Of a stretch of DNA of 64,000 nucleotides, positions 1-64,000 are shown piece by piece. The position numbers were made by a program, and so were the translations under genes. Position 1 is the stretch's first letter, and each line of letters begins with the position of its first letter. The notes under the pieces were generated by a model that was not told the DNA's origin, ran no database searches, and was given only the letters and a program-made list of their open reading frames with translations. The DNA comes from Terrimicrobiaceae bacterium (GTDB taxonomy: Bacteria > Verrucomicrobiota > Verrucomicrobiia > Chthoniobacterales > Terrimicrobiaceae): positions 434,001 to 498,000 of the forward strand of contig JAGYIV010000010.1 of the NCBI GenBank assembly GCA_018402345.1, in the 5' to 3' direction.

Positions 1-612
1 AAGAATCGAGACCGCGAAGTGGTGGGCCATCGGCAACACCCATAGAACCCGATCGCAATCCGTGATCGAGAGGCGTCTATTGCCTGAGGCGATCCTCTCG
101 ACCAGCGAGCGGTGCGACAGCACCACCCCTTTTGACTCACCGGTTGTTCCGGAGGAAAAGCGAATCAGCGCCGGGTCGAGCCCCGCAAAAACCTCCTCGG
201 GAATCACCCCGTCCGCTCCATTCTCCAATGCCATCACCAAGGCGGCACACCCAGCGGCGGACACATTTGACCTAGGGCCGCCACATTCCACAAGCGCCAC
301 ACAACCGGTGCGGGCCAACAATTCCCGACACTCGGCGGGTTTGGATTCTGGTGGCACCGGAACAAGGCAACCGCCTCCCCGAACAATCGCCATCGCCCAA
401 AGCACATGCTCGACTCCATTCGGACACTTCAACGCAACTCGCGGAACATGCCCGGAGGGGCAATCGAAACACCCGGCACCCCGCAGCGCATCGGCCATGC
501 CGCCGACCGCCGAAGCCATCCAGCCGTAGGTTCGGAAGTCCTCGCCGTCGCGGATCGCCACCGCCTCCGGACGCGAGGCTGCTCGAGCGAAAAATGCATC
601 CAGCACGTTCAT
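1..612 (-). CDS. AMP-binding (acyl-CoA/acyl-ACP synthetase-like) ligase, partial
   Basis: This is the first 204 codons of a protein that runs off the left edge of the window. The ATG at 612-610 overlaps the stop of the upstream gene as ATGA, which fixes the start and implies translational coupling. Around residues 152-163 the sequence reads SSGTTGESKG, the phosphate-binding loop of ANL-superfamily adenylate-forming enzymes, followed by VVLSH as is usual. The N-terminal part resembles the acyl-CoA synthetase fold rather than an aminoacyl-tRNA ligase. It probably activates a carboxylic acid as an acyl-adenylate for the acyl carrier protein encoded at the head of the same operon. The substrate cannot be judged because the specificity region and the catalytic C-terminal lysine are outside the window. 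Confidence 0.8.
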   Translation of the reverse strand, partial: MNVLDAFFARAASRPEAVAIRDGEDFRTYGWMASAVGGMADALRGAGCFDCPSGHVPRVALKCPNGVEHVLWAMAIVRGGGCLVPVPPESKPAECRELLARTGCVALVECGGPRSNVSAAGCAALVMALENGADGVIPEEVFAGLDPALIRFSSGTTGESKGVVLSHRSLVERIASGNRRLSITDCDRVLWVLPMAHHFAVSIL

Positions 613-1931
613 CCTCCCCCCTCCCCGAGCAAATCCCTCCGCAGGCTTCCTTCTAAAACATCCACCTCCAACTCGCCCAAGCTCCCCTCCCGCCACGCGA
701 TCGTCGCGCTCAACCGCCCTTTCCGCTCGCTGAAAAACACCCCCGTGCCTGGTGGCTGGGACACTGTCGGCACGTGCCAGCCGTCCAAAATGCGCGCCCC
801 GCAAATGCTGTCCACCCCCTTCAGGAATTCGCCGGTATGGGAATGGAAAAACGAGGCGATCTGCCCGCAGGTGTCGAACTGCAGAAAGCGCCGATACACC
901 CCGGGAGGCAGACGCCGCATCCACCCGAGCACGACACCGAACGCCCCCTCGACCCCCTCCCTCACCGATGACTCGAACTGCCGCTGCACCTCGCCGACCG
1001 CCCTGCGCAAATCGGCCACGTCGTCCGGTATCAAGTGGAACGGCAGCACCCCAACCTGATTTTGAAAAATCGGATGCTCCTCCCTCCTCCGCCGGATCTG
1101 CACCGGCGTCTGCACCTGGTATCCAAGAGGATCCTCGTTGCGGAAGCGGAATACCTCCGCATGCGCCCTCGCCGCCACCGCCAGGAAATAGGGAAGTAGA
1201 AAAATTCCACCGGTCACCGCGTCCGCGCGGTCATGGATGCGCCGTGTCTCGCTTCCGTCAAAACGCACCAACCGGAACCTCGCCGCGGAGGGCCTTGGAA
1301 CGGCTCCCCCGAGCGCCTTGAAATTGCCACCCTTCAGCACGTCATGCCGCTTCAAAAACGGCTTCGCCATTTTCATCCCGTCGGCCACGCTTCCAGGCAT
1401 CTCGAACGGCACACCCCACGAAGCCACCGGTTCCGCCGGACGATCGGGATCCGCAGCAAATGCAGCAAGCTCCCTCAACAACAACTCCGCTCCCCTGCCG
1501 TCGAAGAGCACATGCCGCCACTTCGCCACCAAGGCCGCCAGTTCCCTTCCCCGGACCAGATGGAGTTCCAGAAATCCATCGACATCCGTTTCCAGAAGCC
1601 GTGAACAAAAGCTCTCCAGCGACTCCACCCCGTTGTGAGCAACCACACGCACCGCACCGCCGTCCCACGGCGGCTTGGCTTCCCAGCACGGCACCCCGAA
1701 CCAACCCCGCCGCACCAGTCGCGCGTGCAACAGAGGATGCGATAGCGACACCCGCCGCGCCGCATCCGCAAGCGCATCAAACTCCGGCTCGGACTCGAGT
1801 TCCAACACTGTCAACCCCGCCGGCACCCCCTGACCGACATCCCTCATCAAATCCTCAAGAGCCAGGAAATAGGCATCGCAACCGGTCAGGGGCGCCTTCA
1901 CCTCGCCGGAGACTCGGACCGCCTCCATCAA
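609..1931 (-). CDS. Condensation-domain-like acyltransferase
   Basis: A 440-residue protein with the features of the chloramphenicol-acetyltransferase-like superfamily that includes NRPS condensation domains and wax-ester synthases. Residues 140-145 read HVLFDG, matching the HxxxDG catalytic motif, with the first histidine as general base. It starts at 1931 with ATGATG, overlapping the acyl carrier protein stop by 4 bp, and ends in a 4-bp overlap with the ligase gene. The three genes therefore form one tightly coupled unit: carrier, transferase, activating enzyme. The likely job is transfer of an acyl group from the carrier to an alcohol or amine. The acceptor is unknown. It is shorter than most wax-ester synthases, so a condensation-like role is preferred; the family assignment rests on the motif and on context. 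Confidence 0.6.
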   Translation of the reverse strand: MMEAVRVSGEVKAPLTGCDAYFLALEDLMRDVGQGVPAGLTVLELESEPEFDALADAARRVSLSHPLLHARLVRRGWFGVPCWEAKPPWDGGAVRVVAHNGVESLESFCSRLLETDVDGFLELHLVRGRELAALVAKWRHVLFDGRGAELLLRELAAFAADPDRPAEPVASWGVPFEMPGSVADGMKMAKPFLKRHDVLKGGNFKALGGAVPRPSAARFRLVRFDGSETRRIHDRADAVTGGIFLLPYFLAVAARAHAEVFRFRNEDPLGYQVQTPVQIRRRREEHPIFQNQVGVLPFHLIPDDVADLRRAVGEVQRQFESSVREGVEGAFGVVLGWMRRLPPGVYRRFLQFDTCGQIASFFHSHTGEFLKGVDSICGARILDGWHVPTVSQPPGTGVFFSERKGRLSATIAWREGSLGELEVDVLEGSLRRDLLGEGGG

Positions 1932-2191
1932 GCTGTCCCCTTGATGCGGCGCACCATGGCGACCAGTCCCGCCGCCGTTGAAAAATTTGCGCGCGTCACC
2001 TCGGCATCTCCGATCACAATCCCGTGGGCCTTCTCGATTTTCATCATGAGTTGCATGATTCCCATCGATTCCAAGCCGGCGTCAAAGAGGCAGTCCCCCG
2101 CTCCGCGCGGGTCATCCACCCCCAAAACATCCCGCCACGCCAAGGCGAGCATGTTCGCCAGGAGAGGGTCTTCGGGATCGATGGATTGCAT
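1928..2191 (-). CDS. Acyl carrier protein (phosphopantetheine-binding)
   Basis: An 87-residue protein starting with MQSIDPEDPL. The segment DAGLESMGIMQLM near residues 39-51 carries the serine that would receive 4'-phosphopantetheine; it differs slightly from the classical DSL motif (G-L-E-S-M). The ATG at 2191 is chosen because upstream in-frame codons would add over 60 residues without similarity to carrier proteins. It is the first gene of the leftward three-gene operon and is divergent from nuoD, with about 206 bp between the two starts. It is not the housekeeping fatty-acid AcpP by context, since no fab genes are nearby. It is likely a dedicated carrier for the ligase and transferase that follow. 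Confidence 0.8.
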   Translation of the reverse strand: MQSIDPEDPLLANMLALAWRDVLGVDDPRGAGDCLFDAGLESMGIMQLMMKIEKAHGIVIGDAEVTRANFSTAAGLVAMVRRIKGTA

Positions 2192-2397
2192 GGTGCTTGT
2201 CTCAAATCCGCCCCGTTGGGGAGGGTCGCAGATTGAAAGAAGGATTCCGCCGCGAGGGCAAGATTCAAAAGCCGAATCCTGCCACCCCGAACATGCGTCT
2301 TGCAATTTTCGACTCCGGCGGGGATTTTTCCGACTTCCCACGGCAGCGAAACCTGCCGGCGAACTCCATTTCAATTTCCAAAACCACCGCACCACTC

Positions 2398-3639
2398 ATG
2401 GCGAACACCACACTCGAGCACACCGACGCCCTCTCCCGCAGCCTCAAAGCGATGCACGAGACAAACGAGTTGCTGGGCGAAAAACTCGTGCTCAACATGG
2501 GCCCGTCCCACCCCTCTACCCACGGAGTGCTCCGCATCGTGCTGGAACTCGATGGCGAGGTCGTCACCAAGGCGACCCCGGAAATCGGCTACCTCCACCG
2601 CGGCGATGAAAAGATCGCCGAAAACATGCAATACAACCAGTTCGTGCCCTACACGGATCGGCTCGACTACCTCTCCCCTATTGCGAACAACGTCGCTTAT
2701 GCACTGGCCGTGGAGAAACTCATGGGCTGGGAACTTCCTCCCCGCGGAAAAGCCATCCGAGTGATCTGCTGCGAACTCGCCCGCATCTCCTCACACCTTC
2801 TCGCCATCGGCTGCCTCGGCATGGACCTCGGCGCGACCACCGTGTTCCTCTACACCTTCACCGAGCGCGAAAAAATCTACAACCTCGTCGAGCAACTCTC
2901 CGGCGCCCGCTTTACCACCAGCTACACCCGCGTCGGCGGCCAGACCCGCGACCTCCCGCCGGCCTTCATCGCCATGCTCAAGGACTTCCTGGAGACATTC
3001 CCCAAGGCCTTCGCGGACGTTGACAACCTCATCACACGCAACCGTATCTTTGTCGACCGCTGCAAGAACGTCGGCACCATCTCCAAGGAGGATGCCATCG
3101 CCTTCGGCCTCTCGGGCCCGAACCTCCGGAGCAGCGGGGTCGACCACGATCTACGCAAAAAGCACCCCTACCTCGACTACCAGAACTACGACTTCGACGT
3201 GCCCGTAGGCAGTGTCGGTGACAGCTACGACCGATATCTGGTCCGCCTCGAGGAGGTCCGCCAAAGCGTGGGCATCCTGCGCCAAGTGCTCGACCGCCTC
3301 CCCCCCGGCCCGATCAATTGCCACGATCCCAAGAGCACCCTGCCGGAAAAAACCGCCGTGCTCACCAAGATGGAGGAACTCATCCACCACTTCATCGTCT
3401 CCACCGAGGGTGCCGACGCCCCTCCCGGCGAAATCTATTTCGGCGCGGAAAACCCGAAGGGCGAACTCGGCTTCTACATCTACAGCAAAGGAGGCGGTGT
3501 GCCATACCGCATGAAAATCCGCTCTCCCTCGTTCTGTAACATCAGCATCCTTCAAAAACTCCTGCCCGGGTCGATGATTTCCGACGTGGTCACCATCCTC
3601 GGATCGCTCGACCCCGTCTTTGGCGAAGTGGACCGCTAA
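2398..3639 (+). CDS. nuoD: NADH-quinone oxidoreductase subunit D
   Basis: A 413-residue protein matching the 49-kDa subunit of respiratory complex I, which helps to form the quinone-binding site at the junction of the peripheral and membrane arms. The diagnostic N-terminal stretch LNMGPSHPSTHGVLR is present, as are GYLHRGDEKIAE and the NCHDPK segment in the C-terminal third. The ATG at 2398 gives the usual length; an earlier in-frame start would add 67 unrelated residues. No Shine-Dalgarno sequence is evident. In most genomes nuoD lies within a nuoA-N operon, but here the neighbours are an acyl carrier operon and a PTS gene. The gene looks intact. Confidence 0.95.
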   Translation: MANTTLEHTDALSRSLKAMHETNELLGEKLVLNMGPSHPSTHGVLRIVLELDGEVVTKATPEIGYLHRGDEKIAENMQYNQFVPYTDRLDYLSPIANNVAYALAVEKLMGWELPPRGKAIRVICCELARISSHLLAIGCLGMDLGATTVFLYTFTEREKIYNLVEQLSGARFTTSYTRVGGQTRDLPPAFIAMLKDFLETFPKAFADVDNLITRNRIFVDRCKNVGTISKEDAIAFGLSGPNLRSSGVDHDLRKKHPYLDYQNYDFDVPVGSVGDSYDRYLVRLEEVRQSVGILRQVLDRLPPGPINCHDPKSTLPEKTAVLTKMEELIHHFIVSTEGADAPPGEIYFGAENPKGELGFYIYSKGGGVPYRMKIRSPSFCNISILQKLLPGSMISDVVTILGSLDPVFGEVDR

Positions 3640-3680
3640 CCCCTTCGCGGGCACTAAAACAAAAGAGGATAAACAACCTT

Positions 3681-4190
3681 GTGATGTCCGAATGCATTGT
3701 TAAAAATCACCCACTCAAAAACATGACGTTGGCCAACCTCTTGTCCGAATCCCGGATCACTCCCGAACTCGCTTCAAAAGAACGCTGGGAAGCAATCCGT
3801 GAACTGGTGGATTGCCTTGTGGAATCCGGAAAAGTCGCTCCGCACGACAAGGACAGCGTCCTTGAGTCGATTCGCCAGCGCGAGGAAACCATGAGCACCG
3901 GCATCGGATTCGGCATCGCCATTCCCCACGCCTCCTCCTCCCAAGTCGACGAGGTCGTCGCCGCGTTCGGTCGCTCCACTGTGGGAATCCCCTTCGAGTC
4001 GCTGGACGGCGAACCTGTCCACTTCATCGTGCTGTTTGTGGTGCCCAAGGACCAGTTCCAGACCCACCTCCGCACGCTTGCTGCCATCGCAAAATTTCTC
4101 AACGACAAGACGGTCCGCGACGAATTGACGGTCGCTGACAGCCCCGCCGCGATCCTGCAAGTGTTCGAGAACCGCTCGTCCAGGGCCTGA
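3681..4190 (+). CDS. ptsN: PTS IIA-like nitrogen regulatory protein
   Basis: A 169-residue protein of the fructose/mannitol-type EIIA family. The phospho-accepting histidine is in GIAIPHA (about residue 83), preceded by REETMSTGIGFG as in PtsN and EIIA-Fru proteins. Adjacent GTG (3681) and ATG (3684) codons are both possible starts, with an AGAGGA ribosome-binding site at 3664-3669. No PTS permease (IIB/IIC) is encoded nearby, so it is most likely a regulatory IIA rather than part of a sugar transporter. Enzyme I, HPr and HPr kinase are encoded 7 kb away on the other strand and would supply the phosphoryl group. It is 5 bp from argS and probably cotranscribed with it. Confidence 0.85.
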   Translation: MMSECIVKNHPLKNMTLANLLSESRITPELASKERWEAIRELVDCLVESGKVAPHDKDSVLESIRQREETMSTGIGFGIAIPHASSSQVDEVVAAFGRSTVGIPFESLDGEPVHFIVLFVVPKDQFQTHLRTLAAIAKFLNDKTVRDELTVADSPAAILQVFENRSSRA

Positions 4191-4195
4191 GGTTG

Positions 4196-5905
4196 ATGTC
4201 CACGCCTTCCGAGGTTCTCACGCAGAGGCTGCGCGAGGCGCTTGCCGCCGCCGGACTCGACCAAACCCGAGGGTCGGTCATGCAGGCCACCGATACGCGC
4301 TTCGGCGACTACCAGGCCAATGCCGCCATGGTCCTCGCCAAGGAGCACAAATCCAACCCCCGCCAAATCGCGGCCTCGATTCTGGACAAGATCGACGTCT
4401 CCGGCATCTCCGCCACACCGGAAATCGCCGGGGCCGGATTTCTGAATTTCCGCCTGACCCCAGAATTTCTCTCGTCTGCGCTCTCGCGCATGGCAAACGA
4501 TCCTCGACTTGGAGTTCCCACCGCCGACGCCCCGAGGAAGTTTCTCATCGATTTCAGCTCACCGAACGTTGCGAAACCCATGCACGTCGGCCATATCAGG
4601 AGCACGATTCTCGGCGACTGCATCATGCGGGTCGCCCGCTTTCTTGGCCACGAGGTCGTGGCGGACAATCACATCGGCGACTGGGGCACCCAATTCGGCA
4701 AGGTCATCTACGGTTGGAAGCACTTCCTCGACCGCGAGGCCCTCGCGAAGGACGCGATCTCAGAACTCGTCCGCCTCTATCGCACGGTCAACTCCCTCGA
4801 GGAAACCGACGAATCCGTAAAACGCGAGGCCCGCGAGGAACTCGTGAAACTCCAATCCGGCGACCCGGAAAACCTGGCGATCTGGAAGGAAACCGTCGAA
4901 CTCTCCTGGCGCGAATTTGAAAAACTCTACGCCCTCCTCGACATCCGCTTCGACGAGCGCCTGGGCGAGAGTTTCTACAACGACGCCCTCGCCCCGCTTT
5001 GCGACGATCTCGAAAAACGCGGCATCGCCACTGTCAGTGAGGGTGCGCTTTGCATCTTTTTCCCACAAATCCCTGCCCTCGCCGACAAACCGACGATCAT
5101 CCGCAAGAGCGACGGCGGGTTCCTTTACGCCACCACCGATCTGGCCACCATCGTCCACCGGGTCGAGACTTGGCACCCCGACGAGATTCTCTACGTGGTC
5201 GGGGCTCCCCAAGCCCTGCATTTCCAGCAACTCTTCGCGGCGGCTGAAATGATGGGCCTCCACTGCACCCTGCGCCATATCGCCTTCGGCAGCATCCTGG
5301 GCGAGAACCGCAAGATCATGAAGACCCGCTCGGGCGAGAATATCGGGTTGGCCGATGTGCTCAACGAAGCAATCGTGCGCGCCCGCGCCATTCTCTCCGA
5401 CCGCGGCGACCACCTCCCGCCGAAGGAACAAGAGGAAACCGCCCGCCTGATCGGCCTCGGCGCGGTGAAATACGCTGAACTCTCCCAAAACCGCCTCACC
5501 GACTACGTTTTTTCGTGGGACAAGCTCCTTGCCTTCGAGGGCAATACCGCCCCTTACCTCCAAAACGCCTACGTCCGCATCCAGTCAATCTTCCGAAAGG
5601 CCGAATGCCCGCCCGATCCCTCCGCACCAGTCACCCTCACCGACCCCGCCGAGCGCGCGCTGGCCGTGAAGTTGCTCCAATACGCCGAGACCGTTCCCGC
5701 AATCCTCGACGATTTCCGCCCGAATCTCCTCGCCAATTACCTCTACGAATTGGCGAATACCTACCATTCCTTCTACGAGGCCTGCCCGGTGCTGAAATCT
5801 GAACCCGACGTCCGCGCCAGCCGACTTGTTCTTTGCGACCTCACCGCGCGCACCCTTTCCCACGGACTGGGACTTCTGGGCATCCGCTGCCCATCCCGCA
5901 TGTAG
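4196..5905 (+). CDS. argS: Arginyl-tRNA synthetase
   Basis: A class I aminoacyl-tRNA synthetase of 569 residues that charges tRNA-Arg with arginine. The HIGH-type motif appears as HVGH in NVAKPMHVGHIRST. The KMSKS position reads MKTRSGE, the relaxed form common in ArgRS. GDWGTQFG, WEGNTAPYLQNAYVR-like residues before the C-terminal DALR anticodon-binding domain, and the ending LLGIRCPSRM are all typical. The ATG at 4196 follows a TTG at 4193; the ATG is preferred. It lies directly downstream of ptsN. Its stop is one base from the stop of the convergent large envelope gene, with no obvious bidirectional terminator between them. Confidence 0.96.
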   Translation: MSTPSEVLTQRLREALAAAGLDQTRGSVMQATDTRFGDYQANAAMVLAKEHKSNPRQIAASILDKIDVSGISATPEIAGAGFLNFRLTPEFLSSALSRMANDPRLGVPTADAPRKFLIDFSSPNVAKPMHVGHIRSTILGDCIMRVARFLGHEVVADNHIGDWGTQFGKVIYGWKHFLDREALAKDAISELVRLYRTVNSLEETDESVKREAREELVKLQSGDPENLAIWKETVELSWREFEKLYALLDIRFDERLGESFYNDALAPLCDDLEKRGIATVSEGALCIFFPQIPALADKPTIIRKSDGGFLYATTDLATIVHRVETWHPDEILYVVGAPQALHFQQLFAAAEMMGLHCTLRHIAFGSILGENRKIMKTRSGENIGLADVLNEAIVRARAILSDRGDHLPPKEQEETARLIGLGAVKYAELSQNRLTDYVFSWDKLLAFEGNTAPYLQNAYVRIQSIFRKAECPPDPSAPVTLTDPAERALAVKLLQYAETVPAILDDFRPNLLANYLYELANTYHSFYEACPVLKSEPDVRASRLVLCDLTARTLSHGLGLLGIRCPSRM

Positions 5906-5906
5906 C

Positions 5907-8900
5907 CTACGGCTGAGGCGACAAAGCCCATTCGAACCCCGGACGGTATCCCTGCTCGGGCAACGCATTCCCACCGATCCCGAAATCCATGCTTTCGGAA
6001 AGCCCGACCCCGCCGCACCAGACACTACCGTCAACCACCCGCAAGCTTACCGGCTGCGCCACCATCGCGGCATTGGGATAAAAGCGCACATCCACCGGAG
6101 GCAGGCTTCCAGCCACTGGCGGCATTGGAGCCATCCCGCGGGCCAACAACCAGAACCCCGCTTGGGGACCGTCACCCACCGCCGTTTCAAGCAGCCATTT
6201 TCCTTGGCTCAATGCCCCCCAGGCAACCGCCCCGACCTCCACTCCGGCCACCACCCCAGACGACTCCACAAGCATGAAGGGGTCTGTGGGATTGTCGGGC
6301 AGGAGGTAAAGAGCACCGACGGCGGCGAACAACGGCCCGCCGGGTGTTTCGAACCGCATCCCGGTGAAATCCACTCGCCCGGTCAAGACGGGCTTGCCGG
6401 CGGTTCCTCCGAGGAACAAGTGCGGATCGATCAAGCTGCCGTCGAACACTCCACCAAGGGCCAACGGAGCCTTCGCCCCGATCGAAAGACCCAAATCCCA
6501 ATCCGGCGAGGGAGCCAACCGGGCGACGGATTCGAGCGAAAGCGTCCACGGCGGTAGCGCCATCGGCGTGGCGGAGAGCCTTGGCCGAACAGCAATCCGG
6601 CCACCAAACCCCGCCGGCTCGATCTCCAATGTCCCGCCAAGAGCACCAGAGCCCGCCCCTCCGCGCGCAGCCACCCTGCCACTCACAGGCAAAACCACCC
6701 CCGGCGAAAAAAACAGAGGCACCCTCTCAAACACCCAATCCAAGCCATACTCAGGCTCCCATGGCTTGTTGAATCGACACGTGCCGGACACGCGAAAAGT
6801 CCCCCCGGCGATGCGCCCAGACAGGTTTTGAAGCGAGACGACCCCGTCGGAAAATCCAACCCGCCCGCTGATCCCCTCGGTGGCGGCCGTGGCGAACCGA
6901 TGCGAAAACGCGGCATCGCTCACCGCCGCCTCGCCATAAAGCCCGGGACTTCCCAGTGAACCGTGGACACTCAACTCACCCGAGAGATTTCCACGGAGCC
7001 GCGAAACCGACGGCAACAACGGTTCGAGCAGGGCCAGATTGAATTTCGGAAACACGATACCTCCCTCGATGGCGGCTGACTCTTTCACAAGCGCCCCGTC
7101 CGCCGCCCCCTGCTGGTAAAAAAACGGAGCCAACCGGATGCGCGCATCCACCGCATCCATGCCCGCCGCCCCGAGGCGACCGCCACCCTCCAACCCACCA
7201 TCCTTCAGATCGCCCCTAAGCTCGATAGTGACAGGGGGCGCGCCGTTGTTCCCGTAGCGGAATCCATCGATCGTGAGGCTTGCGGATCCATTCAGCTTTT
7301 CCGGCAGACCCCAGCAATCCAGTTCCATCCCTAACGATCCGCCCACCTGATATTCCTGGCCGGCAAGGCGCATCAATTCGCCCAACTCGACCTTCCCGGG
7401 AGTCCCGATCCTGAGTTCCAAAGCCTTCCCGCGGTGGACTGCTTCCGACCAATGCCCGCCCTTGCCGAGTCCAAACAGGTCGATCGGCAAAAAGGTCGCC
7501 CCTTCGAGCAACGGCTTGCCCTTTGCGGTCAGCACCATCTCCTTCAACTCGAGACCAGCCCGCGACACTCCCGCTTTGGCTGTGAAGCGAAGGCTGCCGT
7601 TTTCCAGCGCCAGCGTGTCGATCCGCACATCGCCGGGCGTGTATCCGCCATCGAACCGGCCGGTGACTCCCCCAGGTGTCCACCGCGACACAAAATCCCC
7701 CAGACTCAATCCAAATGTCCCGGTGTGCCTTGCCAGGTCCCCCTCGCCTTTCCACTCGAGATCCAATGCCCCCGAGGAAACGATCCTTGCGAGGGACTCG
7801 GGAAGCATTTGCGAGTATTTCGAGACATCCTCCGCCCGGGCCACCACCCAGGCACTGTAATCATTCGGCCCGACAATACCTATCGACCCACCGCCCCGCA
7901 GCGTGTCGCGCCCGGAGACCATCGAGCACACCGCCAACTCAATGCGCTTTTTCAAAAACAAAAGCTCCACATCGATCTGTTCCGCCGCCACTCCCCTGCC
8001 GACGATTCCGCGCGCGCGTGCATCCAAAAAGCCATCCAGCATCCCCGGGCGCCCACTCACACTGCCCCCCACATCGATCCGCCCCTTCACTCCGTCGAAC
8101 CCCAGCCCGAGAAGTCTCGCCAGAGCGTCCGGATCGGAAATCCCAGCCCTGATGTTCACCAAAAACGGCGACTCTGCGATCTTCTGCCATCCCTCGGCGA
8201 TCGACACCTCTCCGTTGGACCTGATCGTGTTTCCCTCCTGCTCAAACACAAGAGTGGAAACAATCAACCGGCGCTGAATGAGGCTGGTAGCGACCTCGAG
8301 GCTTCGGCACCGCTGGCTGTTCCACTCGAAATCCCTCGCCAACACTCGGAACGACGCCTCCGCATCGGCGGGACGCCCCGCCTCGCCGCGAAACGTGAAC
8401 CTCGCCTCGTCGATCCGGCCCTTCGCTCCAGCCACCGGCAACTCGAACGCGTCAACAACTCCATCCAGTCCAATCCCCGCCCCGACAATCGCCACATCCC
8501 AAATGCGACCGCTTGCGGCGTCCCGCAGATCGATGTCGCCTCGCAAGCCGCCACCGAACGCCTCTGCGCGAACGCCGACCGAGATATCGCGAAGACGCGG
8601 CATCCTGAAATCCACCTCCTTCAAAACCAGTCCGGGCAGGATTTCCATCCCGGCCAGTGTCAGGCTCCGTCCGTTCCATGCGGCCTTGGCCCGCAGCGGC
8701 CCGAGGCTTCTGGACTTCGAACCGATCGACACCTGCGCCAACTCGCAGGAGACACCTCCGTTTCTTCCTTTTTCAAACGACCCGTCGATCCCCTCCAAAA
8801 CAACACGGGAAACATCGGAAAGCACATCCACTGTGGTCCCGGTGAATACGATTTTCTTCGGTTCGCCCAGCCAGGCACCCGCCATTCCCGCCGCAAACGC

Positions 8901-9329
8901 CCATGGTCCCGTCTTGCCAGCGGCCCGCTTCCGCGGCGCGCCACCCTCGCGGAGATCCACCAAGGCATACACCCGCGAACACGCGATTTTTCCCGCAAGC
9001 GCTTCGCCTCCTGCCACGATGCCCCACAAGGTGTTCGGCACGATCTCAACCCGCCCGGCCTCCAGCAGGCTCCCGAAGACCGCCCTGTCGGCCTCATGGA
9101 TCGCCATGCCCTCGATGACCACTGGCCTCCCGATGCCGCAACGCACCGACTCCGCACGGAACTCCAGTCCGTTTTTTTCAAGATACCACGTCAACCCTGT
9201 TCGCACGGCGAACGAAAGAACAAGCTCCTGCGTGAACCAGACCGCCACCGCGGCGACAACAACCAACCCCAGCGCAATAGGAACCCGTTTCATCCTTGCG
9301 GGCTTTGCGGGTGCGGCGGGTGCAGTCAT
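5907..9329 (-). CDS. Large AsmA/YdbH-like envelope protein
   Basis: A 1140-residue protein with one N-terminal membrane anchor (about residues 16-38, LGLVVVAAVAVWF) and then a very long, beta-rich, low-cysteine periplasmic region of repeating amphipathic strands. This layout is that of the AsmA/TamB/YdbH group, the bridge-like proteins thought to carry phospholipids between the inner and outer membranes of diderm bacteria. The C-terminal half, with alternating glycine-rich strands, looks most like the YdbH-type domain. It is the last gene of the long leftward LPS-export/PTS cluster, 48 bp downstream of ptsI, which fits an envelope role. Family placement rests on architecture more than on a specific motif. 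Confidence 0.6.
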   Translation of the reverse strand: MTAPAAPAKPARMKRVPIALGLVVVAAVAVWFTQELVLSFAVRTGLTWYLEKNGLEFRAESVRCGIGRPVVIEGMAIHEADRAVFGSLLEAGRVEIVPNTLWGIVAGGEALAGKIACSRVYALVDLREGGAPRKRAAGKTGPWAFAAGMAGAWLGEPKKIVFTGTTVDVLSDVSRVVLEGIDGSFEKGRNGGVSCELAQVSIGSKSRSLGPLRAKAAWNGRSLTLAGMEILPGLVLKEVDFRMPRLRDISVGVRAEAFGGGLRGDIDLRDAASGRIWDVAIVGAGIGLDGVVDAFELPVAGAKGRIDEARFTFRGEAGRPADAEASFRVLARDFEWNSQRCRSLEVATSLIQRRLIVSTLVFEQEGNTIRSNGEVSIAEGWQKIAESPFLVNIRAGISDPDALARLLGLGFDGVKGRIDVGGSVSGRPGMLDGFLDARARGIVGRGVAAEQIDVELLFLKKRIELAVCSMVSGRDTLRGGGSIGIVGPNDYSAWVVARAEDVSKYSQMLPESLARIVSSGALDLEWKGEGDLARHTGTFGLSLGDFVSRWTPGGVTGRFDGGYTPGDVRIDTLALENGSLRFTAKAGVSRAGLELKEMVLTAKGKPLLEGATFLPIDLFGLGKGGHWSEAVHRGKALELRIGTPGKVELGELMRLAGQEYQVGGSLGMELDCWGLPEKLNGSASLTIDGFRYGNNGAPPVTIELRGDLKDGGLEGGGRLGAAGMDAVDARIRLAPFFYQQGAADGALVKESAAIEGGIVFPKFNLALLEPLLPSVSRLRGNLSGELSVHGSLGSPGLYGEAAVSDAAFSHRFATAATEGISGRVGFSDGVVSLQNLSGRIAGGTFRVSGTCRFNKPWEPEYGLDWVFERVPLFFSPGVVLPVSGRVAARGGAGSGALGGTLEIEPAGFGGRIAVRPRLSATPMALPPWTLSLESVARLAPSPDWDLGLSIGAKAPLALGGVFDGSLIDPHLFLGGTAGKPVLTGRVDFTGMRFETPGGPLFAAVGALYLLPDNPTDPFMLVESSGVVAGVEVGAVAWGALSQGKWLLETAVGDGPQAGFWLLARGMAPMPPVAGSLPPVDVRFYPNAAMVAQPVSLRVVDGSVWCGGVGLSESMDFGIGGNALPEQGYRPGFEWALSPQP

Positions 9330-9377
9330 GCTTCGATGTCAGGCAATCAAGGGAATCCAACAGGACCCGCTCGGGAT

Positions 9378-11147
9378 TCAATCAATCAATTCCGCGTATC
9401 GCTCCCTCGCCATCGACATGCTCGCGGCAAGGATTTGCGAGGCGTCGTCCATCTCCAGAACCTTCGCCACCAGCGCCTCACACCCGGTGGCATCCAGCGA
9501 TTGGACCGCCTTCTTGACGCGCGGAACAAGCGTGCTCGTGGCACTCAACTCCTCGACCCCCAAGCCGATCAATAGCGGCGTGAGCACGATGTCCGAGGCC
9601 ATTTCGCCGCACACGCCGGTCCACACCCCTTGGGACTTCCCGGCATCCACCGTGAGCTTGATCATGCGCAAAATCGCCGGGTGCGTCGGGTTGTAGAGAT
9701 GCGCAATACGGTCGTTCAACCTGTCCACTGCCACCGTATATTGGATCAGGTCATTCGTGCCGATACTGAAAAATTTCACCTCCCGCGCCAAGTGATCTGC
9801 CACAAGCACGGCGCTGGGCGTTTCAATCATGATTCCCACCTCGACATCGGGACTGAAGGGAACCCCCTCGGCGGACAACTCGGCCTTGCATTCCTCCAAA
9901 ATCGCATTCGCCTGCCTCAACTCTTCGATGCCAGAGATCATCGGATACATGATCCTGACATTGCCGACCACCGCCGCCCTCAGGATCGCGCGCAACTGGG
10001 TCTTGAAAATATCAATGTGCTCGAGGCAAAAACGGATCGCTCGGCAGCCAAGGAACGGATTGTCCTCCTCAGTGCTCTCGAGGCTCAGGTTCGTTTTGTC
10101 TCCGCCAATATCGAGCGTGCGAATGATCACGCTGTGCGGAAGCGAACGCTCGGCGGCCATGCGGTAGTGCCCGTATTGCTCCTCCTCGCTGGGCGGTTGC
10201 ACCCGGTTCAAGTAAAGAAATTCCGTGCGGAAGAGACCGATCCCCTCGGCACCGTTCTCAGCGATGTCGTCCAACTCGTCGGGCAGGTCGATATTCGCCG
10301 ACAGGATGATATGCCTGCCGTCGCCGGTCGTGGAGGCCGTCTCGCGGATCAGTTGGAGCCGTTCGCTCACCGCCTCCTTGGCCTGCTCGATCCTCCCGCA
10401 TTCGGCCAATGTCTCGGGCATCGGATTTAGGATCAGCAAGCCGTTGTAGCCGTCGATCAGAATGTCGTCGCCAAGCTGGATTTCCTGGCAGATTCCCTGC
10501 ATGCCGACAATCGCGGGAATCTCGAGCGAACGCGCCATGATCGCCGTATGCGAGGTCTTACTCCCGACCTCGGTGACAAATCCCATCACCAGCTTGCGAT
10601 TGAGTTGCGCCGTGTCGGATGGGGTCAAATTGTGCGCGACAATGATATGAGGCTGATCGTGAGCCGCGGGATTTTGAGGGGCCTTGCCAAGAAGATTGCG
10701 AATCACCCGCCTGGCGACATCCTCGATATCCACCACCCGCTCGCGGAGATAGGGATCGTCGATCGCCTCCAGCGTCTCACAGTATTTGCGGGAGACCTCT
10801 TGGAACACAAACTCCACATTGTTTCTGTCGCGCTCCAACCGTCTAAGCACCTCGTCGATCAACGTGCGGTCCTCGACGACAAGAAGATGCGCATCAAAGA
10901 TACTCGCGTCCTGCGATCCGATGGCCGAGGCGATCTGGCTCTGGATCTCAAGCAACTCGATCCGGGTCGCAATCAAGGCGGCCTCAAAGCGCGCCACCTC
11001 CTCGGGAAGATCTTCCTCGCGGAGTTGTCTGGCTACAATCTCCTCGTCCTGAGTGTATTGAATAAAAGCGGGGCAATGGGCAATCCCTTGCGCCACTGGG
11101 ATTCCAGTGAACCGCCTTTCGGATTTCTTTGACTCGTCCGCCTCCAT
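9378..11147 (-). CDS. ptsI: Phosphoenolpyruvate-protein phosphotransferase (PTS Enzyme I)
   Basis: A 589-residue Enzyme I that autophosphorylates from PEP and passes the phosphate to HPr. The N-terminal swivelling domain has the active histidine in GSKTSHTAIMAR (H200). The C-terminal PEP-binding barrel shows GIGLFRTEFLY, the MYPMIS segment and GIMIETPSA, followed by FFSIGTNDLIQY and GVCGEMASD, all standard for the family. It starts 47 bp downstream of ptsH in the same leftward operon. The pathway has no sugar permease in this window, so the phosphorelay may serve regulation through HprK and the IIA protein rather than uptake. Confidence 0.95.
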   Translation of the reverse strand: MEADESKKSERRFTGIPVAQGIAHCPAFIQYTQDEEIVARQLREEDLPEEVARFEAALIATRIELLEIQSQIASAIGSQDASIFDAHLLVVEDRTLIDEVLRRLERDRNNVEFVFQEVSRKYCETLEAIDDPYLRERVVDIEDVARRVIRNLLGKAPQNPAAHDQPHIIVAHNLTPSDTAQLNRKLVMGFVTEVGSKTSHTAIMARSLEIPAIVGMQGICQEIQLGDDILIDGYNGLLILNPMPETLAECGRIEQAKEAVSERLQLIRETASTTGDGRHIILSANIDLPDELDDIAENGAEGIGLFRTEFLYLNRVQPPSEEEQYGHYRMAAERSLPHSVIIRTLDIGGDKTNLSLESTEEDNPFLGCRAIRFCLEHIDIFKTQLRAILRAAVVGNVRIMYPMISGIEELRQANAILEECKAELSAEGVPFSPDVEVGIMIETPSAVLVADHLAREVKFFSIGTNDLIQYTVAVDRLNDRIAHLYNPTHPAILRMIKLTVDAGKSQGVWTGVCGEMASDIVLTPLLIGLGVEELSATSTLVPRVKKAVQSLDATGCEALVAKVLEMDDASQILAASMSMARERYAELID

Positions 11148-11194
11148 GAGCGGTCAAGAATTAACAGAAAAAAACTGGTGCGCAATGAGAAGAA

Positions 11195-11503
11195 CTACTC
11201 TTCCCCGAAGCGGCTTTCGACCAGGTTTTTGATCTCCGCAACCGCCTTCTCCGCATCGTTCCCCTCGGCATGGATCGTCAATTTCGATCCCTTCCCCGCC
11301 GCGAGCATCATCAGTCCCATGATGCTTTTTCCGTTCACCCGCTCGCCGTCCTTCTCAACCCAGATTTCTGACCGGTAGCGACTCGAAATTTTGACAAACA
11401 TGGCCGCCGGGCGCGCATGGAGCCCGTTGCGATTCTCTATCGTCACATCTGTTGTGCAGCGGTTCATTTGATCGGAATGTTTTTTCTTGGTAAGGATGCC
11501 CAT
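11195..11503 (-). CDS. ptsH: Phosphocarrier protein HPr
   Basis: A 102-residue HPr. The PEP-dependent phosphorylation site is H29 in NGLHARPA. The regulatory serine for HPr kinase is S60 in NGKSIMGLMML, so both inputs are preserved. The ATG at 11503 shares one base with the hprK stop (TAATG) and has GGAG about six bases upstream, so it is preferred over the internal methionine at residue 13. That choice gives a 12-residue lysine-rich N-terminal extension compared with typical 85-90-residue HPr proteins. It lies between hprK and ptsI, so the kinase, its substrate and Enzyme I are made from one message. Confidence 0.95.
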   Translation of the reverse strand: MGILTKKKHSDQMNRCTTDVTIENRNGLHARPAAMFVKISSRYRSEIWVEKDGERVNGKSIMGLMMLAAGKGSKLTIHAEGNDAEKAVAEIKNLVESRFGEE

Positions 11504-12468
11504 TATCTGCTCCGGCGTTCGCTGATCATGTAAAGGAGTCGTTGATTGAATTCCTGCGCGCTGTTTTCACCCATGTTTTTTAGCTTTTGATCCAGTGCCG
11601 CGACTTCCACCAATCGCGCAATGTCCCGCCCCGTGCGGACCGGCAGTGTGACATGCGGCACTTTGATGTCGAGAATCTCGTAGGTTTCGCGAACGAGGCC
11701 GATCCTATCCACATCCTCGACCTCATGCCAATCCTTGAGTGTCACCACAAAATCCAACCGCTTCTGCGGCACCACCGCGCCGGCTCCAAAGATCGAGGCG
11801 ATATTGATGATGCCGATCCCTCGCACCTCCATGTGGTATCGCGACATGCTGTCCGACATGCCGATGAGTTCGCTTCCCTCGGCCGAGCGGAAGCGGGTGA
11901 TGTCGTCGCTCACCAGGCTGTAGCCGCGCTCGATGAGACCGAGCACACACTCGCTCTTGCCGATCCCGCTGGCTCCGCGAATCAATGTGCCAACCCCGAG
12001 GATGCTCACCATGCTGCCATGCTCGGTGGTGGACGGCGCGAAGTCCGTCTCGAGCAGGATCGTGGCTGCATTGATAAATTTCATCGTGATCATGCTTGTC
12101 CGGAGGATCGGCGTTTCGAACTCCGCTGCGGCATCGAGAATCACTCCCGGCACAGGGGCGTTTCTGGCCACCACCAAGCAGGGCATTTTCTTCGCGAAGA
12201 GGGCGCGCACGCGGGCTTTCGCCTCGGGCGCGGGAAGGCCTTTCAAGTAGCTCAACTCGGCCGCCCCGAACACCTGGATGCGCTTCACCGCGAAATAACT
12301 GAAAAACCCCGACAGCGCGAGGCCGGGTCGGTTGATCGTCGGCTCGCGGATCAACCGGTTCAATCCACGCGAACTCCCCTCGAGCCGAAGCCCCAACTTC
12401 TCGGCGTGATTGGCGTAAAAGTGGCCGACCGTGATGTGGGAAACTTTTTTGAGGAGCTTGGGTTTCAT
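11503..12468 (-). CDS. hprK: HPr kinase/phosphorylase
   Basis: A 321-residue bifunctional enzyme that phosphorylates and dephosphorylates HPr on its regulatory serine. The Walker A loop GASGIGKS lies at residues 165-172. The family signature EVRGIGIINI is present, as is SDDITRFR downstream of the P-loop. The N-terminal domain (residues 1-130) has the usual alpha/beta fold region, including the LSGFFSYFAVKRIQVFG stretch. Its stop overlaps the ptsH start by one base. It follows lptB by 21 bp, so the kinase is embedded in an LPS-export operon. HprK is best known from Firmicutes, where it drives carbon catabolite repression; no CcpA gene is seen in this window. Confidence 0.95.
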   Translation of the reverse strand: MKPKLLKKVSHITVGHFYANHAEKLGLRLEGSSRGLNRLIREPTINRPGLALSGFFSYFAVKRIQVFGAAELSYLKGLPAPEAKARVRALFAKKMPCLVVARNAPVPGVILDAAAEFETPILRTSMITMKFINAATILLETDFAPSTTEHGSMVSILGVGTLIRGASGIGKSECVLGLIERGYSLVSDDITRFRSAEGSELIGMSDSMSRYHMEVRGIGIINIASIFGAGAVVPQKRLDFVVTLKDWHEVEDVDRIGLVRETYEILDIKVPHVTLPVRTGRDIARLVEVAALDQKLKNMGENSAQEFNQRLLYMISERRSR

Positions 12469-12489
12469 CGGTGACTTCCCGAGCCGACC

Positions 12490-13230
12490 TTACATGGTGA
12501 ACGACTCGCCGAGGTAGAGCTTCCTGCTGATCGGATCGTTCAGAAGAAACTCCTTGTTGCCTTGGCTCTCGACGCGGCCCTCGAAGATCAAATAGGCGCG
12601 GTCGACGATGTTCAATGTCTCTCGGACATTGTGGTCCGTGATCAAAATGGCCAACCCCTGCTCCCGGAGATCCTGGATGATCTGCTGCACGTCGTGCACC
12701 GCGATCGGATCAACGCCGCTGAACGGCTCGTCGAGCATGAGCAGAGAAGGATTCGTCACCAGCGAGCGGGCGATCGTCAGGCGCCGCTTCTCGCCGCCAG
12801 AAAGGGTGAGAGCCTCGTTTTTCGCGATGTGCTCGATCCCGAACCTCGCAAGCAACTCCTCGCAACGGCTCTTGCGCTCCTTCTTCGGCATGCCGGTCGT
12901 TTCAAGGATGGCAAGGATGTTTTCCTCGACTGTGAGCTTCCGGAAAATCGACTCCTCCTGCGGTAGATACCCCATCCCATGCCGGGCGCGCTGATACATG
13001 GGCATGGCAGTGACGTCGGAATTCTGAAAAAACACCTTCCCGCCGTTCGGTCGGACCAACCCCACGATCATGTAAAAGGTCGTGGTCTTGCCGGCGCCAT
13101 TTGGCCCCAGCAACCCGACAATCTCGCCGCTTTTGACATTGATATCGACCCCGTTCACCACCGCACGGCGGTTGTAGACCTTGACAAGGCCCTCTGTGCG
13201 CAGAAGCGGTGCCTCGGATTCGCTGCTCAT
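12490..13230 (-). CDS. lptB: LPS export ABC transporter ATP-binding protein
   Basis: A 246-residue ABC ATPase that powers LPS extraction from the inner membrane with LptF/G. Walker A is GPNGAGKT (residues 42-49). The Q-loop region reads GYLPQEESIFRKLTVEEN, the signature is LSGGEKRR, and Walker B is LLMLDEP followed by FSGVDPIAV and ITDHNVRETL. These segments are diagnostic for LptB rather than for amino-acid or lipoprotein exporters. The start at 13230 overlaps the end of the lptA-like gene by 4 bp. The order lptC-lptA-lptB matches the proteobacterial arrangement, but the rpoN-hpf-ptsN block usual in proteobacteria is replaced here by hprK-ptsH-ptsI. Confidence 0.95.
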   Translation of the reverse strand: MSSESEAPLLRTEGLVKVYNRRAVVNGVDINVKSGEIVGLLGPNGAGKTTTFYMIVGLVRPNGGKVFFQNSDVTAMPMYQRARHGMGYLPQEESIFRKLTVEENILAILETTGMPKKERKSRCEELLARFGIEHIAKNEALTLSGGEKRRLTIARSLVTNPSLLMLDEPFSGVDPIAVHDVQQIIQDLREQGLAILITDHNVRETLNIVDRAYLIFEGRVESQGNKEFLLNDPISRKLYLGESFTM

Positions 13231-13805
13231 GGGGCTTTGGCGGTGTCGCTCACAATCAACGTCTTGCTCCCGCCGCCAAAAGTGCGGGACTGGCCGTTGC
13301 CGCGCAACACCATGACAGTGGAGGCTTCGGTGGCGACATGGTTGTTGATCCCCTGCTGGATCGAGGGAAAATCCCGCATCACCATCTCCCCCGAATCAGG
13401 CTTGTAGGTCACCACGCCGGCCCGCCCGATCGCCTTGGGCGTGTCTTTCTTGTCCGCGGGCAATTCCTGGATGATCACAACATTTCCGACCGCCTCGGCC
13501 TCCTCGATGCCTTTGCGCTCCTTCCCCAGATTCACCACCAAGCGGTCGCAGGTCAGCGTGAACTGCGAATCCTTCACAACCACGCGCCCCTTGAACTCGG
13601 CAATGTTCTTCTCGTTGTCAAAAGTGGCTTCCTCGTTCGCCGTGATTTCCGTTTTCGCCCCCTCTGGACGCTCCCCCCCCATGGGACTGAAGAGGGCATT
13701 CCCGGCCCCTTTTTGATTGGGAGGCGTTCCTCCGCTTTGGGCCATCGCCGCCGCAGCTGCGGCGAGCAGCGCGATCATCGGGATAAAAAATCTCATCATC
13801 CTCAT
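13227..13805 (-). CDS. lptA: LptA/OstA-like periplasmic LPS transport protein
   Basis: A 192-residue exported protein. Residues 1-22 are a signal peptide (MRMMRFFIPMIALLAAAAAA) with probable cleavage after AMA. The mature part carries the OstA/LptA beta-jellyroll pattern: ITANEEATFDNEKNIAEFKG, then VVVKDSQFTLTCDRLVVNL. In LPS export the protein forms the bridge of stacked jellyrolls across the periplasm. It overlaps the lptC-like gene upstream and lptB downstream by 4 bp each, so the three are translationally coupled. The proline- and glycine-rich segment at residues 23-50 is a linker. Sequence identity to proteobacterial LptA looks low; the assignment rests on the OstA pattern and the operon. 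Confidence 0.8.
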   Translation of the reverse strand: MRMMRFFIPMIALLAAAAAAMAQSGGTPPNQKGAGNALFSPMGGERPEGAKTEITANEEATFDNEKNIAEFKGRVVVKDSQFTLTCDRLVVNLGKERKGIEEAEAVGNVVIIQELPADKKDTPKAIGRAGVVTYKPDSGEMVMRDFPSIQQGINNHVATEASTVMVLRGNGQSRTFGGGSKTLIVSDTAKAP

Positions 13806-14257
13806 TTTTCGGTATTTGCAGAAGAAATAATCATGGTGATCCGGCCCCGCATGCGCCCGAATTTCGTCCGGGTGTCGAACTCAATCGAATCACCTTTGAT
13901 CTCAAAATCCTCCCGGTGAATTCGCGCGGTCTGATTGCCGGAAAGAATACGGGTCCCGAGATTAAAGACCGAGTGGGGCAATTCAACGAAAATTTTGCTC
14001 CCCTCGTCATCCAACGCCTCGATCCTTAAATTCTGAAACTCGATCGTCTCGTCGTCAATTTTCGTGGCCACATCGGACTCCATGAGCATGTCCTGTTTCC
14101 CCTCGTCGTCGTAATGCGGAATCTTCAAACCGTTCATCGGAATTCCCACCGGAATCGGCAGGTCGATCTCCTCTTTTTCGCCGGCAGGGGGTTCCTCCGC
14201 CGCGGCGAAGACCGCCGTGCAGAGCATCAGAAAAATCGTGCGTTTAACGAATGGCAT
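13802..14257 (-). CDS. lptC: LptC-like protein of the LPS export operon
   Basis: A 151-residue protein with an N-terminal hydrophobic stretch (MPFVKRTIFLMLCTAVFAA) that could be a signal peptide or anchor. A beta-rich region follows: TKIDDETIEFQNLRIEA, then HREDFEIKGDSIEFD, an OstA/LptC-type pattern. The ATG at 14257 has AGGG upstream and lies inside the 3' end of kdsA, giving a 14-bp overlap; an earlier in-frame start at 14293 is possible but would lengthen the overlap. Between kdsA and lptA-lptB the expected gene is lptC, and size and topology fit. It could instead be a second LptA-type jellyroll, since the hydrophobic segment looks cleavable after AFAAA. Confidence 0.65.
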   Translation of the reverse strand: MPFVKRTIFLMLCTAVFAAAEEPPAGEKEEIDLPIPVGIPMNGLKIPHYDDEGKQDMLMESDVATKIDDETIEFQNLRIEALDDEGSKIFVELPHSVFNLGTRILSGNQTARIHREDFEIKGDSIEFDTRTKFGRMRGRITMIISSANTEK

Positions 14258-15065
14258 CGCGAATGGCCCTGAGTTGCTTGAGCAGTTTTGCAAGATCCTT
14301 CAACGGCACCTGATTCGGCCCGTCGGAGAGCGCCTTGGCCGGGTTTTCGTGGGTTTCCAGAAAAACCCCGTCACAGCCCACTGCCACCGCCGCACGCGCC
14401 AGCACAGGCGCAAGTTTCCCGTCGCCTCCAGTGGAATCACCGGCCCCGCCGGGCCTCTGCACCGAGTGCGTCGCATCGAACACCACCGGGCACCCGAGAT
14501 CGCGCATCCACGGGATCGCGCGCATGTCGGCCACCAGATTGTTGTAACCAAAGGTCGTCCCCCGCTCGGTGAAAAAATAATCCCGGCACCCGACAGACTC
14601 CAATTTCTTAGCGACATTCGCCATGTCCCACGGCGCCAGGAACTGACCCTTTTTGACATTCACCACCCGCCCGCTCTTCCCCGCGGCCACGATCAAATCG
14701 GTCTGGCGACAAAGAAACGCCGGAATCTGCAGCACATCCACATACCGAGCGGCAACCTCCGCCTCCTCGGGCGAATGGACATCCGTCGTCACCGGCACCT
14801 CCAACGCAGCTCCGATCTCCGCAAGCAACGCACACCCGTCATGAATCGCCGGCCCGCGAAATGATGCCACCGAAGTCCTGTTGGCCTTGTCATACGACGC
14901 CTTGAACACAAACCCGATCCCCTCGCCATCGCAAATCTCCCGGATTTTTTTCGCCATCCGGCGCGTGAATGCCGGACTCTCGATCACGCACGGCCCAAGT
15001 ATAAACACCAAGTCGCGGCCGCCCAATTCCAGCCGACCGATCTTCAACGAACGAATTTTTGCCAT
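14244..15065 (-). CDS. kdsA: 3-deoxy-8-phosphooctulonate (KDO-8-P) synthase
   Basis: A 273-residue DAHP-synthase-family enzyme that condenses PEP with arabinose 5-phosphate to give KDO 8-phosphate, the precursor of the inner-core sugar of LPS. The sequence shows GPCVIES, FKASYDKANRTS, TTDVHSPEEA, QIPAFLCRQTDL, KKGQFLAPWDM and DATHSVQRPGG, all conserved in KdsA, with the last two near the substrate and metal sites. Length is typical. It sits 12 bp downstream of the dihydrouridine synthase gene and overlaps the lptC-like gene, tying KDO synthesis to LPS export in one transcript. Confidence 0.96.
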   Translation of the reverse strand: MAKIRSLKIGRLELGGRDLVFILGPCVIESPAFTRRMAKKIREICDGEGIGFVFKASYDKANRTSVASFRGPAIHDGCALLAEIGAALEVPVTTDVHSPEEAEVAARYVDVLQIPAFLCRQTDLIVAAGKSGRVVNVKKGQFLAPWDMANVAKKLESVGCRDYFFTERGTTFGYNNLVADMRAIPWMRDLGCPVVFDATHSVQRPGGAGDSTGGDGKLAPVLARAAVAVGCDGVFLETHENPAKALSDGPNQVPLKDLAKLLKQLRAIRDAIR

Positions 15066-15077
15066 CCAACCCCTACC

Positions 15078-16076
15078 CTATTCCCTCTCCCGGATTCCGC
15101 AAAGTTTTTCCATCCCTTGTTCCGCCGCGATCTCCTCCAGTTCTGCCAGGCTCGAGACACTCTGCAACTGGCTGCGCAAGCGCGCCCCGCCCGGCAGCCC
15201 CTTGGTGTAGGCCATGAACCTCGCCCGCATCGATCGCATCGCCAATTCCTCCTTCCCGCCCCACCACTCGGTCTCCAACCGCGCATGCTTCAACACAAAC
15301 GCCCACCGCTCCGCCGCCGTCACTGGCTCAGGATCAAGCTCCCCAGTCTCCAATGCCATGCGGATCTCGCGAAAAATCCACGGATGGCTCATCGCATGAC
15401 GCCCAATCATCACTCCCGCCACGCCCGCCTCGCGAAACCGCCGCAGCGCAACCGCCGCCGAATCGATATCGCCGTTTCCGATCACCGGAATCCCGACCAC
15501 CGCGGCCACCGCAGCGATCACCCCCCAGTCGGCCTGGCCGGTGTAACCCTGCGCTTTCGTGCGCCCATGCACCGCTAATCGCCGCACCCCCTCGCCCTCA
15601 AGAATCCTCGCCGTCTCGATCGCGTTCACCGACCCGCTATCCCACCCGATGCGGATTTTTGCCGTTACCGGCGTTTCCCCCGCCGCTCCCACCACCGCGC
15701 CCGCGACCCTCGCCAACAGCGGGCAATCCTTCAACAAGGCCGATCCCCCGTTTTTCGCGACCACTTTGTTCACCGGGCATCCGAAATTCAGATCGATAAA
15801 ATCCGGAGCCACCCAATCGACCACTGCGCGCACCGCCTCGGCGAGACGCTCCGGATCCCCGCCAAACAATTGCACTCCAAGCGGCCGCTCCACCGCCTCG
15901 AACTCCAGATACCTTCGCGTCCGCTCGTTGCGGTGTAGGATTCCCTCAGCCGAGACAAACTCGGTCGTCAGGACATCCGCCCCGAGCCCCTTGCAGAGTT
16001 TGCGGAAGACAGTGTTCGTGACTCCCGCCATGGGCGCCAGAAAAAGCAACGGCCCGCCATGCAGTGCAGCGCCCAT
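15078..16076 (-). CDS. dus: tRNA-dihydrouridine synthase
   Basis: A 332-residue FMN-dependent reductase that converts uridine to dihydrouridine in tRNA D-loops. Characteristic segments are LFLAPMAGVTNTVFR at the N-terminus, DLNFGCPVNKVVAKNGGSALLKD with the catalytic cysteine in GCP, VTAKIRIGWD, and LAVHGRTKAQGYTGQADW, followed by GNGDI and MIGRHAMSHPWIF. The start at 16076 gives this standard N-terminus and is 1 bp from the stop of the upstream gene; a longer frame open to 16208 has no similarity. Dus genes are often placed in unrelated operons. It is not clear from sequence alone whether this is DusA, B or C type; DusB-like is the best guess. Confidence 0.92.
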   Translation of the reverse strand: MGAALHGGPLLFLAPMAGVTNTVFRKLCKGLGADVLTTEFVSAEGILHRNERTRRYLEFEAVERPLGVQLFGGDPERLAEAVRAVVDWVAPDFIDLNFGCPVNKVVAKNGGSALLKDCPLLARVAGAVVGAAGETPVTAKIRIGWDSGSVNAIETARILEGEGVRRLAVHGRTKAQGYTGQADWGVIAAVAAVVGIPVIGNGDIDSAAVALRRFREAGVAGVMIGRHAMSHPWIFREIRMALETGELDPEPVTAAERWAFVLKHARLETEWWGGKEELAMRSMRARFMAYTKGLPGGARLRSQLQSVSSLAELEEIAAEQGMEKLCGIRERE

Positions 16077-16077
16077 C

Positions 16078-16569
16078 TCACATGCCCGACCCGAGCATCT
16101 CCGCAACCTCGAGTTGGACGTCGGGAATGCGGTCGAAACCAAGACGCGGATTTTCAAGGACAATCGTTTCGCCGGTCCCCGCGAACTCGTAGACGAGCAT
16201 GTCGGCATCGCTGCTCTCCATCGGCCTCAGCACCCGCTTCCGCTCGAGCATGAGCGCCAAGATATAGCGCGGATTGACCCTCGAGGGATCGTTCTCCTCG
16301 ATCAACTTCCGCAGCAGACCCTCCGCGTCGTTCTTGGCGATCGGCCCCTGCGGCGGCGGAGCGGGCGGCTCGTATTTCGAGCGCCAGAAGGAAAAGGGCT
16401 CGATATTGTCGTTCCGCTCCCTCCATGCCTCCTCGCACAAATCCTCGCGGCGGAACCCCTCCCCCTCCCGCACCAGCATGGTGTAAAAAAACTCGCCCTC
16501 CGAAAACTCCCGCCCGGTGCGCGAACACGCATGGGCCCGTGATTTGATGTCCCAATCCGATTGCATCAT
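16078..16569 (-). CDS. Conserved protein of unknown function in the lpt operon
   Basis: A 163-residue protein beginning MMQSDWDIKSRAHACSRTG. The ATG at 16569-16567 overlaps the lptF/G stop as ATGA, which decides the start. It has no signal peptide or membrane segment. The N-terminal half contains a cysteine pair about 40 residues apart (HACSRTG and EDLCEEAW) but no full zinc ribbon. A proline-rich linker (PPAPPPQGP) separates it from a helical C-terminal half rich in acidic residues and ending in VQLEVAEMLGSGM. I do not recognise the family. Its fixed place between an LPS permease and dus suggests a cytosolic accessory protein. Confidence 0.75.
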   Translation of the reverse strand: MMQSDWDIKSRAHACSRTGREFSEGEFFYTMLVREGEGFRREDLCEEAWRERNDNIEPFSFWRSKYEPPAPPPQGPIAKNDAEGLLRKLIEENDPSRVNPRYILALMLERKRVLRPMESSDADMLVYEFAGTGETIVLENPRLGFDRIPDVQLEVAEMLGSGM

Positions 16570-17696
16570 GAAATTCCAGGAATCCTCAACCGCGGCAGGT
16601 CGCGGTTCGTTGATCGCATCCACAGCAACCACAACCCCACCAGAAAAAACGCCCCCACAGGCCCCCACGCCGCAACCACCGGCGGAATGCGGTCGCCCTT
16701 CCCGAGCGCCACAAACAGGTTGCTGACCAACACCAGCAGGAAAAACAACGTGATCGCCATCGCCACCCCGCCAAGCACCCCGCGCCGCGAATACACAATC
16801 GCACAAGGCGCGGCCAGAAACACCACCACGAAACACACCGCTGGCAACGCCCACCGATAATACAACTGCGTCCGGTAGGCGGCCAGCCGCTGCTCGGGGA
16901 AATCCCCGTTGAACTTCAAATAATCGCGCAACTCGGGCACCGACAGGAAATCGGCGTTCATCATCGAACTCCCCACCCGCCACGGCGTCTCGCTCCACCC
17001 CTCGATCTCGATCGTGCCAGCCATGTCGGACTCCGTCACATCCCCCTCGGAGTTCATCTTCACATGGCGCGCGCCGCGCAGCGTCCAGTTGCCGGAATCC
17101 TGGTTGAACAACGCCTCCCGCGCATACCACTGCTCGCTGATATTGCCCTCAGTGTCCTGCTGCACGATCTGAATGTCGACGAGCCGATCCTTCTTCATGG
17201 GCATCCGCGACACGAACCACGTGCGCTTGTCCTCGCGGTTGCGGAAAAGGTGCCCCTTGATCGTTCGCTCCTTCTTCCTCCCGTGTTTGATTTCCCCCAC
17301 CAAATCTTTCTTCATCCCCGTCGCATGCGGCGCCCCCTCGTAGTTGAAAAACGCCGTCACCGCAGTCAATACCACCCCGACCCCGATCAACGGCACCAGA
17401 ATCCGAACAATGCTCCGCCCAGCCCCGAGCATCGAAATGATCTCGTTCGAGCGCGACATCGCGGAGAGAGAATACAGCAAAGCCAGCAACGTCCCGAGCG
17501 GCAACGCGATAATGATAATCTCCGGCACCTGCGAGGCGTAATACGACGCTAACATCGCAAACGTCGCGCTCCCCTGAATGAAATCCTGCAAATTGTCAGC
17601 CAGATCGAAAATGAACCAAATCCCGATAAACCCAGCGAAACAATACAGGAACGGCACCAAAAACTTCTTCAATATGTAGCGGTCCAGAATCGTCAT
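16566..17696 (-). CDS. LptF/LptG-family LPS export permease
   Basis: A 376-residue YjgP/YjgQ-family permease. It starts MTILDRYILKKFLVPFLYCF, the canonical N-terminus of LptF/LptG. The topology is as expected: membrane segments near residues 12-35, 55-75 and 100-120, a periplasmic beta-jellyroll region from about residue 130 to 270, and three further hydrophobic segments at the C-terminal end (about 285-370). The motif SRSNEIISMLGAG after the second helix pair is typical of the coupling region that contacts LptB. Only one such permease is encoded here; its partner is presumably elsewhere. It is the first gene of the leftward cluster and is divergent from the pqiA-like gene, 128 bp away, so a promoter should lie in 17697-17824. 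Confidence 0.9.
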   Translation of the reverse strand: MTILDRYILKKFLVPFLYCFAGFIGIWFIFDLADNLQDFIQGSATFAMLASYYASQVPEIIIIALPLGTLLALLYSLSAMSRSNEIISMLGAGRSIVRILVPLIGVGVVLTAVTAFFNYEGAPHATGMKKDLVGEIKHGRKKERTIKGHLFRNREDKRTWFVSRMPMKKDRLVDIQIVQQDTEGNISEQWYAREALFNQDSGNWTLRGARHVKMNSEGDVTESDMAGTIEIEGWSETPWRVGSSMMNADFLSVPELRDYLKFNGDFPEQRLAAYRTQLYYRWALPAVCFVVVFLAAPCAIVYSRRGVLGGVAMAITLFFLLVLVSNLFVALGKGDRIPPVVAAWGPVGAFFLVGLWLLWMRSTNRDLPRLRIPGIS

Positions 17697-17824
17697 CGCC
17701 TGAAGGGTGTGAACGTAATCACCCCGACCTCCCCCGTCAACGCGAACGACCTGCCTTTTGCCATTCACCCATTGCCAGTTCTGACTTCCGCGCCCTCCAC
17801 ACCTGCCGTAGCCTCGCATTCTCC

Positions 17825-18469
17825 ATGCACCCTGCCCCAACCAACCACTCGACGTCGGCCGCTGATCCCGTCCGGTTGGTCTGCCCGCGGTGCCTTGCCC
17901 CGTGCCTCGATAGGACCTTGTCCAAAGGCGAATACCTCCGCTGCGCCCGCTGCCATGCCCAGTTGAAGTCCTTCAGGCAAGGGAACAGCTTCCAGCCGCT
18001 CTGGGCGTTTTCCAGCGCGGGCCTGATCAGCATGGTGCTCGCAAACACCCGCCCCATCCTCCATTTCGAGGTCGCCGGAAAATCGCAGCAGAACCTCATC
18101 CTCACGGGCATCGAGAGCCTCTGGAGCGAGGGCTTCGGCATCATCGCCGCCCTCGTCTTTTTTTGCACCATCGCCGCCCCATTTCTTTACCTCGCCGCGC
18201 TCTGGTATGTCGGCGGATCCTGCACCCTCGGAGCAAGGTGGCCAGGCCTGCGCCTCGCGGCCAAAACAGCCTCCATGCTGGAGAGCATGAACCTCCTCCC
18301 GGTCTTTGCCGTCGCTTGCGTGGTCTCAGTCGTGAAATTGCGCACGATCGGAAACGTCACCTGGGACGCTGGGGCTCTCTGGATCGGCATCGCCTCGCTC
18401 TTCACTCTGCTCGCCATGCAAGCCCATAATTCCGGCCAGGTCGCCATCACGCTCGAGGAGTCTTCATGA
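17825..18469 (+). CDS. PqiA/LetA-type membrane protein, N-terminal half protein
   Basis: A 214-residue inner-membrane protein. Residues 20-48 hold a four-cysteine zinc-ribbon (CPRCLAPC and CARCHAQL), followed by four hydrophobic segments starting near residues 60, 100, 150 and 182. This is the layout of one PqiA domain. In E. coli PqiA and LetA carry two such domains in one polypeptide; here the second domain is a separate gene that overlaps by 4 bp. It likely forms, with the next protein, the inner-membrane partner that loads lipids into the MCE tunnel encoded third in the operon. Confidence 0.88.
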   Translation: MHPAPTNHSTSAADPVRLVCPRCLAPCLDRTLSKGEYLRCARCHAQLKSFRQGNSFQPLWAFSSAGLISMVLANTRPILHFEVAGKSQQNLILTGIESLWSEGFGIIAALVFFCTIAAPFLYLAALWYVGGSCTLGARWPGLRLAAKTASMLESMNLLPVFAVACVVSVVKLRTIGNVTWDAGALWIGIASLFTLLAMQAHNSGQVAITLEESS

Positions 18470-18966
18470 CCGACAGCACCCGTCTCGCCGTCTCCCGATC
18501 ACTCCTCGTCTCGGCGGTCATTCTTTACATCCCCGCCAACGCCATTCCGGTCATGACCATCACCCTCCCCGGGCAGGTGGAAAACCTCACCGTCCTCGGC
18601 GGCGTGGAGGAACTCTACAATTCGGGCCTTGTTCCAGTGGCGGGCATCGTGTTCCTCGCGAGCATCCTCGTGCCCCTTATGAAAATCTTCGCCCTCTCTT
18701 GGCTCCACGCGACCCAAGGAAGCGACAAACACCGCCACGCCCGCATGGCCGTCCACGGCTTCCTCGTAAAAATCGGCAGCTGGGCGATGATCGACATTTT
18801 TCTCCTCTCGGTCCTTGCAGCAGTCGGACAACTCGGCGTGCTCGCGGGAGTCGAACCCCGCGAGGGTTCCATCTTTTTCTGCGCCCTGATCCTCTCGACC
18901 TATTTCTCTGCGGAGGTTTACAAGCCTTGGTTGATCTGGCAGGAATCCCACGCCAAGGCACGATGA
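18466..18966 (+). CDS. PqiA/LetA-type membrane protein, C-terminal half protein
   Basis: A 166-residue protein corresponding to a second PqiA domain, with four predicted membrane segments and the conserved IPANAIPVMTI near the first helix, GIVFLASILVPLMKI, and VKIGSWAMIDIFLLSVLAA. It lacks the cysteine zinc-ribbon of the first half-protein. Start and stop both overlap neighbours by 4 bp (ATGA), so all three genes of the operon are translationally coupled. Splitting of PqiA into two genes is seen in several lineages and is not a frameshift here, because each gene has its own start signal. Confidence 0.88.
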   Translation: MTDSTRLAVSRSLLVSAVILYIPANAIPVMTITLPGQVENLTVLGGVEELYNSGLVPVAGIVFLASILVPLMKIFALSWLHATQGSDKHRHARMAVHGFLVKIGSWAMIDIFLLSVLAAVGQLGVLAGVEPREGSIFFCALILSTYFSAEVYKPWLIWQESHAKAR

Positions 18967-21263
18967 ACACCGACGACTCCCAACCCTCCCCGCCCGTCGA
19001 CCTCGGCGAGGTCGTCCGCGTCAAAAAAAACCCAACCCTCTGGGTGTGGATTTTCCCGCTTCTGGCGGCGGCCGCCGCTGGCTGGTTCTTCTACCAGGAA
19101 ATCGAATCCCTCGGCCCAACCATCGAAGTCACCTTCGAAGAGACACCAGGCATCGCCGAGGGCAAAACCCGCCTCACCTACCGCGGAGTCGAGTCGGGCA
19201 CCGTCGAGGCCGTGACCCTCGACAAGGAACTCGGTGGCGTGGTCGTCAAGATTCGCCTCAAAAAATTCGCCGCTGGCCTCGCCACGCGGGACACCGTCTT
19301 CTGGATCGAACGCCCAGTCTTCAATCTCGCCGAGATGACCGGTATCGAGTCCATCGTCGTGGGCAACTCGATCCAGGCATCGACACCCGGCGGCCCGCCC
19401 CGCACCCGCTTCGAAGGCGACAGCAAACCACCCCTCGTGTCGCTCAAACCAGGCTACTTCACCGTCAACCTCCAGGGTGACGATGTTCCCTTTCTCAACA
19501 AAGGCGCTCCAGTCTACCACCGCGGCATCAAAGCCGGCTTCGTCCGCTCAAAAAGCCTCGATGGATCGGGCGATGCCGTCATCGAACTCAGCCTCGCCCC
19601 GGAATTCCGCTCGACCGTGCGCACCACCTCGCGCTTCTGGTCACTTCCTGCATCGCGATTCACTTTCGGCCAGCACGGGTTCGACATCGAGATCGAAGGC
19701 ATCGATGCCCTTGTTCAGGGAGCGATCTCCTACGACCACTTCGACCGTGAAGGCATGGAGGCCTCCGCGAACCTTCTCTTCCCCATCCTCCCCACCGAAT
19801 TCTCGGCCCGTTGCTCGGGCACGCTGCTCTCCGTTTCCTTTGAAAACGGCCAAGGCCTTCTTCCAGGCCAGACCACCGTCAACTACCTCGGACATCCCGT
19901 CGGCATCGTGGAAAACGTCACCGTCGATCCGACGACATCCACACTCGCCGCCACACTGCGCCTCGAACCAGCGCACGAGAACCTCGCGCGCGCCGACAGC
20001 ATCTTCCGCATTGTTCGCCCGAGCGTTTCGCTCGATGGCGTCACCGGCCTGGACACCCTACTCACAGGCGCCTACATCGCCTTGGAACCCGGTTCGTCGG
20101 ACTCCCTTGCCACCACCTTCCAAGGCGCCTCGAGCGACACCACCAGCGCCGCAGCACATGCCGAGGGCGGCCTTCAGATCACCCTTCGCTCCGATGACAT
20201 TCCAGGCCTCGGCAAGGGAACTCCACTCCTCCACAAAGGCATCGTGGCGGGAACCGTGCTGGAAAAAACGCTCGACCCCTCTGGCACTCCCCTCCTCCGC
20301 GCAGTGATAAATCCCGCTTACCAAAACATCGTCACAACCCAGACCCGCTTCTGGCGATTCGCCGCAACCAGCGTCAAGGCTGGACCGGGCGTGCTCGAGG
20401 TGGAACTCGAAAACCTCAAGTCGCTCATCCATGGCGGCATCTCCTTCGATGCGTTCGGCGCGAAGGGAACACCCTCGGAGCCGGGGGCGGAATTCCGCCT
20501 CTACAAAACACACGCCGCCGCGAAGGCTGTCTCGCCGCCGGTGCGCATCCAGTTCAAAAACGGGCGCGGCCTCGTCGCCTGGCGCACCGAAGTCCGCTAC
20601 CTCGGCGTTCCTGTCGGCCTCGTGGAAAACGTGGAAACCGGCAACGGCTCCGTCACCGCCACCGTGCGCTTTGACAACGGACATGAAACCCTCCGCCGCA
20701 AAGGCTCGATCTACTCGGTCGTCCGCCCGAACATCTCGCTCCAAGGCATCACCGGCCTGGAAACACTTGTCAGCGGCGTCTACATCGAATGCATCCCGGG
20801 CGACTCGACTGCGACCACCGATTTCTTCGTGGGCCGCTCGACCATCGAATCCGAGGAAATCCTCCACGGCGGCCTCACCCTCAAACTCACCGCGCCGGAG
20901 ACACCCATCACTGCCGGTGCGCCGATCGTCTACCGGGGCATCACTGTGGGTCGCGTGGTGGAAAAAAACCTCTCCTCCGACTCCCGTAGCATCGTCCTCA
21001 CCATAATCATCGACCGCCAATACGCCCACCTCGTCAGAACCACCTCGCGCTTCTGGAACTCCAGCGGCCTCAAGGCCTCGTTGGGCATCCTCAAGTTCCG
21101 CATCGATGCCGAATCCGTCGTGAGCCAAGGTGGCCGCATCTCCCTCGCGACCCCAGAGACCTCCCCGCTGGCTCCGAAAGCCAAATCGGGTGCCTCATTC
21201 GAGCTGTTCTCAACACCGGAGCCGGTCTGGATGAAATGGAATCCGTCGATCCCGCAAAATTGA
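18963..21263 (+). CDS. MCE-domain lipid transport protein (PqiB/LetB type) with six MCE domains
   Basis: A 766-residue protein with one N-terminal membrane segment (about residues 25-44) and a long periplasmic region. Six MCE domains can be counted by their recurring pattern (a beta strand, then a glycine-rich turn, then VxYRG or VxYLG, then V-G-x-V): they begin near residues 52, 164, 287, 404, 525 and 637. E. coli PqiB has three and LetB (YebT) seven, so this protein is intermediate. Such proteins form hexameric rings stacked into a tunnel that spans the periplasm and moves phospholipids between membranes. The ATG at 18963 overlaps the upstream stop. The product should act with the two PqiA-type proteins. 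Confidence 0.9.
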   Translation: MNTDDSQPSPPVDLGEVVRVKKNPTLWVWIFPLLAAAAAGWFFYQEIESLGPTIEVTFEETPGIAEGKTRLTYRGVESGTVEAVTLDKELGGVVVKIRLKKFAAGLATRDTVFWIERPVFNLAEMTGIESIVVGNSIQASTPGGPPRTRFEGDSKPPLVSLKPGYFTVNLQGDDVPFLNKGAPVYHRGIKAGFVRSKSLDGSGDAVIELSLAPEFRSTVRTTSRFWSLPASRFTFGQHGFDIEIEGIDALVQGAISYDHFDREGMEASANLLFPILPTEFSARCSGTLLSVSFENGQGLLPGQTTVNYLGHPVGIVENVTVDPTTSTLAATLRLEPAHENLARADSIFRIVRPSVSLDGVTGLDTLLTGAYIALEPGSSDSLATTFQGASSDTTSAAAHAEGGLQITLRSDDIPGLGKGTPLLHKGIVAGTVLEKTLDPSGTPLLRAVINPAYQNIVTTQTRFWRFAATSVKAGPGVLEVELENLKSLIHGGISFDAFGAKGTPSEPGAEFRLYKTHAAAKAVSPPVRIQFKNGRGLVAWRTEVRYLGVPVGLVENVETGNGSVTATVRFDNGHETLRRKGSIYSVVRPNISLQGITGLETLVSGVYIECIPGDSTATTDFFVGRSTIESEEILHGGLTLKLTAPETPITAGAPIVYRGITVGRVVEKNLSSDSRSIVLTIIIDRQYAHLVRTTSRFWNSSGLKASLGILKFRIDAESVVSQGGRISLATPETSPLAPKAKSGASFELFSTPEPVWMKWNPSIPQN

Positions 21264-21278
21264 CCGCACCATCATCCC

Positions 21279-21722
21279 TCAGCGGAACGTGATCTTCACG
21301 CTCCCCTTGGGCTGGAGGCTGTCCGCCAAGACAGGCGCGCTCGGCGCGACCGGCGCAGCCTCCCCGCCGGTCAAGGCGTTCTTCAACGCTCCCTCCACAA
21401 GCTGCGCACAGTGGATTTTCATCGGCGGCAACGGCCCGAGCGGTGCGGAGAGATCCTCGCCGGACATCTCCATCGCCTCCTGCGGCGTTTTCCCCTTGAT
21501 CAACTCGGTGGCCATGCTCGCCACCGCGATCGCCGTCTGGCAACCGAACGACTGGAACGTGGCCCTGTCAATGACACGGCGCCCGCCCTCATCGCGGAAT
21601 TTGATCCACATCCGCAGCATGTCGCCGCAGTCGCCGCTGCCTGCCGTCCCCACGGCATCGGCCCCTGTCATTTCCCCGAGATTCTTCGGATCCCGGATCG
21701 CCTCGTCGATAGTGTTGCTCAT
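21279..21722 (-). CDS. IscU/NifU-like iron-sulfur cluster scaffold
   Basis: A 147-residue protein with the three scaffold cysteines of the NifU N-terminal/IscU family: GSGDCGD (C31), GCQTAI and IHCAQL. The segment between C1 and C2 (WIKFRDEGGRRVIDRATFQSFGC) follows the IscU pattern, and AIAVASMATELIKGKTPQEA is typical. The C-terminal 30 residues are an alanine/proline-rich tail not found in IscU. The ATG at 21722 overlaps the stop of the upstream rhodanese-like gene by 4 bp. No cysteine desulfurase is encoded nearby. Its role would be assembly of [2Fe-2S] or [4Fe-4S] clusters and transfer to apoproteins such as the ferredoxin encoded 1 kb away. Confidence 0.85.
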   Translation of the reverse strand: MSNTIDEAIRDPKNLGEMTGADAVGTAGSGDCGDMLRMWIKFRDEGGRRVIDRATFQSFGCQTAIAVASMATELIKGKTPQEAMEMSGEDLSAPLGPLPPMKIHCAQLVEGALKNALTGGEAAPVAPSAPVLADSLQPKGSVKITFR

Positions 21723-22252
21723 TCGACCGTATAGCGTGGCAAAGCCGCATCCACCTCGCAACTCCAGGCATCGATCCCCCCGCGAAGAGCCCTCGCGTGT
21801 TGAAACCCATGCCCGCTGAAATACGCCGCCGCATCAAGCGTCCGCGTGCCAGTGTGATCGACCATCACCAACACAGTGTCCTTCGGCCAACTTCCCATGA
21901 TCTCTTGGACCAATTCCTGACTGAACAACCGCGCCCCCTCGATCTGCACGGCCTCGAACTCCTCGCGCGTCCGCACATCCAAAAAACGGGCCTTCCCCTC
22001 TGTCAACAACGCCGCCGCCTCCGAAGGATCGATAAACACCTTCTCGTCCTGCGCGTGCGCCTCGAGAATCGTGGCCACCGCGGCCTCGGGATCCACTCCG
22101 GGGTTTCTCGCACACACGCCTGCCAGCGTCTCTTCGGGCTGGAACCCACAACTCGCGCAGCCCCCGATATGGTAGTGGCGAAACAGCGCCCGCTGCGCAC
22201 CGGGGCACGCCTCGAGGATTTCACGCATGGTCATGTCGACAGTGATCTTCAT
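21719..22252 (-). CDS. DUF1858-like plus rhodanese-fold protein without catalytic cysteine
   Basis: A 177-residue two-part protein. Residues 1-60 resemble the DUF1858 domain, with MTMREILEACPGAQRALF and a CxxC pair (GGCASCGF). Residues 75-177 have the rhodanese fold: RFLDVRTREEFEAVQIEGA, then LVMVDHTGTRTLDAAAYF and GHGFQHARALRGGIDAW. In active rhodaneses the loop after the central strand begins with the sulfur-carrying cysteine; here that position is aspartate (VDHTGTR), so sulfurtransferase activity is not expected. It is coupled by a 4-bp overlap to the IscU-like gene, which points to a binding or regulatory role in iron-sulfur assembly. The start at 22252 gives MKITVDMTM. Confidence 0.75.
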   Translation of the reverse strand: MKITVDMTMREILEACPGAQRALFRHYHIGGCASCGFQPEETLAGVCARNPGVDPEAAVATILEAHAQDEKVFIDPSEAAALLTEGKARFLDVRTREEFEAVQIEGARLFSQELVQEIMGSWPKDTVLVMVDHTGTRTLDAAAYFSGHGFQHARALRGGIDAWSCEVDAALPRYTVE

Positions 22253-22321
22253 GGGCCACACGATGCACCCGCCGCCACGCCCGCGCAATTCCCAAGCGAC
22301 CGCAAAAACGCCCCCAGCCCG

Positions 22322-22678
22322 TCAAGACAGGCGGAACTTGATTTCCCTAATCGCTTTTTTGCCGAACCGCTCCTGTAGCTTGGCCAAGATCTTCGGTTTC
22401 CAGTGCCTCTCCAACTCGTAGCGCACGCTCGGTTGCAACACCTGAATGCTCAACACCCCGCCGCTCAACCCGCACGGCGCGGCATGACGGGAGAGGAAAT
22501 CCCCCACCAACCCGCTCCACGCCTCGCGCACCTGTTCCTCGGCGACCATCTCGGACAGGCCGAGCTTGGGCATCAGCTTTTGCAGGATGTCGCCCACCGC
22601 GGCACAACGGTCCCTTTTTTCGACCGTCTGGGGCAACCCCCTCCACTCTTCGAGGATTTTGAGCCTGAGCGGATGCAT
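22322..22678 (-). CDS. DciA-like protein (DUF721)
   Basis: A 118-residue basic protein of the DUF721 family. Members such as DciA help to load the replicative helicase DnaB in bacteria that lack DnaC. The recognisable part is VREAWSGLVGDFLSRHAAPCGLSGGVLSIQV, followed by the tryptophan-containing segment ERHWKPKILAKLQERFG. The start codon at 22678 lies directly against the T-tract of an intrinsic terminator, so the gene must be reached by read-through, from a promoter inside that hairpin region, or from a leaderless message. The assignment to DciA function is by family only. Confidence 0.75.
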   Translation of the reverse strand: MHPLRLKILEEWRGLPQTVEKRDRCAAVGDILQKLMPKLGLSEMVAEEQVREAWSGLVGDFLSRHAAPCGLSGGVLSIQVLQPSVRYELERHWKPKILAKLQERFGKKAIREIKFRLS

Positions 22679-22709
22679 AAAAAAAGGCCCCCGTGTTCAG
22701 CGGGGGCCC
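22679..22709 (-). terminator. Intrinsic terminator after the ferredoxin gene
   Basis: An 8-bp GC stem (GGCCCCCG at 22687-22694 with CGGGGGCC at 22702-22709, loop of 7) is followed, reading leftward, by eight T residues at 22686-22679. It ends the ferredoxin transcript and abuts the DciA start codon. Confidence 0.85.
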
Positions 22710-22735
22710 CCGAAGGTCTTCAACGGAGCTACCCC

Positions 22736-22969
22736 CTACGCGCCATCGCTGCCAATCGCCTCGACCGGGCAGCCGTCCATCGCCTCTTGGCAGAGAGCCT
22801 CCTCCTCGGAAGACTCCGGCTGCTTGAAGACATAGCTGTGGCCGCCGTCGTCGTTGCGGGTGAAGTTGGCCGGAGCCGTCTCGCGGCACAGATCGCAATC
22901 GATGCATTGATCGTCCACGTAGAATTTCCCGGTCACGTTGTCGCTGTATTTATTTGCTGCGTCTGCCAT
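22736..22969 (-). CDS. Ferredoxin, single [4Fe-4S] type
   Basis: A 77-residue acidic protein. The cluster ligands are CIDCDLC near residues 22-28 and the distal CPVEAI near residue 69, with an additional cysteine in ALCQEAMDG that could form a disulfide, as in single-cluster ferredoxins. YVDDQCIDCDLC and GHSYVFKQP are typical of small 4Fe ferredoxins in this group. The ATG at 22969 gives MADAANKYSDN. It is a soluble electron carrier; the partner is not evident, though the convergently and divergently placed neighbours include an IscU-like scaffold and HemQ. It is followed by a strong terminator. Confidence 0.92.
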   Translation of the reverse strand: MADAANKYSDNVTGKFYVDDQCIDCDLCRETAPANFTRNDDGGHSYVFKQPESSEEEALCQEAMDGCPVEAIGSDGA

Positions 22970-23069
22970 AATTTTTGTGCTGAAAAACAGCCGCAAATTC
23001 GGCATCCACGCTCCCGATTGCAATCTCTTTTTCAGTCCAACCGGAAATTCATTCGCGCCTTTCAAACCC

Positions 23070-23888
23070 ATGCAAGAAACACCAGCCATCCTACCCGCCG
23101 AGGGCCTCCACGTCGTCCACCTCTTCTTCCGTGTCGAACACTCCCAGTGGGAACTCCTCGACACCAAGGCCCGCATCGCCGCCAAGACCGCACTGGCCGA
23201 ACTCGTCCGCGAAATCCGCGCCCTCCCACAAACTCAGCTCCTCCTCTTCAGCATGGTCACACCCAAGGCGGACCTCGGCTTCATGCTCCTCACCCCCGAC
23301 CTCCAGGTCGCCGATGCCATGTCCAAGCGCCTCGCCCTCGCCCTCGGCCCAGACATCCTTACCCCCACCTTCACCTGGCTCTCGATGACCGAACGCAGCG
23401 AATACACCACCTCGGAGGACGAATACGCCACCTCCCTCCAAGCCGAAGAGGGCCTCGCCAGCGGCTCTCCGGAGTTCACCGAAAAAATGGAGGCCTTCCG
23501 CACCCGCATGGCGAAATACCTCCAAGACCGCCTCTACCCGAACATGCCGGACTGGCCCGTCGTCTGCCTCTACCCCATGTCGAAACGACGCGCCCCTAGC
23601 CAAAACTGGTATGCCCTCGATTTCGACACCCGCAAGAAACTCATGGCTGGCCACGCCCGTGTCGGCCGCACCTACGCGGGCCGCGTCCGCCAACTCATCA
23701 CCGGCTCCACCGGACTCGACGACGAGGAGTGGTTCGTCACCCTCTTCGCTCACACCACTTCGGAACTCAAATCCATCGTCTACGAGATGCGCTTCGACGA
23801 AGTCAGCGCCCAATACGCGGAGTTCGGTGAATTCCTCATCGGCATCCAGCTCCCCCTCGACTCCCTCTACGCCCGCCTCAACCTCTGA
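23070..23888 (+). CDS. hemQ: Coproheme decarboxylase (chlorite dismutase family)
   Basis: A 272-residue member of the HemQ/chlorite dismutase family. In the coproporphyrin-dependent pathway HemQ removes two propionates from coproheme III to give heme b. The catalytic tyrosine is Y168 in LYPMSKRR. The axial heme ligand is H195 in MAGHARVGRTYAGRV, and TGLDDEEWFVTLFA follows as in the family. The arginine typical of true chlorite dismutases near the distal site is not apparent. The ATG at 23070 gives the expected length. The gene is divergent from the ferredoxin gene. Other heme genes are not in this window. Confidence 0.9.
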   Translation: MQETPAILPAEGLHVVHLFFRVEHSQWELLDTKARIAAKTALAELVREIRALPQTQLLLFSMVTPKADLGFMLLTPDLQVADAMSKRLALALGPDILTPTFTWLSMTERSEYTTSEDEYATSLQAEEGLASGSPEFTEKMEAFRTRMAKYLQDRLYPNMPDWPVVCLYPMSKRRAPSQNWYALDFDTRKKLMAGHARVGRTYAGRVRQLITGSTGLDDEEWFVTLFAHTTSELKSIVYEMRFDEVSAQYAEFGEFLIGIQLPLDSLYARLNL

Positions 23889-23900
23889 GGCGCGCGACCA

Positions 23901-24698
23901 CTACAGGATCCGCGAGACCACCCTTTCAGCCAATCCGGCGATCAACGCCGACACCTCCACGGCGCTGTGAAGCAGGTCCCCGCCGAAACACCCCCACGTC
24001 ACCCGCGAGGATCCAACCACCAGCAGGCACGAGATCACCGCGAGGTTTGCCACATACACAAACGCCAGCGAAAACAACGTTCCCCCATACTCGATATCCG
24101 GCTGCCCCTTGTAGATCATCCACACCGTGTAAGCCAAGTGCAGCACCCAAGTGAACCCGATCCCTGCAAAAAGCACCCTCTCGTCCCCAGGCACCCCGAG
24201 CCCCCCAACCGCCACTGCATAGGCGGCCAGCCACACCACCGTGTAAAAAGGAAACACATACGGAGCCAGCACGATCCACGTGTTCGTCTTGTCTGTCACG
24301 ATGTGCCCCCCCTCCATCCTCGCTGCAAACTCATGCACCCGCCCGCCGTGCAACCACACCCAGATCGCGTGTGAAAACTCGTGCCCGATCACATACAAAA
24401 ACACCAGCGGCTTGAAAAAAAAGAACCACAGCAACGCCGAGGCCCCACCCGCCCCGAACCACACCAACGGTCCCTCAGCCAGCAATCCCCCACCCGCCGC
24501 CGTGCGCAAAAATGCCCTTAAAAACGCCAACGTCAACACCACACACGGCAACACCAAAAACACCCCCGCCCATGCCTTCACCCACTTCTTGGGCACATAC
24601 CCGGGCTCGACCCCCGTGATCGCCACATACATCGAGCGCAGCGGTTGGGGCTTCTTGGATTTCGCCGGTCGGGGCATGGCGGACTTAAGCAAATCCAC
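23901..24698 (-). CDS. M50-like membrane zinc metalloprotease/hypothetical
   Basis: A membrane protein of about 265 residues with roughly six hydrophobic segments. VIGHEFSHAIWVWLHGG carries the HExxH zinc motif inside a membrane helix, as in site-2-type (M50) proteases, and YVIGHEFSHA is a good match. A second conserved piece for the M50 third zinc ligand is not clear, so the protein could be an inactive relative. Start choice is uncertain: a GTG at 24698 has GGCGGAGGGG just upstream and is preferred; an ATG at 24713 touches the T-tract of the rpsT terminator, and another ATG lies at 24677. It is convergent with hemQ, 12 bp apart. Confidence 0.65.
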   Translation of the reverse strand: MDLLKSAMPRPAKSKKPQPLRSMYVAITGVEPGYVPKKWVKAWAGVFLVLPCVVLTLAFLRAFLRTAAGGGLLAEGPLVWFGAGGASALLWFFFFKPLVFLYVIGHEFSHAIWVWLHGGRVHEFAARMEGGHIVTDKTNTWIVLAPYVFPFYTVVWLAAYAVAVGGLGVPGDERVLFAGIGFTWVLHLAYTVWMIYKGQPDIEYGGTLFSLAFVYVANLAVISCLLVVGSSRVTWGCFGGDLLHSAVEVSALIAGLAERVVSRIL

Positions 24699-24713
24699 AA
24701 CCCCTCCGCCCAT

Positions 24714-24750
24714 AAAAAAACGGCACCGGGAATCTCGACTCCCGATGCCG
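24714..24750 (-). terminator. Intrinsic terminator after rpsT
   Basis: An 11-bp stem (24721-24731 with 24740-24750, one G-U pair, 8-base loop) followed leftward by seven T residues (24720-24714). It ends the rpsT message. Confidence 0.88.
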
Positions 24751-24796
24751 TGTTGAAATGGATCCTGTCAACCGGGCAACCGCCCGATTTCCAGCG

Positions 24797-25075
24797 TCAG
24801 GCCGCAGCGGCCTTCGACATGCCCGCGAGCGCCTTGTTCAAGCGGCTCTTACGGCGGGAGGCCACGTTGCGGTGGATGATTCCACGCTTGGCAGCCTTGT
24901 CCAATGCCGAGGCGAATTTTTCAAACTGCTCCTTCGCTCCCGCCGCATCGCCCGAAGCGACCACGCTGTTGAGTTTTTTCTGACTCGATTTGATCGCGGA
25001 AATGACGCTCGCATTCCGGTTGTGGCGGACGATGCTCTGACGAGCGCTCTTCGCTGCTGATTTTGTGTTGGCCAT
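24797..25075 (-). CDS. rpsT: 30S ribosomal protein S20
   Basis: A 92-residue, lysine- and alanine-rich protein beginning MANTKSAAKSARQS, the standard S20 start. The C-terminal half has IHRNVASRRKSRLNKAL, the conserved 16S rRNA-binding segment. S20 binds the 5' domain of 16S rRNA early in 30S assembly. The gene stands alone between a tRNA gene and a membrane protease gene, with a strong terminator. Only 14 bp separate its start from the tRNA 3' end, so the tRNA and rpsT are probably transcribed together and then processed. Confidence 0.96.
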   Translation of the reverse strand: MANTKSAAKSARQSIVRHNRNASVISAIKSSQKKLNSVVASGDAAGAKEQFEKFASALDKAAKRGIIHRNVASRRKSRLNKALAGMSKAAAA

Positions 25076-25089
25076 AAAAATTTTTTTGG

Positions 25090-25164
25090 TGGTGCCAGAG
25101 GGGAGAATCGAACTCCCGACCAAGGGCTTATGAGTCCCCTGCTCTACCGCTGAGCTACCCTGGC
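25090..25164 (-). tRNA. tRNA with anticodon CAU (tRNA-Met elongator, or tRNA-Ile2)
   Basis: A full cloverleaf of 75 nt with encoded CCA. The acceptor stem is GCCAGGG with CTCTGGC. The D stem is GCTC/GAGC, the anticodon loop CTCATAA, and the T arm GGGAG-TTCGATT-CTCCC. The anticodon is CAU. The paired first acceptor base and the lack of three consecutive G-C pairs at the base of the anticodon stem argue against initiator tRNA. Elongator methionine and lysidine-modified isoleucine tRNAs cannot be separated with certainty by eye. Confidence 0.92.
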
Positions 25165-25451
25165 AAGTCTTTGTTTTTTGGGTTGTTCCAGAGCCCGCGA
25201 CGCGCTGGACACCATCTCCATGCCACGCCACCGACAGCCGCCGGACCGCGCACCATAGCGCCCCGCCTCCCGGAGGCAAGCCAAAATCTCCTCCAAAAGC
25301 GCGAAATGACCCGAATGTAAACTGCCCGCAACTTTTTTGGCCGACCGGCCATTTTTTTTGCGGAATCCCGGCTGTCGGCTGCATCAAAGCCAAGGCGCAC
25401 ATCGTCACATCAGTCGCCAAAACGGTCGCATGAACCACGCTCCCACTTTTT

Positions 25452-25907
25452 TCAATCGAACCAAAGGAACTTGCGCCACAGTCCCGTGGTTTTAATGCGA
25501 TTTTCTTCTCGGATTCCAAAAGGGCTTCCCTCGGAGACATCGGTTTCCAGAAGTCCCATCCTGTAGAGCGGATAGTAAACATAGCCTGCAAGATACGGGT
25601 CCTCGTTCATGTAATCGGTCGCGGCATCCTGCAGGTTGCGCAACGGCACCGGCAGCAGAATGCGACTGGCAAGACCCGCGACGGGCGTCCAATCCCGCAC
25701 TTCCGTGTCCATCCTCCAGAGGATTGCGGGCATGGTCGCTTGAATCCCTGGAAATTCGCGATGGGGCATGTCGTAACCGAGATTGTAGCGCTGGAAATAG
25801 GCCCGAAAAATCTCCATGACCGCGCGGATCGTCTCGCGCCAACTCTGCGGCATGCTGAGGCGCTCGAAAACGCTCTCCACAAACGTGCGGGTCAGATTTC
25901 CACCCAT
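25452..25907 (-). CDS. Hypothetical protein
   Basis: A protein of about 151 residues starting MGGNLTRTFVESVFERLSMP; an in-frame start 15 codons upstream (25952) is possible. It has no signal peptide, membrane segment or recognised motif. It is rich in aromatic residues (YFQRYNLGYD, YVYYPLYRMG) with a conserved-looking run MPAILWRMDTEVRDWTPVAGLASR. It stands alone in a 1-kb interval between the tRNA/rpsT unit and the tRNA-Phe fragment, the last gene before the putative island boundary. The 287 bp between it and the tRNA (25165-25451) show no feature I can support. Confidence 0.55.
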   Translation of the reverse strand: MGGNLTRTFVESVFERLSMPQSWRETIRAVMEIFRAYFQRYNLGYDMPHREFPGIQATMPAILWRMDTEVRDWTPVAGLASRILLPVPLRNLQDAATDYMNEDPYLAGYVYYPLYRMGLLETDVSEGSPFGIREENRIKTTGLWRKFLWFD

Positions 25908-26185
25908 GCCGCCGCTTTCTCTATAGACGCAATAGTAAAAAACCATCCCCAACCAACACTATCAACCATCCGCCGAAAAAACCGCCAGTTGTGAGAGGGG
26001 GTGCCAATGGATCGGAAACGATTGTTTTTTCAACTCGCTTACAAAAGGCTGTGTGGAGAATTTCAGTTTGATCTTTGATGCTGTAAACGACACCGGAAAA
26101 CATCGCTGTAAACAGAACGACATTATCACACTCAGCAGTTTTCCGGGCAACAAGACCGCGCCGAACCGCATAAACAGTGGGGGAG

Positions 26186-26232
26186 TGGCTGGACCCGGAA
26201 TCGAACCGGGGACAAGAGGATTTTCAGTCCCC
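26186..26232 (-). other. tRNA-Phe 3' fragment; probable integration (att) site
   Basis: Read leftward, 26232-26186 gives the anticodon arm GGGGA-CTGAAAA-TCCTC (anticodon GAA, phenylalanine), a five-base variable region, a complete T arm (CCCGG-TTCGATT-CCGGG) and the 3' acceptor strand TCCAGCC plus discriminator A. The 5' half (acceptor strand GGCTGGA and D arm) that should lie at higher coordinates is absent. A tyrosine integrase gene starts 66 bp away on that side. This is the expected outcome of site-specific integration into a tRNA gene, which leaves a 3' fragment at one boundary of the element. Confidence 0.7.
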
Positions 26233-26297
26233 GTGTTTGCGTAGGGGGCTTGACTTCGGCGGACAGTTGGCGGATAGATTTGAGGGTATCAATTGCC

Positions 26298-27620
26298 ATG
26301 TCCAAACCCCCGGCAAAAAAGCGCGCTAAAAAGCTCATAGCCGACCTTCCTTCCGGCGTTTCGGTCATAGGCACCCAATCCGGGCGAGGTCGACGGTATT
26401 TCCGCGTTCGCCTCGGCAAGAAGTTTACGGGAGGCCTGGTGTCGAAAAGGGATTTTCCAAACCTCTCGGAGGCGAGGGACTGGATTTTTGGTTCCAAGAG
26501 CGGAATGTCCCCCCACAAGGCCAATCCCGGTGCGATTCTGGATTTGAAGGACAAGGCTGGAACGAGCGCGTTTTTGCTTTCGCCGGCTCAACTCGACGAG
26601 GCGGCTGCAGCCATTCGGAGATGCGGAGAGGCGGGCTTGAGTTTGACCGGAGCGGTCGAGTTTGCGGTCCGGCATGCCAAGCCGCAAGCGGGAACGCTCG
26701 ATGTCGCCAAGGCGATGGAACTGGCCGCGAATGAAAAAACGAAGGGCGGCAAGGCTCCGAGCTATGTCGCCGATCTCAAAAAACGCTGGAAGCGATTCAA
26801 GAACTGGCTGCCTGCTGCCAAAAGCAAGGCGATCAATTCCATCGGTTCCCATGATGTGAGGAAATTTTTGACCGCCTGCTCGCTGAAGCCTGCGGGGGAG
26901 CGCAACATGCTCAGGAACCTCTCCGTTCTCTTCACATGGGCCGTGAAGCACCATTATGCCGCAAGCAATCCCTGCGAGGGAATAAGCGTGGAGAATAAAA
27001 CGGCAAAAGCCCCCGTTCGGATTTTGTCGCTCGAGGAGGCCTGCAAAATCCTGAAAGTTTCCTCTGAGGGCTTTGAGGTGGATGGGGGCTGGAAAGACCC
27101 GATGCTTGCCAAGTTGTCGCGTGTGGAGGCCATGGAGATGGTCCCTTTTGTGGCCGTGGGAACCTTCGCGGGGCTCCGACCCGAGGAATCGATGGGCCTT
27201 GATTGGAAAATGATCGACCTGAGCGCTCGCCACATCGACATCCCGGCCTCCCTGGCCAAGGACCGGAACCGGAGAATTGTGGAAATTTCCGACAACCTTC
27301 TCCAGTGGTTGGAGACTTGTCGGAGGAAATCCGGTTCGATCATTCCGCAGAACTTTCGCCGAAAACGCCGGGCGCTTTGCAGAAAAATGGGCTGGGACGA
27401 GTGGCCGAAGGATGTCCTCAGGCACTCGTTCGGGTCCTACCATCTTGCCATGCACAGCAATGCGCCCCAAACGGCCGAACTCATGGGCCACCGGGATGTG
27501 AAGATGCTCTACCGGCATTACCGCGAGGTCATCAAAGACAAAGGCTCTGTCCAGGCTTACTGGGAGATCGTCCCGGGGGTTCGGCTGAAGGAAAAAAAAG
27601 GGCCGCGAAGAGCCCCTTGA
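26298..27620 (+). CDS. Tyrosine-type site-specific integrase
   Basis: A 440-residue phage-integrase-family recombinase. The catalytic arginines are R294 in FAGLRPEES and the one in DVLRHSFGSYH (about residue 375). The next catalytic pair is LMGH (H398), and the nucleophile is Y408 in YRHY, ten residues after that histidine. The first histidine of the HxxR motif is replaced by aspartate (KDVLRH), a position that varies in related integrases. An N-terminal DNA-binding region and a core-binding domain (about residues 135-230) precede the catalytic domain. The start is MSKPPAKKRAKK at 26298. Codon usage has less C-ending bias than the core genes to the left. It lies next to the tRNA-Phe fragment and probably integrated the element there. 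Confidence 0.92.
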   Translation: MSKPPAKKRAKKLIADLPSGVSVIGTQSGRGRRYFRVRLGKKFTGGLVSKRDFPNLSEARDWIFGSKSGMSPHKANPGAILDLKDKAGTSAFLLSPAQLDEAAAAIRRCGEAGLSLTGAVEFAVRHAKPQAGTLDVAKAMELAANEKTKGGKAPSYVADLKKRWKRFKNWLPAAKSKAINSIGSHDVRKFLTACSLKPAGERNMLRNLSVLFTWAVKHHYAASNPCEGISVENKTAKAPVRILSLEEACKILKVSSEGFEVDGGWKDPMLAKLSRVEAMEMVPFVAVGTFAGLRPEESMGLDWKMIDLSARHIDIPASLAKDRNRRIVEISDNLLQWLETCRRKSGSIIPQNFRRKRRALCRKMGWDEWPKDVLRHSFGSYHLAMHSNAPQTAELMGHRDVKMLYRHYREVIKDKGSVQAYWEIVPGVRLKEKKGPRRAP

Positions 27621-27693
27621 CAAAAGCAAAACCCGCCGGAAATTCCAGCATGTTTTTCTCCCAGAAAACAGGACGCCACCGACGCCGGGCATA

Positions 27694-28711
27694 GGGGTCA
27701 GTCCCGCGTATTGACGCTTTTTTGAAATTTGTCATATTCCACCTATGGCGAGACAACTTCGAATCGAATATGCGGGGGCAATTTATCATGTGATGAGCCG
27801 GGGGGACCGGAAGGAGAGCATTTTTTGGGATGACGAGGACCGTCGGGGATTTTTGCGGACGCTTGGGGAGGTCTGCGGGCGTGCGGGTTGGCAGGTGCAT
27901 GCCTATTGTCTGATGGGCAATCATTTTCACCTGGTGCTGGAGACGCCGCAACCGACGCTGGTGGCGGGGATGAAGTGGTTTTTGGGCACCTATACGCAGC
28001 GATTCAATGTGCGGCACCGATTGAGGGGGCATTTGTTTGCTGGACGCTACAAGTCGCTGTTGGTGGATGGTTCGGATGATATGTATTTGCGCGTGGTCTG
28101 CGACTATGTGCATCTGAATCCGGCGCGGGCGGGGTTGCTCGGCGAGCAAGGGAGGTTGGAGGATTATGCTTGGAGCAGTTTTCCCGAATACCTCAAGCCG
28201 GCGAAGCGAAGGGTCGGGTGGTTGCGCGTGGACCGGTTGTTCGGGGAAATGGGAATCCGGCGGGATAACAAAAGGGGAAGACGGGAATTCGGGGAGATCA
28301 TGGCACGGCGTTGCGGTGTGGAAGGTCATGCGGATGAGGAACTCTGGAATGGAATTCGACGGGGTTGGAAACTGGGGTCGGAGGATTTTGTCGAGCGCTT
28401 GGTTGCGATGGGGCACGGCGGAGGAGGCAATCCCTTGATCCATTCGAGGGAAGCGGTGGAGGAGACGATGGAGGAAAAAGCACGGGGAATCATGAGAGGG
28501 TTTTTAAACGAGCGGGGGATGGGGTTGGAGGAATTCCGCAAGCTCAGAAAGGGGAATGTAGACAAGATTCTTCTGGCAATGGAGTTGAGGAGTAAAACAA
28601 CGATGACGATGGCTTGGATCGCAGAGGAGTTGAATGCGGGCACGCCTCAGACACTATGGCGGGCATTGTGGGCAATCACCAAAAAATGCGATAATACGCG
28701 GGACTGACCCC
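27694..28711 (+). mobile_element. RAYT-type transposable unit with 19-bp inverted ends
   Basis: The transposase gene is bounded by perfect 19-bp inverted repeats: GGGGTCAGTCCCGCGTATT at 27694-27712 and its reverse complement at 28693-28711. The right end overlaps the last codons of the transposase. No clear target-site duplication is visible. The right end is followed by a second partial copy in a 23-bp tandem repeat and then by the truncated esterase gene. Confidence 0.75.
27745..28707 (+). CDS. REP-associated tyrosine transposase (Y1/HUH family)
   Basis: A 320-residue single-strand transposase of the RAYT/TnpA-REP family. The HUH metal site is in MGNHFHLVLE (near residue 72) and the likely catalytic tyrosine in GTYTQRFNVRH. 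YAGAIYHVMSRGD at the N-terminus, RGHLFAGRYKSLLVD and VVCDYVHLNPARAGL are the standard conserved blocks. The C-terminal third (residues 200-320) is an extension that resembles a DnaA-like or helix-turn-helix tail seen in longer RAYTs. The ATG at 27745 lies 32 bp inside the left inverted repeat. The gene looks intact. Such proteins mobilise or maintain short palindromic repeats. Confidence 0.92.
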   Translation: MARQLRIEYAGAIYHVMSRGDRKESIFWDDEDRRGFLRTLGEVCGRAGWQVHAYCLMGNHFHLVLETPQPTLVAGMKWFLGTYTQRFNVRHRLRGHLFAGRYKSLLVDGSDDMYLRVVCDYVHLNPARAGLLGEQGRLEDYAWSSFPEYLKPAKRRVGWLRVDRLFGEMGIRRDNKRGRREFGEIMARRCGVEGHADEELWNGIRRGWKLGSEDFVERLVAMGHGGGGNPLIHSREAVEETMEEKARGIMRGFLNERGMGLEEFRKLRKGNVDKILLAMELRSKTTMTMAWIAEELNAGTPQTLWRALWAITKKCDNTRD

Positions 28712-29807
28712 AAGCGGTGCGCGGGACTGACCCCAAGCGGTGCGGTGTCTCCGGGAAAGCAAAAGTCCCCTTGAGATGCTGGTCAAACCACAGGGTCCTG
28801 CATACCTCGGATTCGGGAAGGCTCCTGTGGGTGAAGTGTGGAACAACTGTGTAACGGACGGCCTTGCTGCCGATTTTCTTCCAGTTCTCCGTCATCGCAT
28901 CAAACGGGCCGGCGTGGTCGTTGGACGCGGAGGTGAAAAGGATCGGGCAGGTCACGCGCGGGATGTAGGCTTCAGCCAGGATCGTCGGCGTCATCATGTC
29001 GTGTGGACGGGGTTTCACGACGGCTTCGGGCAAATCGGCCAACTTTTCCGTGATGCCGCCGCTGCCGCCACAGGAGGGAACTGCGGCCTTCACGCGCTTG
29101 TCGATGCCAGCGAGATTGAGCGTGATTTTTCCGCCCATGGAATGTCCGGTTATGCCCAGTTTTGCGGGATCGACCTCGGGCTGTTGCTCTAAAAAGGTAA
29201 GCGCACGCCGCGCCGCGAGGACGAGGAGGAACCAGTTGTTGTTCCTCGGCGACTCGATTGTAACCAGCGTTTTGTCGTCGGGTTTCGCGGAGCCAACGGC
29301 GTCGTAGTGGGTATTGTGCTTTTGGGTGGGATCGATCGCGCCCCAGTCGGTATTGGCGTCACCTTCCTGCATTTGTTCCATCGGGTTGCCAAGCCAGTTG
29401 ATCGAGAGTCCAGCGTAACCATTGTCAGCGGCCCAGATGGCGGCACTCACCCGGGCTTTCCCGCCGCCTCCGTGAATCTGCAAAATGCCGGGCAGTTTCT
29501 TGCCACTTTTCGGAAAAGCATAAAAGGCGGCCAGTCGGGATTTTTGGCCTTTGAAAGTGCCAACCGTAAAAACCACATGGCGAATGGTGATGTCCCCTTC
29601 CTTCCACTCCCTCACGACCTCGGTTTCGAGCAGTTCCTTGGTCGGATCATAATCCCCCCAAAGTTCATCCACATTCGTGGGAATCTTCCCGTCCACCAAC
29701 GGCGGCAGGGAATCCGTGGCCGGAGCGGTTTCGGCCCATGCTCCGTGCGGGAGGGACGCGGCCAGTGTTGCTGTTGCCAAAAGGATTTTCATTTTTTTCA
29801 TGTTCAT
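28647..29807 (-). pseudogene. Secreted alpha/beta-hydrolase (acetyl-esterase-like), 3'-truncated by the RAYT unit
   Basis: The frame starts at an ATG (29807, GGGAG upstream) with a signal peptide ending in PHGAWA. It continues as a dienelactone-hydrolase/acetyl-xylan-esterase-type fold: ILQIHGGGGKARVSAAIW, then ITGHSMGGKI with the nucleophile serine, and a late histidine in VPHFTHRSLPE. It is a clear paralogue of the 633-residue esterase at 41447-43348 (both have RRALTFLE and GHSMGGK). The homology stops at FPETP (about 28743); the remaining 30 or so codons are read from the transposon end. Thus some 250 residues present in the paralogue, beyond the hydrolase domain, are lost. The hydrolase triad region is nearly complete, so residual activity is possible. 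Confidence 0.8.
28697..28742. repeat. Two tandem 23-bp copies of the RAYT right-end motif
   Basis: The unit starting CGCGGGACTGACCCCAAGCG occurs twice in a row (28697-28719 and 28720-28742) at the junction of the RAYT unit and the truncated esterase. Confidence 0.9.
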
Positions 29808-29829
29808 AAAAAGCTCCCAACTATTCATA

Positions 29830-30241
29830 TATATTGGCGAAATAATTTATTTTGGAGGAAAGTTGCAGATGTCAGCCGACATGAACGCAGGATGCAGGCT
29901 TGATTTGGTCAGCGCGGGGAGGGTTCGCCGGCCCGCTGCTTTGGTCGTTTTTTTCGGTTATTTGAGTCGATCCCATAATTTGTTAGGATTTTGGTTTAGT
30001 TCGCGTGGATTTGCGTTATTCGCAGACTAGAGATGTCACAGAGTGCTCGGTGCCTATCCCACATTGTTTTATCCATTTGGGCAGGAATGCGCCCCCTTTG
30101 AGCGCCCCTTTGGGGCCAACTTTTAGTTGCTCCTTCTTCAGCTTTCGCAAGATTTTGGATCTCCCGCATGCCCCGGCGCTCGATTGTGGTTAAAGTTCCT
30201 GCCTTTTCAGCTTGGGAATGGAATGTCTGCAAACTCACTTT
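29830..30241. other. Intergenic region without a supported gene
   Basis: This stretch is AT-richer than its surroundings. It separates two leftward genes and holds the esterase upstream region at its left end. A short frame of 80 codons (29996-30238, leftward) has no recognisable product and is not accepted. No hairpin with a T-tract was found. Confidence 0.5.
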
Positions 30242-33200
30242 TTATTGCCCTAACGGGATTGGCTGGGTGTAAAGTTTTTTGACTTTGTATTGGGCTGGGG
30301 TGGTTTCTGTCGCGGGAGTGGTGATTTCGACTTCCACTAAAGTTTTGGTGAGGGCTTCGGAGTCGGCTATGAAAGGATTGCTGGCGCTTTCGGGTTGGTT
30401 TTTATTCTGGAGTTGGCCTGCTTGCGCGTAGGCGTAGATGGTGAAAAAGTTGCTGCAGGTGGTGAGACCGGGGAAGAAGGCGCTCAGGCGGCCTTCATTT
30501 TCTTTGATGCTTCTGTATGCGGGACTACCACTATTGATTTGGTAGCTATGATATTGGCTTCTTCGGCCGTAATCCGCCACGCCTCGGATTTCGGTAACCT
30601 CTCCTGGCAGGATGAGCGATGTGGCGGGCCAGTTTCTCGCGGTGCGCCAAGCGCTCCATGTGCTATTTTCCGTAGACCACTTGGTGGAGCTGTTGCTGGT
30701 GATATTACTGCTAATCGATGTGGCAAATGGCGTATTGCCCCGGAAAGTAATAAAATCAGTCCCTTGGTGTCTCATATCTACTTTGTCGAAAGTCATATTT
30801 GATCCGCTTACTGTTCGAGCCAGCGCGCTGCCGAGTTGGAAGTCCGTATCTGAGGTGCTTTCCAGCGCTTGCACCAATGCCGGGATATTGTTACGGGGGG
30901 AAATTGTGCCGTTATTGATGCTGGTATCTACTGCAAAAGCACCATTGGGATTTATCGGGGCGATTTTAAGATTTGAGGAAGAGGAGGAATTGGATGAAAA
31001 GGAAATCACATCCAACATCGCCCAGTCGGGGATAAGATTTCTGGCATTCTCCCTTTGATGTCTCGGCATGAAGCGCAACCGGCGCCAGTTCACATTGGTG
31101 GGGACTTTACCGAGGTCGCTCGGTGAATTAAAAGTCGCGTTCCCAGTCGAATCCAGGGTATAAAGCTTCCGGGGCAAATAAATCCAGGAATGTTCTGTCG
31201 TAATAAAGTAATCCGGCTCTTCAGCTCCCATGGGGCTCGGATCTCCAGGAATATCACGAGTTTCAGTCTCCGAGGGCCGCAGACCATATCCACCATAATA
31301 CGTATTATGCCCTCCAGTAGAATTACTAGATGCATTGTGAGTTTTCTGAGTATAAATAGCGGCGCCTATTCTCGGATATGTATATGGTGCCACGGCCCAT
31401 GCCGTTTCCCCTTTAACGCGGGAGTCGATGCGTTGGAGGGTTAAGTTTCCGCTAAAGTTAGCTAGTGCCTCTGAATTTAAATGGTCCGATGAGGTTTTAA
31501 TAGGCGTGTTTAAAACAATCGTTCCATTAATACCTAATTTACTCATAATGAATGACCCTGTAAGCCAATCTCTTAAGGCATCAGAAGAGTTGGATGATCC
31601 CGCAAAGAGCTTCACATCTCCCATAACCAAAGTAGGATTCCCCACGATCGACCAAGGGAGATTGTTATTGCCGTCAAAGTCAGGTGTGTCCGTGTCATTA
31701 AGGATATACTGCTCACTTGTAAGCTGACACCAATAGGGAAGTCGATTCCCAACGGACCCATTTGTAACAAATTTAATTGCATCAAGGAGAGTGAAGGGTC
31801 TGCTTAGCGTGAATGGCCCAATAGTGCGGTTTGTTGTATTTCCTAATGAATCGCGCAATGTAAATGTAAGACTCTGGATTGTAGCTTCCAGATAAACTCC
31901 AGTGTTGCCATAAGGATAATAGCTTGCAAATAAAAATTCAATAATAGGCATGGGATAAAGAAGAATGCCACGCCCCCCACCGGGCCCCTCATCATAATCA
32001 CTGTAATTGATTTTGAAGCCAAATTCATTGATGCAACCAGTTGGAATATCGGCATAATATCCAGATGGCGGAAAAGTCGCCGTGCCATTCTCACTAATGA
32101 CAGGACCAGTATAAGAGCTTTGGACTGTGGGAATATCGTGCGACCCCGGCGTGCGCATCTGCAGCATATTGGCGATTGTTTGCTTGAGGCCGTTAACGGT
32201 GGTGTTTGAAGTCTGTGCCATATTGCCAGTCCAACTCCATGGTTGGCCGTATTTGTCATTAAATGTCTGGCCGTAAATGTTCCGAAGAAATGTGCTGTTC
32301 AGAGAATTGTAAACGATATCGACGCCGGTAGAATTCAGCGGAACTTCAGCTTGGTCATTGATGTGCAAGCGGCGCGCTCCCCACGGGGTGTATTTGAGGT
32401 GGAAGTCACTCAAGGGAGCGGTGCTGATGTTGGACATCTGGTTGCCACTGAATCCAGTGACTCCAGCTGCTTGCTCATCCCGGAAAAAGTGCCCCCAATT
32501 GGTTATATCAGATGTGCTTGAGCCACTGCCATCAATTGTGTTTCGAAAATTAGTAAGATTTCCAGTCGTAAAAGCAGATAGAGACATGGACCGCGGGGTC
32601 GAAACATTAAGAGTCGAGCGGTTTTCCGTCGCTGCGTTGATGTTTATTTTAGTTAACTCGTCATCAATATAATACGCTATACGGCCGACGAGATTCCCTT
32701 CGGCATCTCTGATCTCCTCCATGTTGACATTGATTTCCTCGGAGGAATTTCCTGTCAGGGATAAAGTGCTGGTCGCATTCCCGACGGGGTTGGAGAGGTT
32801 GTTGAGGTTGGCTATCTCTGCGCTGGAGTTTCCAGCAAGTGGCGTGCTTGTGCTGTTTACCGTGAGATTCCCTGAAGAAAATAACTCCACCGTGGTGTTT
32901 TGAGTCACTGTGCCGTTTTGAAAGAAATACTTGTGGATCGCACCTGGTTGGGTCGTGACGACAGAGGTGTAATTTCCGGTGAGATTGCCTGTTGTATTGA
33001 AGCCTAAAGCGATTTTCGCCATGGCCTGCTGGGTGGCGAGTTCGGCGAGGCCGGTGGCGGCGTTTTGATTGGAGAAGTTGCGGGCGGCGAGTTGTTCGAT
33101 GCGGGCGGTGGAGAGGAAGCCGACGACGGTGGTGGTGAGGAGGGCGATGACGAGGAGGACGAGGACAAGGGCGCTTCCAGAGTCAGCGTGTTTTTCAAAT

Positions 33201-33256
33201 AAACGACGCTTCATGACGGCAAAAGCGCATGCAGGGAGAGGACGAAAAGTATGCAT
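30242..33256 (-). CDS. Verru_Chthon cassette protein A-like, pilin-type N-terminus
   Basis: A 1004-residue protein. After a basic start it has one hydrophobic helix (SALVLVLLVIALLTTTVVGFL, residues 28-48) followed by STARIEQLAARN and AATGLAELATQQAMAKI, like the N-terminal helix of pseudopilins and PilX-type minor pilins. The rest is long, beta-rich and unusually rich in Asn, Ser and Thr. This is the layout of Verru_Chthon cassette protein A, known from Verrucomicrobiota, where it is normally accompanied by cassette proteins B, C and D. None of these partners is adjacent here. It is probably anchored by the N-terminal helix and exposed outside the inner membrane, perhaps through a type II secretion or type IV pilus-like system. 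Codon usage is AT-richer than in the flanking genes. Confidence 0.55.
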   Translation of the reverse strand: MHTFRPLPACAFAVMKRRLFEKHADSGSALVLVLLVIALLTTTVVGFLSTARIEQLAARNFSNQNAATGLAELATQQAMAKIALGFNTTGNLTGNYTSVVTTQPGAIHKYFFQNGTVTQNTTVELFSSGNLTVNSTSTPLAGNSSAEIANLNNLSNPVGNATSTLSLTGNSSEEINVNMEEIRDAEGNLVGRIAYYIDDELTKININAATENRSTLNVSTPRSMSLSAFTTGNLTNFRNTIDGSGSSTSDITNWGHFFRDEQAAGVTGFSGNQMSNISTAPLSDFHLKYTPWGARRLHINDQAEVPLNSTGVDIVYNSLNSTFLRNIYGQTFNDKYGQPWSWTGNMAQTSNTTVNGLKQTIANMLQMRTPGSHDIPTVQSSYTGPVISENGTATFPPSGYYADIPTGCINEFGFKINYSDYDEGPGGGRGILLYPMPIIEFLFASYYPYGNTGVYLEATIQSLTFTLRDSLGNTTNRTIGPFTLSRPFTLLDAIKFVTNGSVGNRLPYWCQLTSEQYILNDTDTPDFDGNNNLPWSIVGNPTLVMGDVKLFAGSSNSSDALRDWLTGSFIMSKLGINGTIVLNTPIKTSSDHLNSEALANFSGNLTLQRIDSRVKGETAWAVAPYTYPRIGAAIYTQKTHNASSNSTGGHNTYYGGYGLRPSETETRDIPGDPSPMGAEEPDYFITTEHSWIYLPRKLYTLDSTGNATFNSPSDLGKVPTNVNWRRLRFMPRHQRENARNLIPDWAMLDVISFSSNSSSSSNLKIAPINPNGAFAVDTSINNGTISPRNNIPALVQALESTSDTDFQLGSALARTVSGSNMTFDKVDMRHQGTDFITFRGNTPFATSISSNITSNSSTKWSTENSTWSAWRTARNWPATSLILPGEVTEIRGVADYGRRSQYHSYQINSGSPAYRSIKENEGRLSAFFPGLTTCSNFFTIYAYAQAGQLQNKNQPESASNPFIADSEALTKTLVEVEITTPATETTPAQYKVKKLYTQPIPLGQ

Positions 33257-33564
33257 TATTATTTTATTAATATCTGCAATATATTGAAATTTATAATTTT
33301 CATTTTTAAAGTAATCAGGACCGCCGTGTGCTTCCCCCTTTCAGAGTTGACACACGGCGGCGGCACCGGGCGGCCCCGGGACTCTTTGATCCTTGGGACC
33401 ATCCATGTCGCCCCCCTCAGGGTTTCATGGCGGCGGTTCTATGGTTTCCCATAGTTCACTTACCCCATGCAGGAACCACTGTGATCGCTCCCCCGAGCTT
33501 GGCAGCGGTTGCCTGCAAAACCAATTTATCCAAAGTCTCTTTTCTCCCTCTCCATTTTCCCTGC
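33257..33564. other. Intergenic region with a 10-bp-arm hairpin
   Basis: An inverted repeat with arms CCGCCGTGTG (33321-33330) and CACACGGCGG (33351-33360) and a 20-base loop lies between the autotransporter-like gene and the cassette-A-like gene. Reading leftward it is followed by an AT-rich stretch with TTTAAAAATG but no clean T-run, so it may be a weak terminator or an mRNA stability element. The left part (33257-33320) is very AT-rich and probably holds the promoter of the cassette-A-like gene. Confidence 0.5.
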
Positions 33565-36500
33565 TTAAATTCTGATCCGCCGTTTGCGCCACATCCACAC
33601 GCTGCTGCCCAGCACGAGCAGGATGCCGGTGGCCCAGGTTTCGGGCTCGGGCACGGGGCGGATTTCGTAGGGGTTGATCCCTTCGATGAAGCTGTTGCCG
33701 ATGAAGCCCGTGCCGAACCCGCTGTAGAAGCTGATGTAGGGCAGGCTGTCGGAGAGGTTCGTGTTGCTGCCGAAGGAGATGTGATCCGAATACAACGTGT
33801 AGTTGTAGATTTTCAGTTGGGTGGTGCTCGTCAGCTGGGTGACCAGATTCGAGAACTCGAGCGCGATATTGCCCCCGCCCATGTCGATCACGGAGTTTGC
33901 CGAGAGCGTGAGCGCTCCCACAGTTTCGTTGATGTTCCCGTTGAACTCCAATGTGCCGCCGGCGAGGTCCATGGCCGCCGATTCGTTGATTGCGTTGTTG
34001 GCTCCCACGAGGAGCGATCCGCCGTTGACGGTGATGTTGCCGGTGCTGGCCAGTGATCCGGTGGCGTTGGCTTCGAGTGTGCCGAAATTGATCTCCGTGT
34101 CGCCGGTGAAGGTGTTTGCGGCATTGAGTTCCAGCGTGCCATTTCCCTCCTTGGTCACCCCGCCACTTCCGCCGATGGAGCCGTTGATCGAAAGCGTTGT
34201 GCCGTCGGCGACATCGTAGGTTGTGTTCTGCGCGGTGATCGCTCCGCTGAGGGTGACTGTCTGGTTCGACACCACATTGTAAATCGACATGGCGTTGGCG
34301 ATCGTGCCGGTCGTGTCGAATGTCAGCAGGGACGTGCCGTCGGTCTGCGTGATTGTTCCCGAACCTGCCGCGGCGGCGTTGCCGATCACCAGCGTGCCGG
34401 TGTTCAGCGTGGTGCCGCCGCTGTAGGTGTTCGAGCCCGTGAGGGTGAGGGTGTTGGAGGCGTTTTTGATCACATTTCCCGAGCCGGAGATGGCATTGGC
34501 GACCGTGAGTGCATTCGAGCGGTTGAAGACCAGTGAGCCGTTGTTGGTGACGGCTAGGGAGTTCAGGGTGCCGGTGGTGCCGCCGTTGCCAATTTGTAAA
34601 GTGCCCGCGCTGATCACGATGTTGCCATTTAAGGTATTTGTTGACCCGGTGAGCACCAGGGTTCCCGCCCCCGTTTTTTCGAAGCCGCCCCCCCCGGCAC
34701 CATTGGTCAGTGAGCCACTGGCGGTCAGCGTGTCGTCGATTCCCACATCGAAGACCAATCCCGACATCCGAATATCGAAATTGCCGGAGAATGTTCCGGT
34801 GTTGGAACCAGCCAAATCGAGCCGGTAGCGTCGCTTGCCGTCCGTGGCGGAATTGCGGGCGAAGATGTTGTTGGAGTTTGAAATCGTGAGCCCGTTCGCC
34901 GCCAACTCGATCGTTCCGTCGTTCTCCCAGTCAACACCGCCCGTTCCGAGCGCGTTGTTGTGCTCCAATTTCACGGCTCCGGCCGTCAGGTTGCCAACAT
35001 GGACGCCCATGACAAGGCTGCCCGATCTCGTATTGCTGCCTGAGAGGGTCAGCGTGCTGGAGGCTAATTTGTTCAAGGATCCCGCACCACTGATCGTGCC
35101 GGAGAGGGTTTGGTTGGCGGTGCTATTGTAGGTGAAGACACCCGCACCCCCTATTGTGATATTCCCGGCGTAGCTCCCCCCGCCGAGTTGTCCGGCCCCA
35201 GTGATTTGCAACGTGCCGGCATTGATCGTGGTCGCGCCGGTGTAGGAGTTCGATCCCGTGAGCGTGAGGGTGTTGGAGGCGTTTTTGATCACATTTCCCG
35301 AGCCGGAGATGGCATTGGCGACCGTGAGTGCATTCGAGCGGTTGAAGACCAGTGAGCCGTTGTTGGTGACGGCTAGGGAGTTCAGGGTGCCGGTGGTGCC
35401 GCCGTTGCCAATTTGTAAAGTGCCAGCGCTGATCACGATGTTGCTATTTAAGGTATTTGTCGCCCCGGTGAGCACCAAGGTTCCCGCCCCCGTTTTTTCG
35501 AAGCCGCCCCCCCCGGCACCATTGGTCAGTGAGCCACTGGCGGTCAGCGTGTCATCGGTTCCCACATCGAAGACCAATCCCGACATCCGAACATCGAAAT
35601 TGCCGGAGAAGGTGCCGGTGTTGGAACTAGCCAAGTCGAGCCGGTAGCGTCGCTTGCCGTCCGTGGCGGAATTGCGGGCGAAGATGGTGTTGGAGTTTGA
35701 AATCGTGAGCCCATTCGCCGCCAACTCGATCGTTCCGTCGTTCTCCCAGAAGATACCGCCCGTTCCGAGCGCGTTGTTGTGCTCCAATTTCACGGCTCCG
35801 GCCGTCAGGTTGCCATCATGGACGCCCATGACAAGGCTGCCCGATCTCGTATTGCTGCCTGAGAGGGTCAGCGTGCTGGAGGCTAATTTGTTGAAAGCTC
35901 CTCCACCGCTGATTAGGCCCGAGAGGGTCTGGTCGGCGGTGCTGTTGTAGGTGAGGGCACCCGCACCCCCTATTGTGATATTCCCGGCGTAGCTCCCCCC
36001 GCCGAGGCGGCCGGCTCCATCGATCACCAAAGTGCCGGCGTTGATAGTGGTGGCCCCCGAATAGGTGTTGTTGCCGGTGAGGGTGAGCGTGCTGGCGGCG
36101 TTTTTCGTCAGAGCGCCCGTGCCGCTGATGATGCCCGAGAGGGTCTGGTCGGCGGTGCTGTTGTAGGTGAAGGCACCCGTCATCACAATATTCCCGGCGT
36201 AGCTCCCCCCGCCGAGGCGGCCGGTGCCGCCGATTTCCAAAGCGCCGGCGTTGATGGTGGTGGCCCCCGAATAGGTGTTGTTGCCGGTGAGGGTGAGCGT
36301 GCTGGCGGCGTTTTTCGTCAGAGCGCCCGTGCCGCTGATGTCGCCGGAGAGGGTTTGGGCATTCGTGCCTGAATAGATGAGTGAGACGCTGTTGGTGATC
36401 GTGTTGCTGTAGGATCCCGAATTAAGGCGGCCAGCGGCACCGATCTCCAGAGCGCCGGTGTTGATCACGATCGAACCGGGGGCCACATCCATATTGATCG

Positions 36501-38682
36501 TTTGGGTATTCAGCGAGTTGTTGATGATCGAGCCATTGACTGTGAGCGCCATGCCCCCGATGGCACCGGCTGATCCGGCATTGGCGGCCAGCGTGTAGGC
36601 GCCCGCGCCATTGCGGAATTCAATGTCGTTCACTGTAGTCAGCGTGCCGTTCGAGATGTTGTTGGTCGCCGTGCCCCCGGCTCCGGAGAAGGCGATCGTA
36701 TCGCCCTCGGTGACTGCCGGGGAAAAGCCTGTGTCCCAATTGGCAGTGCCTCCTGTCCACACTGGGTCGCCCGAAGCTTCGTAGCTTAGCCGGATGATCC
36801 CGCCGCTGGGATTGCTGAAGCTCCAAGTGCCCGTGCGGTTGCCGACGGCGATGCCGAAGTTGGTGAAATCGATTGAGAAATTCCCTGCCGAAAACCCGCT
36901 CACGCTGTTGGCGCTGATGATGTCCCAGCTGTAGGAATTGGCCCCATTCCAGTCCCCCGGCGTGCCATATGCATACACGGTTAGCGCTCCCGAGGAGGTG
37001 AGCGCTCCCGTGCTGGTGATCTGATCCCAGCCCGAGCCTGCCGAGCCGTTCGCGGTATTGAGCGTCCAGTTGTAGCCGCCGCCGTTAATCGTGATCGAGG
37101 AGGTGCCGAAGGAGTCTGCCGCTGCGGTGCTGCCGGGGGAAATGATGGCGCCGGAGTTGATCACCAGACCGCTGTTGGCGATGTTGCCGTCGATCTGCAG
37201 GGTGCCGGCGTTGATCGTCGTCGAGCCGCTGTAGGTATTGGTGTTGGAGAGTGTCAGCGTGCCGGTGCCTTCTTTCGTCAGGCTGCCGCCTGTGCCGCTG
37301 ATCACACCGGAGTAGGTGGTGCTGCTGGAGGAATTTGTGGTTAGGGTGTAGCTGGAGAGATTCAACGCACCGGCACCGGCGATGGCACCGAGGTTTTGGT
37401 TTGCCCCGAGAGTCAGCGTGCCGGCGTTGACTGTGGTGGTGCCCGTGTAGGTGTTCGCGCCAGAGAGGGTAAGTGTGCTCGAGGCGTTTTTGGTGAGGCC
37501 GCCTGTGCCGCTGATCACGCCGGAGAGCGTCTGGGCATTTGTGCCGGAGTAGATGAAAGTGCCGGAGTTGGAAATCGTGTTGCTGTAGCTGCCCGAGTTG
37601 AGGCGACCGGAGGCCCCGATCTCAATGGCGCCGGAGTTGATGACGATCGAGCCGGGAGCCACATCCATATTGATCGTCTGGGTGGAGGACGAGTTGTTGG
37701 TGATCGCTCCGGTGACGGTCAGGGCCGAGCCATTCCCAGCGGATCCGGAATTCGCCACAAGGGTGTAGGCTCCCGCTCCGGAATCGAACAAGATGGAACC
37801 TATGGAGCTCAAGGTTCCACTGGCGATGTTGTTCGTTGCGGTTCCACCGGCCCCTGTGAATTCCACTGCATCGCCATTCGCAACTGCAGGGCTAAACCCG
37901 GCACTCCAATTTCCGCTTCCACCTGCCCATGTGGAGGGCAACTTCGTGATGGCAAGTTGGATATCAAAGGTTGCATCATTGTAGGACATCGAGGCGGAGT
38001 AGCCTGTATTGTTGAGGTAGGAAAAATTGCCTGATTGAAACGAGGTGGCATTGAGGGTGCTATAGCTGCTGGCAGAAAAATCCATCAGCGTCAGCGTGGT
38101 GGAGCCGCCGGTATAATTATTAAAATCAACAACATAGGTTTGATTGGCGGTTGTCGTGACGCCCCCTACCATAATTCGGTATGGTGTAAGTGTCGAGAAA
38201 CCGGAAGCACCCAAGATAAACTTCGTGGTGTTGTTTGCCTTGAACTCCCAGTTCGTCAAGTTGACGATGGCGCCATCGTAAAAATTCAGTGTCGCCCCGT
38301 TCATATCCCAGAAATTCAACCCTGATAAACTGGATCCCGATTCGACGGTGACAGTGGACCCGCCGAGTCGGATCACGCCGCCTGTTGTCGCATTGACATT
38401 CGAAGTCCAGACCGAGTTACCCGAGATGGTGATGTTCAAGGCGGGGAGGGCGACACTGGTGTAAACAGTATCGCCGTTGTTGATGATGACGGTATCGCTG
38501 GTTGCAGGGAGCGTGTCGCCGCTCCAATTCGCCGCAGTGCCCCAGACATTCGTTCCCGCGCCATTATCCCATGTGCGAGTCGCGGCATGGAGACTCGGTG
38601 CGGCTAGCAAAGCCAATGCCAGAGCGGCTGCGCGGGCGAACGAAAGGATACGAAGCCGAAAGAAAAGGGGGTGATCATTCAT
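33565..38682 (-). CDS. Autotransporter-associated beta-strand-repeat protein with PEP-CTERM anchor
   Basis: A 1705-residue exported protein. Residues 1-33 are a signal peptide ending in APSLHAA. The body consists of dozens of short parallel-beta units of the autotransporter-associated beta-strand-repeat type, seen as recurring blocks such as TLTLSGANTYTGTTTVNAG and SGAITIGGAG. The last 25 residues form a PEP-CTERM sorting signal: VPEPETWATG, a hydrophobic helix, then WRKRRIRI. It lacks a C-terminal autotransporter beta-barrel, so export to the surface would follow the PEP-CTERM/exosortase route; no exosortase gene is in the window. Internal repeats are close to identical at the DNA level in one 1.6-kb stretch. 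A regulatory palindrome lies 56 bp upstream of its ATG. It could be a surface adhesin or a polysaccharide-binding matrix protein. Confidence 0.9.
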   Translation of the reverse strand: MNDHPLFFRLRILSFARAAALALALLAAPSLHAATRTWDNGAGTNVWGTAANWSGDTLPATSDTVIINNGDTVYTSVALPALNITISGNSVWTSNVNATTGGVIRLGGSTVTVESGSSLSGLNFWDMNGATLNFYDGAIVNLTNWEFKANNTTKFILGASGFSTLTPYRIMVGGVTTTANQTYVVDFNNYTGGSTTLTLMDFSASSYSTLNATSFQSGNFSYLNNTGYSASMSYNDATFDIQLAITKLPSTWAGGSGNWSAGFSPAVANGDAVEFTGAGGTATNNIASGTLSSIGSILFDSGAGAYTLVANSGSAGNGSALTVTGAITNNSSSTQTINMDVAPGSIVINSGAIEIGASGRLNSGSYSNTISNSGTFIYSGTNAQTLSGVISGTGGLTKNASSTLTLSGANTYTGTTTVNAGTLTLGANQNLGAIAGAGALNLSSYTLTTNSSSSTTYSGVISGTGGSLTKEGTGTLTLSNTNTYSGSTTINAGTLQIDGNIANSGLVINSGAIISPGSTAAADSFGTSSITINGGGYNWTLNTANGSAGSGWDQITSTGALTSSGALTVYAYGTPGDWNGANSYSWDIISANSVSGFSAGNFSIDFTNFGIAVGNRTGTWSFSNPSGGIIRLSYEASGDPVWTGGTANWDTGFSPAVTEGDTIAFSGAGGTATNNISNGTLTTVNDIEFRNGAGAYTLAANAGSAGAIGGMALTVNGSIINNSLNTQTINMDVAPGSIVINTGALEIGAAGRLNSGSYSNTITNSVSLIYSGTNAQTLSGDISGTGALTKNAASTLTLTGNNTYSGATTINAGALEIGGTGRLGGGSYAGNIVMTGAFTYNSTADQTLSGIISGTGALTKNAASTLTLTGNNTYSGATTINAGTLVIDGAGRLGGGSYAGNITIGGAGALTYNSTADQTLSGLISGGGAFNKLASSTLTLSGSNTRSGSLVMGVHDGNLTAGAVKLEHNNALGTGGIFWENDGTIELAANGLTISNSNTIFARNSATDGKRRYRLDLASSNTGTFSGNFDVRMSGLVFDVGTDDTLTASGSLTNGAGGGGFEKTGAGTLVLTGATNTLNSNIVISAGTLQIGNGGTTGTLNSLAVTNNGSLVFNRSNALTVANAISGSGNVIKNASNTLTLTGSNSYTGATTINAGTLQITGAGQLGGGSYAGNITIGGAGVFTYNSTANQTLSGTISGAGSLNKLASSTLTLSGSNTRSGSLVMGVHVGNLTAGAVKLEHNNALGTGGVDWENDGTIELAANGLTISNSNNIFARNSATDGKRRYRLDLAGSNTGTFSGNFDIRMSGLVFDVGIDDTLTASGSLTNGAGGGGFEKTGAGTLVLTGSTNTLNGNIVISAGTLQIGNGGTTGTLNSLAVTNNGSLVFNRSNALTVANAISGSGNVIKNASNTLTLTGSNTYSGGTTLNTGTLVIGNAAAAGSGTITQTDGTSLLTFDTTGTIANAMSIYNVVSNQTVTLSGAITAQNTTYDVADGTTLSINGSIGGSGGVTKEGNGTLELNAANTFTGDTEINFGTLEANATGSLASTGNITVNGGSLLVGANNAINESAAMDLAGGTLEFNGNINETVGALTLSANSVIDMGGGNIALEFSNLVTQLTSTTQLKIYNYTLYSDHISFGSNTNLSDSLPYISFYSGFGTGFIGNSFIEGINPYEIRPVPEPETWATGILLVLGSSVWMWRKRRIRI
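34440..36068. repeat. Tandem near-identical 819-bp repeats inside the beta-strand-repeat gene
   Basis: Corresponding positions are 819 bp apart (for example 34451 and 35270), a whole number of codons (273). The two copies differ at only scattered bases over most of their length. To the right (about 36010-36360) two further shorter units of roughly 175-185 bp also repeat almost exactly. Confidence 0.85.
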
Positions 38683-38737
38683 GGGGTTTTAAGGAGGGTT
38701 GAACTGCAATAAAAAAACGGCAGTTCGCAAGAACGGT

Positions 38738-38761
38738 CAAGTGATGCAAATGCATCACATG
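38738..38761. promoter_or_regulatory. Palindromic operator candidate, site 1 (upstream of the beta-strand-repeat gene)
   Basis: The core GTGATGCAAATGCATCAC (38741-38758) has perfect 7-bp arms around AAAT. Read leftward it runs straight into TTGACC, a good -35 box, so a bound protein would touch RNA polymerase. The gene starts 56 bp away. Three related sites occur in the window. Confidence 0.65.
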
Positions 38762-38975
38762 GCTCCTTTCTTGTTTTCCCGGCGCCATGACGCCAAAGCA
38801 ACAAAAGGCAGCAAAAGGGGTCAGCCGACATGAAAGCTTGATCCTATCTGGCTCGGCGGGCGGATCGTGCTCTGGAAGTAGATAAAATGGATGTTGTAGG
38901 ATGGTTGGCTTATGAAACCAACAACTCCATCCCACAACAACGCAATCTCTATCGGAATCGACTTCCATAGCCGAG

Positions 38976-39027
38976 CGCAGCGAGACAGACAGCCGCAGGC
39001 TGCCCGAAGGGCGAAGGCGAAGCCGAG
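38976..39027. repeat. Short insertion 1 (52 bp, with 7-bp direct repeats)
   Basis: It is flanked by AGCCGAG at 38969-38975 and 39021-39027. It contains two small hairpins (AGCC-GCA-GGCT and CCC-GAA-GGG) and is GC-rich. It resembles insertion 3 in its order of motifs. Confidence 0.65.
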
Positions 39028-39175
39028 TCAACCGATACAGTGTTTTCTGCGCGATCGATTCCGCAGACCGCATCCTCGATAAGGGGCGCATCGACCACAG
39101 CACACCAGAGCTCTTCATTCACCTGATCAAGCGACATCCCGGCTGCCGTGTGGTTTTCGAGACCACCATGAATTG

Positions 39176-39249
39176 TCCTTCGCTTCGCTCACGACTTGCC
39201 AATATGGCTGACGCTTAATTTCAAAGCCGCCAAATGGCGGCGGGCATTG
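39176..39249. repeat. Short insertion 2 (74 bp, with 4-bp direct repeats)
   Basis: It is flanked by ATTG at 39172-39175 and 39246-39249. It contains the hairpin GCCGCC-AAAT-GGCGGC near its right end. It appears unrelated to insertions 1 and 3. Confidence 0.6.
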
Positions 39250-39353
39250 GGCTTGGCTCTACGAACTCCTTGAGCCTCATCTTGCGCATAAAGACATCAT
39301 CCTGGCTGACGCCTTCAAGACCCGCATCATCGCCGAGTCTCAAGTCAAAAACG

Positions 39354-39417
39354 ATAGCCGACCGAAGGGAGACAGCCTGCCGAAGGCAGCCCACAGGGCG
39401 AGCGTAGCGAGGCAACG
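39354..39417. repeat. Short insertion 3 (64 bp, with 4-bp direct repeats)
   Basis: It is flanked by AACG at 39350-39353 and 39414-39417. It contains GACAGCCTGCC and AAGGCAGCCC, which form a hairpin, then AGGGCGAGCGTAGCGAGG. The motif order is similar to insertion 1. Confidence 0.6.
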
Positions 39418-40539
39418 TCGATGCCCACATCCTAGCCCGGCTCCTGCGCGCTGGAATGATCTGCGAAGTTCACATCCCCTCCAAAGCCGCCAGGCAGCGC
39501 AAAGAGGTCTTGCGCCAGCGCTCCTTCTTCGTGAGGCAACGCACCCGGGTGCGCAACCGCATCCACCGCCTCCTCGGTGCCCAGCACAACCTGCAACTCC
39601 CTCAATGCAGCGACCTTTTCGGCAAGCGCGGACTGGGCTTTCTCGACAAGCTCGATCTTCCCGCACCCGCCGGACTCCTGCTCAAGCAGCAACTCGACAT
39701 GTTGCGCAACCTCCAAAGCCGCATCGCCGAAGATGAAGCCGCCCTTAAAACGATGCACGAAGACTCGCCTGAACTCACCTTCGTGCAAAGCATCCCGGGC
39801 ATGGGCCCGATTCTTGCCGCTGTGGTGGTGAGCGAAATCGACTCCATCACGCGTTTTGGAAGCGCGCAAAAGCTCTGTGGTTACGCCGGGCTTTGCCCCT
39901 CGACTTCCAGTAGCGGAGGTAAGACCCACCAAGGCCGCCTGATGAGCCGCTGCAACAAATGGCTGCGCTGGGCCTTTGTCGAAGCCGCTTGGGTGTCCGT
40001 CGGATGCTCCCCCTACTTCGGCGACCACTACAAACGCAAACGCGCACTGGGCAAAAAAGCCAACACCGCCATCCTTTCCACCGCCCGGCGCATGGCCCGC
40101 ATCACCTGGCAACTCTTGACCGAGCAACGCACTTTTGAAACCCTTCCGCCGTCCCAAAAACCCAAAGACCAAACCGGCGGAGCCCGCCAGGGTTCCCCGG
40201 TTTCGGTCAAAGGTTTGGAGACTGCGGCAATCAGCACACCACTTTCCCCGGCCGCTCCCATTAAGGACTGGATGGTCGCCGAGGTCTGAAAAGGCCCCGG
40301 ACGGCGCACCTTGGGTCAGACTGGAGGGCCGGGGATCTGATTGTCGATTTGGAAGGGGGATGAAATAGGCCCGCCCCGCAGAGAAGTTTGATCTCGAATC
40401 TCCGAAACTGACGAGGCAGCGACGCTTGCAAATCCGCTCTGGCGGCAATCTTTCAGCCAACGCGGATACCCTCGATCCATGCCTGAAACTCCCCCGAGAA
40501 CCCCTTCAGAAATCTCATGCGTCTTTCGCAGGATAATGA

Positions 40540-41442
40540 CTACAAGCGACTAACAAAATACCCTCTTGACACCGCTTTTTCAGAGAAGTCGTGATTCACA
40601 TGCTTGATGGAAAAGATGAGATTTGGGTGAGGTTCCACCGCATTGGTCGCCCGGAGATACCATTCCAACCGGGTGTGCAGCATTTCAAAATCCCAAGTGC
40701 GATAGATCAGGAGTTTGTTGCGCTTCACGCAGACCTCCTCGCGAAGGAGATTCATGAGAATGGCGTGCTCCTCCGGGTTGTTGACCGGCGTTGTCCCGCG
40801 ATGGAACGGCGTGTCGTGCAAATAGGTCTCCCCAAAACGCAAAGTGAACCCCGGCAGGTCGGGATAACGGGTAAAGAGTTCATCGATCTGCGCACGAACG
40901 ACTTCCTGCGTCCGCTCCGAGCGGATCGAGAGCTTGCCATCGACCTTCATCTCCTCGCCGTATTTCTTCCACAGCGACTCGGGAACAACCAACACATCGG
41001 TAAAGGGATAGAGCGGCATTCCGTGCTGACGGGCATACTCAAGATCCAAGTTCACGCTATGGGCGTGCCGTTCGATCCACATCCGTTCCGCGCTCGGGTC
41101 GGGGATCAGGCCCGGGAACGCTTTGTCGTAGGTCAGGCCGCACTGGGGGCTTAACTTGGGAATCTGCCCGTTGTAGCCGAGTTGTTTGAGGTATCCGGGC
41201 TCATCGTAATGCGTGACAAACGGAGGCTCACCCGGATTGTGATGCACCATGTTGAAGAGCAGCGGGAAGCGCCGTTCTTTTTCCGTTTCAGCAAATCCGG
41301 AGGACACGCTGCAGAGCAGCAGAATGGCACCGGCATGGGCGAGTTGGAAGATTCTGGAATGTCGTGCGGGCGTCTCGCCCGCAGGTGGTTGTTGCTCGAT
41401 GACAGGCGGGACGCCTGTCCTACTTAAGAAGTTATTGATCAT
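40540..41442 (-). pseudogene. Secreted hydrolase-like protein, probably 3'-truncated at the IS110 element
   Basis: The ATG at 41442 is 4 bp from the upstream esterase stop, so this is the last gene of the sulfatase operon. The first 64 residues contain a hydrophobic export signal (GAILLLCSVSSGFAE). This is preceded by a segment translated from two palindromic repeats (RTGVPPVIE and PAGETPARH). The rest (FPLLFNMVHHNPGEPPF, IERHAHSVNLDLEYARQHG, LPGFTLRFGETYLHD) has the look of a TIM-barrel glycoside-hydrolase-like protein of a family I cannot name. The frame ends abruptly after FSIKHVNHDF, in the middle of what looks like a barrel strand. The next 250 bp lead to the IS110 transposase, so loss of the 3' end by insertion is likely. 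Function unknown. Confidence 0.6.
41396..41423. repeat. 28-bp palindromic repeat, copy 1
   Basis: This 28-bp sequence, centred on ACAGGCGGGACGCCTGT, occurs again on the opposite strand at 62646-62673 with no mismatch. Here it lies inside the coding region and encodes RTGVPPVIE. A second palindrome (CGGGCG-TCT-CGCCCG) lies just to the left. Confidence 0.85.
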
Positions 41443-41446
41443 GGTG

Positions 41447-43348
41447 TTATTTTTTAGTCGATTCACCCTGCGAACCCGTAACCCAGCGCAGGTTGCGGAA
41501 TTCCGGCGGCGGGCCTTGCCATGGGCCGCCGACTTTTCTGGCGGGTTTGCCTCCGAGGGTTTGGTCGGCCCCGAGGCGGAGTTGGCGGACGGCGCTCCAA
41601 TCGGCGAGCGGGGTCTTGACGGCGTCGAGGACATCGGCGGGATTCAGCACGACCGATTGCCAATCCGCCCCGCCTTGGAGCGCGACCTCAGCGGCAGAGT
41701 TGTCCAATCCCACGACGAGCGTGTTGGGTTCGGCAGAGCGCACCTCGAGGGCGAGACGCGCGCCGGCGGGGGCTTTCCATTCGCCGGTGCTGAGTTTGTT
41801 GGTGGAGAGTGCCCAGTCCTCGGGTTTGTAGGTGAACCAGTGTTTTTTCCAATCGCCTTGGAAGTCCTCGATGAGGAGCGAGGGGGAGCGGGTGGATTTC
41901 ACGCCGGCGGATTGGAGTTCCTCCACGCCGACGAGATGCGGCAGCGAGGAGAGCACGAAGCGGTCGGTGGTGTAGACGCCGTAATAATACCCGGCACCCG
42001 TGATGGGTTTGTCCAGGCCGTAAATGACATTCGCGTAGACCCAGAGGGGCTTCTCGACACCGCAGAGCGGCAAGGCGGCTTTCCAAACGCCGCCGTCCTG
42101 TGTGGCGGGAGCGAGATACCAGAAGCGGGATCCCGTGTTGTTGATGTCGTCTTTTTTTCCATCCATCTGCCCCTCTCGGGAGTAGTAAACCTCGACGCCC
42201 AGCACCGGCTTCGATGTGTCGGGCTCGACGGCGAGAACGGGCACGCCGTCATCTGTTTTGAGCGCGAGCGTGGTCTTCGGGGTCTTGGGAAGTGTCCCCT
42301 CCCCTTTGAGGATGTGGTCCATCCAAATCTGGGTGGCGACCTCGTATTCGGGCGAGTCTTGATGGTTGTGATGCGGCGAGATGGTCATCCGCCACTCGGG
42401 GGTTTTGATTTCCTTCACGGCCGTCGGCAGGTCGTTGATGCGGCCGTGGAAATCATTCGACGGGCTCAGGAAGAAGATCGGGCAGGTGATATTCTCCAGA
42501 TAAGAATTGTCGTTGAGAGCGGCGTCGAGCGGGCTTTTGATTTCACGGTGGCTGATGCCGCCGCAGGAGGGGGCGACGGCTTTCACGCGCTCATCAGATC
42601 CGGCGGTGAGCACGGAGAGTTTGCCGCCCATGGAGTGTCCGTAAACCCCGAGCCGGCTGGCATCCACCTCGGGTTGTTTCTCAAGAAAGGTCAACGCCCG
42701 GCGTGCGGCGAAGGCGCAAGAGAACCACGCGCTGTTGCGCGGCGATTCCACGGAATCGAGCGTCCACTCGGTGGGCTTGTGGCCACCGAAATTGGTCACC
42801 TTGTGTCGGCTGGGGTCATGGTAGGCATCCAGCGCGCCCCAATCCGTGGTGACGAGGTGGTTCGGGTCGTCGGTTTTGCCCTCCCAGAAAAGTTTCACCG
42901 CTTCCTTGTTCACTTTGTAATCAGGCGCGGTGAGCCGGCCTGCCCAGGCGATCGAGATCGTGGCGTAGCCGCGTTTGGCATTGGTGAGAACGGCCATGTG
43001 GCTGGCGTGTTGGCCACCGCCGTGGATTTGCACCAGTCCCGGAAGATTGCTGCCGCCTTTGGGATAACCATACACGGCGGCCATCATCACTTGTTGGCCT
43101 TTGAAGACGCCGACACGGTAGCGGAGCACCTTCATGACCACGCCGTCCTCCTCCCATTCCTTCAACACCTCGACATCCAGAGGCTCGGCCCGCATGTCGA
43201 TGCCCGCCCAGAGGTCCTCGCGGGTCTGCGGTGGGTTTTGCGAAAGCGGAGTGCCGTAGGAAGGCGAAGGAGTGGGTTGGGCCATGGTGTTCAAAAGGGA
43301 TGCCGCGAAAACGGCGAGGCAGGTGGTCGAGGATTTGCTCAGGATCAT
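41447..43348 (-). CDS. Secreted acetyl-esterase-like alpha/beta hydrolase with C-terminal beta-sandwich
   Basis: A 633-residue protein with a signal peptide (cleavage after NTMA). Residues 60-370 form a dienelactone-hydrolase/acetyl-xylan-esterase fold: VQIHGGGQHASHMA as oxyanion region, YGHSMGGKL with the nucleophile serine, and ISPHHNHQD with the probable catalytic histidine. Residues 380-630 continue as beta-rich domains not usual in these esterases, ending in a galactose-binding-like module (GEWKAPAGARLALEVR, RQLRLGADQTLGGK). It probably removes acetyl or other ester groups from a polysaccharide taken on by the sulfatases and glycosidases of the same operon. It starts 3 bp after the upstream gene. 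It is the intact paralogue of the truncated gene at 28.7-29.8 kb. Confidence 0.82.
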   Translation of the reverse strand: MILSKSSTTCLAVFAASLLNTMAQPTPSPSYGTPLSQNPPQTREDLWAGIDMRAEPLDVEVLKEWEEDGVVMKVLRYRVGVFKGQQVMMAAVYGYPKGGSNLPGLVQIHGGGQHASHMAVLTNAKRGYATISIAWAGRLTAPDYKVNKEAVKLFWEGKTDDPNHLVTTDWGALDAYHDPSRHKVTNFGGHKPTEWTLDSVESPRNSAWFSCAFAARRALTFLEKQPEVDASRLGVYGHSMGGKLSVLTAGSDERVKAVAPSCGGISHREIKSPLDAALNDNSYLENITCPIFFLSPSNDFHGRINDLPTAVKEIKTPEWRMTISPHHNHQDSPEYEVATQIWMDHILKGEGTLPKTPKTTLALKTDDGVPVLAVEPDTSKPVLGVEVYYSREGQMDGKKDDINNTGSRFWYLAPATQDGGVWKAALPLCGVEKPLWVYANVIYGLDKPITGAGYYYGVYTTDRFVLSSLPHLVGVEELQSAGVKSTRSPSLLIEDFQGDWKKHWFTYKPEDWALSTNKLSTGEWKAPAGARLALEVRSAEPNTLVVGLDNSAAEVALQGGADWQSVVLNPADVLDAVKTPLADWSAVRQLRLGADQTLGGKPARKVGGPWQGPPPEFRNLRWVTGSQGESTKK

Positions 43349-43351
43349 TGG

Positions 43352-44617
43352 TTATGTGCTTGGGAGATGTTGCCCGGCGGGGCGTTCGGATTGCGGGGCC
43401 GTGGCGTTATTGTCTTGGAGGGGGGTGTCGCCGGAGTTTTCCGGCTCGATCCACTCAATCTCGCCGGCTTCGTTTTCGATATCCACGCGCACTTTGGCGT
43501 GGGCGAATTCGCGGGTGTAGGTGAATCCATCGCGGACCGCCGGGCCTTTGGGCGCACCGAGTGGACGCTCCAACTCCGGCGGGCGTTTCATCCAGACCTT
43601 GCTGGTGTCGGACCGGTAGCCATCGTGCGCGAGGAAGTAGCTGTGTTCCTCCGCGCAAACGAGGAAGAGCGCCAGCAGATAGGTGAAGCGTTTGTTGTAT
43701 TTGTCATTTTCCTCCAGACCCTTGCGGATTTCATCCGTGCCCTGGGGATTCATGTCGCCCTCCTCGTCGTTCAATCCGGAAAGCCCGGCCGTGAAGGCGA
43801 TCAGGCTGCCCTCGCGCGCCGCTTTCTGGAACGCCTCGATTCCCTTGGCCACATTTTCATTCCTCTTTTCCGGGGTTGTCCCGTGCTCGAAGCCCTCGAT
43901 GTAGGAGCCGTCAAACCGCTTCAGCTCGACCGACGAGGAATCGGGGAGACCGGCACGGAGGACATTGGCCAGGAGAATCTTGTCCGGTCCCAGCGCTTCC
44001 CTTGTCTCACGCATCATGGTCTCGTATCCGGCACGCACGGCGGCTTTTTTGTCTTTTCCGATGTCCTTCTCCAAGAACCCGGGCCTCAACACCTTGACCA
44101 CGCCATCCAAAAACAGGCCATCGATCGCGGGATCGGAGCACACCTCTTTGGCATGGCCGACCCACCAATCCCGCACTTCGCTGTTGCTCAAGTCATAGGC
44201 GCGCATTTTTTTGCGAATCAGCTGTGTTTTTCCTTCGCTCCCGGTGAGGAAGGCATCGGGGATCTTCTCGATCCCGTCGTTGGCCTTGTAGGTGCCGTAG
44301 TGCACGATGACATTGCGGTAGTATAAAATCCTCGCCGAAGGATTGATCTTCTTCACGGCTCTGGCCGCGGCGAGGGTGCCGTCCTCGGTGGATTGGAAGG
44401 CCTGGAACCCGGTGGTTTTTTCGAAGGTCACCAAAGGAAACGACGCAAGGTAGGCGATCTCGGCATCCGTAAACTTCTTGGCTTTGCGGATGTGCATATA
44501 CTGCGGCACGCGGTCCCATGAGAACGCGGGCAGGCGCTCGGGCGGTTGTGCCCGGGCGGGCAAAACGGAAGCCGCCACCAAGGCGAGACAGGCGGCCAAG
44601 CAGGAGCGCGGGATCAT
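43352..44617 (-). CDS. Putative glycoside hydrolase (GHL15-like), secreted
   Basis: A 421-residue protein with a signal peptide ending in LPARA. The body reads as a TIM barrel: ARILYYRNVIVHYGTY, RDWWVGHAKEVCSDPAIDGLFLDGVVK, DKILLANVLRAG and RFDGSYIEGFEHG, with acidic residues at strand ends (FLD in the fourth strand, IEGFEHG in the sixth) as expected for catalysis. This matches the proposed hypothetical glycosyl hydrolase family 15 (GHL15). The substrate is unknown. It lies between the GH36 gene and the esterase gene in the leftward operon, downstream of an apparent internal terminator. Confidence 0.65.
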   Translation of the reverse strand: MIPRSCLAACLALVAASVLPARAQPPERLPAFSWDRVPQYMHIRKAKKFTDAEIAYLASFPLVTFEKTTGFQAFQSTEDGTLAAARAVKKINPSARILYYRNVIVHYGTYKANDGIEKIPDAFLTGSEGKTQLIRKKMRAYDLSNSEVRDWWVGHAKEVCSDPAIDGLFLDGVVKVLRPGFLEKDIGKDKKAAVRAGYETMMRETREALGPDKILLANVLRAGLPDSSSVELKRFDGSYIEGFEHGTTPEKRNENVAKGIEAFQKAAREGSLIAFTAGLSGLNDEEGDMNPQGTDEIRKGLEENDKYNKRFTYLLALFLVCAEEHSYFLAHDGYRSDTSKVWMKRPPELERPLGAPKGPAVRDGFTYTREFAHAKVRVDIENEAGEIEWIEPENSGDTPLQDNNATAPQSERPAGQHLPST

Positions 44618-44643
44618 TTTTCGAAAGTGAGGGAGATGGAGGG

Positions 44644-44680
44644 AAAACCCCGGGGCCGAGGACTCGCGACGGCCCCGGGG
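44644..44680 (-). terminator. Internal terminator-like hairpin between the GH36 and GHL15 genes
   Basis: An 11-bp GC stem (CCCCGGGGCCG at 44648-44658 with CGGCCCCGGGG at 44670-44680) is followed leftward by TTTT. The short T-run suggests partial termination, which would lower expression of the three genes after the sulfatases and GH36. Confidence 0.6.
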
Positions 44681-44698
44681 GTCTGATTTGTGGAGTGC

Positions 44699-47035
44699 TT
44701 ACTTCAGGGCCAAGCGAACCGACTGGGGTTTGCCCCAGAGGCGGCCTTTGAGGTTCACGCGCCAGAGGTTGTCACCGAGGGACTCCACCCCGGCGATCTC
44801 GCAATTCTCGGCGGATCCGGCGGCCAGCGGCTTCGTGCTGTGGAATGTGAGGCTGCCATCCTGCGCTCCGGCATCGGTCAACACGACCTCCAGCGCATCG
44901 CCGGACACCTTGATGTCGGCGATCTCCGTCGCGCCCATGGAGAGGTGGAGATTCGAGCCCACGAGGAGCGGGCCGTCGCCGGCGAGCGGAGTGATCCGAA
45001 CGAGGGCCGAGGCCAAATCCTCAAGCGGCGCGGTGGTGTAGGAACCCGTTGCGCGGGACACGACGTTGTTTTCCCAGAAATCAAAGACCGCACACTCGGT
45101 GTCGGCGGGCAGACCCGCCTTGGCGAAATCCAGCGTGAGCGCCTTCGCAGGATTCGGCTCGGAGTGCTTGTGGGGCTTGTCGTGGGCGGTTTTGGGGCCC
45201 TCGGACACATTGTAGAGATTCCACACTCCGAAGTCGCCGTAGGGGCGCTGCGCGGTGAACCCGAAGGCCGTGTTGTGCGGCGAGGTGCCGAGCGTGAGGA
45301 GTGTCGCGGGCTCGGCGCTGGCCGGACGCATGATCTCGGCCATCCGCCACACCTCTTGGGCATCGGGAGTGTTCAGCGGCTCGCTGTTCATCGCCGTGCC
45401 TCCCACAAGGGTCGTGATATTATGCCAGGTGCGCCACATGCCCTCCGTGTGGGTTTTTCCGACCACGCGGCTCGGGAGTTCCTTGGCGAGGTAGGAAACA
45501 TCGGGATCGTTCTGCCACCAGACATTGTCGAAAATCTGGAAGCGCAGGACCGAGTGCAGGCACCATTCAAAATGGGCCGGATGCGAGTCGGGGCCCACCC
45601 GGGCGGCATCGACAAAGCCAATCACTCCGCGGGTCGGGGCGCCGAGGCAGGAGAGGATATACATGTCCTCGCCCGCGGCCTCGCGGTAGAGGGTGTAAAG
45701 CTCGCGGAAGATTTGCAGGCGTGTCTTCGTGGGATCATGGAATTTGCTTCCGATGCCGTTGAAATCGATCTTGATGTAGCCGTAGCCATTGTCGCGGGCG
45801 TCTTTGATGATGTTGAAGAGAAACTTCTTGGACTCCGGATGGTCGGGCACGATCCAGTTTGCGCCGTCCGGATGGAACGGATTCGGGTTCATGAAGCTGG
45901 AAATGCCCTTCGCGTCCTTCTGGATCGCATCGGGATTTTCCTTCATCCACGGATGCTCGGGATTGATCATGAGCGGGGCGAACCAAACGCCCGGAATCCA
46001 GCCCTTCTCACGGATGTCCGCCGCCACTTTCGCCATGCCGGAGGGGAACTTTTGGTTGCCCTTCCAGTTGCCATCCATGATCTGGTAGCCGTCGTCGATC
46101 TGCAGGATGCCCTTGCCGAAGACATTAGGGTTCTCGGAGAGGGTCTTGAGCACATCGCGGACATGCGCCTCGTCGATCTTCGTGGTGCGGTCATACCAGC
46201 TGCACCATCCATAAACCGGCCCTTTGTCGAGGCGGGTGCCGTGGGTGGACGCAACCCACTTGGTCCAGAGGCCGGTGGTTTCCGTCGGGGTGCCGAAGGC
46301 CAGCACCTGTTGCTCGCCCTTGCGGCTTTCGCCGGAGCGAACCAGAACGCCGTCCATCTGCGAATAGGCTTTCACTTTGCCTTTGCTGAACTCCACCGTG
46401 CCAAAGGCCTCGGGCGGTCCCGTCGGGCCGATCAAAAAGCCCGAGCCGGTCTTGTCACACACCAAGGCCGCCTCGCTGAAGCCGCCATCGGCCTCCGGGA
46501 GCGGCTTGGCCTCGTCGGCGAGCATGAGCGGAGTGACCAACCAGTCGGCGGGGTTGGCTACGGTGAGCGCGCCGCCCGCGGTGGTGCTGATGGCGGTAAT
46601 CTCGTTCAGGAGGGCGTCCTTGCCACTGTTGTTGTGGAATGTTCCTTGAACAGCGACGGCATTCCGATCCTCCAGCACCGTCACGGTGACCGTGTAGGAT
46701 AGGGTCTTGTCGGGATTCGAGTAGGTGGCCGATGCGGATTCCGCCTCGCCGAAAGGCGTCCCGACCTCGTTCCACTCGGTGGTCTTTTCCACCTTCCCGT
46801 TGGTGGTGGAGAGGGTGACCGGCTGGCCGTCGATCGTCGCACGGAAATCCGAGCTGAAGGTGAACTCTTGGATTCCCGGAGCCTTCACCATGATCTTGGT
46901 GTGATCAGGGGAAAACCGGGCGAGTTTCGGGGCATCGTCGGCGGCGATGGAGTTCATGGCAAAACTCGGAAGGAGTGCCAGAGCCAAGGATCGCGAGGCG
47001 ATTTTTCTCAGGATGGAGTGGTGGTTTGGTTTCAT
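44699..47035 (-). CDS. GH36-family alpha-galactosidase, secreted
   Basis: A protein of 778 residues from the ATG at 47035, with a signal peptide (LALALLPSFAMNSIAA). A GTG at 47065 that overlaps the sulfatase stop is an alternative start. The domain order is that of GH36: N-terminal beta-supersandwich (about 35-260), catalytic barrel (about 270-580) and C-terminal beta domain (600-778). The nucleophile is D424 in GYIKIDFNG and the acid/base is D483 in RVGPDSHP; VYGWCSWYD and LQIDDGYQ are also as in the family. It should release alpha-linked galactose or a related sugar from oligosaccharides. Its C-terminal 150 residues and barrel are clearly related to the sensor part of the histidine kinase at 52910-55858. 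Confidence 0.88.
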   Translation of the reverse strand: MKPNHHSILRKIASRSLALALLPSFAMNSIAADDAPKLARFSPDHTKIMVKAPGIQEFTFSSDFRATIDGQPVTLSTTNGKVEKTTEWNEVGTPFGEAESASATYSNPDKTLSYTVTVTVLEDRNAVAVQGTFHNNSGKDALLNEITAISTTAGGALTVANPADWLVTPLMLADEAKPLPEADGGFSEAALVCDKTGSGFLIGPTGPPEAFGTVEFSKGKVKAYSQMDGVLVRSGESRKGEQQVLAFGTPTETTGLWTKWVASTHGTRLDKGPVYGWCSWYDRTTKIDEAHVRDVLKTLSENPNVFGKGILQIDDGYQIMDGNWKGNQKFPSGMAKVAADIREKGWIPGVWFAPLMINPEHPWMKENPDAIQKDAKGISSFMNPNPFHPDGANWIVPDHPESKKFLFNIIKDARDNGYGYIKIDFNGIGSKFHDPTKTRLQIFRELYTLYREAAGEDMYILSCLGAPTRGVIGFVDAARVGPDSHPAHFEWCLHSVLRFQIFDNVWWQNDPDVSYLAKELPSRVVGKTHTEGMWRTWHNITTLVGGTAMNSEPLNTPDAQEVWRMAEIMRPASAEPATLLTLGTSPHNTAFGFTAQRPYGDFGVWNLYNVSEGPKTAHDKPHKHSEPNPAKALTLDFAKAGLPADTECAVFDFWENNVVSRATGSYTTAPLEDLASALVRITPLAGDGPLLVGSNLHLSMGATEIADIKVSGDALEVVLTDAGAQDGSLTFHSTKPLAAGSAENCEIAGVESLGDNLWRVNLKGRLWGKPQSVRLALK

Positions 47036-47061
47036 AGGTTTTGTTTGGTTTGAATCGAGGG

Positions 47062-48939
47062 TCACTCGGCGCGCGTGGCTCCGAGCGGGATGGCGGCGTG
47101 GGCGTAGGTGTTGTTTTTGTCGGATGCCCGAACCGGCTTCGGGTGGCTGACCAGAAAATTGTTCTCATCAACGAGGTTGATGTAGACGTGCGTGGCTTCC
47201 GGCGGGAGGGTGGCTTTGACCACGCCGTTATCGATCTCGCCGAACGCGCGGAACCACTCCTCGGTCTTTTCGTTGGGGTGGATCGCGTAGATCACATCGG
47301 CGCGCACGACGCGGGCGCCGTTCTCTTGGAAGGTCGCCGTGACCGTGTGGCCGTCCACCGTGTGCCCCGTGACGGCGGGGACTTTCTCTTTGTTGGGCAG
47401 CGCGAATTTGCAGTCGGAATTCCAATAGGGAAGGCTGGCCTGCATCTCGGTGAGGATTTCGGTGAGGCGGGCATTCAGCGCGGCGGCCTTGTCGGGCAGT
47501 TCGGCGGCGAGGTTTTTCGACTCCTCGAAATCCACGCGCGCGGGCTTGCCGTTTATCGTTTCAGTCAGCCTGTAGAGTTCGAGCGGAGGCACATTACCGC
47601 TGTGGGTATCGTAGTTGCGGATGAGCTTGAAATCCCCCGCGCGGATCGTGCTTTGGAAGGATGTGGAGCCGCCATGCGGGTAATGCCAAACCATCTCCGT
47701 GCGCGGCTTGCCGTGCTGATCGAGCACGAGCGAAGGATCGTTCGCCGCTCGGGTGAGCAGCGGCAGGAGATCGGCGCCGTCGAGGTTTTTCCCCTCCGGC
47801 TTGGCGATGCCGGACATCGAGAGAATCGTGGGATAAAAATCGAGGCCGTTGACCACGACATCGCTCTCCTTGCCGGCGGGAATGCCCGGGCCGGCGACGA
47901 GGAACGGCACGCGCACGCCGCCTTCCTTGGCCGACATTTTGCCTTTGTCGAGCGGGGCGTTGTCGGTGATCACCTCGTTGCGCGACCCCTCCATGCCGCC
48001 GTTGTCGGAGGTGAAGAAAATGTAGGTGTTGTCGATGAGCTTGTGCCCCGGATTGCGCGGGTCGTCGGTGGTTTCGAGGAACTCGACGAGTTGGCCGACA
48101 TAATGGTCGAGCGTTTCCACCATGGCGCAGTAGTAGGGATTTTTCTGGCCCTCTAGCGTCCACTCGCCGGGATCGGTCGGGAAATCCACACCGAGCTTCT
48201 GGCAGTATTTTTCGAGAAGCGCCTTGCTGCGCGAATAAATCGGGGTGTGGACGAGCCAGGTGGCGTAGTAGAGGAAAAAGGGCTTGGCCTTGTTGGTCTC
48301 CATGAACTCCAGCGCGGCGATGGTCACCGGGTCGGTGGGGAAGCCCTCGGCATCGAGCCGATAGGGATCGCCCGGGCGATCGGTCGAGAAGTCTTGGACG
48401 CGGTTTTTCATGCCGGACTGCACCCCGCGGGCATCGAAGCCGCTGCGGTGCGTGGTGAAGTCGAACCCTTGGTCCAACGGGCCGGGAAACGAGTAGTGGT
48501 CCTTGGCCATGTGCCATTTCCCGGTGTGCCCGGTGGCGTAGCCGTGCTGGCGCAGAATCTTGGTGAGCGTGAGTTCGTTTTCCGGCATGCGGCCGCTATA
48601 CCAAGGGGTGACCAAGGCCGCGTTGACCGGTGCCACGGGCGGATCGCCACCGACGACATGGGTTTTTTGGGCTCGGGCGGGGTGGTTCCCGCTGATGATC
48701 GCGCAACGGCTCGGAGCACAGGTCGGCGCGGCCGAGTAGCCGTTGCGGAAGAGGACGCCGCGCTTGGCGAGCGCGTCGAGGTTCGGCGTTTCCATCGGGC
48801 TCGGCTCGTCGATGTCGTAGCACTTCACATCCTGCCACCCGAGGTCGTCCACAAGCATGAGAACGATGTTCGGAGCAGGGGCCGCGTGGGCGGCAATGGC
48901 CAGGGAGAGGGATAGGGCGAGGAGGGTGCGCTTGATCAT
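47062..48939 (-). CDS. Type I sulfatase (second of tandem pair), secreted
   Basis: A 625-residue sulfatase with a signal peptide ending in AAHAA. The formylglycine cysteine is C74 in TCAPSRCAIISG, matching CxPxR. Metal and sulfate ligands are visible as LMLVDDLGWQD and ITFFTSDNGG-type sequence (FFTSDNGGMEGS), plus HTGKWHMAKD. The C-terminal 150 residues add a beta-rich tail. It removes sulfate esters from carbohydrates and needs a formylglycine-generating enzyme, which is not encoded here. Its start overlaps the stop of the first sulfatase gene by 4 bp. The two sulfatases are only distantly similar, so they likely act on different sulfate positions. Confidence 0.93.
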   Translation of the reverse strand: MIKRTLLALSLSLAIAAHAAPAPNIVLMLVDDLGWQDVKCYDIDEPSPMETPNLDALAKRGVLFRNGYSAAPTCAPSRCAIISGNHPARAQKTHVVGGDPPVAPVNAALVTPWYSGRMPENELTLTKILRQHGYATGHTGKWHMAKDHYSFPGPLDQGFDFTTHRSGFDARGVQSGMKNRVQDFSTDRPGDPYRLDAEGFPTDPVTIAALEFMETNKAKPFFLYYATWLVHTPIYSRSKALLEKYCQKLGVDFPTDPGEWTLEGQKNPYYCAMVETLDHYVGQLVEFLETTDDPRNPGHKLIDNTYIFFTSDNGGMEGSRNEVITDNAPLDKGKMSAKEGGVRVPFLVAGPGIPAGKESDVVVNGLDFYPTILSMSGIAKPEGKNLDGADLLPLLTRAANDPSLVLDQHGKPRTEMVWHYPHGGSTSFQSTIRAGDFKLIRNYDTHSGNVPPLELYRLTETINGKPARVDFEESKNLAAELPDKAAALNARLTEILTEMQASLPYWNSDCKFALPNKEKVPAVTGHTVDGHTVTATFQENGARVVRADVIYAIHPNEKTEEWFRAFGEIDNGVVKATLPPEATHVYINLVDENNFLVSHPKPVRASDKNNTYAHAAIPLGATRAE

Positions 48940-50405
48940 GAGGAGTGGTCGGTGTCGGGATCCCAGAGCGGAAGTTCGCCTTGGGTGTTGCGGAGTTTTT
49001 GGATGGGAAATTCGCCCGGCTTGAGGTCGGGCAGGTCTTCATTGATTAGAAATGGAGGCAGGGAGTCCCACCAGGCATCGTATTGTTTCCGGAGATCGGC
49101 CACGACCTCGGGGTGTTCGGCGGCGACATCCCTGGTCTGGCCGCGATCGGCGGGGATGTCATAAAGTTGAGTGTTGTTCACCAAGCGCCAGCGACTGGTG
49201 CGCACGGCGCACTGGTTGTGTTTGGATTTCTCGCGTTCGCCGGGATTCCAGCGGCCGACATGGGTGATGAGGGTGCGGTCGGGCCAGTCGGCCTTGGGGT
49301 TTTCGAGCAAGGGAACCAGCGAGCGCCCGCCGGGTTGAAGGGGCGAGGGAGGAATTTCGGCACCGGCCAGATCGCAGAACGTGCGGTAGAGATCGATGTG
49401 GGCGACCAGCGCGGGGATGTCGATGCCTTCCGCGAAATGCCCCTTCCACATCCAGAACGACGGGACGCGTGTGCCTCCCTCGTGTGGCGAGACTTTGCCG
49501 CCCTTCAGGCCGGCATTGAAGTGGGGGATTTTTTTTCCGTGAATCTTGAGGGGTGCCATCGCCATGCCGTTGTCGGTCATGAAGACGACGAGCGTGTCCT
49601 TCAGCATGCCGCAGGATTCGAGGTCGGCGAGGAGGAGGCCGACATTGTGGTCGATATTTTCAATCATGCCGTATCGGGCGTCGGATTCCTGATCGAACCC
49701 GAGATCAAGAAAGCGTTTTTTGTATTCCTCCGGCGCGATCATCGGGTCGTGGGGGGCATTGAGCGGGATGTAGGCGAAGAATGGTTTTTTCGCGGCGTGT
49801 TGGCGGTTGATCCATGCCATGGCCGCACGGAAGAACAGATCGGTGCAGAATCCTTTCGTGCGAACGACGGTGTCGTTGTGCAAAAGCACATTGTCGAAAT
49901 AGGGCGTCTCGGTGTTCTCCCGGAAATCACCGTAGATGAACTGCCCGATGCCGCCGGATCCGTGCATGAGCACCTCGTCGAATCCGCGTTGTCGCGGCAG
50001 ATACGCTTGCCCGTCGCCAAGATGCCACTTGCCGAAAAGGCCCGTCGCGTAGCCGGCGCGCCGCAGGGCCTCGGCAACTGTAACCACTCCCGGCGCAAGG
50101 CGGTCGCGTTGCAGAATGGTGTGGGTGACGCCAACTTCGAATTCATGCCGCCCGCTCATAATCGCGGCGCGAGTGGGCGAGCAGGTCGGGCTCACATGGA
50201 AGTCGGTGAAGCGCGTGCCTTGGGCATGCAGGCTGTCGAGGTTCGGCGTCTTCAAATACGGGTTCCCCGTGCAGGAGAGATCGCCCATCCCTTGGTCATC
50301 AGTGAGGATGAAAACGATATTCGGCCGACTTCCCGAAAGCGGCTTGGCCCCGGCGGCGAAACCGAGGCTCGAGGCGGCGAGAAGAAGGATCGAGGGAAAT
50401 CTCAT
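48936..50405 (-). CDS. Type I sulfatase (first of tandem pair), secreted
   Basis: A 489-residue arylsulfatase-family enzyme with a signal peptide (LLLAASSLGFAAGA). The modified cysteine is C75 in TCSPTRAAIMSG (CxPxR). Other family marks are VFILTDDQGMGDL, LFGKWHLGDG, VFMTDNGMA and the histidine in THVGRW. It is the first gene of the six-gene leftward operon. Its ATG lies 80 bp from an operator-like palindrome at 50485-50508. Between them a -10-like TAATGC is spaced 18 bp from ATGACA at the edge of the operator. Confidence 0.93.
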   Translation of the reverse strand: MRFPSILLLAASSLGFAAGAKPLSGSRPNIVFILTDDQGMGDLSCTGNPYLKTPNLDSLHAQGTRFTDFHVSPTCSPTRAAIMSGRHEFEVGVTHTILQRDRLAPGVVTVAEALRRAGYATGLFGKWHLGDGQAYLPRQRGFDEVLMHGSGGIGQFIYGDFRENTETPYFDNVLLHNDTVVRTKGFCTDLFFRAAMAWINRQHAAKKPFFAYIPLNAPHDPMIAPEEYKKRFLDLGFDQESDARYGMIENIDHNVGLLLADLESCGMLKDTLVVFMTDNGMAMAPLKIHGKKIPHFNAGLKGGKVSPHEGGTRVPSFWMWKGHFAEGIDIPALVAHIDLYRTFCDLAGAEIPPSPLQPGGRSLVPLLENPKADWPDRTLITHVGRWNPGEREKSKHNQCAVRTSRWRLVNNTQLYDIPADRGQTRDVAAEHPEVVADLRKQYDAWWDSLPPFLINEDLPDLKPGEFPIQKLRNTQGELPLWDPDTDHSS

Positions 50406-50484
50406 CGTGGAGTAGTGGTGGTGGGTTGGCTGGGCGACAACTGCCGGAGCGTGGAAAGCATTACCTCGCCTCCATGCGTTCTGT

Positions 50485-50508
50485 CATGTGATGCAAATGC
50501 ACCCGTGC
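50485..50508. promoter_or_regulatory. Palindromic operator candidate, site 2 (upstream of the sulfatase operon)
   Basis: CATGTGATGCAAATGCACCC is followed by GTGC. It matches site 1 over the left arm and spacer, and the right arm has two changes. It is placed 80 bp before the first sulfatase start. Confidence 0.6.
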
Positions 50509-50522
50509 GGGGAGCGAGGTTT

Positions 50523-51901
50523 TTATTCCCGACCGCTTTTTCGGGATGAGGGAACGGTTTTCTTATTTTTGGAGCGTGACCGTCGGTTTCCCAACCCTTC
50601 GGATTGGCCGATGATGGTTTTCGGACTCGCCAGTTTCGGGGGATCGGAAATTCCCTCGAGAAGGTTCCCGCATTGAGATTGGGACAGCGCGTAGTGGCGT
50701 TTATCGCGGAGTGTCTGGATCCCCTCGCCCCATGCCAGAAGCATGTGTTTTCCAAGATCGCGAAACCCGGGGTGTTGTCGGATGGCTTCGCGGACTTGAG
50801 GGGAAGTCTCGGTGATGGCCTCGCAGATCGATTCGATCATGGAAATCTGCTCCCGGAGAGGGATTCCGAATTCCAAGGCAACGAAGTTTTTGAGATTTTT
50901 CCCGGGCACCCAGGTTTTCTTGCCCATCATGGAAATGCCCGGTGGTTGGTTTTGATAGCCCGGGTAAACAACCGTGGTCAGGAAATCGTAGAGCGGCGAG
51001 AGACGCACATCGGCCTTACAGGAGTAGAGGAGCGCCAGATTTTTCGCATGGCAATCCGCATTGCGCAGCGCGTGGGTGAGGAAAAGCGTGAGGGCAAGGT
51101 GTCGGAACGCCTCCCGCTGGCTTGCCCCCGGCAAATGGTGGCGGTCGCTTTCGCGATGCGCTCCCAGGTCGTGTCGTATTTTTTCTCGGGAGAGAGACCG
51201 AGAAGGCAGCAAAAGTCCTCCATGCCCAAATGAGGCCGACCCTCCGCATCGACATCGAAGCGAAGCGCAACGAGGGCTTTGCCATCCTTGGAAATCTCGG
51301 TCTTGGCAGCGGGGAGAACTTTCGCCGCAACCTGCATGCAGAGGTGTTCGTTGAGCGCCGCGTAGGGCAGATGGCGGGTGGAGCCTTTGACGATGTGCTT
51401 GCCGGTGAAGAGGGTGGTTTTGTTGAAGGCTTCGATGCCCGTGTCGATCCCATCGAGAAATTTGGGGATCACTCCCGAAACACCGCTTGTGGCGTGCCGA
51501 TAGACAAGTTCCGAAAAGGCTTCTTCGGTATTGTCTCCCTCCAGCACTTCCGCGACTTCAAAGGCCTGCGGAGGGGTATCGAGATCGGCACCCGGTGCCG
51601 CGACCTGAATCCGACCCACCATTCGACGGCCCACCACGGAAAGAAGCGCGGTGGAATCCGACCCGATATACGGCCCGAACCGCTCCTGGAGCACTTTGAG
51701 CAGGTAGCCCTCGGGGAGGTTCATCTGAAAGATGGGATGCAACGGAGCATCCCAACTGTAGGACTCCGTCCTCACCGGCATGGTGAGCGAAACAAAGTCC
51801 TCCGCAGCCACATGCGGATGGTATGCCATCACCGACTTGAACGCGCCGATCGACTCCAGGGTTCCAACCTCGCGACCGAGTATGTGGACGGAAAGTTTCA
51901 A
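50523..51901 (-). pseudogene. hipA: HipA-like kinase gene with a frameshift
   Basis: The N-terminal 275 codons (from 51901) follow the HipA family: MKLSVHILGREVGTLE (small N-terminal domain), NLPEGYLLKVLQERFG, then GVSGVIPKF and GKHIVKGSTRHLPYAALNEHLCM (ATP-binding region). The C-terminal part, in another frame from about 51125, has FLTHALRNADCHAKNLALLY with the catalytic D and N and SPLYDFLTT with the metal-binding D. The switch falls in a run of five C (51125-51129; GGGGG in the message), where a one-base change restores a product of about 459 residues. HipA is a Ser/Thr kinase toxin that inactivates glutamyl-tRNA synthetase. The state may be a real mutation or a sequencing error. Confidence 0.8.
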
Positions 51902-52152
51902 GAGCCTCCGAGTTCCTTGCGGAGTTCATCGAGATTGCCCGCCGCGTCGGCGGGACGCACATCCAACTCGAGTCCGAGCACGGTCAGGAGGGATGCCAAC
52001 TTGCGGACGCCAAATTCGGGCAGGCGTCCATTTTCCAGTCGGGAGAGCGAGGCTCCGGGGATACCGGCGGATGCGGCCAAGTCCTTCTGCGTGATGCCGA
52101 GTTGCTTTCTTCGCAACGCAAGACGGCGACCAATTTCAGCGGTGGTTTTCAT
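51898..52152 (-). CDS. hipB: HipB-like HTH antitoxin/repressor
   Basis: An 84-residue protein with an XRE-type helix-turn-helix: RRLALRRKQLGITQKDLAASAGIPGASLSRLENGR. The C-terminal tail (NLDELRKELGGS) could contact HipA. It overlaps hipA by 4 bp, the usual antitoxin-first order. HipB binds HipA and represses the operon. An inverted repeat overlapping its own start codon may be its operator. Confidence 0.85.
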   Translation of the reverse strand: MKTTAEIGRRLALRRKQLGITQKDLAASAGIPGASLSRLENGRLPEFGVRKLASLLTVLGLELDVRPADAAGNLDELRKELGGS

Positions 52153-52177
52153 ATTTTGACAAATAAATCATGAAAAC
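52145..52177. promoter_or_regulatory. Inverted repeat at the hipB start
   Basis: The arms GTTTTCAT (52145-52152) and ATGAAAAC (52170-52177) are perfect 8-bp inverted copies; one includes the hipB start codon. Binding here would block the promoter or translation start, as expected for autoregulation. The surrounding sequence is AT-rich. Confidence 0.45.
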
Positions 52178-52247
52178 CCGTATTTATGCAAATTTGTTTA
52201 CATATAACTCAATTTTTCTGGCCGCTCATCGGGAACCCGTTGGCCTA

Positions 52248-52913
52248 TCAGGAAAGTTCCCCGAGATATTTTGCGACAGCCTGGGCGCGGGAGTTCACGT
52301 GGAGTTTGCGGTAGATTCTGCCGGTGACATTGCGCACGGTGGCGAAGGCGATTTCGAGTTCGTCGGCGATTTCCTTCTGGAGGTAGCCCTTGGCCAGTAG
52401 GCGCAGGATGTCCTGTTCGCGCGGCGACAGCGCGTTTTCGACGGACAGCCGGGCATCGGCCGGCGGCTTTTGGAAGGACTGGACGACACGCCTGGCGATC
52501 CCGGTGCTCATGGGCGCGCCGCCTTCCACGGCTTCATGGATGGCTTGGGTCAACTGCTCGGCGGAGACCGGCTTGATCAGGTAGCCGATCGCGCCGGCGG
52601 CGAGGGATCGGAAGACGACCTCCGTGTCGTTGAAAACCGTGAGCATGATGATGTGAACCTGCGGCAGGAGTTCGAGCAACCGCGGCACACACTCGTCGCC
52701 GTTCATGCCCGGCAGGTTCACATCCATGATAACGATCTGGGGGCCGAGAGCGGGAAACTCACGCAGCGCCTCTTCCGCGCTGGACGCCTCGCCGACGAGA
52801 CGGATTCCCTTGGCGTCGGATTCCAAGAATCGGACCAGTGTTTTGCGGATGCCTGGATCGTCTTCGACAATCGCCACAGGGATCGGAGAGATGGAATTTT
52901 CGGGTGTTTTCAT
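52248..52913 (-). CDS. NarL/LuxR-family response regulator
   Basis: A 221-residue regulator. The receiver domain (residues 12-130) has the acidic pocket in IVEDDPG, the phospho-accepting aspartate in VIMDVNLPGMNG, the conserved threonine in MLTVFND and the lysine in LIKPVS. The C-terminal HTH (about 155-218) reads LSPREQDILRLLAKGYLQKEIADELEIAFATVRN, with VNSRAQAVAKYLGE closing the domain. The ATG at 52913 overlaps the stop of the kinase gene as ATGA, so the two form a cognate pair. Its likely targets are the four palindromic sites in this window, because LuxR-type regulators bind inverted repeats, but this is inference. Confidence 0.93.
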   Translation of the reverse strand: MKTPENSISPIPVAIVEDDPGIRKTLVRFLESDAKGIRLVGEASSAEEALREFPALGPQIVIMDVNLPGMNGDECVPRLLELLPQVHIIMLTVFNDTEVVFRSLAAGAIGYLIKPVSAEQLTQAIHEAVEGGAPMSTGIARRVVQSFQKPPADARLSVENALSPREQDILRLLAKGYLQKEIADELEIAFATVRNVTGRIYRKLHVNSRAQAVAKYLGELS

Positions 52914-55858
52914 TTTTTCAGCGAGGTGAGAGGCAGTCGAATCGACACGGTCGTGCCGGAGCCGGGAGTGGAGGACAAATCCATGCGGCCGCCGATCTCT
53001 GCGATGCGGGCGCGCATGTTCTCGAGGCCGTGGCGTGATGTGGAGGCGCTTGCAGGGTCGAATCCACATCCGTCGTCATGGATATCCACCCGGCATTCCC
53101 CGGAGTCGATGTCGATCCCGAGGCGCACTGTGCGCGGCGAACTGTGCGCCGCGGCATTGTGGATCGCCTCGCGAACCACCATGTAAACGGCATGGCGGAC
53201 CTTTGACGACACCGCCACATGGGGCAGCTGCTCGGGGGACTCGAACCGAAACCGGATGCCCGCATCGCTCAAATAGCCCTCGGCGAATTTGCAGAGGTAG
53301 TCGACCATGTTGTCCAGCGTGTCGCGGGCTGGATTCACCGCCCAGACGATCTCGTCGAGCCGCTGCAGGCCTTCCTTTGAAAAGCCGAGAATCTTCCGGA
53401 GCACCGGAGACGGCGTCTCGCCGGGGCTCGCAGCGGCATCCGTGAGCATCGCGATCCGCGCCAGCGTCGCCCCCAGTTCGTCGTGCAGGTCGCGGGCGAT
53501 GCGGGTGCGCTCCTGCTGGCGGGCCTGCTCGTGTTCAAGCGCCTGGGCGGACCTCTTGGAGACGATATATCTCCACACGCCAAAACCGCCGGTCAACGCC
53601 AGCAAAGCGGACAGGAACCAAAACCAGCCCTGCTGGAAAATCGGTTCGGGAACGCTGAAATCGATCCGCTGGAGCGCCCATGGATCGCGCTCCTTGATCT
53701 TGACCTCCCAGACATTCTCACCGGCGGCCACGACCTCCTCCACCCGCAATCCGCTGGCAGCCTCCACCGCCGGCTTGGCTTGGCAGTAAACAAACACCGA
53801 ACCGTCCCGCGCCCCCGCATCGCTCAACTCGAGGCGCATGCCTCCCGGCAGCACGACCACATTCTTGAATTCCGCCGCCCCACAGTAAATGTGCAGGTTC
53901 GATCCGATGATCGTGGGCTTGTTGGGATTTTCGGGAAGCTCGGTGAAAACGAGGTGCTGCGAGGCCGAGGGGGCGAGAAACGGTGTCTTGTATTGCCCCT
54001 CGACCACCCCGAGATACCGGTTGTCCCAGAACGACCATACGGCATGGCGTTTGGCGGGATTCAGCCCCGCTTGGGCCAGATCAAAGGTCACGATGTCCTC
54101 CTTGGCGGCGGGATTCCAAAGCAAGGCCACGACCCATTGTCCCCAATCGCGCGAGACCTTTCCGGCGAGCCGCGGCCACTCGATGGATGTCCCGACATCC
54201 AGCACGCGCGTGCGCTCCCGCGCAGGCGGAGTGAGCACCTGCAGGTTCCTCCAATAGGGCTTGAATGTCTCGCGGCTCCAGAGATCCGTGGTGAAGGCAT
54301 TGCCGCAGGACAACCCCACCATGCTCATCCAGGTGCGCGCCATCGGCCATCCCCCGACGACCGGGCTCACCCCCTCCAACTCCGTGGCGAGGTAAAAGGC
54401 GTCGTTGTCCACGGCGAACCACCGGTTGGCCAGCGGCATGGCCCATAGGCAGGAGGCGATCCTCTCGCGGATCGATGCGCGAAAGACATTTTGCGTGACC
54501 CTGCTGCTGTCCACCGCACCCAAGACCGCCCGGCGCTGCAAATCCAGAACGGAAAGAAGCGCGGTCTCATCCCCCGCGCGCTCGCGAAGCTCTTGAAACA
54601 CCTGGCGGGTCTCCTGGAAATTCGTGTTCTTTCGATCACGGTGCGCTTCGTCGGCAATCTGATACAGGACTTTGAAAAACTTGAACCCCATGCCGAGCGC
54701 CTGCCCGAGCGTTTTGTGAATGTCCGCGCGGGAGTAGAGGGTCTCGTCGAAACGGAAAAACAACCCCGGGTTTGCCTGAATGCCTGCGATCTTGCGAGCA
54801 TAAAACGGCAACCCCTCCGGAAAATTCGCGTTCGTCTCCAAGGGAGTGTCGTCGGATTTCTGGTATTTGTCCTCGATGACCACCGCTTGCGGTCGCAGGT
54901 TCCCGTCGGAGGTCTCCACCGCCTCCACGACCTGCAGGAGGTTCTCTCCGGTGTTGCCCTGGGCGGGAGCCAGCCACCCGGCGACACCACCGAGGGCCGT
55001 TCTGGATCCGTGGGTCTTGGCCACCCAGCCCACCCAACGATCCCAGGCCGCCTGCGGCGGCTCAAAAAAAAGCCCGATTTGCTGGCCCCAACGCGTTTCC
55101 CCGGAATCCACCCGCACCCGGTTCATCGAGGAGGACAGGGCCAGATTCCAGCGGCTTCCCTCCACCGCGTGGAGCTCCAAATTGGCGAAGGCCACGGGTT
55201 CCCCCGCCGGCCCCATGAGAACCCCGCGGCCATCGCGGTTGTAGAGCGTGCATTCCTCGATGATTCCCGCTTGCTGGACATCCCGCAGAGACCTCGCGAC
55301 CACTTGGGGAATCGCCATCCGGCCGGTGTCATCCACCGAGACCCCCGTCAGAACCCACTCTCCGGCGGACCCCTCGAGTTGCAGAACCCCATCGGCGGCG
55401 CTCCCAGACATGCCCCGCAACGGATACACCCTCAACAAATCGCACTCCTTTTTTCCAAACACCCGGATCCCGGCGTTCACAAGCACAACAGGCAGCCCCT
55501 CGATCCGCTCGAGGCGCACCAGAAGATCGATCCCCTCCCGCTCGAAGCGCGTCGTGGAAACATGCACCTCCGCCTTGCCGTAGGGGGTGGATTCATCGAA
55601 GAGAACTTCCTTCCCGATCGCCTTGCCCTCCGTGGATCTCAACGGGCGCTCGACCCCATCGATCACCACGACCGCCTCCGCCATGGCATTCACCACCTGA
55701 AGCCCGGGAGCCTGGATCGAGTAGGCGCGGCCTTCGGGAGTCATCTCGAGCGAAACCCCGCCGCCCCCTTGCGCGAACGCCGAAATTCCCAGCAGGAGGA
55801 ACATGATCACAGCGCACACGGATCGAACCGGAACATCACGGCTGTTGCGACGCGGCAT
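52910..55858 (-). CDS. Sensor histidine kinase with a catalytically dead GH36-like sensor module
   Basis: A 982-residue protein. Residues 1-30 form a signal sequence (VCAVIMFLLLGISAFAQ). Residues 35-735 align along their length with the GH36 enzyme encoded at 44.7-47.0 kb: DRWVGWVAKTHGSR against LWTKWVASTHGTR, and FDLAQAGL plus IIGSNLHIYCGA against LDFAKAGL plus LVGSNLHLSMGA. The nucleophile position reads FFKVLYQ (L398 instead of Asp) and the acid/base position RVTQNV (N457 instead of Asp). One membrane helix follows (744-766). Then come a HisKA_3 dimerisation domain with H792 in RDLHDELG and an HATPase domain with N901 in REAIHNAAAH and DGCGFD. An alternative start at 55897 has AGGA upstream. 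The predicted role is binding of a galactoside-like sugar in the periplasm and signalling to the overlapping response regulator. Confidence 0.88.
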   Translation of the reverse strand: MPRRNSRDVPVRSVCAVIMFLLLGISAFAQGGGGVSLEMTPEGRAYSIQAPGLQVVNAMAEAVVVIDGVERPLRSTEGKAIGKEVLFDESTPYGKAEVHVSTTRFEREGIDLLVRLERIEGLPVVLVNAGIRVFGKKECDLLRVYPLRGMSGSAADGVLQLEGSAGEWVLTGVSVDDTGRMAIPQVVARSLRDVQQAGIIEECTLYNRDGRGVLMGPAGEPVAFANLELHAVEGSRWNLALSSSMNRVRVDSGETRWGQQIGLFFEPPQAAWDRWVGWVAKTHGSRTALGGVAGWLAPAQGNTGENLLQVVEAVETSDGNLRPQAVVIEDKYQKSDDTPLETNANFPEGLPFYARKIAGIQANPGLFFRFDETLYSRADIHKTLGQALGMGFKFFKVLYQIADEAHRDRKNTNFQETRQVFQELRERAGDETALLSVLDLQRRAVLGAVDSSRVTQNVFRASIRERIASCLWAMPLANRWFAVDNDAFYLATELEGVSPVVGGWPMARTWMSMVGLSCGNAFTTDLWSRETFKPYWRNLQVLTPPARERTRVLDVGTSIEWPRLAGKVSRDWGQWVVALLWNPAAKEDIVTFDLAQAGLNPAKRHAVWSFWDNRYLGVVEGQYKTPFLAPSASQHLVFTELPENPNKPTIIGSNLHIYCGAAEFKNVVVLPGGMRLELSDAGARDGSVFVYCQAKPAVEAASGLRVEEVVAAGENVWEVKIKERDPWALQRIDFSVPEPIFQQGWFWFLSALLALTGGFGVWRYIVSKRSAQALEHEQARQQERTRIARDLHDELGATLARIAMLTDAAASPGETPSPVLRKILGFSKEGLQRLDEIVWAVNPARDTLDNMVDYLCKFAEGYLSDAGIRFRFESPEQLPHVAVSSKVRHAVYMVVREAIHNAAAHSSPRTVRLGIDIDSGECRVDIHDDGCGFDPASASTSRHGLENMRARIAEIGGRMDLSSTPGSGTTVSIRLPLTSLKK

Positions 55859-55930
55859 GGAAACCAAAGCCCCGCGATGTTCCACGAAAACGCGCATCTT
55901 TGGAAATCCTATACACACCAATCCAAGAGT

Positions 55931-55954
55931 CATGTGATGCATTTGTCCCACATG
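55931..55954. promoter_or_regulatory. Palindromic operator candidate, site 3 (kinase/LamG divergent promoter)
   Basis: CATGTGATGCATTTGTCCCA is followed by CATG, with outer arms CATGTG and CACATG. It lies 73 bp before the kinase start and 162 bp before the LamG gene start. A 30-bp block from 55933 recurs with one mismatch at 62767-62796. Confidence 0.65.
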
Positions 55955-56115
55955 CGAATCCGTCGGCACGATGGTAATGATGTTTGAAGTTTGGTTCGTG
56001 GGCATGCGGTCACCCCGGTAGTGCCATGCTCCCATCCTCGCCCATGAAAATCTCCGCCGCAATCCAGCGATCCTTTTTCAACTGATCCTCCATCCCGAAA
56101 AAAACGCCCGACTCC

Positions 56116-58212
56116 ATGTCCCGCCTCAGCTGTTTTCTCGCGATCTGCGCGCTTGCCCTCTCCCCGCTTCTCCGTGCGGACCAACCCGCCGCCTGGTGGT
56201 CGTTCCCCGGCGAGGGAGATCAATTCCTCCAAAGAATCGGCTTGGACCCGGCGGGGAAAAACCATGACCGCGCCGAGGGATTCTTCGGCCGCGCCGATGG
56301 CGTTGTCGGCAATGCCGTCATTCTCGACGGATTCTCCACCCGCGTGACCCGCCCGGCAGACAAGGTCGCTCCGCTCGGAGACGCTTTTTCCTTCGAGGGC
56401 TGGATCGCGCTGCAGGAATATCCTTGGAACTGGGCGGCGATCCTCAATCAGGAGCGCGATCAAAAAGAGGGCTGGTTCTTCGGCATCGGCGGCGATGGGC
56501 GACTCGGCCTGCATGTGGCGAAGGATGGAAAGTGGATCGAGTGCAATTCGAAGTCCCAACTTCCGCTGCTCAAGTGGTCGCATGTCGCGGGCAGCTATGA
56601 CCCCGCATCCGGCCTGAAGGTGTTCATCAATGGAAAACTCGAAGGCGAAGTCAAAACGACCGGTCCGATCACACCCGCGAACGGCGTGGATCTCCTCATG
56701 GGAATGAGCCACACGCGCACCTACCCGATCCGCACAGAGCGCAAATACAGCATGTCGTTCCTCTCTCCCATGTTGCTCGACGGGCTTCTGGACGAGGTGA
56801 AAATCCACAACAAGGCGCTCACCGAGGAAGAGGTCGCGCAGGCTTACGCCGCCGTCCAACCAAAGGTCGCGCAACCGCTGCAATTCCGCCGCATGCCCTC
56901 CGGCCCGGAAGGCCCAGGGGACTTCGGCGCCTTCTACACGCGGCTCAATTACGCGCCCGAGTGGGAGCGGCATTGGCGGGTCGGCGAATTTCCCGACATT
57001 CTGGTGCGCTTCGACGAGTCGCCGAGCCGCGTCGTCTTCTGGCGCGGCACAAATTACGGTGCGTGCTATGTGAGCGAGAACGGCCTGTGGGCTGGCGATC
57101 AAAGCCTCGAGGTCAACAGCGCCGAGACCGGTTGCTACGAACACATGGCCGACAAAAAGTGCGAATTTTCCACCGCGAAGATTCTGGAGAGCAACGAGGC
57201 CCGCGTGGTCATCCACGCCCGCTACGCCTCGGTGGGCATCGATGGCAAATTCCTCAACCCCGACCCGCTGACCGGCTGGGGCCTGTGGTCCGACGAATAC
57301 TTCACCATCTACCCGGATGGTGTGACCGTGCGGTATGTGGTCGCCACGAACCACGGCGGCGGCGGCCAATGGCAGGAGACGCTTCTCTACAACCAGCCCG
57401 GGGACAGACCGGAGGACACGGTCGATATCAAGGCACTCACCCTCGCCAACGAGAAGGGCGAAACCCACACCTACTCGTGGGAAGACGGCCCGCCTTTGAA
57501 GTGGAAGGATCCCAACAGCCCGGAGAGGCTTTTCCGTATCCCCGAAAACCCGAACATCCAACTCGTGAATTTCCGCTCAGAGTGGAAGCCGTATCTCATC
57601 TTTGAACCCGGCGTGAAGATCGAAGGCTTCGGGATCCCGCCGAGTTCCGACTACTCGATGTTCCCGTGCTGGAACCACTGGCCCGTGGCCCAGCTTCGCA
57701 ACGACGGCCGCAAAGCGATCATCTCCGACCGCCCATCCCATTTCTCACTCTCCTCCTCGCGGCCGGTGATCCACCGCGCCAACGGGAACAGCGAGGCGAT
57801 GTTCCTCTACGGCATGACCGACCAACCGGCCGAAACCCTCGCGCCACTCTCGCGATCGTGGAACTCCGCCCCGGCGGCGACGCTGGCAGGCAGCGGCTAT
57901 GAAGGCGGTGCCTATAAAAAATCCGAGCGCGCCTACATTTTCACCGCGAAATCCCCCGGCGCCGGACCGCTCGAATTCTCGCTCGACGCGACACACGACT
58001 CGCCGATCCAGAACCCCGCCTTTGTCGTCAAAAACTGGGGCAACCGCCCGGCCAAGCTCACCATCGACGGAAAAGACATCCCGCGCGGGAAGGACTTCCG
58101 CTTCGGCCACAACAAAACCCTCGAAGGCTCCGACCTCATCGTTTGGGCAAAAATCCAAGGCGATAAAAAAACCTCGTTCAAAATCCAAACCAACGACGAC
58201 GGCCAGGATTGA
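56116..58212 (+). CDS. Secreted LamG/concanavalin A-like protein of unknown function
   Basis: A 698-residue protein with a signal peptide ending in SPLLRA. Residues 25-230 are a LamG-type jellyroll: VIDGFSTR-like start (AVILDGFSTRVTRPADK), FSFEGWIALQEYPWNWAAIL, GRLGLHVAKDGKWIEC, WSHVAGSYDPASGLKVFINGK and DEVKIHNKALTEEEV. Residues 265-690 form a second, larger beta-rich region (FDESPSRVVFWRGTNYGACY, GLWSDEYFTIYPDGVTVRYV, NHWPVAQLRNDGRKA) that I do not recognise. It may be a polysaccharide lyase or glycosidase of an unassigned family, or a binding protein. It is divergent from the kinase and shares its promoter region. A decayed tandem copy follows immediately. Confidence 0.75.
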   Translation: MSRLSCFLAICALALSPLLRADQPAAWWSFPGEGDQFLQRIGLDPAGKNHDRAEGFFGRADGVVGNAVILDGFSTRVTRPADKVAPLGDAFSFEGWIALQEYPWNWAAILNQERDQKEGWFFGIGGDGRLGLHVAKDGKWIECNSKSQLPLLKWSHVAGSYDPASGLKVFINGKLEGEVKTTGPITPANGVDLLMGMSHTRTYPIRTERKYSMSFLSPMLLDGLLDEVKIHNKALTEEEVAQAYAAVQPKVAQPLQFRRMPSGPEGPGDFGAFYTRLNYAPEWERHWRVGEFPDILVRFDESPSRVVFWRGTNYGACYVSENGLWAGDQSLEVNSAETGCYEHMADKKCEFSTAKILESNEARVVIHARYASVGIDGKFLNPDPLTGWGLWSDEYFTIYPDGVTVRYVVATNHGGGGQWQETLLYNQPGDRPEDTVDIKALTLANEKGETHTYSWEDGPPLKWKDPNSPERLFRIPENPNIQLVNFRSEWKPYLIFEPGVKIEGFGIPPSSDYSMFPCWNHWPVAQLRNDGRKAIISDRPSHFSLSSSRPVIHRANGNSEAMFLYGMTDQPAETLAPLSRSWNSAPAATLAGSGYEGGAYKKSERAYIFTAKSPGAGPLEFSLDATHDSPIQNPAFVVKNWGNRPAKLTIDGKDIPRGKDFRFGHNKTLEGSDLIVWAKIQGDKKTSFKIQTNDDGQD

Positions 58213-58229
58213 AAAAAACTCCAACCCAC

Positions 58230-60375
58230 ATGAAAAACCCAACCCGCATCTCCATGACCCGGCTGCCTCAGCCTCCTCTCGCTCTGCGCGCTCGCCCAGC
58301 AGACTCCCCGCATTCTCCCGCGAAGTCGGACCAACTCCGCGCCGCCTTGGTGGTCGTTCCAGCGGCGGTTAGGTCGATTGAGATTCTCGGTGGAGACCCC
58401 AAAATCGGCGGTCTGCGAACTTGGCGGTCGGAGTCCATGATCCGGTCTGCGGGATTCTTCGACGCCGCGCCGATGGCGTTGTCGGCAATGCCGTCATTCT
58501 CGACGGCATTCTCCACGCGCCTCACCCGCGCGGCCGACAAGGCTCCGGCGCTCGGCGAGGCGTTTTCCTTCGAGGGCTGGATCGCGTTGCAGGAGTATCC
58601 TTGGAACTGGGCGGCGATTCTGAATCAGGAGCGCGACCACAAGGAGGGCTGGTTTTTTGGAGTCGGCGGCGATGGACGCCTCGGCCTGCATGTGGCGAAG
58701 GATGGAAAGTGGATCGAGTGCAATTCGAAAACCCAACTCCCGCTGCTCCAGTGGTCGCATGTCGCGGGCAGCTACGACCCGGCCTCGGGCCTGAAGGTTT
58801 TCATCAATGGAAAACTCGAAGGCGAAATCCAAACGACCGGTCCGATCACTCCGGCGAAGGGCGTGGATTTCCTCGTGGGAATGAGCCACACGCACACTTA
58901 CCCGATCCGCACAGAGCGCAATTACAGCATGTCGTTCCTCTCTCCCATGCTGCTCGATGGTCTCTCTGGACGAGGTGAAAATCCACAACAAGGCGCTGAC
59001 CGAGGAAGAGGTCGCGAAGGCTTACGCCGCCGTGCAGCCAAAGGTTGCGCAGCCTTTGCAATTCCGTCGCATGCCCTCCGGCCCGGAAGGCCCAGGCGAC
59101 TTCGGTGCCTTCTACACCCGCCTCAATTACGCGCCCGAGTGGGAGCGGCATTGGCGGGTCGGCGAATTTCCCGACATTCTGGTGCGCTTCGACGAATCAC
59201 CGAGCCGCGTCGTCTTCTGGCGCGGCACAAATTACGGTGCGTGCTATGTCAGCGAGAACGACCTCTGGGCCGGAGACCAAAGCCTCGAGGTCAACAGCGC
59301 CGAGACTGGGTGCTACGAACACATGGCCGACAAAAAGTGCGAATTTTCCACCGCGAAGATTCTGGAGAGCAACGAGGCCCGCGTGGTCGTTCACGCGCGC
59401 TACGCCTCGGTGGGCATCGATGGCAAATTCCTCAACCCCGACCCGCTGACCGGCTGGGGCCTGTGGTCCGACGAATACTTCACCATCTACCCGGATGGTG
59501 TGACCGTGCGGTATGTGGTCGCCACGAACCACGGCGGCGGCGGCCAATGGCAGGAGACGCTTCTCTACAACCAGCCCGGGGACAGACCGGAGGACACGGT
59601 CGATATCAAGGCACTCACCCTCGCCAACGAGAAGGGCGAAACCCACACCTACTCGTGGGAAGACGGCCCGCCTTTGAAGTGGAAGGATCCCAACAGCCCG
59701 GAGAGGTATTTTCAGGTTCCCGCCGACCCGAACATCCAGCTCGTGAATTTCCGCTCGCAATGGAAGCCGTATCTCATCTTCGAGCCCGGCGTGAAAATCG
59801 AGGGTTTCGGGATTCCGCCGAGTTCCGACTACTCGAAATTTCCGTGCTGGAACCACTGGCCCGTGGCCCAGCTTCCCAACGACGGCCGCAAGGCGCTCGT
59901 CTCCGACAGGCCCTCGAGTTTTTCGCTCGCCTCCTCGCGTCCGGTGATCCACCGCGCCGACGGGAGCAGCGAGGCGATGTTCCTCTACGGCATGACCGAC
60001 CAACCGATCGCAAGCCTGGTCCCCCTCTCGAGATCGTGGAACTCCGCCCCGGCGGCAACGCTGACTGGGAGCGGCTTTGAAAGCGGTGGCTACAAAAAAT
60101 CCGAGCGCGCCTACATTTTCACCGCGAAAGCCCCCGGCGCGGAACCGCTCGAATTCTCGCTCGACGCGACACACGAGTCGCCGATCTACAACCCCGCCTT
60201 CGTCGTCAAAAACTGGGGCAACCGCCCGGCCTCGCTCACCATCGACGGAAAAGAAATTCCACAAGGAAAAGACTTCCGCTTCGGCCACAACAAAACCCTC
60301 GAAGGCACCGACCTCATCGTTTGGGCGAAAACCCGGGGCGACAAGAAAACCTCGTTCAAAATCGAAGCACCCTAA
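58230..60375 (+). pseudogene. Decayed tandem copy of the LamG protein gene
   Basis: This is a duplicate of the preceding gene, about 2.18 kb downstream in step. Long stretches are identical or nearly so (for example 57130-57510 against 59300-59690). The 5' part has several frameshifts: the signal-peptide region is readable only in another frame (LSLLSLCALAQQ), and small insertions occur near 58464 and 58505. An extra base in a TCTCTCT run near 58960 shifts the frame again before DEVKIHNKALTEEEV. From 58957 to 60375 a clean frame of 472 codons remains and covers the second domain. The uneven divergence suggests gene conversion or a recent duplication. Confidence 0.85.
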
Positions 60376-60399
60376 CGCCCGAAAACGCCGGTCGGGGAA

Positions 60400-61503
60400 A
60401 TGATCCTCGCCCCCGAAACCCACCCGCCCCGCATCACAGCGGTCCCGCTGCAACCTTGGAGCGAGGACATCCGGCCGGGCATTTCCATGGGCGTGTGGGG
60501 AACCCACTTCGGCCGCACGCAAACCTGGTGGGAACCCGGCAAAGCCTGGTTGGCGTATCTGGGCCGCTGCCAGGCCCTGCTCCAATGGGGCCAATCCGCT
60601 CCAGTGGATTTCTCCGCCGAGGGATTGCCGGTGCGCGGAATCCATCGAACCGACGGCAGCGCGCATGTCTTCTTTGTCGCCCACGCGGGTTCGGGCGGAA
60701 ATGCGACCTGCCGGTTCACGGTGGAGGGCATGCAACCCGAGCTTTGGGATCCGGTGACGGGAACCATGCGGGAGCTTTCGGATTTCCGGTTCGAAAACGG
60801 CAAGACCATCGTGACGCTGAAATTCGCCCCGGCGCAAAGCTGGTTTGTGGTGTTCCGCAAAAAGGTCGCGCAGCCGCAGGAGCTGAACCCCAATTTCCCC
60901 GAACTCCAACTTGTGGACGAACTCACCGGCCCGTGGAATGTGCGCTTCGACCCGAAATGGGGCGGACCGGAGGAGGTGAAGTTCGACGAACTCGAGGACT
61001 GGACCAAGCGCCCCGAGGCCGGCATCCGCTACTACTCCGGCACGGCCACCTACCGGAAGGTCTTCGGTCTGCCGGAATCTGAAATTTCAAATTTGAAATC
61101 TCGAATTTTCCTGAGCCTTGGCACCGTGAACCACATCGCCCGCGTGCGCCTGAACGGCCGCGACCTCGGGGTTGTCTGGTGCGCGCCGTGGGGTGTGGAG
61201 ATTCCGGCAGGCCTTCTGAAACCCACCGGCAACGAACTCGAAATCGAGGTCGCCAATGTCTGGGCCAACCGCCTCATCGGCGACGAGCAGGAGCCACCGG
61301 ATTGCGACTGGCTGCCCGGACACCACTTCGCCGATCAGGGCGGGTATTTGAAGCGGTTCCCGGATTGGTTCGTGAAAAAGGAACCACGCCCCTCCAAGGG
61401 CCGTTACTGTTTTGTGACTTGGAATTATTTCACCAAAGACTCGCCGCTCATCTCCTCCGGCCTCCTCGGTCCGGTGACACTCATGAGTCAAAAGGTGAAA
61501 TGA
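60400..61503 (+). CDS. C-terminal remnant of a GH106-like glycoside hydrolase
   Basis: A 367-residue frame that corresponds to the last part of alpha-L-rhamnosidase-like proteins of family GH106. HFGRTQTWWEPGKAWLAYLGRCQALLQWG is the end of the barrel. Then follow beta domains ending with RYYSGTATYRKVF, ARVRLNGRDLGVVWCAPW, ANVWANRLIGDEQEPPDC and GRYCFVTWNYFTKDSPL plus SGLLGPVTL, the standard closing segments. The catalytic N-terminal half (some 500 residues in full proteins) is absent, and there is no signal peptide. The gene begins 25 bp after the LamG pseudogene, so the missing part was probably lost in the rearrangement that made the duplicate. A retained function as a lectin-like protein cannot be excluded. 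Confidence 0.7.
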   Translation: MILAPETHPPRITAVPLQPWSEDIRPGISMGVWGTHFGRTQTWWEPGKAWLAYLGRCQALLQWGQSAPVDFSAEGLPVRGIHRTDGSAHVFFVAHAGSGGNATCRFTVEGMQPELWDPVTGTMRELSDFRFENGKTIVTLKFAPAQSWFVVFRKKVAQPQELNPNFPELQLVDELTGPWNVRFDPKWGGPEEVKFDELEDWTKRPEAGIRYYSGTATYRKVFGLPESEISNLKSRIFLSLGTVNHIARVRLNGRDLGVVWCAPWGVEIPAGLLKPTGNELEIEVANVWANRLIGDEQEPPDCDWLPGHHFADQGGYLKRFPDWFVKKEPRPSKGRYCFVTWNYFTKDSPLISSGLLGPVTLMSQKVK

Positions 61504-61614
61504 AATTGGACGTTCAAGCCGAAAGAGGAGGGTAGCCGTCCCAAGCGTGAATGATATCCAACCTCGCCCCCTTTCTCCTTCCCTCAGCAACCTTCCGCCA
61601 ATACGGTCCTGCCC

Positions 61615-62589
61615 ATGTCCGGCCTTCACCAACCGCACGACAAAATCGTCAAGGCCACATTCTCCGACATCCCCACCGCCTGCGCCTTTCTGCAGGCCGA
61701 ACTCCCGCCCGAACTCGTTTCGCAGATCGATTGGTCCACGCTCCGCTTGGAAAGCGGGAGCCAGATCGATGCCGGATTTTCCGCCTCCAGCAGCGACCTG
61801 CTCTACACCGCGCGCCTCGGTGGCGAACCCGCCTACCTGTATGTCCTCTTCGAGCACCAAAGCAGCGAAGACCCGCTGATCGCCCTGCGCCTGCTCTCTT
61901 ACATGGTCGGCATCTGGAAAACCCATGCCCGCAAGTCCCCAACCGGAACCCGCCTGCCACCGATCCTTCCGCTTGTCCTCGCGCAAGACAACAAGCCGTG
62001 GAAAACCTCCACACGATTCGCCGACCTCATTCAAGCCCCTGCGGACCTCGCCGCAGCCATCCAAAAACACACGCCCGACTTCGAGTTCCGGCTCGTGGAG
62101 TTGTTTTCAATGCCCTACGAGAAAATCCTCGGCACGCCGATGGGCATCCTGACGCTGAGGGCGTTGAAAGCTGAAAAGATCAGCGATTTGCTCGACGATG
62201 CTGTGTGGGACGAGATGCTGATGGTGCAACTCACGCCCGAGGCCTTCGAGCAATTGCTGCGCTACATCCTTGACCGAGACATTGACAAGCCCGCCTTTCG
62301 CCAGAAAGTAAAAGCAATCACAAATCCCAAACTGAACCAAAACGCCATGTCACTTGCCGAACAACTCCGAGAAGAAGGTCGAGAAGAAGGCCGGGAAGAA
62401 GGCCGGGAAGAAGGGGTGATCGTTTCAAAACAACAAGACATCGTGGAAGCGCTGGGAATCCGATTCGGATCAGTTCCCGAAGGACTCCGCGAAGAAGTCG
62501 AAGCAATCAACGATCCGGCAAAACTCACAGGTCTCTTGCGCGCGGCGATCCGATGCGCGGACATCGAAGCCTTTGCCCGCGAACTGTAA
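61615..62589 (+). CDS. Rpn-family recombination-promoting nuclease/putative transposase
   Basis: A 324-residue protein of the PD-(D/E)XK group called Rpn or transposase_31. The N-terminus reads PHDKIVKATFSDIPTACAFLQ. The nuclease core is SSDLLYTARL (D61) followed by YLYVLFEHQSSED with E80 and Q82. FAREL closes the protein after a conserved helical tail. Near residue 255 a short perfect repeat encodes REEGREEGREEG, a common variable element in the family. Such proteins occur in many copies in mobile gene pools and cut DNA in vitro; here it sits between the GH106 remnant and the fucosidase gene and marks a rearranged area. Confidence 0.85.
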   Translation: MSGLHQPHDKIVKATFSDIPTACAFLQAELPPELVSQIDWSTLRLESGSQIDAGFSASSSDLLYTARLGGEPAYLYVLFEHQSSEDPLIALRLLSYMVGIWKTHARKSPTGTRLPPILPLVLAQDNKPWKTSTRFADLIQAPADLAAAIQKHTPDFEFRLVELFSMPYEKILGTPMGILTLRALKAEKISDLLDDAVWDEMLMVQLTPEAFEQLLRYILDRDIDKPAFRQKVKAITNPKLNQNAMSLAEQLREEGREEGREEGREEGVIVSKQQDIVEALGIRFGSVPEGLREEVEAINDPAKLTGLLRAAIRCADIEAFAREL

Positions 62590-62645
62590 AAAGTCCGCGC
62601 CCGAAATCCTCCCTCCGAGAGGCACCGCCCCCGTCGCCACGCACC

Positions 62646-62673
62646 GTAGGACAGGCGTCCCGCCTGTCATCGA
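62646..62673. repeat. 28-bp palindromic repeat, copy 2
   Basis: This is the exact reverse-complement copy of the repeat at 41396-41423. Here it is intergenic, 57 bp after the rpn-like gene and 92 bp before regulatory site 4. Confidence 0.85.
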
Positions 62674-62764
62674 AAAACCCCGGCGGCCTCTGGCCGGATT
62701 TTTCCCATCGCCCCGCGAGGCTGGTGGCGTTGCGGCCGGCAGAGCCACATTTCCCCCCTGAACA

Positions 62765-62788
62765 GGTGTGATACATTTGTCCCACATG
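62765..62788. promoter_or_regulatory. Palindromic operator candidate, site 4 (upstream of the fucosidase)
   Basis: GGTGTGATACATTTGTCCCA is followed by CATG. It shares 23 consecutive bases with site 3 (62774-62796 against 55940-55962). The fucosidase start is 121 bp downstream. Confidence 0.6.
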
Positions 62789-62908
62789 CGAATCCGAGGG
62801 CGCGGTGATAGTTATCATTTTTGAATGCTCGTGAAATCGCGGGTATCCCCGCGATGCAGCAGTGCAGCCCCCGGCCCACATCGTGACGAAGCCGCCCTCC
62901 GACAAGCC

Positions 62909-64000
62909 ATGAGAAAAATCCTCGCATCCCTGCTGCTCAGCGGACTCGCCTTTGCCGAGGCGGTGCCGAGAGCCGACAACCCCGAGCAGGCCTATGCCGA
63001 CTCGTTCAAGAAACGGTTTGCCGCCGACCTGCGCCACCCGCCGGAGTCCGAGGCGCGGCTGAACAAATGGTTCCGCGATGACAAATTCGGCGTCTTCATT
63101 CACTTCGGCGCGTATTCCCCTCTGGCCGGCCAATACAAGGGAAACCCCATGGGCGGGCCCTACGCCGAGTGGGCAATGATGGCCTTTCGGATTCCGCTCA
63201 AGGAATACCGCGAGGAGGTCGTTTCCAAATTCAACCCGCAGGAGTTCGATGCCGACGAGTGGGCGCGGGTTTTCAAGGAAACCGGCATGAAGTATGTCGT
63301 GATCACCTCGAAGCACCACGATGGCTTCGCGCTCTTCAAGTCGGGCGTCACGGATTACAATATTGTCGATGGCACGCCCTTCCAGCGCGACATCATCAAG
63401 GAACTCGAGCAGGCCTGCCACCGCCACGGGCTGAAATTCGGCGTCTACTACTCGCAGGCCTTCGATTGGAGCGAGCCGGGCGCGCCGTTTCCCGAACAGG
63501 AAGCCATCCGGCAAATCCACCCCGACCTTCCCGCCGACTTCGAGGCGAACGACAAAACCATGGCCGAATACCTCGCCAAAAAATCGTATCCGCAGCTCGA
63601 GGAGTTGATGAAAAACTACAAGATCGACCTGCTTTGGTTCGACACCCCGGCATCGATGAAGCCCGAGCAAGGCAGGCGGTTTCTGGAAATCGTCCGCAGA
63701 AACAACCCCGACTGCGTCGTCAACTCACGCCTCCTCTACTGGCCGAAGGAGGAATGGAAGCCTGAGCAACTCGAGTTTTTCGACTATGTCTCGCTCGAGG
63801 ATAAGGAGGTGCCACCCCACAAACTCTCCCTCACCACCGAGTCGCCCGACAGCGTGAGCACCTCGTATGGCTACAAGGTCCACGGCCCGGTGCGCTACCA
63901 CACGCTCCAGGAAATCATCCACCGCTTTGTCCACACCGTGTGCGGCGGCGGAAATTACCTCCTGAATTTCGGCCCGATGGGCAACGGCCAGGTCGATCCC
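62909..64000 (+). CDS. Alpha-L-fucosidase (GH29), secreted, partial
   Basis: The first 364 residues of a GH29 fucosidase that runs off the right edge. A signal peptide is present (LASLLLSGLAFAEA). The barrel shows KFGVFIHFGAYSPLAGQY, VITSKHHDGFALF (sugar-binding HH), FGVYYSQAFDW and IDLLWFDTP with the nucleophile D245. NYLLNFGPMGNGQ near the window end is also typical. It should release terminal alpha-L-fucose. With two sulfatases and an alpha-galactosidase nearby, the target may be a sulfated fucose- and galactose-containing polysaccharide such as a fucoidan-like or mucin-like glycan. The start at 62909 follows the shared regulatory site by 121 bp. Confidence 0.93.
   Translation, partial: MRKILASLLLSGLAFAEAVPRADNPEQAYADSFKKRFAADLRHPPESEARLNKWFRDDKFGVFIHFGAYSPLAGQYKGNPMGGPYAEWAMMAFRIPLKEYREEVVSKFNPQEFDADEWARVFKETGMKYVVITSKHHDGFALFKSGVTDYNIVDGTPFQRDIIKELEQACHRHGLKFGVYYSQAFDWSEPGAPFPEQEAIRQIHPDLPADFEANDKTMAEYLAKKSYPQLEELMKNYKIDLLWFDTPASMKPEQGRRFLEIVRRNNPDCVVNSRLLYWPKEEWKPEQLEFFDYVSLEDKEVPPHKLSLTTESPDSVSTSYGYKVHGPVRYHTLQEIIHRFVHTVCGGGNYLLNFGPMGNGQVDP

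Follow-up and report, generated by a model that had tools for sequence, protein, structure and literature searches.

Background

The primary source on tRNA subsite preference is reportedly Williams (2002). The Islander collection comprises, according to the accessible portion of its description, 3760 islands with a 3' tRNA fragment and 2083 with an anticodon-centred site, from 3919 candidates in all (PMC4383910). Islands of its class A use the anticodon subsite: a regenerated tRNA gene and a displaced 3' fragment form the flanks, a tyrosine integrase lies inside and the crossover falls at the anticodon. The locus described here, from a Terrimicrobiaceae bacterium, has the same plan; unlike the class A islands, its integrase subfamily, arm motif and cargo were not found described in the literature searched, as far as the accessible portions of those sources go.

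Two other systems offer useful comparisons. The actinomycete integrative and conjugative element pSAM2 combines a tRNA-targeting tyrosine integrase with a rolling-circle initiator protein, and related integrases of pSAM2-type elements have different tRNA targets (PMC3218068, in the part accessible). The tRNA-targeting integrase and the varied targets of its relatives have likenesses at the present locus, and the initiator protein a putative one; however, no FtsK-type transfer protein was seen among the island proteins scanned, and the candidate replication protein is recognised at motif level only and lies at the opposite island end. In the KplE1 prophage at argW, the promoter of the integrase gene intS overlaps an attachment region with arm-type sites, and intS is negatively autoregulated, in the accessible text of PMC2951348. 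Similarly, a putative arm site lies upstream of the integrase start in our locus, although this integrase adjoins the displaced fragment and gave no promoter match ahead of its start.

The window, that is the whole stretch of DNA analysed, covers 64,000 nucleotides (G000:C4:434001-498000) of a 3.14 Mb genome in 17 contigs with 45 tRNA matches. G, C and L numbers denote genomes, contigs and loci; coordinates are those of the window, and window-equivalent positions continue its numbering past the right edge.

A tRNA-Phe fragment beside a tyrosine integrase gene

The minus strand of 26186-26232 corresponds to the anticodon arm (anticodon GAA), variable loop, T arm and 3' acceptor strand of a tRNA-Phe, and unrelated sequence stands where the 5' half would be expected. 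ARAGORN and Rfam, run on the window, do not call this fragment as a gene, their only call being a tRNA-Met at 25090-25164. The integrase gene (26298-27620, plus strand; 440 residues; Pfam PF00589, E=3.5e-11) has its ATG at 26298, 66 bp from 26232. Residues R294, K321, R375, H376, H398 and Y405, which we take to have catalytic roles, are invariant in four homologues, and D372 is replaced by His in many relatives.

An earlier, sequence-only reading had claimed a tRNA-Phe 3' fragment without its 5' half, and a tyrosine integrase starting 66 bp off on the missing side. Both claims hold, the fragment matching the sole intact tRNA-Phe of the genome over 51 nt with one mismatch. Its placing of the fragment at 26186-26232 was correct as to the fragment itself and slightly shifted as to the shared core, which occupies 26180-26230 (minus strand), beginning at tRNA position 29 and reaching 6 nt past the 3' end into the trailer.

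Extent of the island

The same reading took the fragment and integrase for an island boundary, predicted an intact tRNA-Phe with the same sequence past the right edge, and put the island, if whole, above 37 kb. An intact tRNA-Phe(GAA) indeed lies at C4:507580-507652 (minus strand), 9.6 kb beyond the window edge and in the correct orientation, and supports the proposed boundary. The fragment and this gene share a 51-nt direct repeat, identical at 50 of 51 positions (26180-26230 in the window; C4:507574-507624, or window-equivalent 73574-73624, outside it), with tRNA position 44 as the sole difference (T in the fragment, G in the intact gene). In a search of 39 genomes with a tRNA-Phe query (E<=1e-3), G000 gave matches at two places only, namely the fragment and the intact gene. 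Both have the same orientation, and the missing side of the fragment faces the island, as expected for a displaced host 3' half. Given the direct repeat and the orientation, the island therefore runs from 26180 through the window end at 64000 to about window-equivalent 73573 (C4:507573), where it ends at the intact tRNA-Phe; its total length is about 47.4 kb, 9.6 kb of which lie outside the window.

The arrangement has the parts looked for in an island at an anticodon subsite: the intact tRNA-Phe and a downstream 3' fragment in the same orientation lie on one contig, 47.4 kb apart (within 2-200 kb), a tyrosine integrase is located between them, and the shared sequence starts at the anticodon stem-loop, here at position 29. 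Alternatively, the fragment might resemble a tRNA by chance, or be a broken duplicate that has nothing to do with the integrase; only the missing 5' half would speak for this. A chance match is contradicted by the sole intact tRNA-Phe of the genome, which matches the fragment in direct orientation with the missing side toward the island. Either version of this explanation is extremely improbable in view of the 51-nt direct repeat, oriented as predicted, and of four more genomes with the same arrangement (see below), and it was rejected.

At the left island boundary (window positions about 25000-27000) GC skew rises from about -0.2 into positive values; to the right of the island it is near zero.

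Host and element halves of the tRNA gene

Comparison with congeners indicates which copy belongs to the host. The trailer joined to the fragment (26144-26179, minus strand), identified by this comparison as the native host trailer, closely matches that after the uninterrupted tRNA-Phe of G001 and, over shorter stretches, those of G002, G004 and G012; the sequence after the intact tRNA-Phe of G000 is unlike it. Other trailers follow the tRNA-Phe of G003, G006 and G015, so that not every member of the genus has the fragment-type trailer. G005 shares the 5' side of the intact gene (a sugar transporter, 85% identity over 184 aa). Since the native trailer follows the fragment and not the intact gene, the fragment appears to be the displaced host half, and the comparison supports an intact end made of the host 5' half and an element 3' half, with the host 3' half at the fragment end. 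Position 44 is G in the tRNA-Phe of all 15 congeners, and the T of the fragment is best read as a change after displacement.

An empty site was not found by flank synteny among the tRNA-Phe regions of 15 congeners and 13 rpsT regions. The 5' sides of tRNA-Phe are common to subsets of congeners and the 3' sides are not, while the rpsT flank lies elsewhere; in no relative does the rpsT/tRNA-Met flank share a contig with tRNA-Phe. A tRNA-Arg is present upstream of the tRNA-Met of the rpsT flank in G013, G008, G011 and G002. When pairs of congeners with common 5' genes were compared, none of nine had common 3' genes (E<=1e-10, >50 aa; each 3' side spanning at least about 3 kb). These pairs were hand-picked, genomes with short 3' sides being left out, and comprise six among G007, G008, G011 and G013 together with G003/G015, G009/G014 and G000/G005. 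A variable 3' side next to a conserved 5' side (L095-L114) suggests that in this genus tRNA-Phe is a hotspot; no displaced fragment matching that of G000 in length was found in the congeners so compared, and other causes of 3' variation are hence possible.

Related elements and the integrase family

Matches to the integrase at E<=1e-3 are found in 122 of the 213 genomes of the order. The three best homologues belong to three other genera (G078, 60% identity; G018, 57%; G023, 54%), and each adjoins a tRNA-Phe 3' fragment, with side and direction as in the window. The intact tRNA-Phe lies on the same contig in G018, delimiting an element of 17.8 kb, and in G078 (about 14 kb), and on another contig in G023. 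The integrase of G084, with 42% identity over its length, adjoins a tRNA-Phe fragment too, the intact gene again being on another contig. These are the four loci with a tRNA-Phe fragment among 29 integrase loci examined; at another four of the 29, fragments of other tRNAs start at positions 25-30, namely tRNA-Met (L070, L084), tRNA-Thr (L092) and tRNA-Arg (L094), a weak tRNA-Cys match at L072 being excluded from the count. Most of the remaining loci are near intact tRNAs or near none.

In a tree built from 28 of 30 integrases, the two left out being short, the five tRNA-Phe-associated integrases form one clade (support 100/99), within which the window integrase stands outside the group of G078, G018 and G023. 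G078 is a member of another family, and G018 and G023 belong to the window's own. Because G078 groups with these two to the exclusion of the window integrase, the tree suggests that the tRNA-Phe elements have been transferred between families.

As for the host flanks of these elements, the gene that follows the G023 fragment is distant from tRNA-Phe in both G017 and G020; a search of three congeners, which had no positive control, did not detect the gene that follows the G018 fragment. At L104 and L105 the longest integrase reading frames extend back through the tRNA fragment, and automatic annotation could place the start inside the tRNA remnant. A further tRNA-Phe 3' fragment (positions 29-73) occurs at L167 (G105:C6:26426-26470), with no integrase of the present tRNA-Phe family detected nearby.

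The integrase family of the G000 element is apparently undescribed, and the island itself is of a well-known kind. Literature searches on tRNA-Phe islands or tyrosine-recombinase integrative elements in Verrucomicrobia and on islands in Opitutales returned nothing relevant, an absence from which it does not follow that the family is unpublished.

Putative arm sites and the crossover region

A tandem TCCGCC..TCCGCC with an 11-bp period at 26257-26274 (minus strand), 44 bp before the core, is a putative arm-type integrase-binding site. An identical 18-mer is located close to the opposite end of the island, outside the window (C4:507449-507466; window-equivalent 73449-73466). The motif stands 44 bp before the core in four of five elements (G000, G018, G023 and G078, that of G018 being a variant with ACGCC) and is absent in G084; in the same four elements it recurs at the intact end, 157-158 bp after the core start, these being all the intact ends tested. 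Across the whole genome of G000 the strict pattern has two matches, both at the island ends, and a reversed control pattern has none. Strict matches also occur elsewhere in G018, G023, G078 and G079. Two of these, in G023 and G078, follow a tRNA-Met gene or fragment at a distance of about 155 bp, which is consistent with sister elements in tRNA-Met; those in G079 and G018:C78, which have no tRNA-Met context, may be chance matches. Judged by position and form, the 11-bp-period motifs are putative arm sites bound by the integrase.

At L191 (G078:C138), around 1501-1719, a tRNA-Met fragment that begins at position 28 carries an arm-like repeat on its 3' side, as would be expected where two elements in tandem meet.

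The sequence common to both ends starts at tRNA position 27-29 in all five elements, and a repeat starting at the anticodon stem implies a crossover in the anticodon loop. A review describes, in its accessible part, a 7-bp overlap flanked by inverted core sites (PMC8371274). The anticodon loop CTGAAAA and its stem fit this layout, with the exact cut presumably at the loop.

A terminator beside the intact tRNA-Phe of G000 was also considered and is unsupported by folding, as the trailer there folds no better than shuffles (z 0.00). Hairpins resembling a terminator in G018, G023 and G078 are observations made by eye.

Cargo

The integrase gene is followed by one for a REP-associated (Y1) transposase-like protein (27745-28707, plus strand; PF01797, with NF047646 below its cutoff). 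Further inside, a Verru_Chthon cassette A-like protein, a weak match, adjoins a protein of 1705 residues with nine PATR autotransporter-type repeats (30242-33256 and 33565-38682, minus strand). The minus strand also encodes a glycosyl hydrolase GHL15 (43352-44617; PF14885, E=5.9e-38), two sulfatases (47062-48939, PF00884, E=7.8e-41; and 48936-50405, PF00884, E=3.1e-51) and, by profile matches, a LuxR-type response regulator (52248-53069) and a histidine kinase (52910-56062), the latter likely acting as the sensor of the degradation locus. On the plus strand are two LamG/concanavalin-like proteins (56116-60080; PF13385), the C-terminal part of an alpha-L-rhamnosidase-like protein of GH106 (60400-61503; PF17132, NF045579) and an alpha-L-fucosidase (62825-64000, on to window-equivalent 64369; PF01120, E=9.1e-77 with L033:2-1369 as query). 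Other cargo among the island proteins scanned includes a weak melibiase match, two esterase-like hydrolases, a kinase fused to a 3-keto-disaccharide hydrolase domain, and transposase-like proteins. Taken together, the cargo suggests the use of a sulfated polysaccharide containing fucose or rhamnose.

A HipA-like protein at 50523-51901 (minus strand) is split into two overlapping frames, N-terminal (50978-51901) and C-terminal (50523-51212), and is likely a frameshifted pseudogene or an assembly error.

The related elements carry other genes: type I restriction-modification genes in G078, and a type IIG-like enzyme, a PLD-helicase, a SEFIR-domain protein and a Fic protein in G018. Degradation genes at the same place without the integrase and fragment, which the sequence-only reading had named as grounds against it, were not encountered; the closest congener sulfatase homologues (82% in G008:C122, 79% in G005:C281) lie in differently arranged clusters, on contigs without tRNA-Phe.

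These homologues are relevant to another explanation, in which the boundaries are real and the DNA between them was not transferred as one unit, reflecting instead a small element with later accretion of genus genes, or a rearrangement of the flanks. Elements of the same family measure 14 and 17.8 kb as against 47.4 kb here, the flanks are not syntenic in congeners, and the second sulfatase is 79-82% identical to its congener orthologues, so that at least this part of the cargo may stem from the genus pool. However, both ends keep the arm motif at the exact spacing of the family, the gene at the tRNA end is common to G078, and the genome holds one fragment and one intact gene only. We consider such a composite origin unlikely, while giving it some weight; it bears on the cargo alone and could hold together with the insertion mechanism.

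A protein at the tRNA end

In the inserted element as we read it, the gene just inside the tRNA end encodes a protein of 475 residues (window-equivalent 71870-73297; L033:8870-10297), with a homologue of 47% identity at the same place in the G078 element. Homologues were detected in four of the 213 genomes of the order (G000, G018, G078 and G194). The G018 copy is on another contig, starting about 400 bp after a tRNA-Met, and the stretches compared of the G018 and G023 tRNA-Phe elements lack the protein. All four homologues match Pfam REP_ORF2-G2P (PF23343) below its cutoff (best E 0.016), and FxTxTF, HxH (H189, H191) and Y240 are invariant in their alignment. Motifs of this kind (FxTxTF, HxH and Tyr) mark HUH replication proteins. 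PADLOC, PHROGs and PDB searches with the end protein gave nothing useful, and the PDB search lent no support to a replication role. On the strength of its motifs, we regard the protein as a fairly probable HUH replicase.

An integrated phage or phage satellite is a much less attractive interpretation of the locus. The integrase does match PHROGs integrase families, but the Pfam matches of the island proteins scanned include no phage structural family (PHROGs was applied to five proteins), and viral contigs contain no relative of the integrase or the end protein, which leaves this origin quite improbable. Relaxases and conjugation machinery are likewise missing from the Pfam matches of the island proteins scanned, some small reading frames being outside the scan. 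Among plasmids the end protein has no relative and the integrase one distant match, at 21%; a scan of genome contigs yielded one distant integrase relative, in a record of an uncultured Verrucomicrobia bacterium.

Proposed mechanism and implications

The locus is thus very likely an integrative element that entered the anticodon region of tRNA-Phe by site-specific recombination. The integrase would have recombined an element-borne 3' part of the tRNA, from about position 29 on and with its own trailer, with the chromosomal gene, the crossover most likely spanning the 7-bp anticodon loop, with the anticodon stem as inverted core sites. The rebuilt gene at C4:507580-507652 would combine a 5' half from the host with a 3' half from the element, and the host 3' half would have been left beside the integrase gene at 26180-26230. 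The integrase probably also binds the tandem arm sites at both ends; with one of them just upstream of its start codon, self-regulation is possible. In an excised circle the integrase gene, attP and the gene of the putative HUH-type replication protein would be neighbours, and the element may still be mobile. If the HUH reading is true, excision would bring integrase, attP and replicase together.

More tentatively, and with somewhat less than even confidence, the elements may represent an undescribed family, probably of Verrucomicrobiota. It would be characterised by an integrase-attP-replicase module, integrases for the tRNA-Phe anticodon loop together with sister tRNA-Met integrases, shared 11-bp-period arm sites, an HUH replication protein at the other end, and interchangeable cargo, for breaking down polysaccharide in one host and for restriction against phages elsewhere, moved between bacterial families.

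A single tRNA scrap has in this way led to a mobile element with both boundaries defined and with attachment sites open to testing, to which the comparison adds the exact extent, the evidence of the host trailer, the conserved spacing of the arm sites and the exchange of cargo among relatives. The conserved spacing leads to direct predictions of attP, attB and the integrase binding sites. The same insertion machinery is associated with sugar-degradation genes in one bacterium and with anti-phage systems in others, and the island is one route by which the degradation of sulfated polysaccharides could spread.

Follow-up and report, generated by a model that had tools for sequence, protein, structure and literature searches.

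A GH36-like sensor without the catalytic aspartate pair in histidine kinases of the Verrucomicrobiota-Kiritimatiellia lineage

Introduction

The GH10 sensor of RsgI6, an anti-sigma factor of Clostridium thermocellum whose source study is reportedly Bahari et al. 2011, is by analogy the closest precedent for an enzyme-derived polysaccharide sensor. According to one report (PMC4711584), this GH10 module has very low activity and senses polysaccharides outside the cell, thereby controlling CAZyme genes. The histidine kinase studied here, encoded in a 64,000-nucleotide window (the whole stretch of DNA that was analysed), would be similar in having a glycoside hydrolase module as an outside glycan sensor tied to CAZyme control; a dead GH domain, a carbohydrate neighbourhood and a candidate operator are seen in its system. 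RsgI6 differs in having a GH10 rather than a GH36 module, in being an anti-sigma factor rather than a histidine kinase, and in belonging to Firmicutes rather than to relatives of Kiritimatiellia.

In BlaR1 and MecR1, a class D beta-lactamase-like fold is the outside receptor controlling the gene for the matching enzyme. Here too an enzyme fold appears to have been recruited as an outside receptor, whereas BlaR1 and MecR1 sense antibiotics covalently, signal by proteolysis and have no kinase. Bacteroides hybrid two-component systems have beta-propeller/Y_Y_Y sensors and carry receiver and HTH on the kinase chain. They combine a membrane kinase and a large outside domain with control of polysaccharide genes (PMC3404733), as the window system would. 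The window system, in contrast, has a dead-enzyme sensor and a separate NarL-type regulator: Pfam gave no beta-propeller or Y_Y_Y match for the kinase, the sensor models as GH36, which agrees with the earlier note that it differs from the Bacteroides beta-propeller sensors, and receiver and HTH lie on their own ORF. NarX/NarL and DesK/DesR-type systems share with the window pair a HisKA_3 and HATPase kinase and a NarL/LuxR-type regulator, but their sensor domains have no relation to GH36.

GH36 alpha-galactosidases (T. maritima GalA, 1zy9; T. thermophilus TtGalA, 6lcj; 7exf-7exj) have their whole fold in common with the sensor, namely an N-terminal beta domain, a (beta/alpha)8 barrel and a C-terminal beta domain, along with the GW motif, the barrel Lys and the Arg before the acid/base site. 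Unlike these enzymes, the sensor has lost the catalytic Asp pair, most of IDD and the pocket Cys and Trp, keeps little of the WFAPL loop segment and has a kinase fused on. In the open-licence PMC literature we found no description of GH36 or another glycosidase fused to a histidine kinase, and, as the earlier note had supposed, no described family with the GH36-kinase architecture.

A GH36-like sensor on a histidine kinase

The kinase aligns with the GH36 enzyme encoded 6 kb away (Table 1) over 784 columns (BLASTP, E 3e-59, 25% identity), and sequence and predicted fold extend the GH36 homology over the whole sensor region, as had been proposed from the sequence. The AlphaFold2 model (pLDDT 86, with most of 35-740 above 90) matches T. 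maritima GalA (Z 23 over about 445 residues) and plant alkaline alpha-galactosidase 7exf-7exj (Z 22 over 580 residues, 33-736), and this predicted structure supports a GH36 fold. Similarity to GH36, on whose absence the earlier note would have abandoned its reading, was present at both sequence and fold level.

ORF and Pfam analyses agree with the transmembrane helix, HisKA_3 and HATPase domains that the earlier note placed after the sensor. HisKA_3 carries a phosphoacceptor, His792 in an RDLHDE motif, that is invariant in all 14 kinases now known to us, and solved DesK structures match this kinase half. No Pfam GH family exceeded threshold in the sensor region, so family searches alone would miss its GH36 origin; standard annotation detects only the kinase half, and the family would thus be overlooked.

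Table 1. Features of the kinase locus; positions are window nucleotides, or residues of the kinase where so stated.
Feature	Position	Strand	Remarks
Candidate operator O3, TGTGATGC-ATTT-GCATCACT-TG	38738-38759	minus	56 bp upstream of PATR gene
PATR-repeat surface/autotransporter-like protein, 1705 aa	33565-38682	minus	downstream of O3
GHL15 putative glycoside hydrolase	43352-44617	minus	Pfam
GH36 enzyme, active-type, complete catalytic set	44699-47035	minus	sensor homologue, not closest relative
Sulfatase	47062-48939	minus	Pfam
Sulfatase	48936-50405	minus	Pfam
Weak candidate operator O4, ACGGGTGCATTTGCATCACATG	50485-50506	minus	80 bp upstream of sulfatase operon
Cognate NarL-type response regulator (receiver + LuxR/GerE HTH)	52248-52913	minus	Pfam
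Sensor histidine kinase	52910-55858	minus	ORF, 982 aa
Kinase N-terminal hydrophobic signal/anchor	about residues 11-29
Kinase catalytically dead GH36 domain, predicted outside membrane	about residues 33-738
Kinase transmembrane helix	about residues 744-766		continuous with HisKA_3
Kinase HisKA_3	residues 783-840		Pfam E 5e-9
Kinase HATPase_c	residues 890-978		Pfam E 7e-13
Candidate operator O1, TGTGATGC-ATTT-GTCCCACA-TG..	55933-55962	plus	between kinase and divergent LamG gene
LamG/concanavalin-like secreted protein	56116-58212	plus	divergent from kinase, downstream of O1
Candidate operator O2	62767-62796	plus	upstream of GH29 gene (start 62909)
GH29 alpha-L-fucosidase	62909-64000	plus	continues beyond window end; downstream of O2

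A single family of fusions

The survey for GH36-HisKA_3 fusions that the earlier note had recommended covered the window's own phylum and yielded 13 further near-complete members in several families (open frames about 930-1085 aa). Beyond the phylum, the search consisted of a contig scan with the single window kinase, which found one relative, L033, only, because it requires exact peptide words. Sensor dN/dS ranged from 0.15 to 0.31, against 0.135 for a pair of active enzymes, which indicates that the sensors are under purifying selection. One genome alone would be insufficient to exclude chance read-through, an assembly artefact or a decaying pseudogene as the source of the fusion, the more so as one paralogue nearby is frameshifted and hipA is split; the additional orthologues, the purifying selection and the intact kinase motifs refute artefact and decay, and make an accidental fusion scarcely credible.

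The 14 kinases form one clade (100/99), which is sister to L100, an intact GH36 enzyme from a genome of another family, G393 (100/100), while the GH36 enzyme 6 kb from the kinase falls in a different clade. Thus, the fusion probably happened once, and not from the neighbouring gene. The earlier proposal of a glycosidase turned sensor therefore stands as to GH36 origin and catalytic loss, on alignment and fold, and falls as to the neighbouring gene as its source, from which the tree rules out descent. Spread by plasmid was likewise rejected, as tblastn against PLSDB found no plasmid copies of the kinase.

Loss of the catalytic site

In this family the tree resolves how an enzyme became a putative receptor: the intact sister enzyme can serve as a reference, and the 14 descendants reveal what was lost from the active site and what was kept. 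In the window kinase, Leu398 stands opposite the GH36 nucleophile Asp (K-I-D motif) and Asn457 opposite the acid/base Asp (R-x-G-x-D motif), while GWCSWYD has decayed to GWLAPAQ and LQIDDGYQ to VIEDKYQ; alignment confirms exactly what had been claimed for these positions. About 40 residues of the WFAPL-bearing barrel segment are deleted too. Intact catalytic Asp at other positions, the other ground on which the earlier note would have been refuted, was rejected: the only conserved barrel acids visible near the site, Asp484 and Asp486, align with the enzymes' NDPD motif rather than with their catalytic pair.

When catalytic residues and loop were compared between 14 kinases and 14 enzymes, the acid/base Asp was absent from every kinase and the nucleophile Asp from 13, L033 being the exception; no kinase has both. 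The substrate-loop segment shrinks from 65-81 residues in the enzymes to 22-34 in all kinases. The nucleophile kept in L033, a Glu at the acid/base position in two kinases, and the very low activity of the RsgI6 GH10 module (PMC4711584) are the points that favour a slow or partly dead glycosidase, whose very slow turnover would make residence time the signal. We regard this as very improbable, given that no kinase keeps both aspartates and that the window protein lacks the two of them along with about 40 residues of its loop segment. We favour, and consider likely, a GH36 glycosidase that was fused once, long ago, to a HisKA_3 kinase, afterwards lost its catalysis and now serves as the sensor of a two-component system.

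What the sensor now binds is a separate matter. All kinases retain Lys396 and Trp295 in what was once the pocket, and 13 of 14 retain Arg453, while the second Asp of IDD, the loop (WFAPL) Trp and the GWC Cys are gone in most or all. As the residues expected to hold galactose were lost with the catalytic pair, any glycan is probably held in a mode other than the classical one for alpha-galactosides, and because they are only partly kept, the ligand could be a non-sugar. We nevertheless infer a glycan receptor. The GH36 shell could instead be a rigid scaffold, or a dimerisation or protein-docking surface, with another protein, such as an enzyme on the cell surface encoded at this locus, or envelope stress as the signal. 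This agrees with the loss of catalytic and several sugar-binding positions, with a conserved scaffold (94 of 106 kinase-invariant sensor positions are common to L100), and with pocket letters that differ among kinases (IED, IDS, IDR, IGE, IDN). However, such variable letters equally fit receptors tuned to different glycans, and the retained Lys, Trp and Arg, together with the carbohydrate loci around the kinases, argue against a mere scaffold, which we consider unlikely but deserving of some weight.

Locus and proposed signalling

Kiritimatiellia-type bacteria degrade sulfated algal polysaccharides. All complete kinase neighbourhoods examined are carbohydrate loci, with GH29, GH36, GH59/GH127, GH95, GH106 and GH78-type genes as well as SASA esterase, sulfatases and PATR proteins, which bears out the earlier assignment to a polysaccharide locus. 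The surroundings of the window kinase also include the frameshifted paralogue and split hipA. The regulator start overlaps the kinase stop, a NarL-type regulator overlaps or adjoins the kinase at every locus having downstream sequence, and its phosphoacceptor Asp64 and Lys114 are invariant in 13 orthologues.

As part of the reading that we favour, we propose that the dead barrel, outside the membrane, would bind without cutting a glycan fragment that the GH29, GH36 and sulfatase enzymes encoded nearby set free. In the predicted structure, only a few residues separate the C-terminal beta-sandwich from the one transmembrane helix. This helix passes directly into the phosphorylation helix, with neither HAMP nor PAS interposed; through so direct a joint, glycan binding would alter kinase dimer packing. 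The kinase would then phosphorylate the NarL-type regulator, which may bind a TGTC-N12-GACATGAC palindrome and switch the kinase's own promoter, fucosidase and surface-protein genes and, in some genomes, GH36 genes.

Taken further, the pseudo-GH36 kinases would be an undescribed receptor family, of single origin in the Verrucomicrobiota-Kiritimatiellia lineage by glycosidase inactivation, whose members, with dead pockets tuned anew, would differ in the sulfated or fucosylated glycan that they recognise and would each control a regulon of their own by way of an operator of this form with clade-specific inner four bases; we hold this broader proposal to be evenly balanced. The system gives a handle on the control of enzyme choice in Kiritimatiellia-type bacteria, and the candidate operator allows regulon prediction.

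Candidate operators

Scanning the surroundings of the kinase for sigma-70 promoters was uninformative. Pattern searches found the palindrome TGTC-N4-NTTT-N4-GACATGAC, of general form TGTC-N12-GACATGAC, which we treat as a candidate operator. The O1 22-mer, ATTTGTCCCACATGCGAATCCG, has only two copies in the 3.14 Mb genome; the O4 score barely exceeds the best of 20 shuffles. The general form was missing in pattern searches of two fusion carriers, G410 and G664, and no good site was found at several other kinase loci, while G769 has many similar palindromes, which may serve other regulators. Across 16 genomes there were 26 matches to the palindrome versus 1 to a reversed-pattern control, and within the genus it was confined to kinase-bearing genomes, with 0 control hits. 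It lies upstream of kinases, the GH29 fucosidase and surface proteins and, in a relative (G019), 94 bp before an active GH36 gene; in G020 it stands 74 bp before a GH36-GH29 gene.

Homology and predicted fold of the sensor

The histidine kinase of the window aligns over 784 columns with the GH36 enzyme encoded 6 kb away (E 3e-59, 25% identity). An earlier note had claimed homology to GH36 over the whole sensor with both catalytic aspartates replaced; the homology holds, with the predicted fold agreeing over model residues 33-736, and the substitutions proved exact in the alignments (nucleophile to Leu398, acid/base to Asn457). Pfam reports only HisKA_3 and HATPase_c in the kinase, with no glycoside hydrolase family over threshold in its sensor, and a borderline Melibiase match for the neighbouring enzyme, which solved GH36 structures do match (TtGalA 6lcj, E 1e-30; T. 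maritima GalA, 4e-26).

An AlphaFold2 model built from a 28-row alignment has a mean pLDDT of 86 (>90 for most of residues 35-740), and its top Foldseek matches are GH36-type enzymes (F. plautii galactosaminidase, AgaA, TmGalA and AgaSK). In VIA-align, TmGalA scored Z 23 over about 445 residues, and a plant alkaline alpha-galactosidase scored Z 22 over 580; the latter match spans model residues 33-736, so the entire outside part is one GH36 protein. When the barrel alone was compared, GH27 barrels scored slightly higher than GH36, a similarity expected of two families of clan GH-D. Beyond the C-terminal beta domain, a single unbroken helix (744-810) is predicted to form both membrane segment and phosphorylation helix, with no HAMP or PAS domain between them in the model.

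Coordinates of the kinase, candidate operator sites (palindrome TGTSATRC-ATTT-GNNNSACA) and other features
Feature	Position	Strand	Remark
Kinase ORF	52910-55858	-	982-aa product
GH36 enzyme	44699-47035	-	active type
Candidate operator	55933-55962	+	palindrome
Candidate operator	62767-62796	+	palindrome
Candidate operator	38738-38759	-	palindrome
Candidate operator	50485-50506	-	palindrome
LamG gene	56116-58212
LamG repeat	58209-60375		frameshift near 58957
GH106 protein	60400-61503		C-terminal part alone
hipBA-like pair	50523-51901, 51898-52152	-	toxin-antitoxin
1004-aa protein	30242-33256	-
Tandem kinases, G337	L093:5165-11834
Early-branching kinase	L033:7965-10835
Ser/Thr kinase-DUF1080 fusion	L107:6234-7955	+	shortly beyond window end

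A family of fusions with a probable single origin

Surveying about 786 genomes from the window's order, class and phylum, we found complete or near-complete fusions in the same genus (G000, G015, G019, G020 and G023) and a fragment in its member G018. Fusions beyond the genus, at about 39-47% identity to the window kinase, occur in G337 (one copy on contig C17 and a tandem pair on C14), G410 (two), G664 (one) and G769 (two); scanning contigs turned up one more, L033, in a MAG that bears the label Kiritimatiellia. The tandem kinases of G337, which have one response regulator apiece, fall into different sub-clades of the tree and are thus old paralogues retained side by side.

In a midpoint-rooted maximum-likelihood tree of GH36 regions, the 14 kinases form one clade (support 100/99). 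Its sister is L100 of genome G393 (100/100), an intact, unfused enzyme from another family; the window's neighbouring enzyme is placed elsewhere. The simplest reading of these sequences is one fusion with inactivation and diversification afterwards. Sensor dN/dS was 0.15-0.31 in three pairs, versus 0.135 in one active-enzyme pair, so the dead domain is under selection; in the very close pair L091/L092, silent changes were too few to inform the ratio.

Loss of the active site and retention of the shell

In an alignment of the 14 kinases with 14 enzymes, no kinase has the acid/base Asp (N, E, G, V, S, T or M takes its place), and 13 have also lost the nucleophile. The second Asp of the IDD motif is kept in the window protein only and the first in 11 kinases, and the WFAPL-carrying segment (PG to G positions) measures 22-34 residues in kinases versus 65-81 in enzymes. 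Enzyme-conserved positions vanished from kinases are mostly pocket motifs; those lost from all or all but one (window numbering, enzyme letters) are C296, D330, W340, K345, W367, P370, L371, D398, F399, L423, Y424, D457, S458, N483 and G565. The decay is graded: G-W-x-S-W-Y and Q-I-D-x-G-Y are still present in several kinases beyond the window's genus, and both are lost within it. The closest enzyme shares 94 of the 106 kinase-invariant sensor positions, and the old pocket retains Trp295 and Lys396 (invariant) and Arg453 (13 kinases). To judge from this alignment, the active site is dismantled and the shell retained. The early-branching L033 kinase, the sole one with a nucleophile Asp (KIDC), lacks most of the loop as well as the acid/base Asp, and is a possible intermediate in the loss of catalysis.

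Regulator, neighbourhood and candidate operator

A NarL-type regulator, with invariant phosphoacceptor Asp and Lys, follows the kinase in every locus with downstream sequence, usually overlapping it or within about 20 bp. The 3.14 Mb genome yielded only two HisKA_3 kinases. Neighbours over the kinase loci include GH29 fucosidases, PATR surface proteins, sulfatases, a SASA esterase, and GH59/GH127, GH95, GH106, GH16 and GH36-GH29 proteins.

The 22-mer ATTTGTCCCACATGCGAATCCG has exactly two genome copies, one in the stretch separating the kinase from the divergent LamG gene, the other before the GH29 gene. Comparison of kinase promoters of relatives yielded the palindrome TGTSATRC-ATTT-G-N3-SACATG, which, with one mismatch allowed, has 7 sites among 16 genomes of the genus (4 had served to write the pattern, 3 are new). 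All lie in three kinase-bearing genomes, at kinase loci or before the window's PATR or GH29 gene, and the reversed-pattern control had no matches in the 16 genomes. In a set of 16 genomes, the wider pattern TGTC-N5-TTT-N4-GACATGAC gave 26 matches versus 1 for its control, and 4 strict palindromes were observed within loci versus 0.05 expected from shuffles. Relatives of the candidate operator occur at kinase loci in other genomes: sites precede kinases, an active GH36 gene (G019, by 94 bp), a GH36-like/GH29 gene (G020, by 74 bp), and genes for a SASA esterase (G018), a GH78-type protein (G015), a PATR-fucosidase (G337) and an FGE-sulfatase-domain protein (L033). Because pattern search found no wider palindrome in G410 or G664, and the many copies in G769 have TGATGACA arms and may belong to other regulators, the assignment of palindrome to regulator is one that we infer. 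G769 holds many near-identical TGTCATCA-[AG]TTT-TGATGACATGAC palindromes (for example L116 1501 and L124 1501), one upstream of a GH67-N-domain protein; they are probably a second regulon sharing the operator architecture with different arm letters.

Proposed mechanism and known systems

Most likely, the dead glycosidase, a large domain lying outside the inner membrane, would bind a glycan piece freed by enzymes of the locus, and binding would shift the transmembrane-DHp helix of the kinase dimer. The regulator would then switch on the kinase's own promoter and the fucosidase and surface-protein genes, plus true GH36 genes in some of the genomes. The ligand is the weakest step. Pocket residues vary among kinases, which fits equally well with the GH36 sensor serving as a scaffold, but such variation would also fit different ligands for each kinase.

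In the literature, RsgI6 comes closest: its GH10 module has very low activity, yet it binds both xylan and cellulose and regulates xylanase genes (PMC4711584). HisKA_3 kinases and regulators lie beside glycosidases and sulfatases in Pontiella agarivorans (Kiritimatiellales), their sensors undescribed there (PMC10880615), and a review on the diversity of sensor kinases nowhere mentions a glycosidase-derived sensor (PMC8534201). We judge the pseudo-GH36 kinase to be an enzyme-derived receptor, a known idea, with the enzyme family and signalling chassis new.

Other features of the region

The LamG gene is followed by a repeat (92% identity over 467 residues) split by its frameshift, and then by the truncated GH106 protein. 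The hipBA-like pair lies immediately downstream of the kinase-regulator genes, its HipA frame being two overlapping ORFs that match successive parts of HipA_C. The 1004-aa protein partially matches Verru_Chthon cassette protein A (TIGR02600), far below cut-off. The L107 gene fuses a Ser/Thr protein kinase domain to a 3-keto-disaccharide hydrolase (DUF1080) domain, and may be a further kinase whose sensor has a carbohydrate-active fold.
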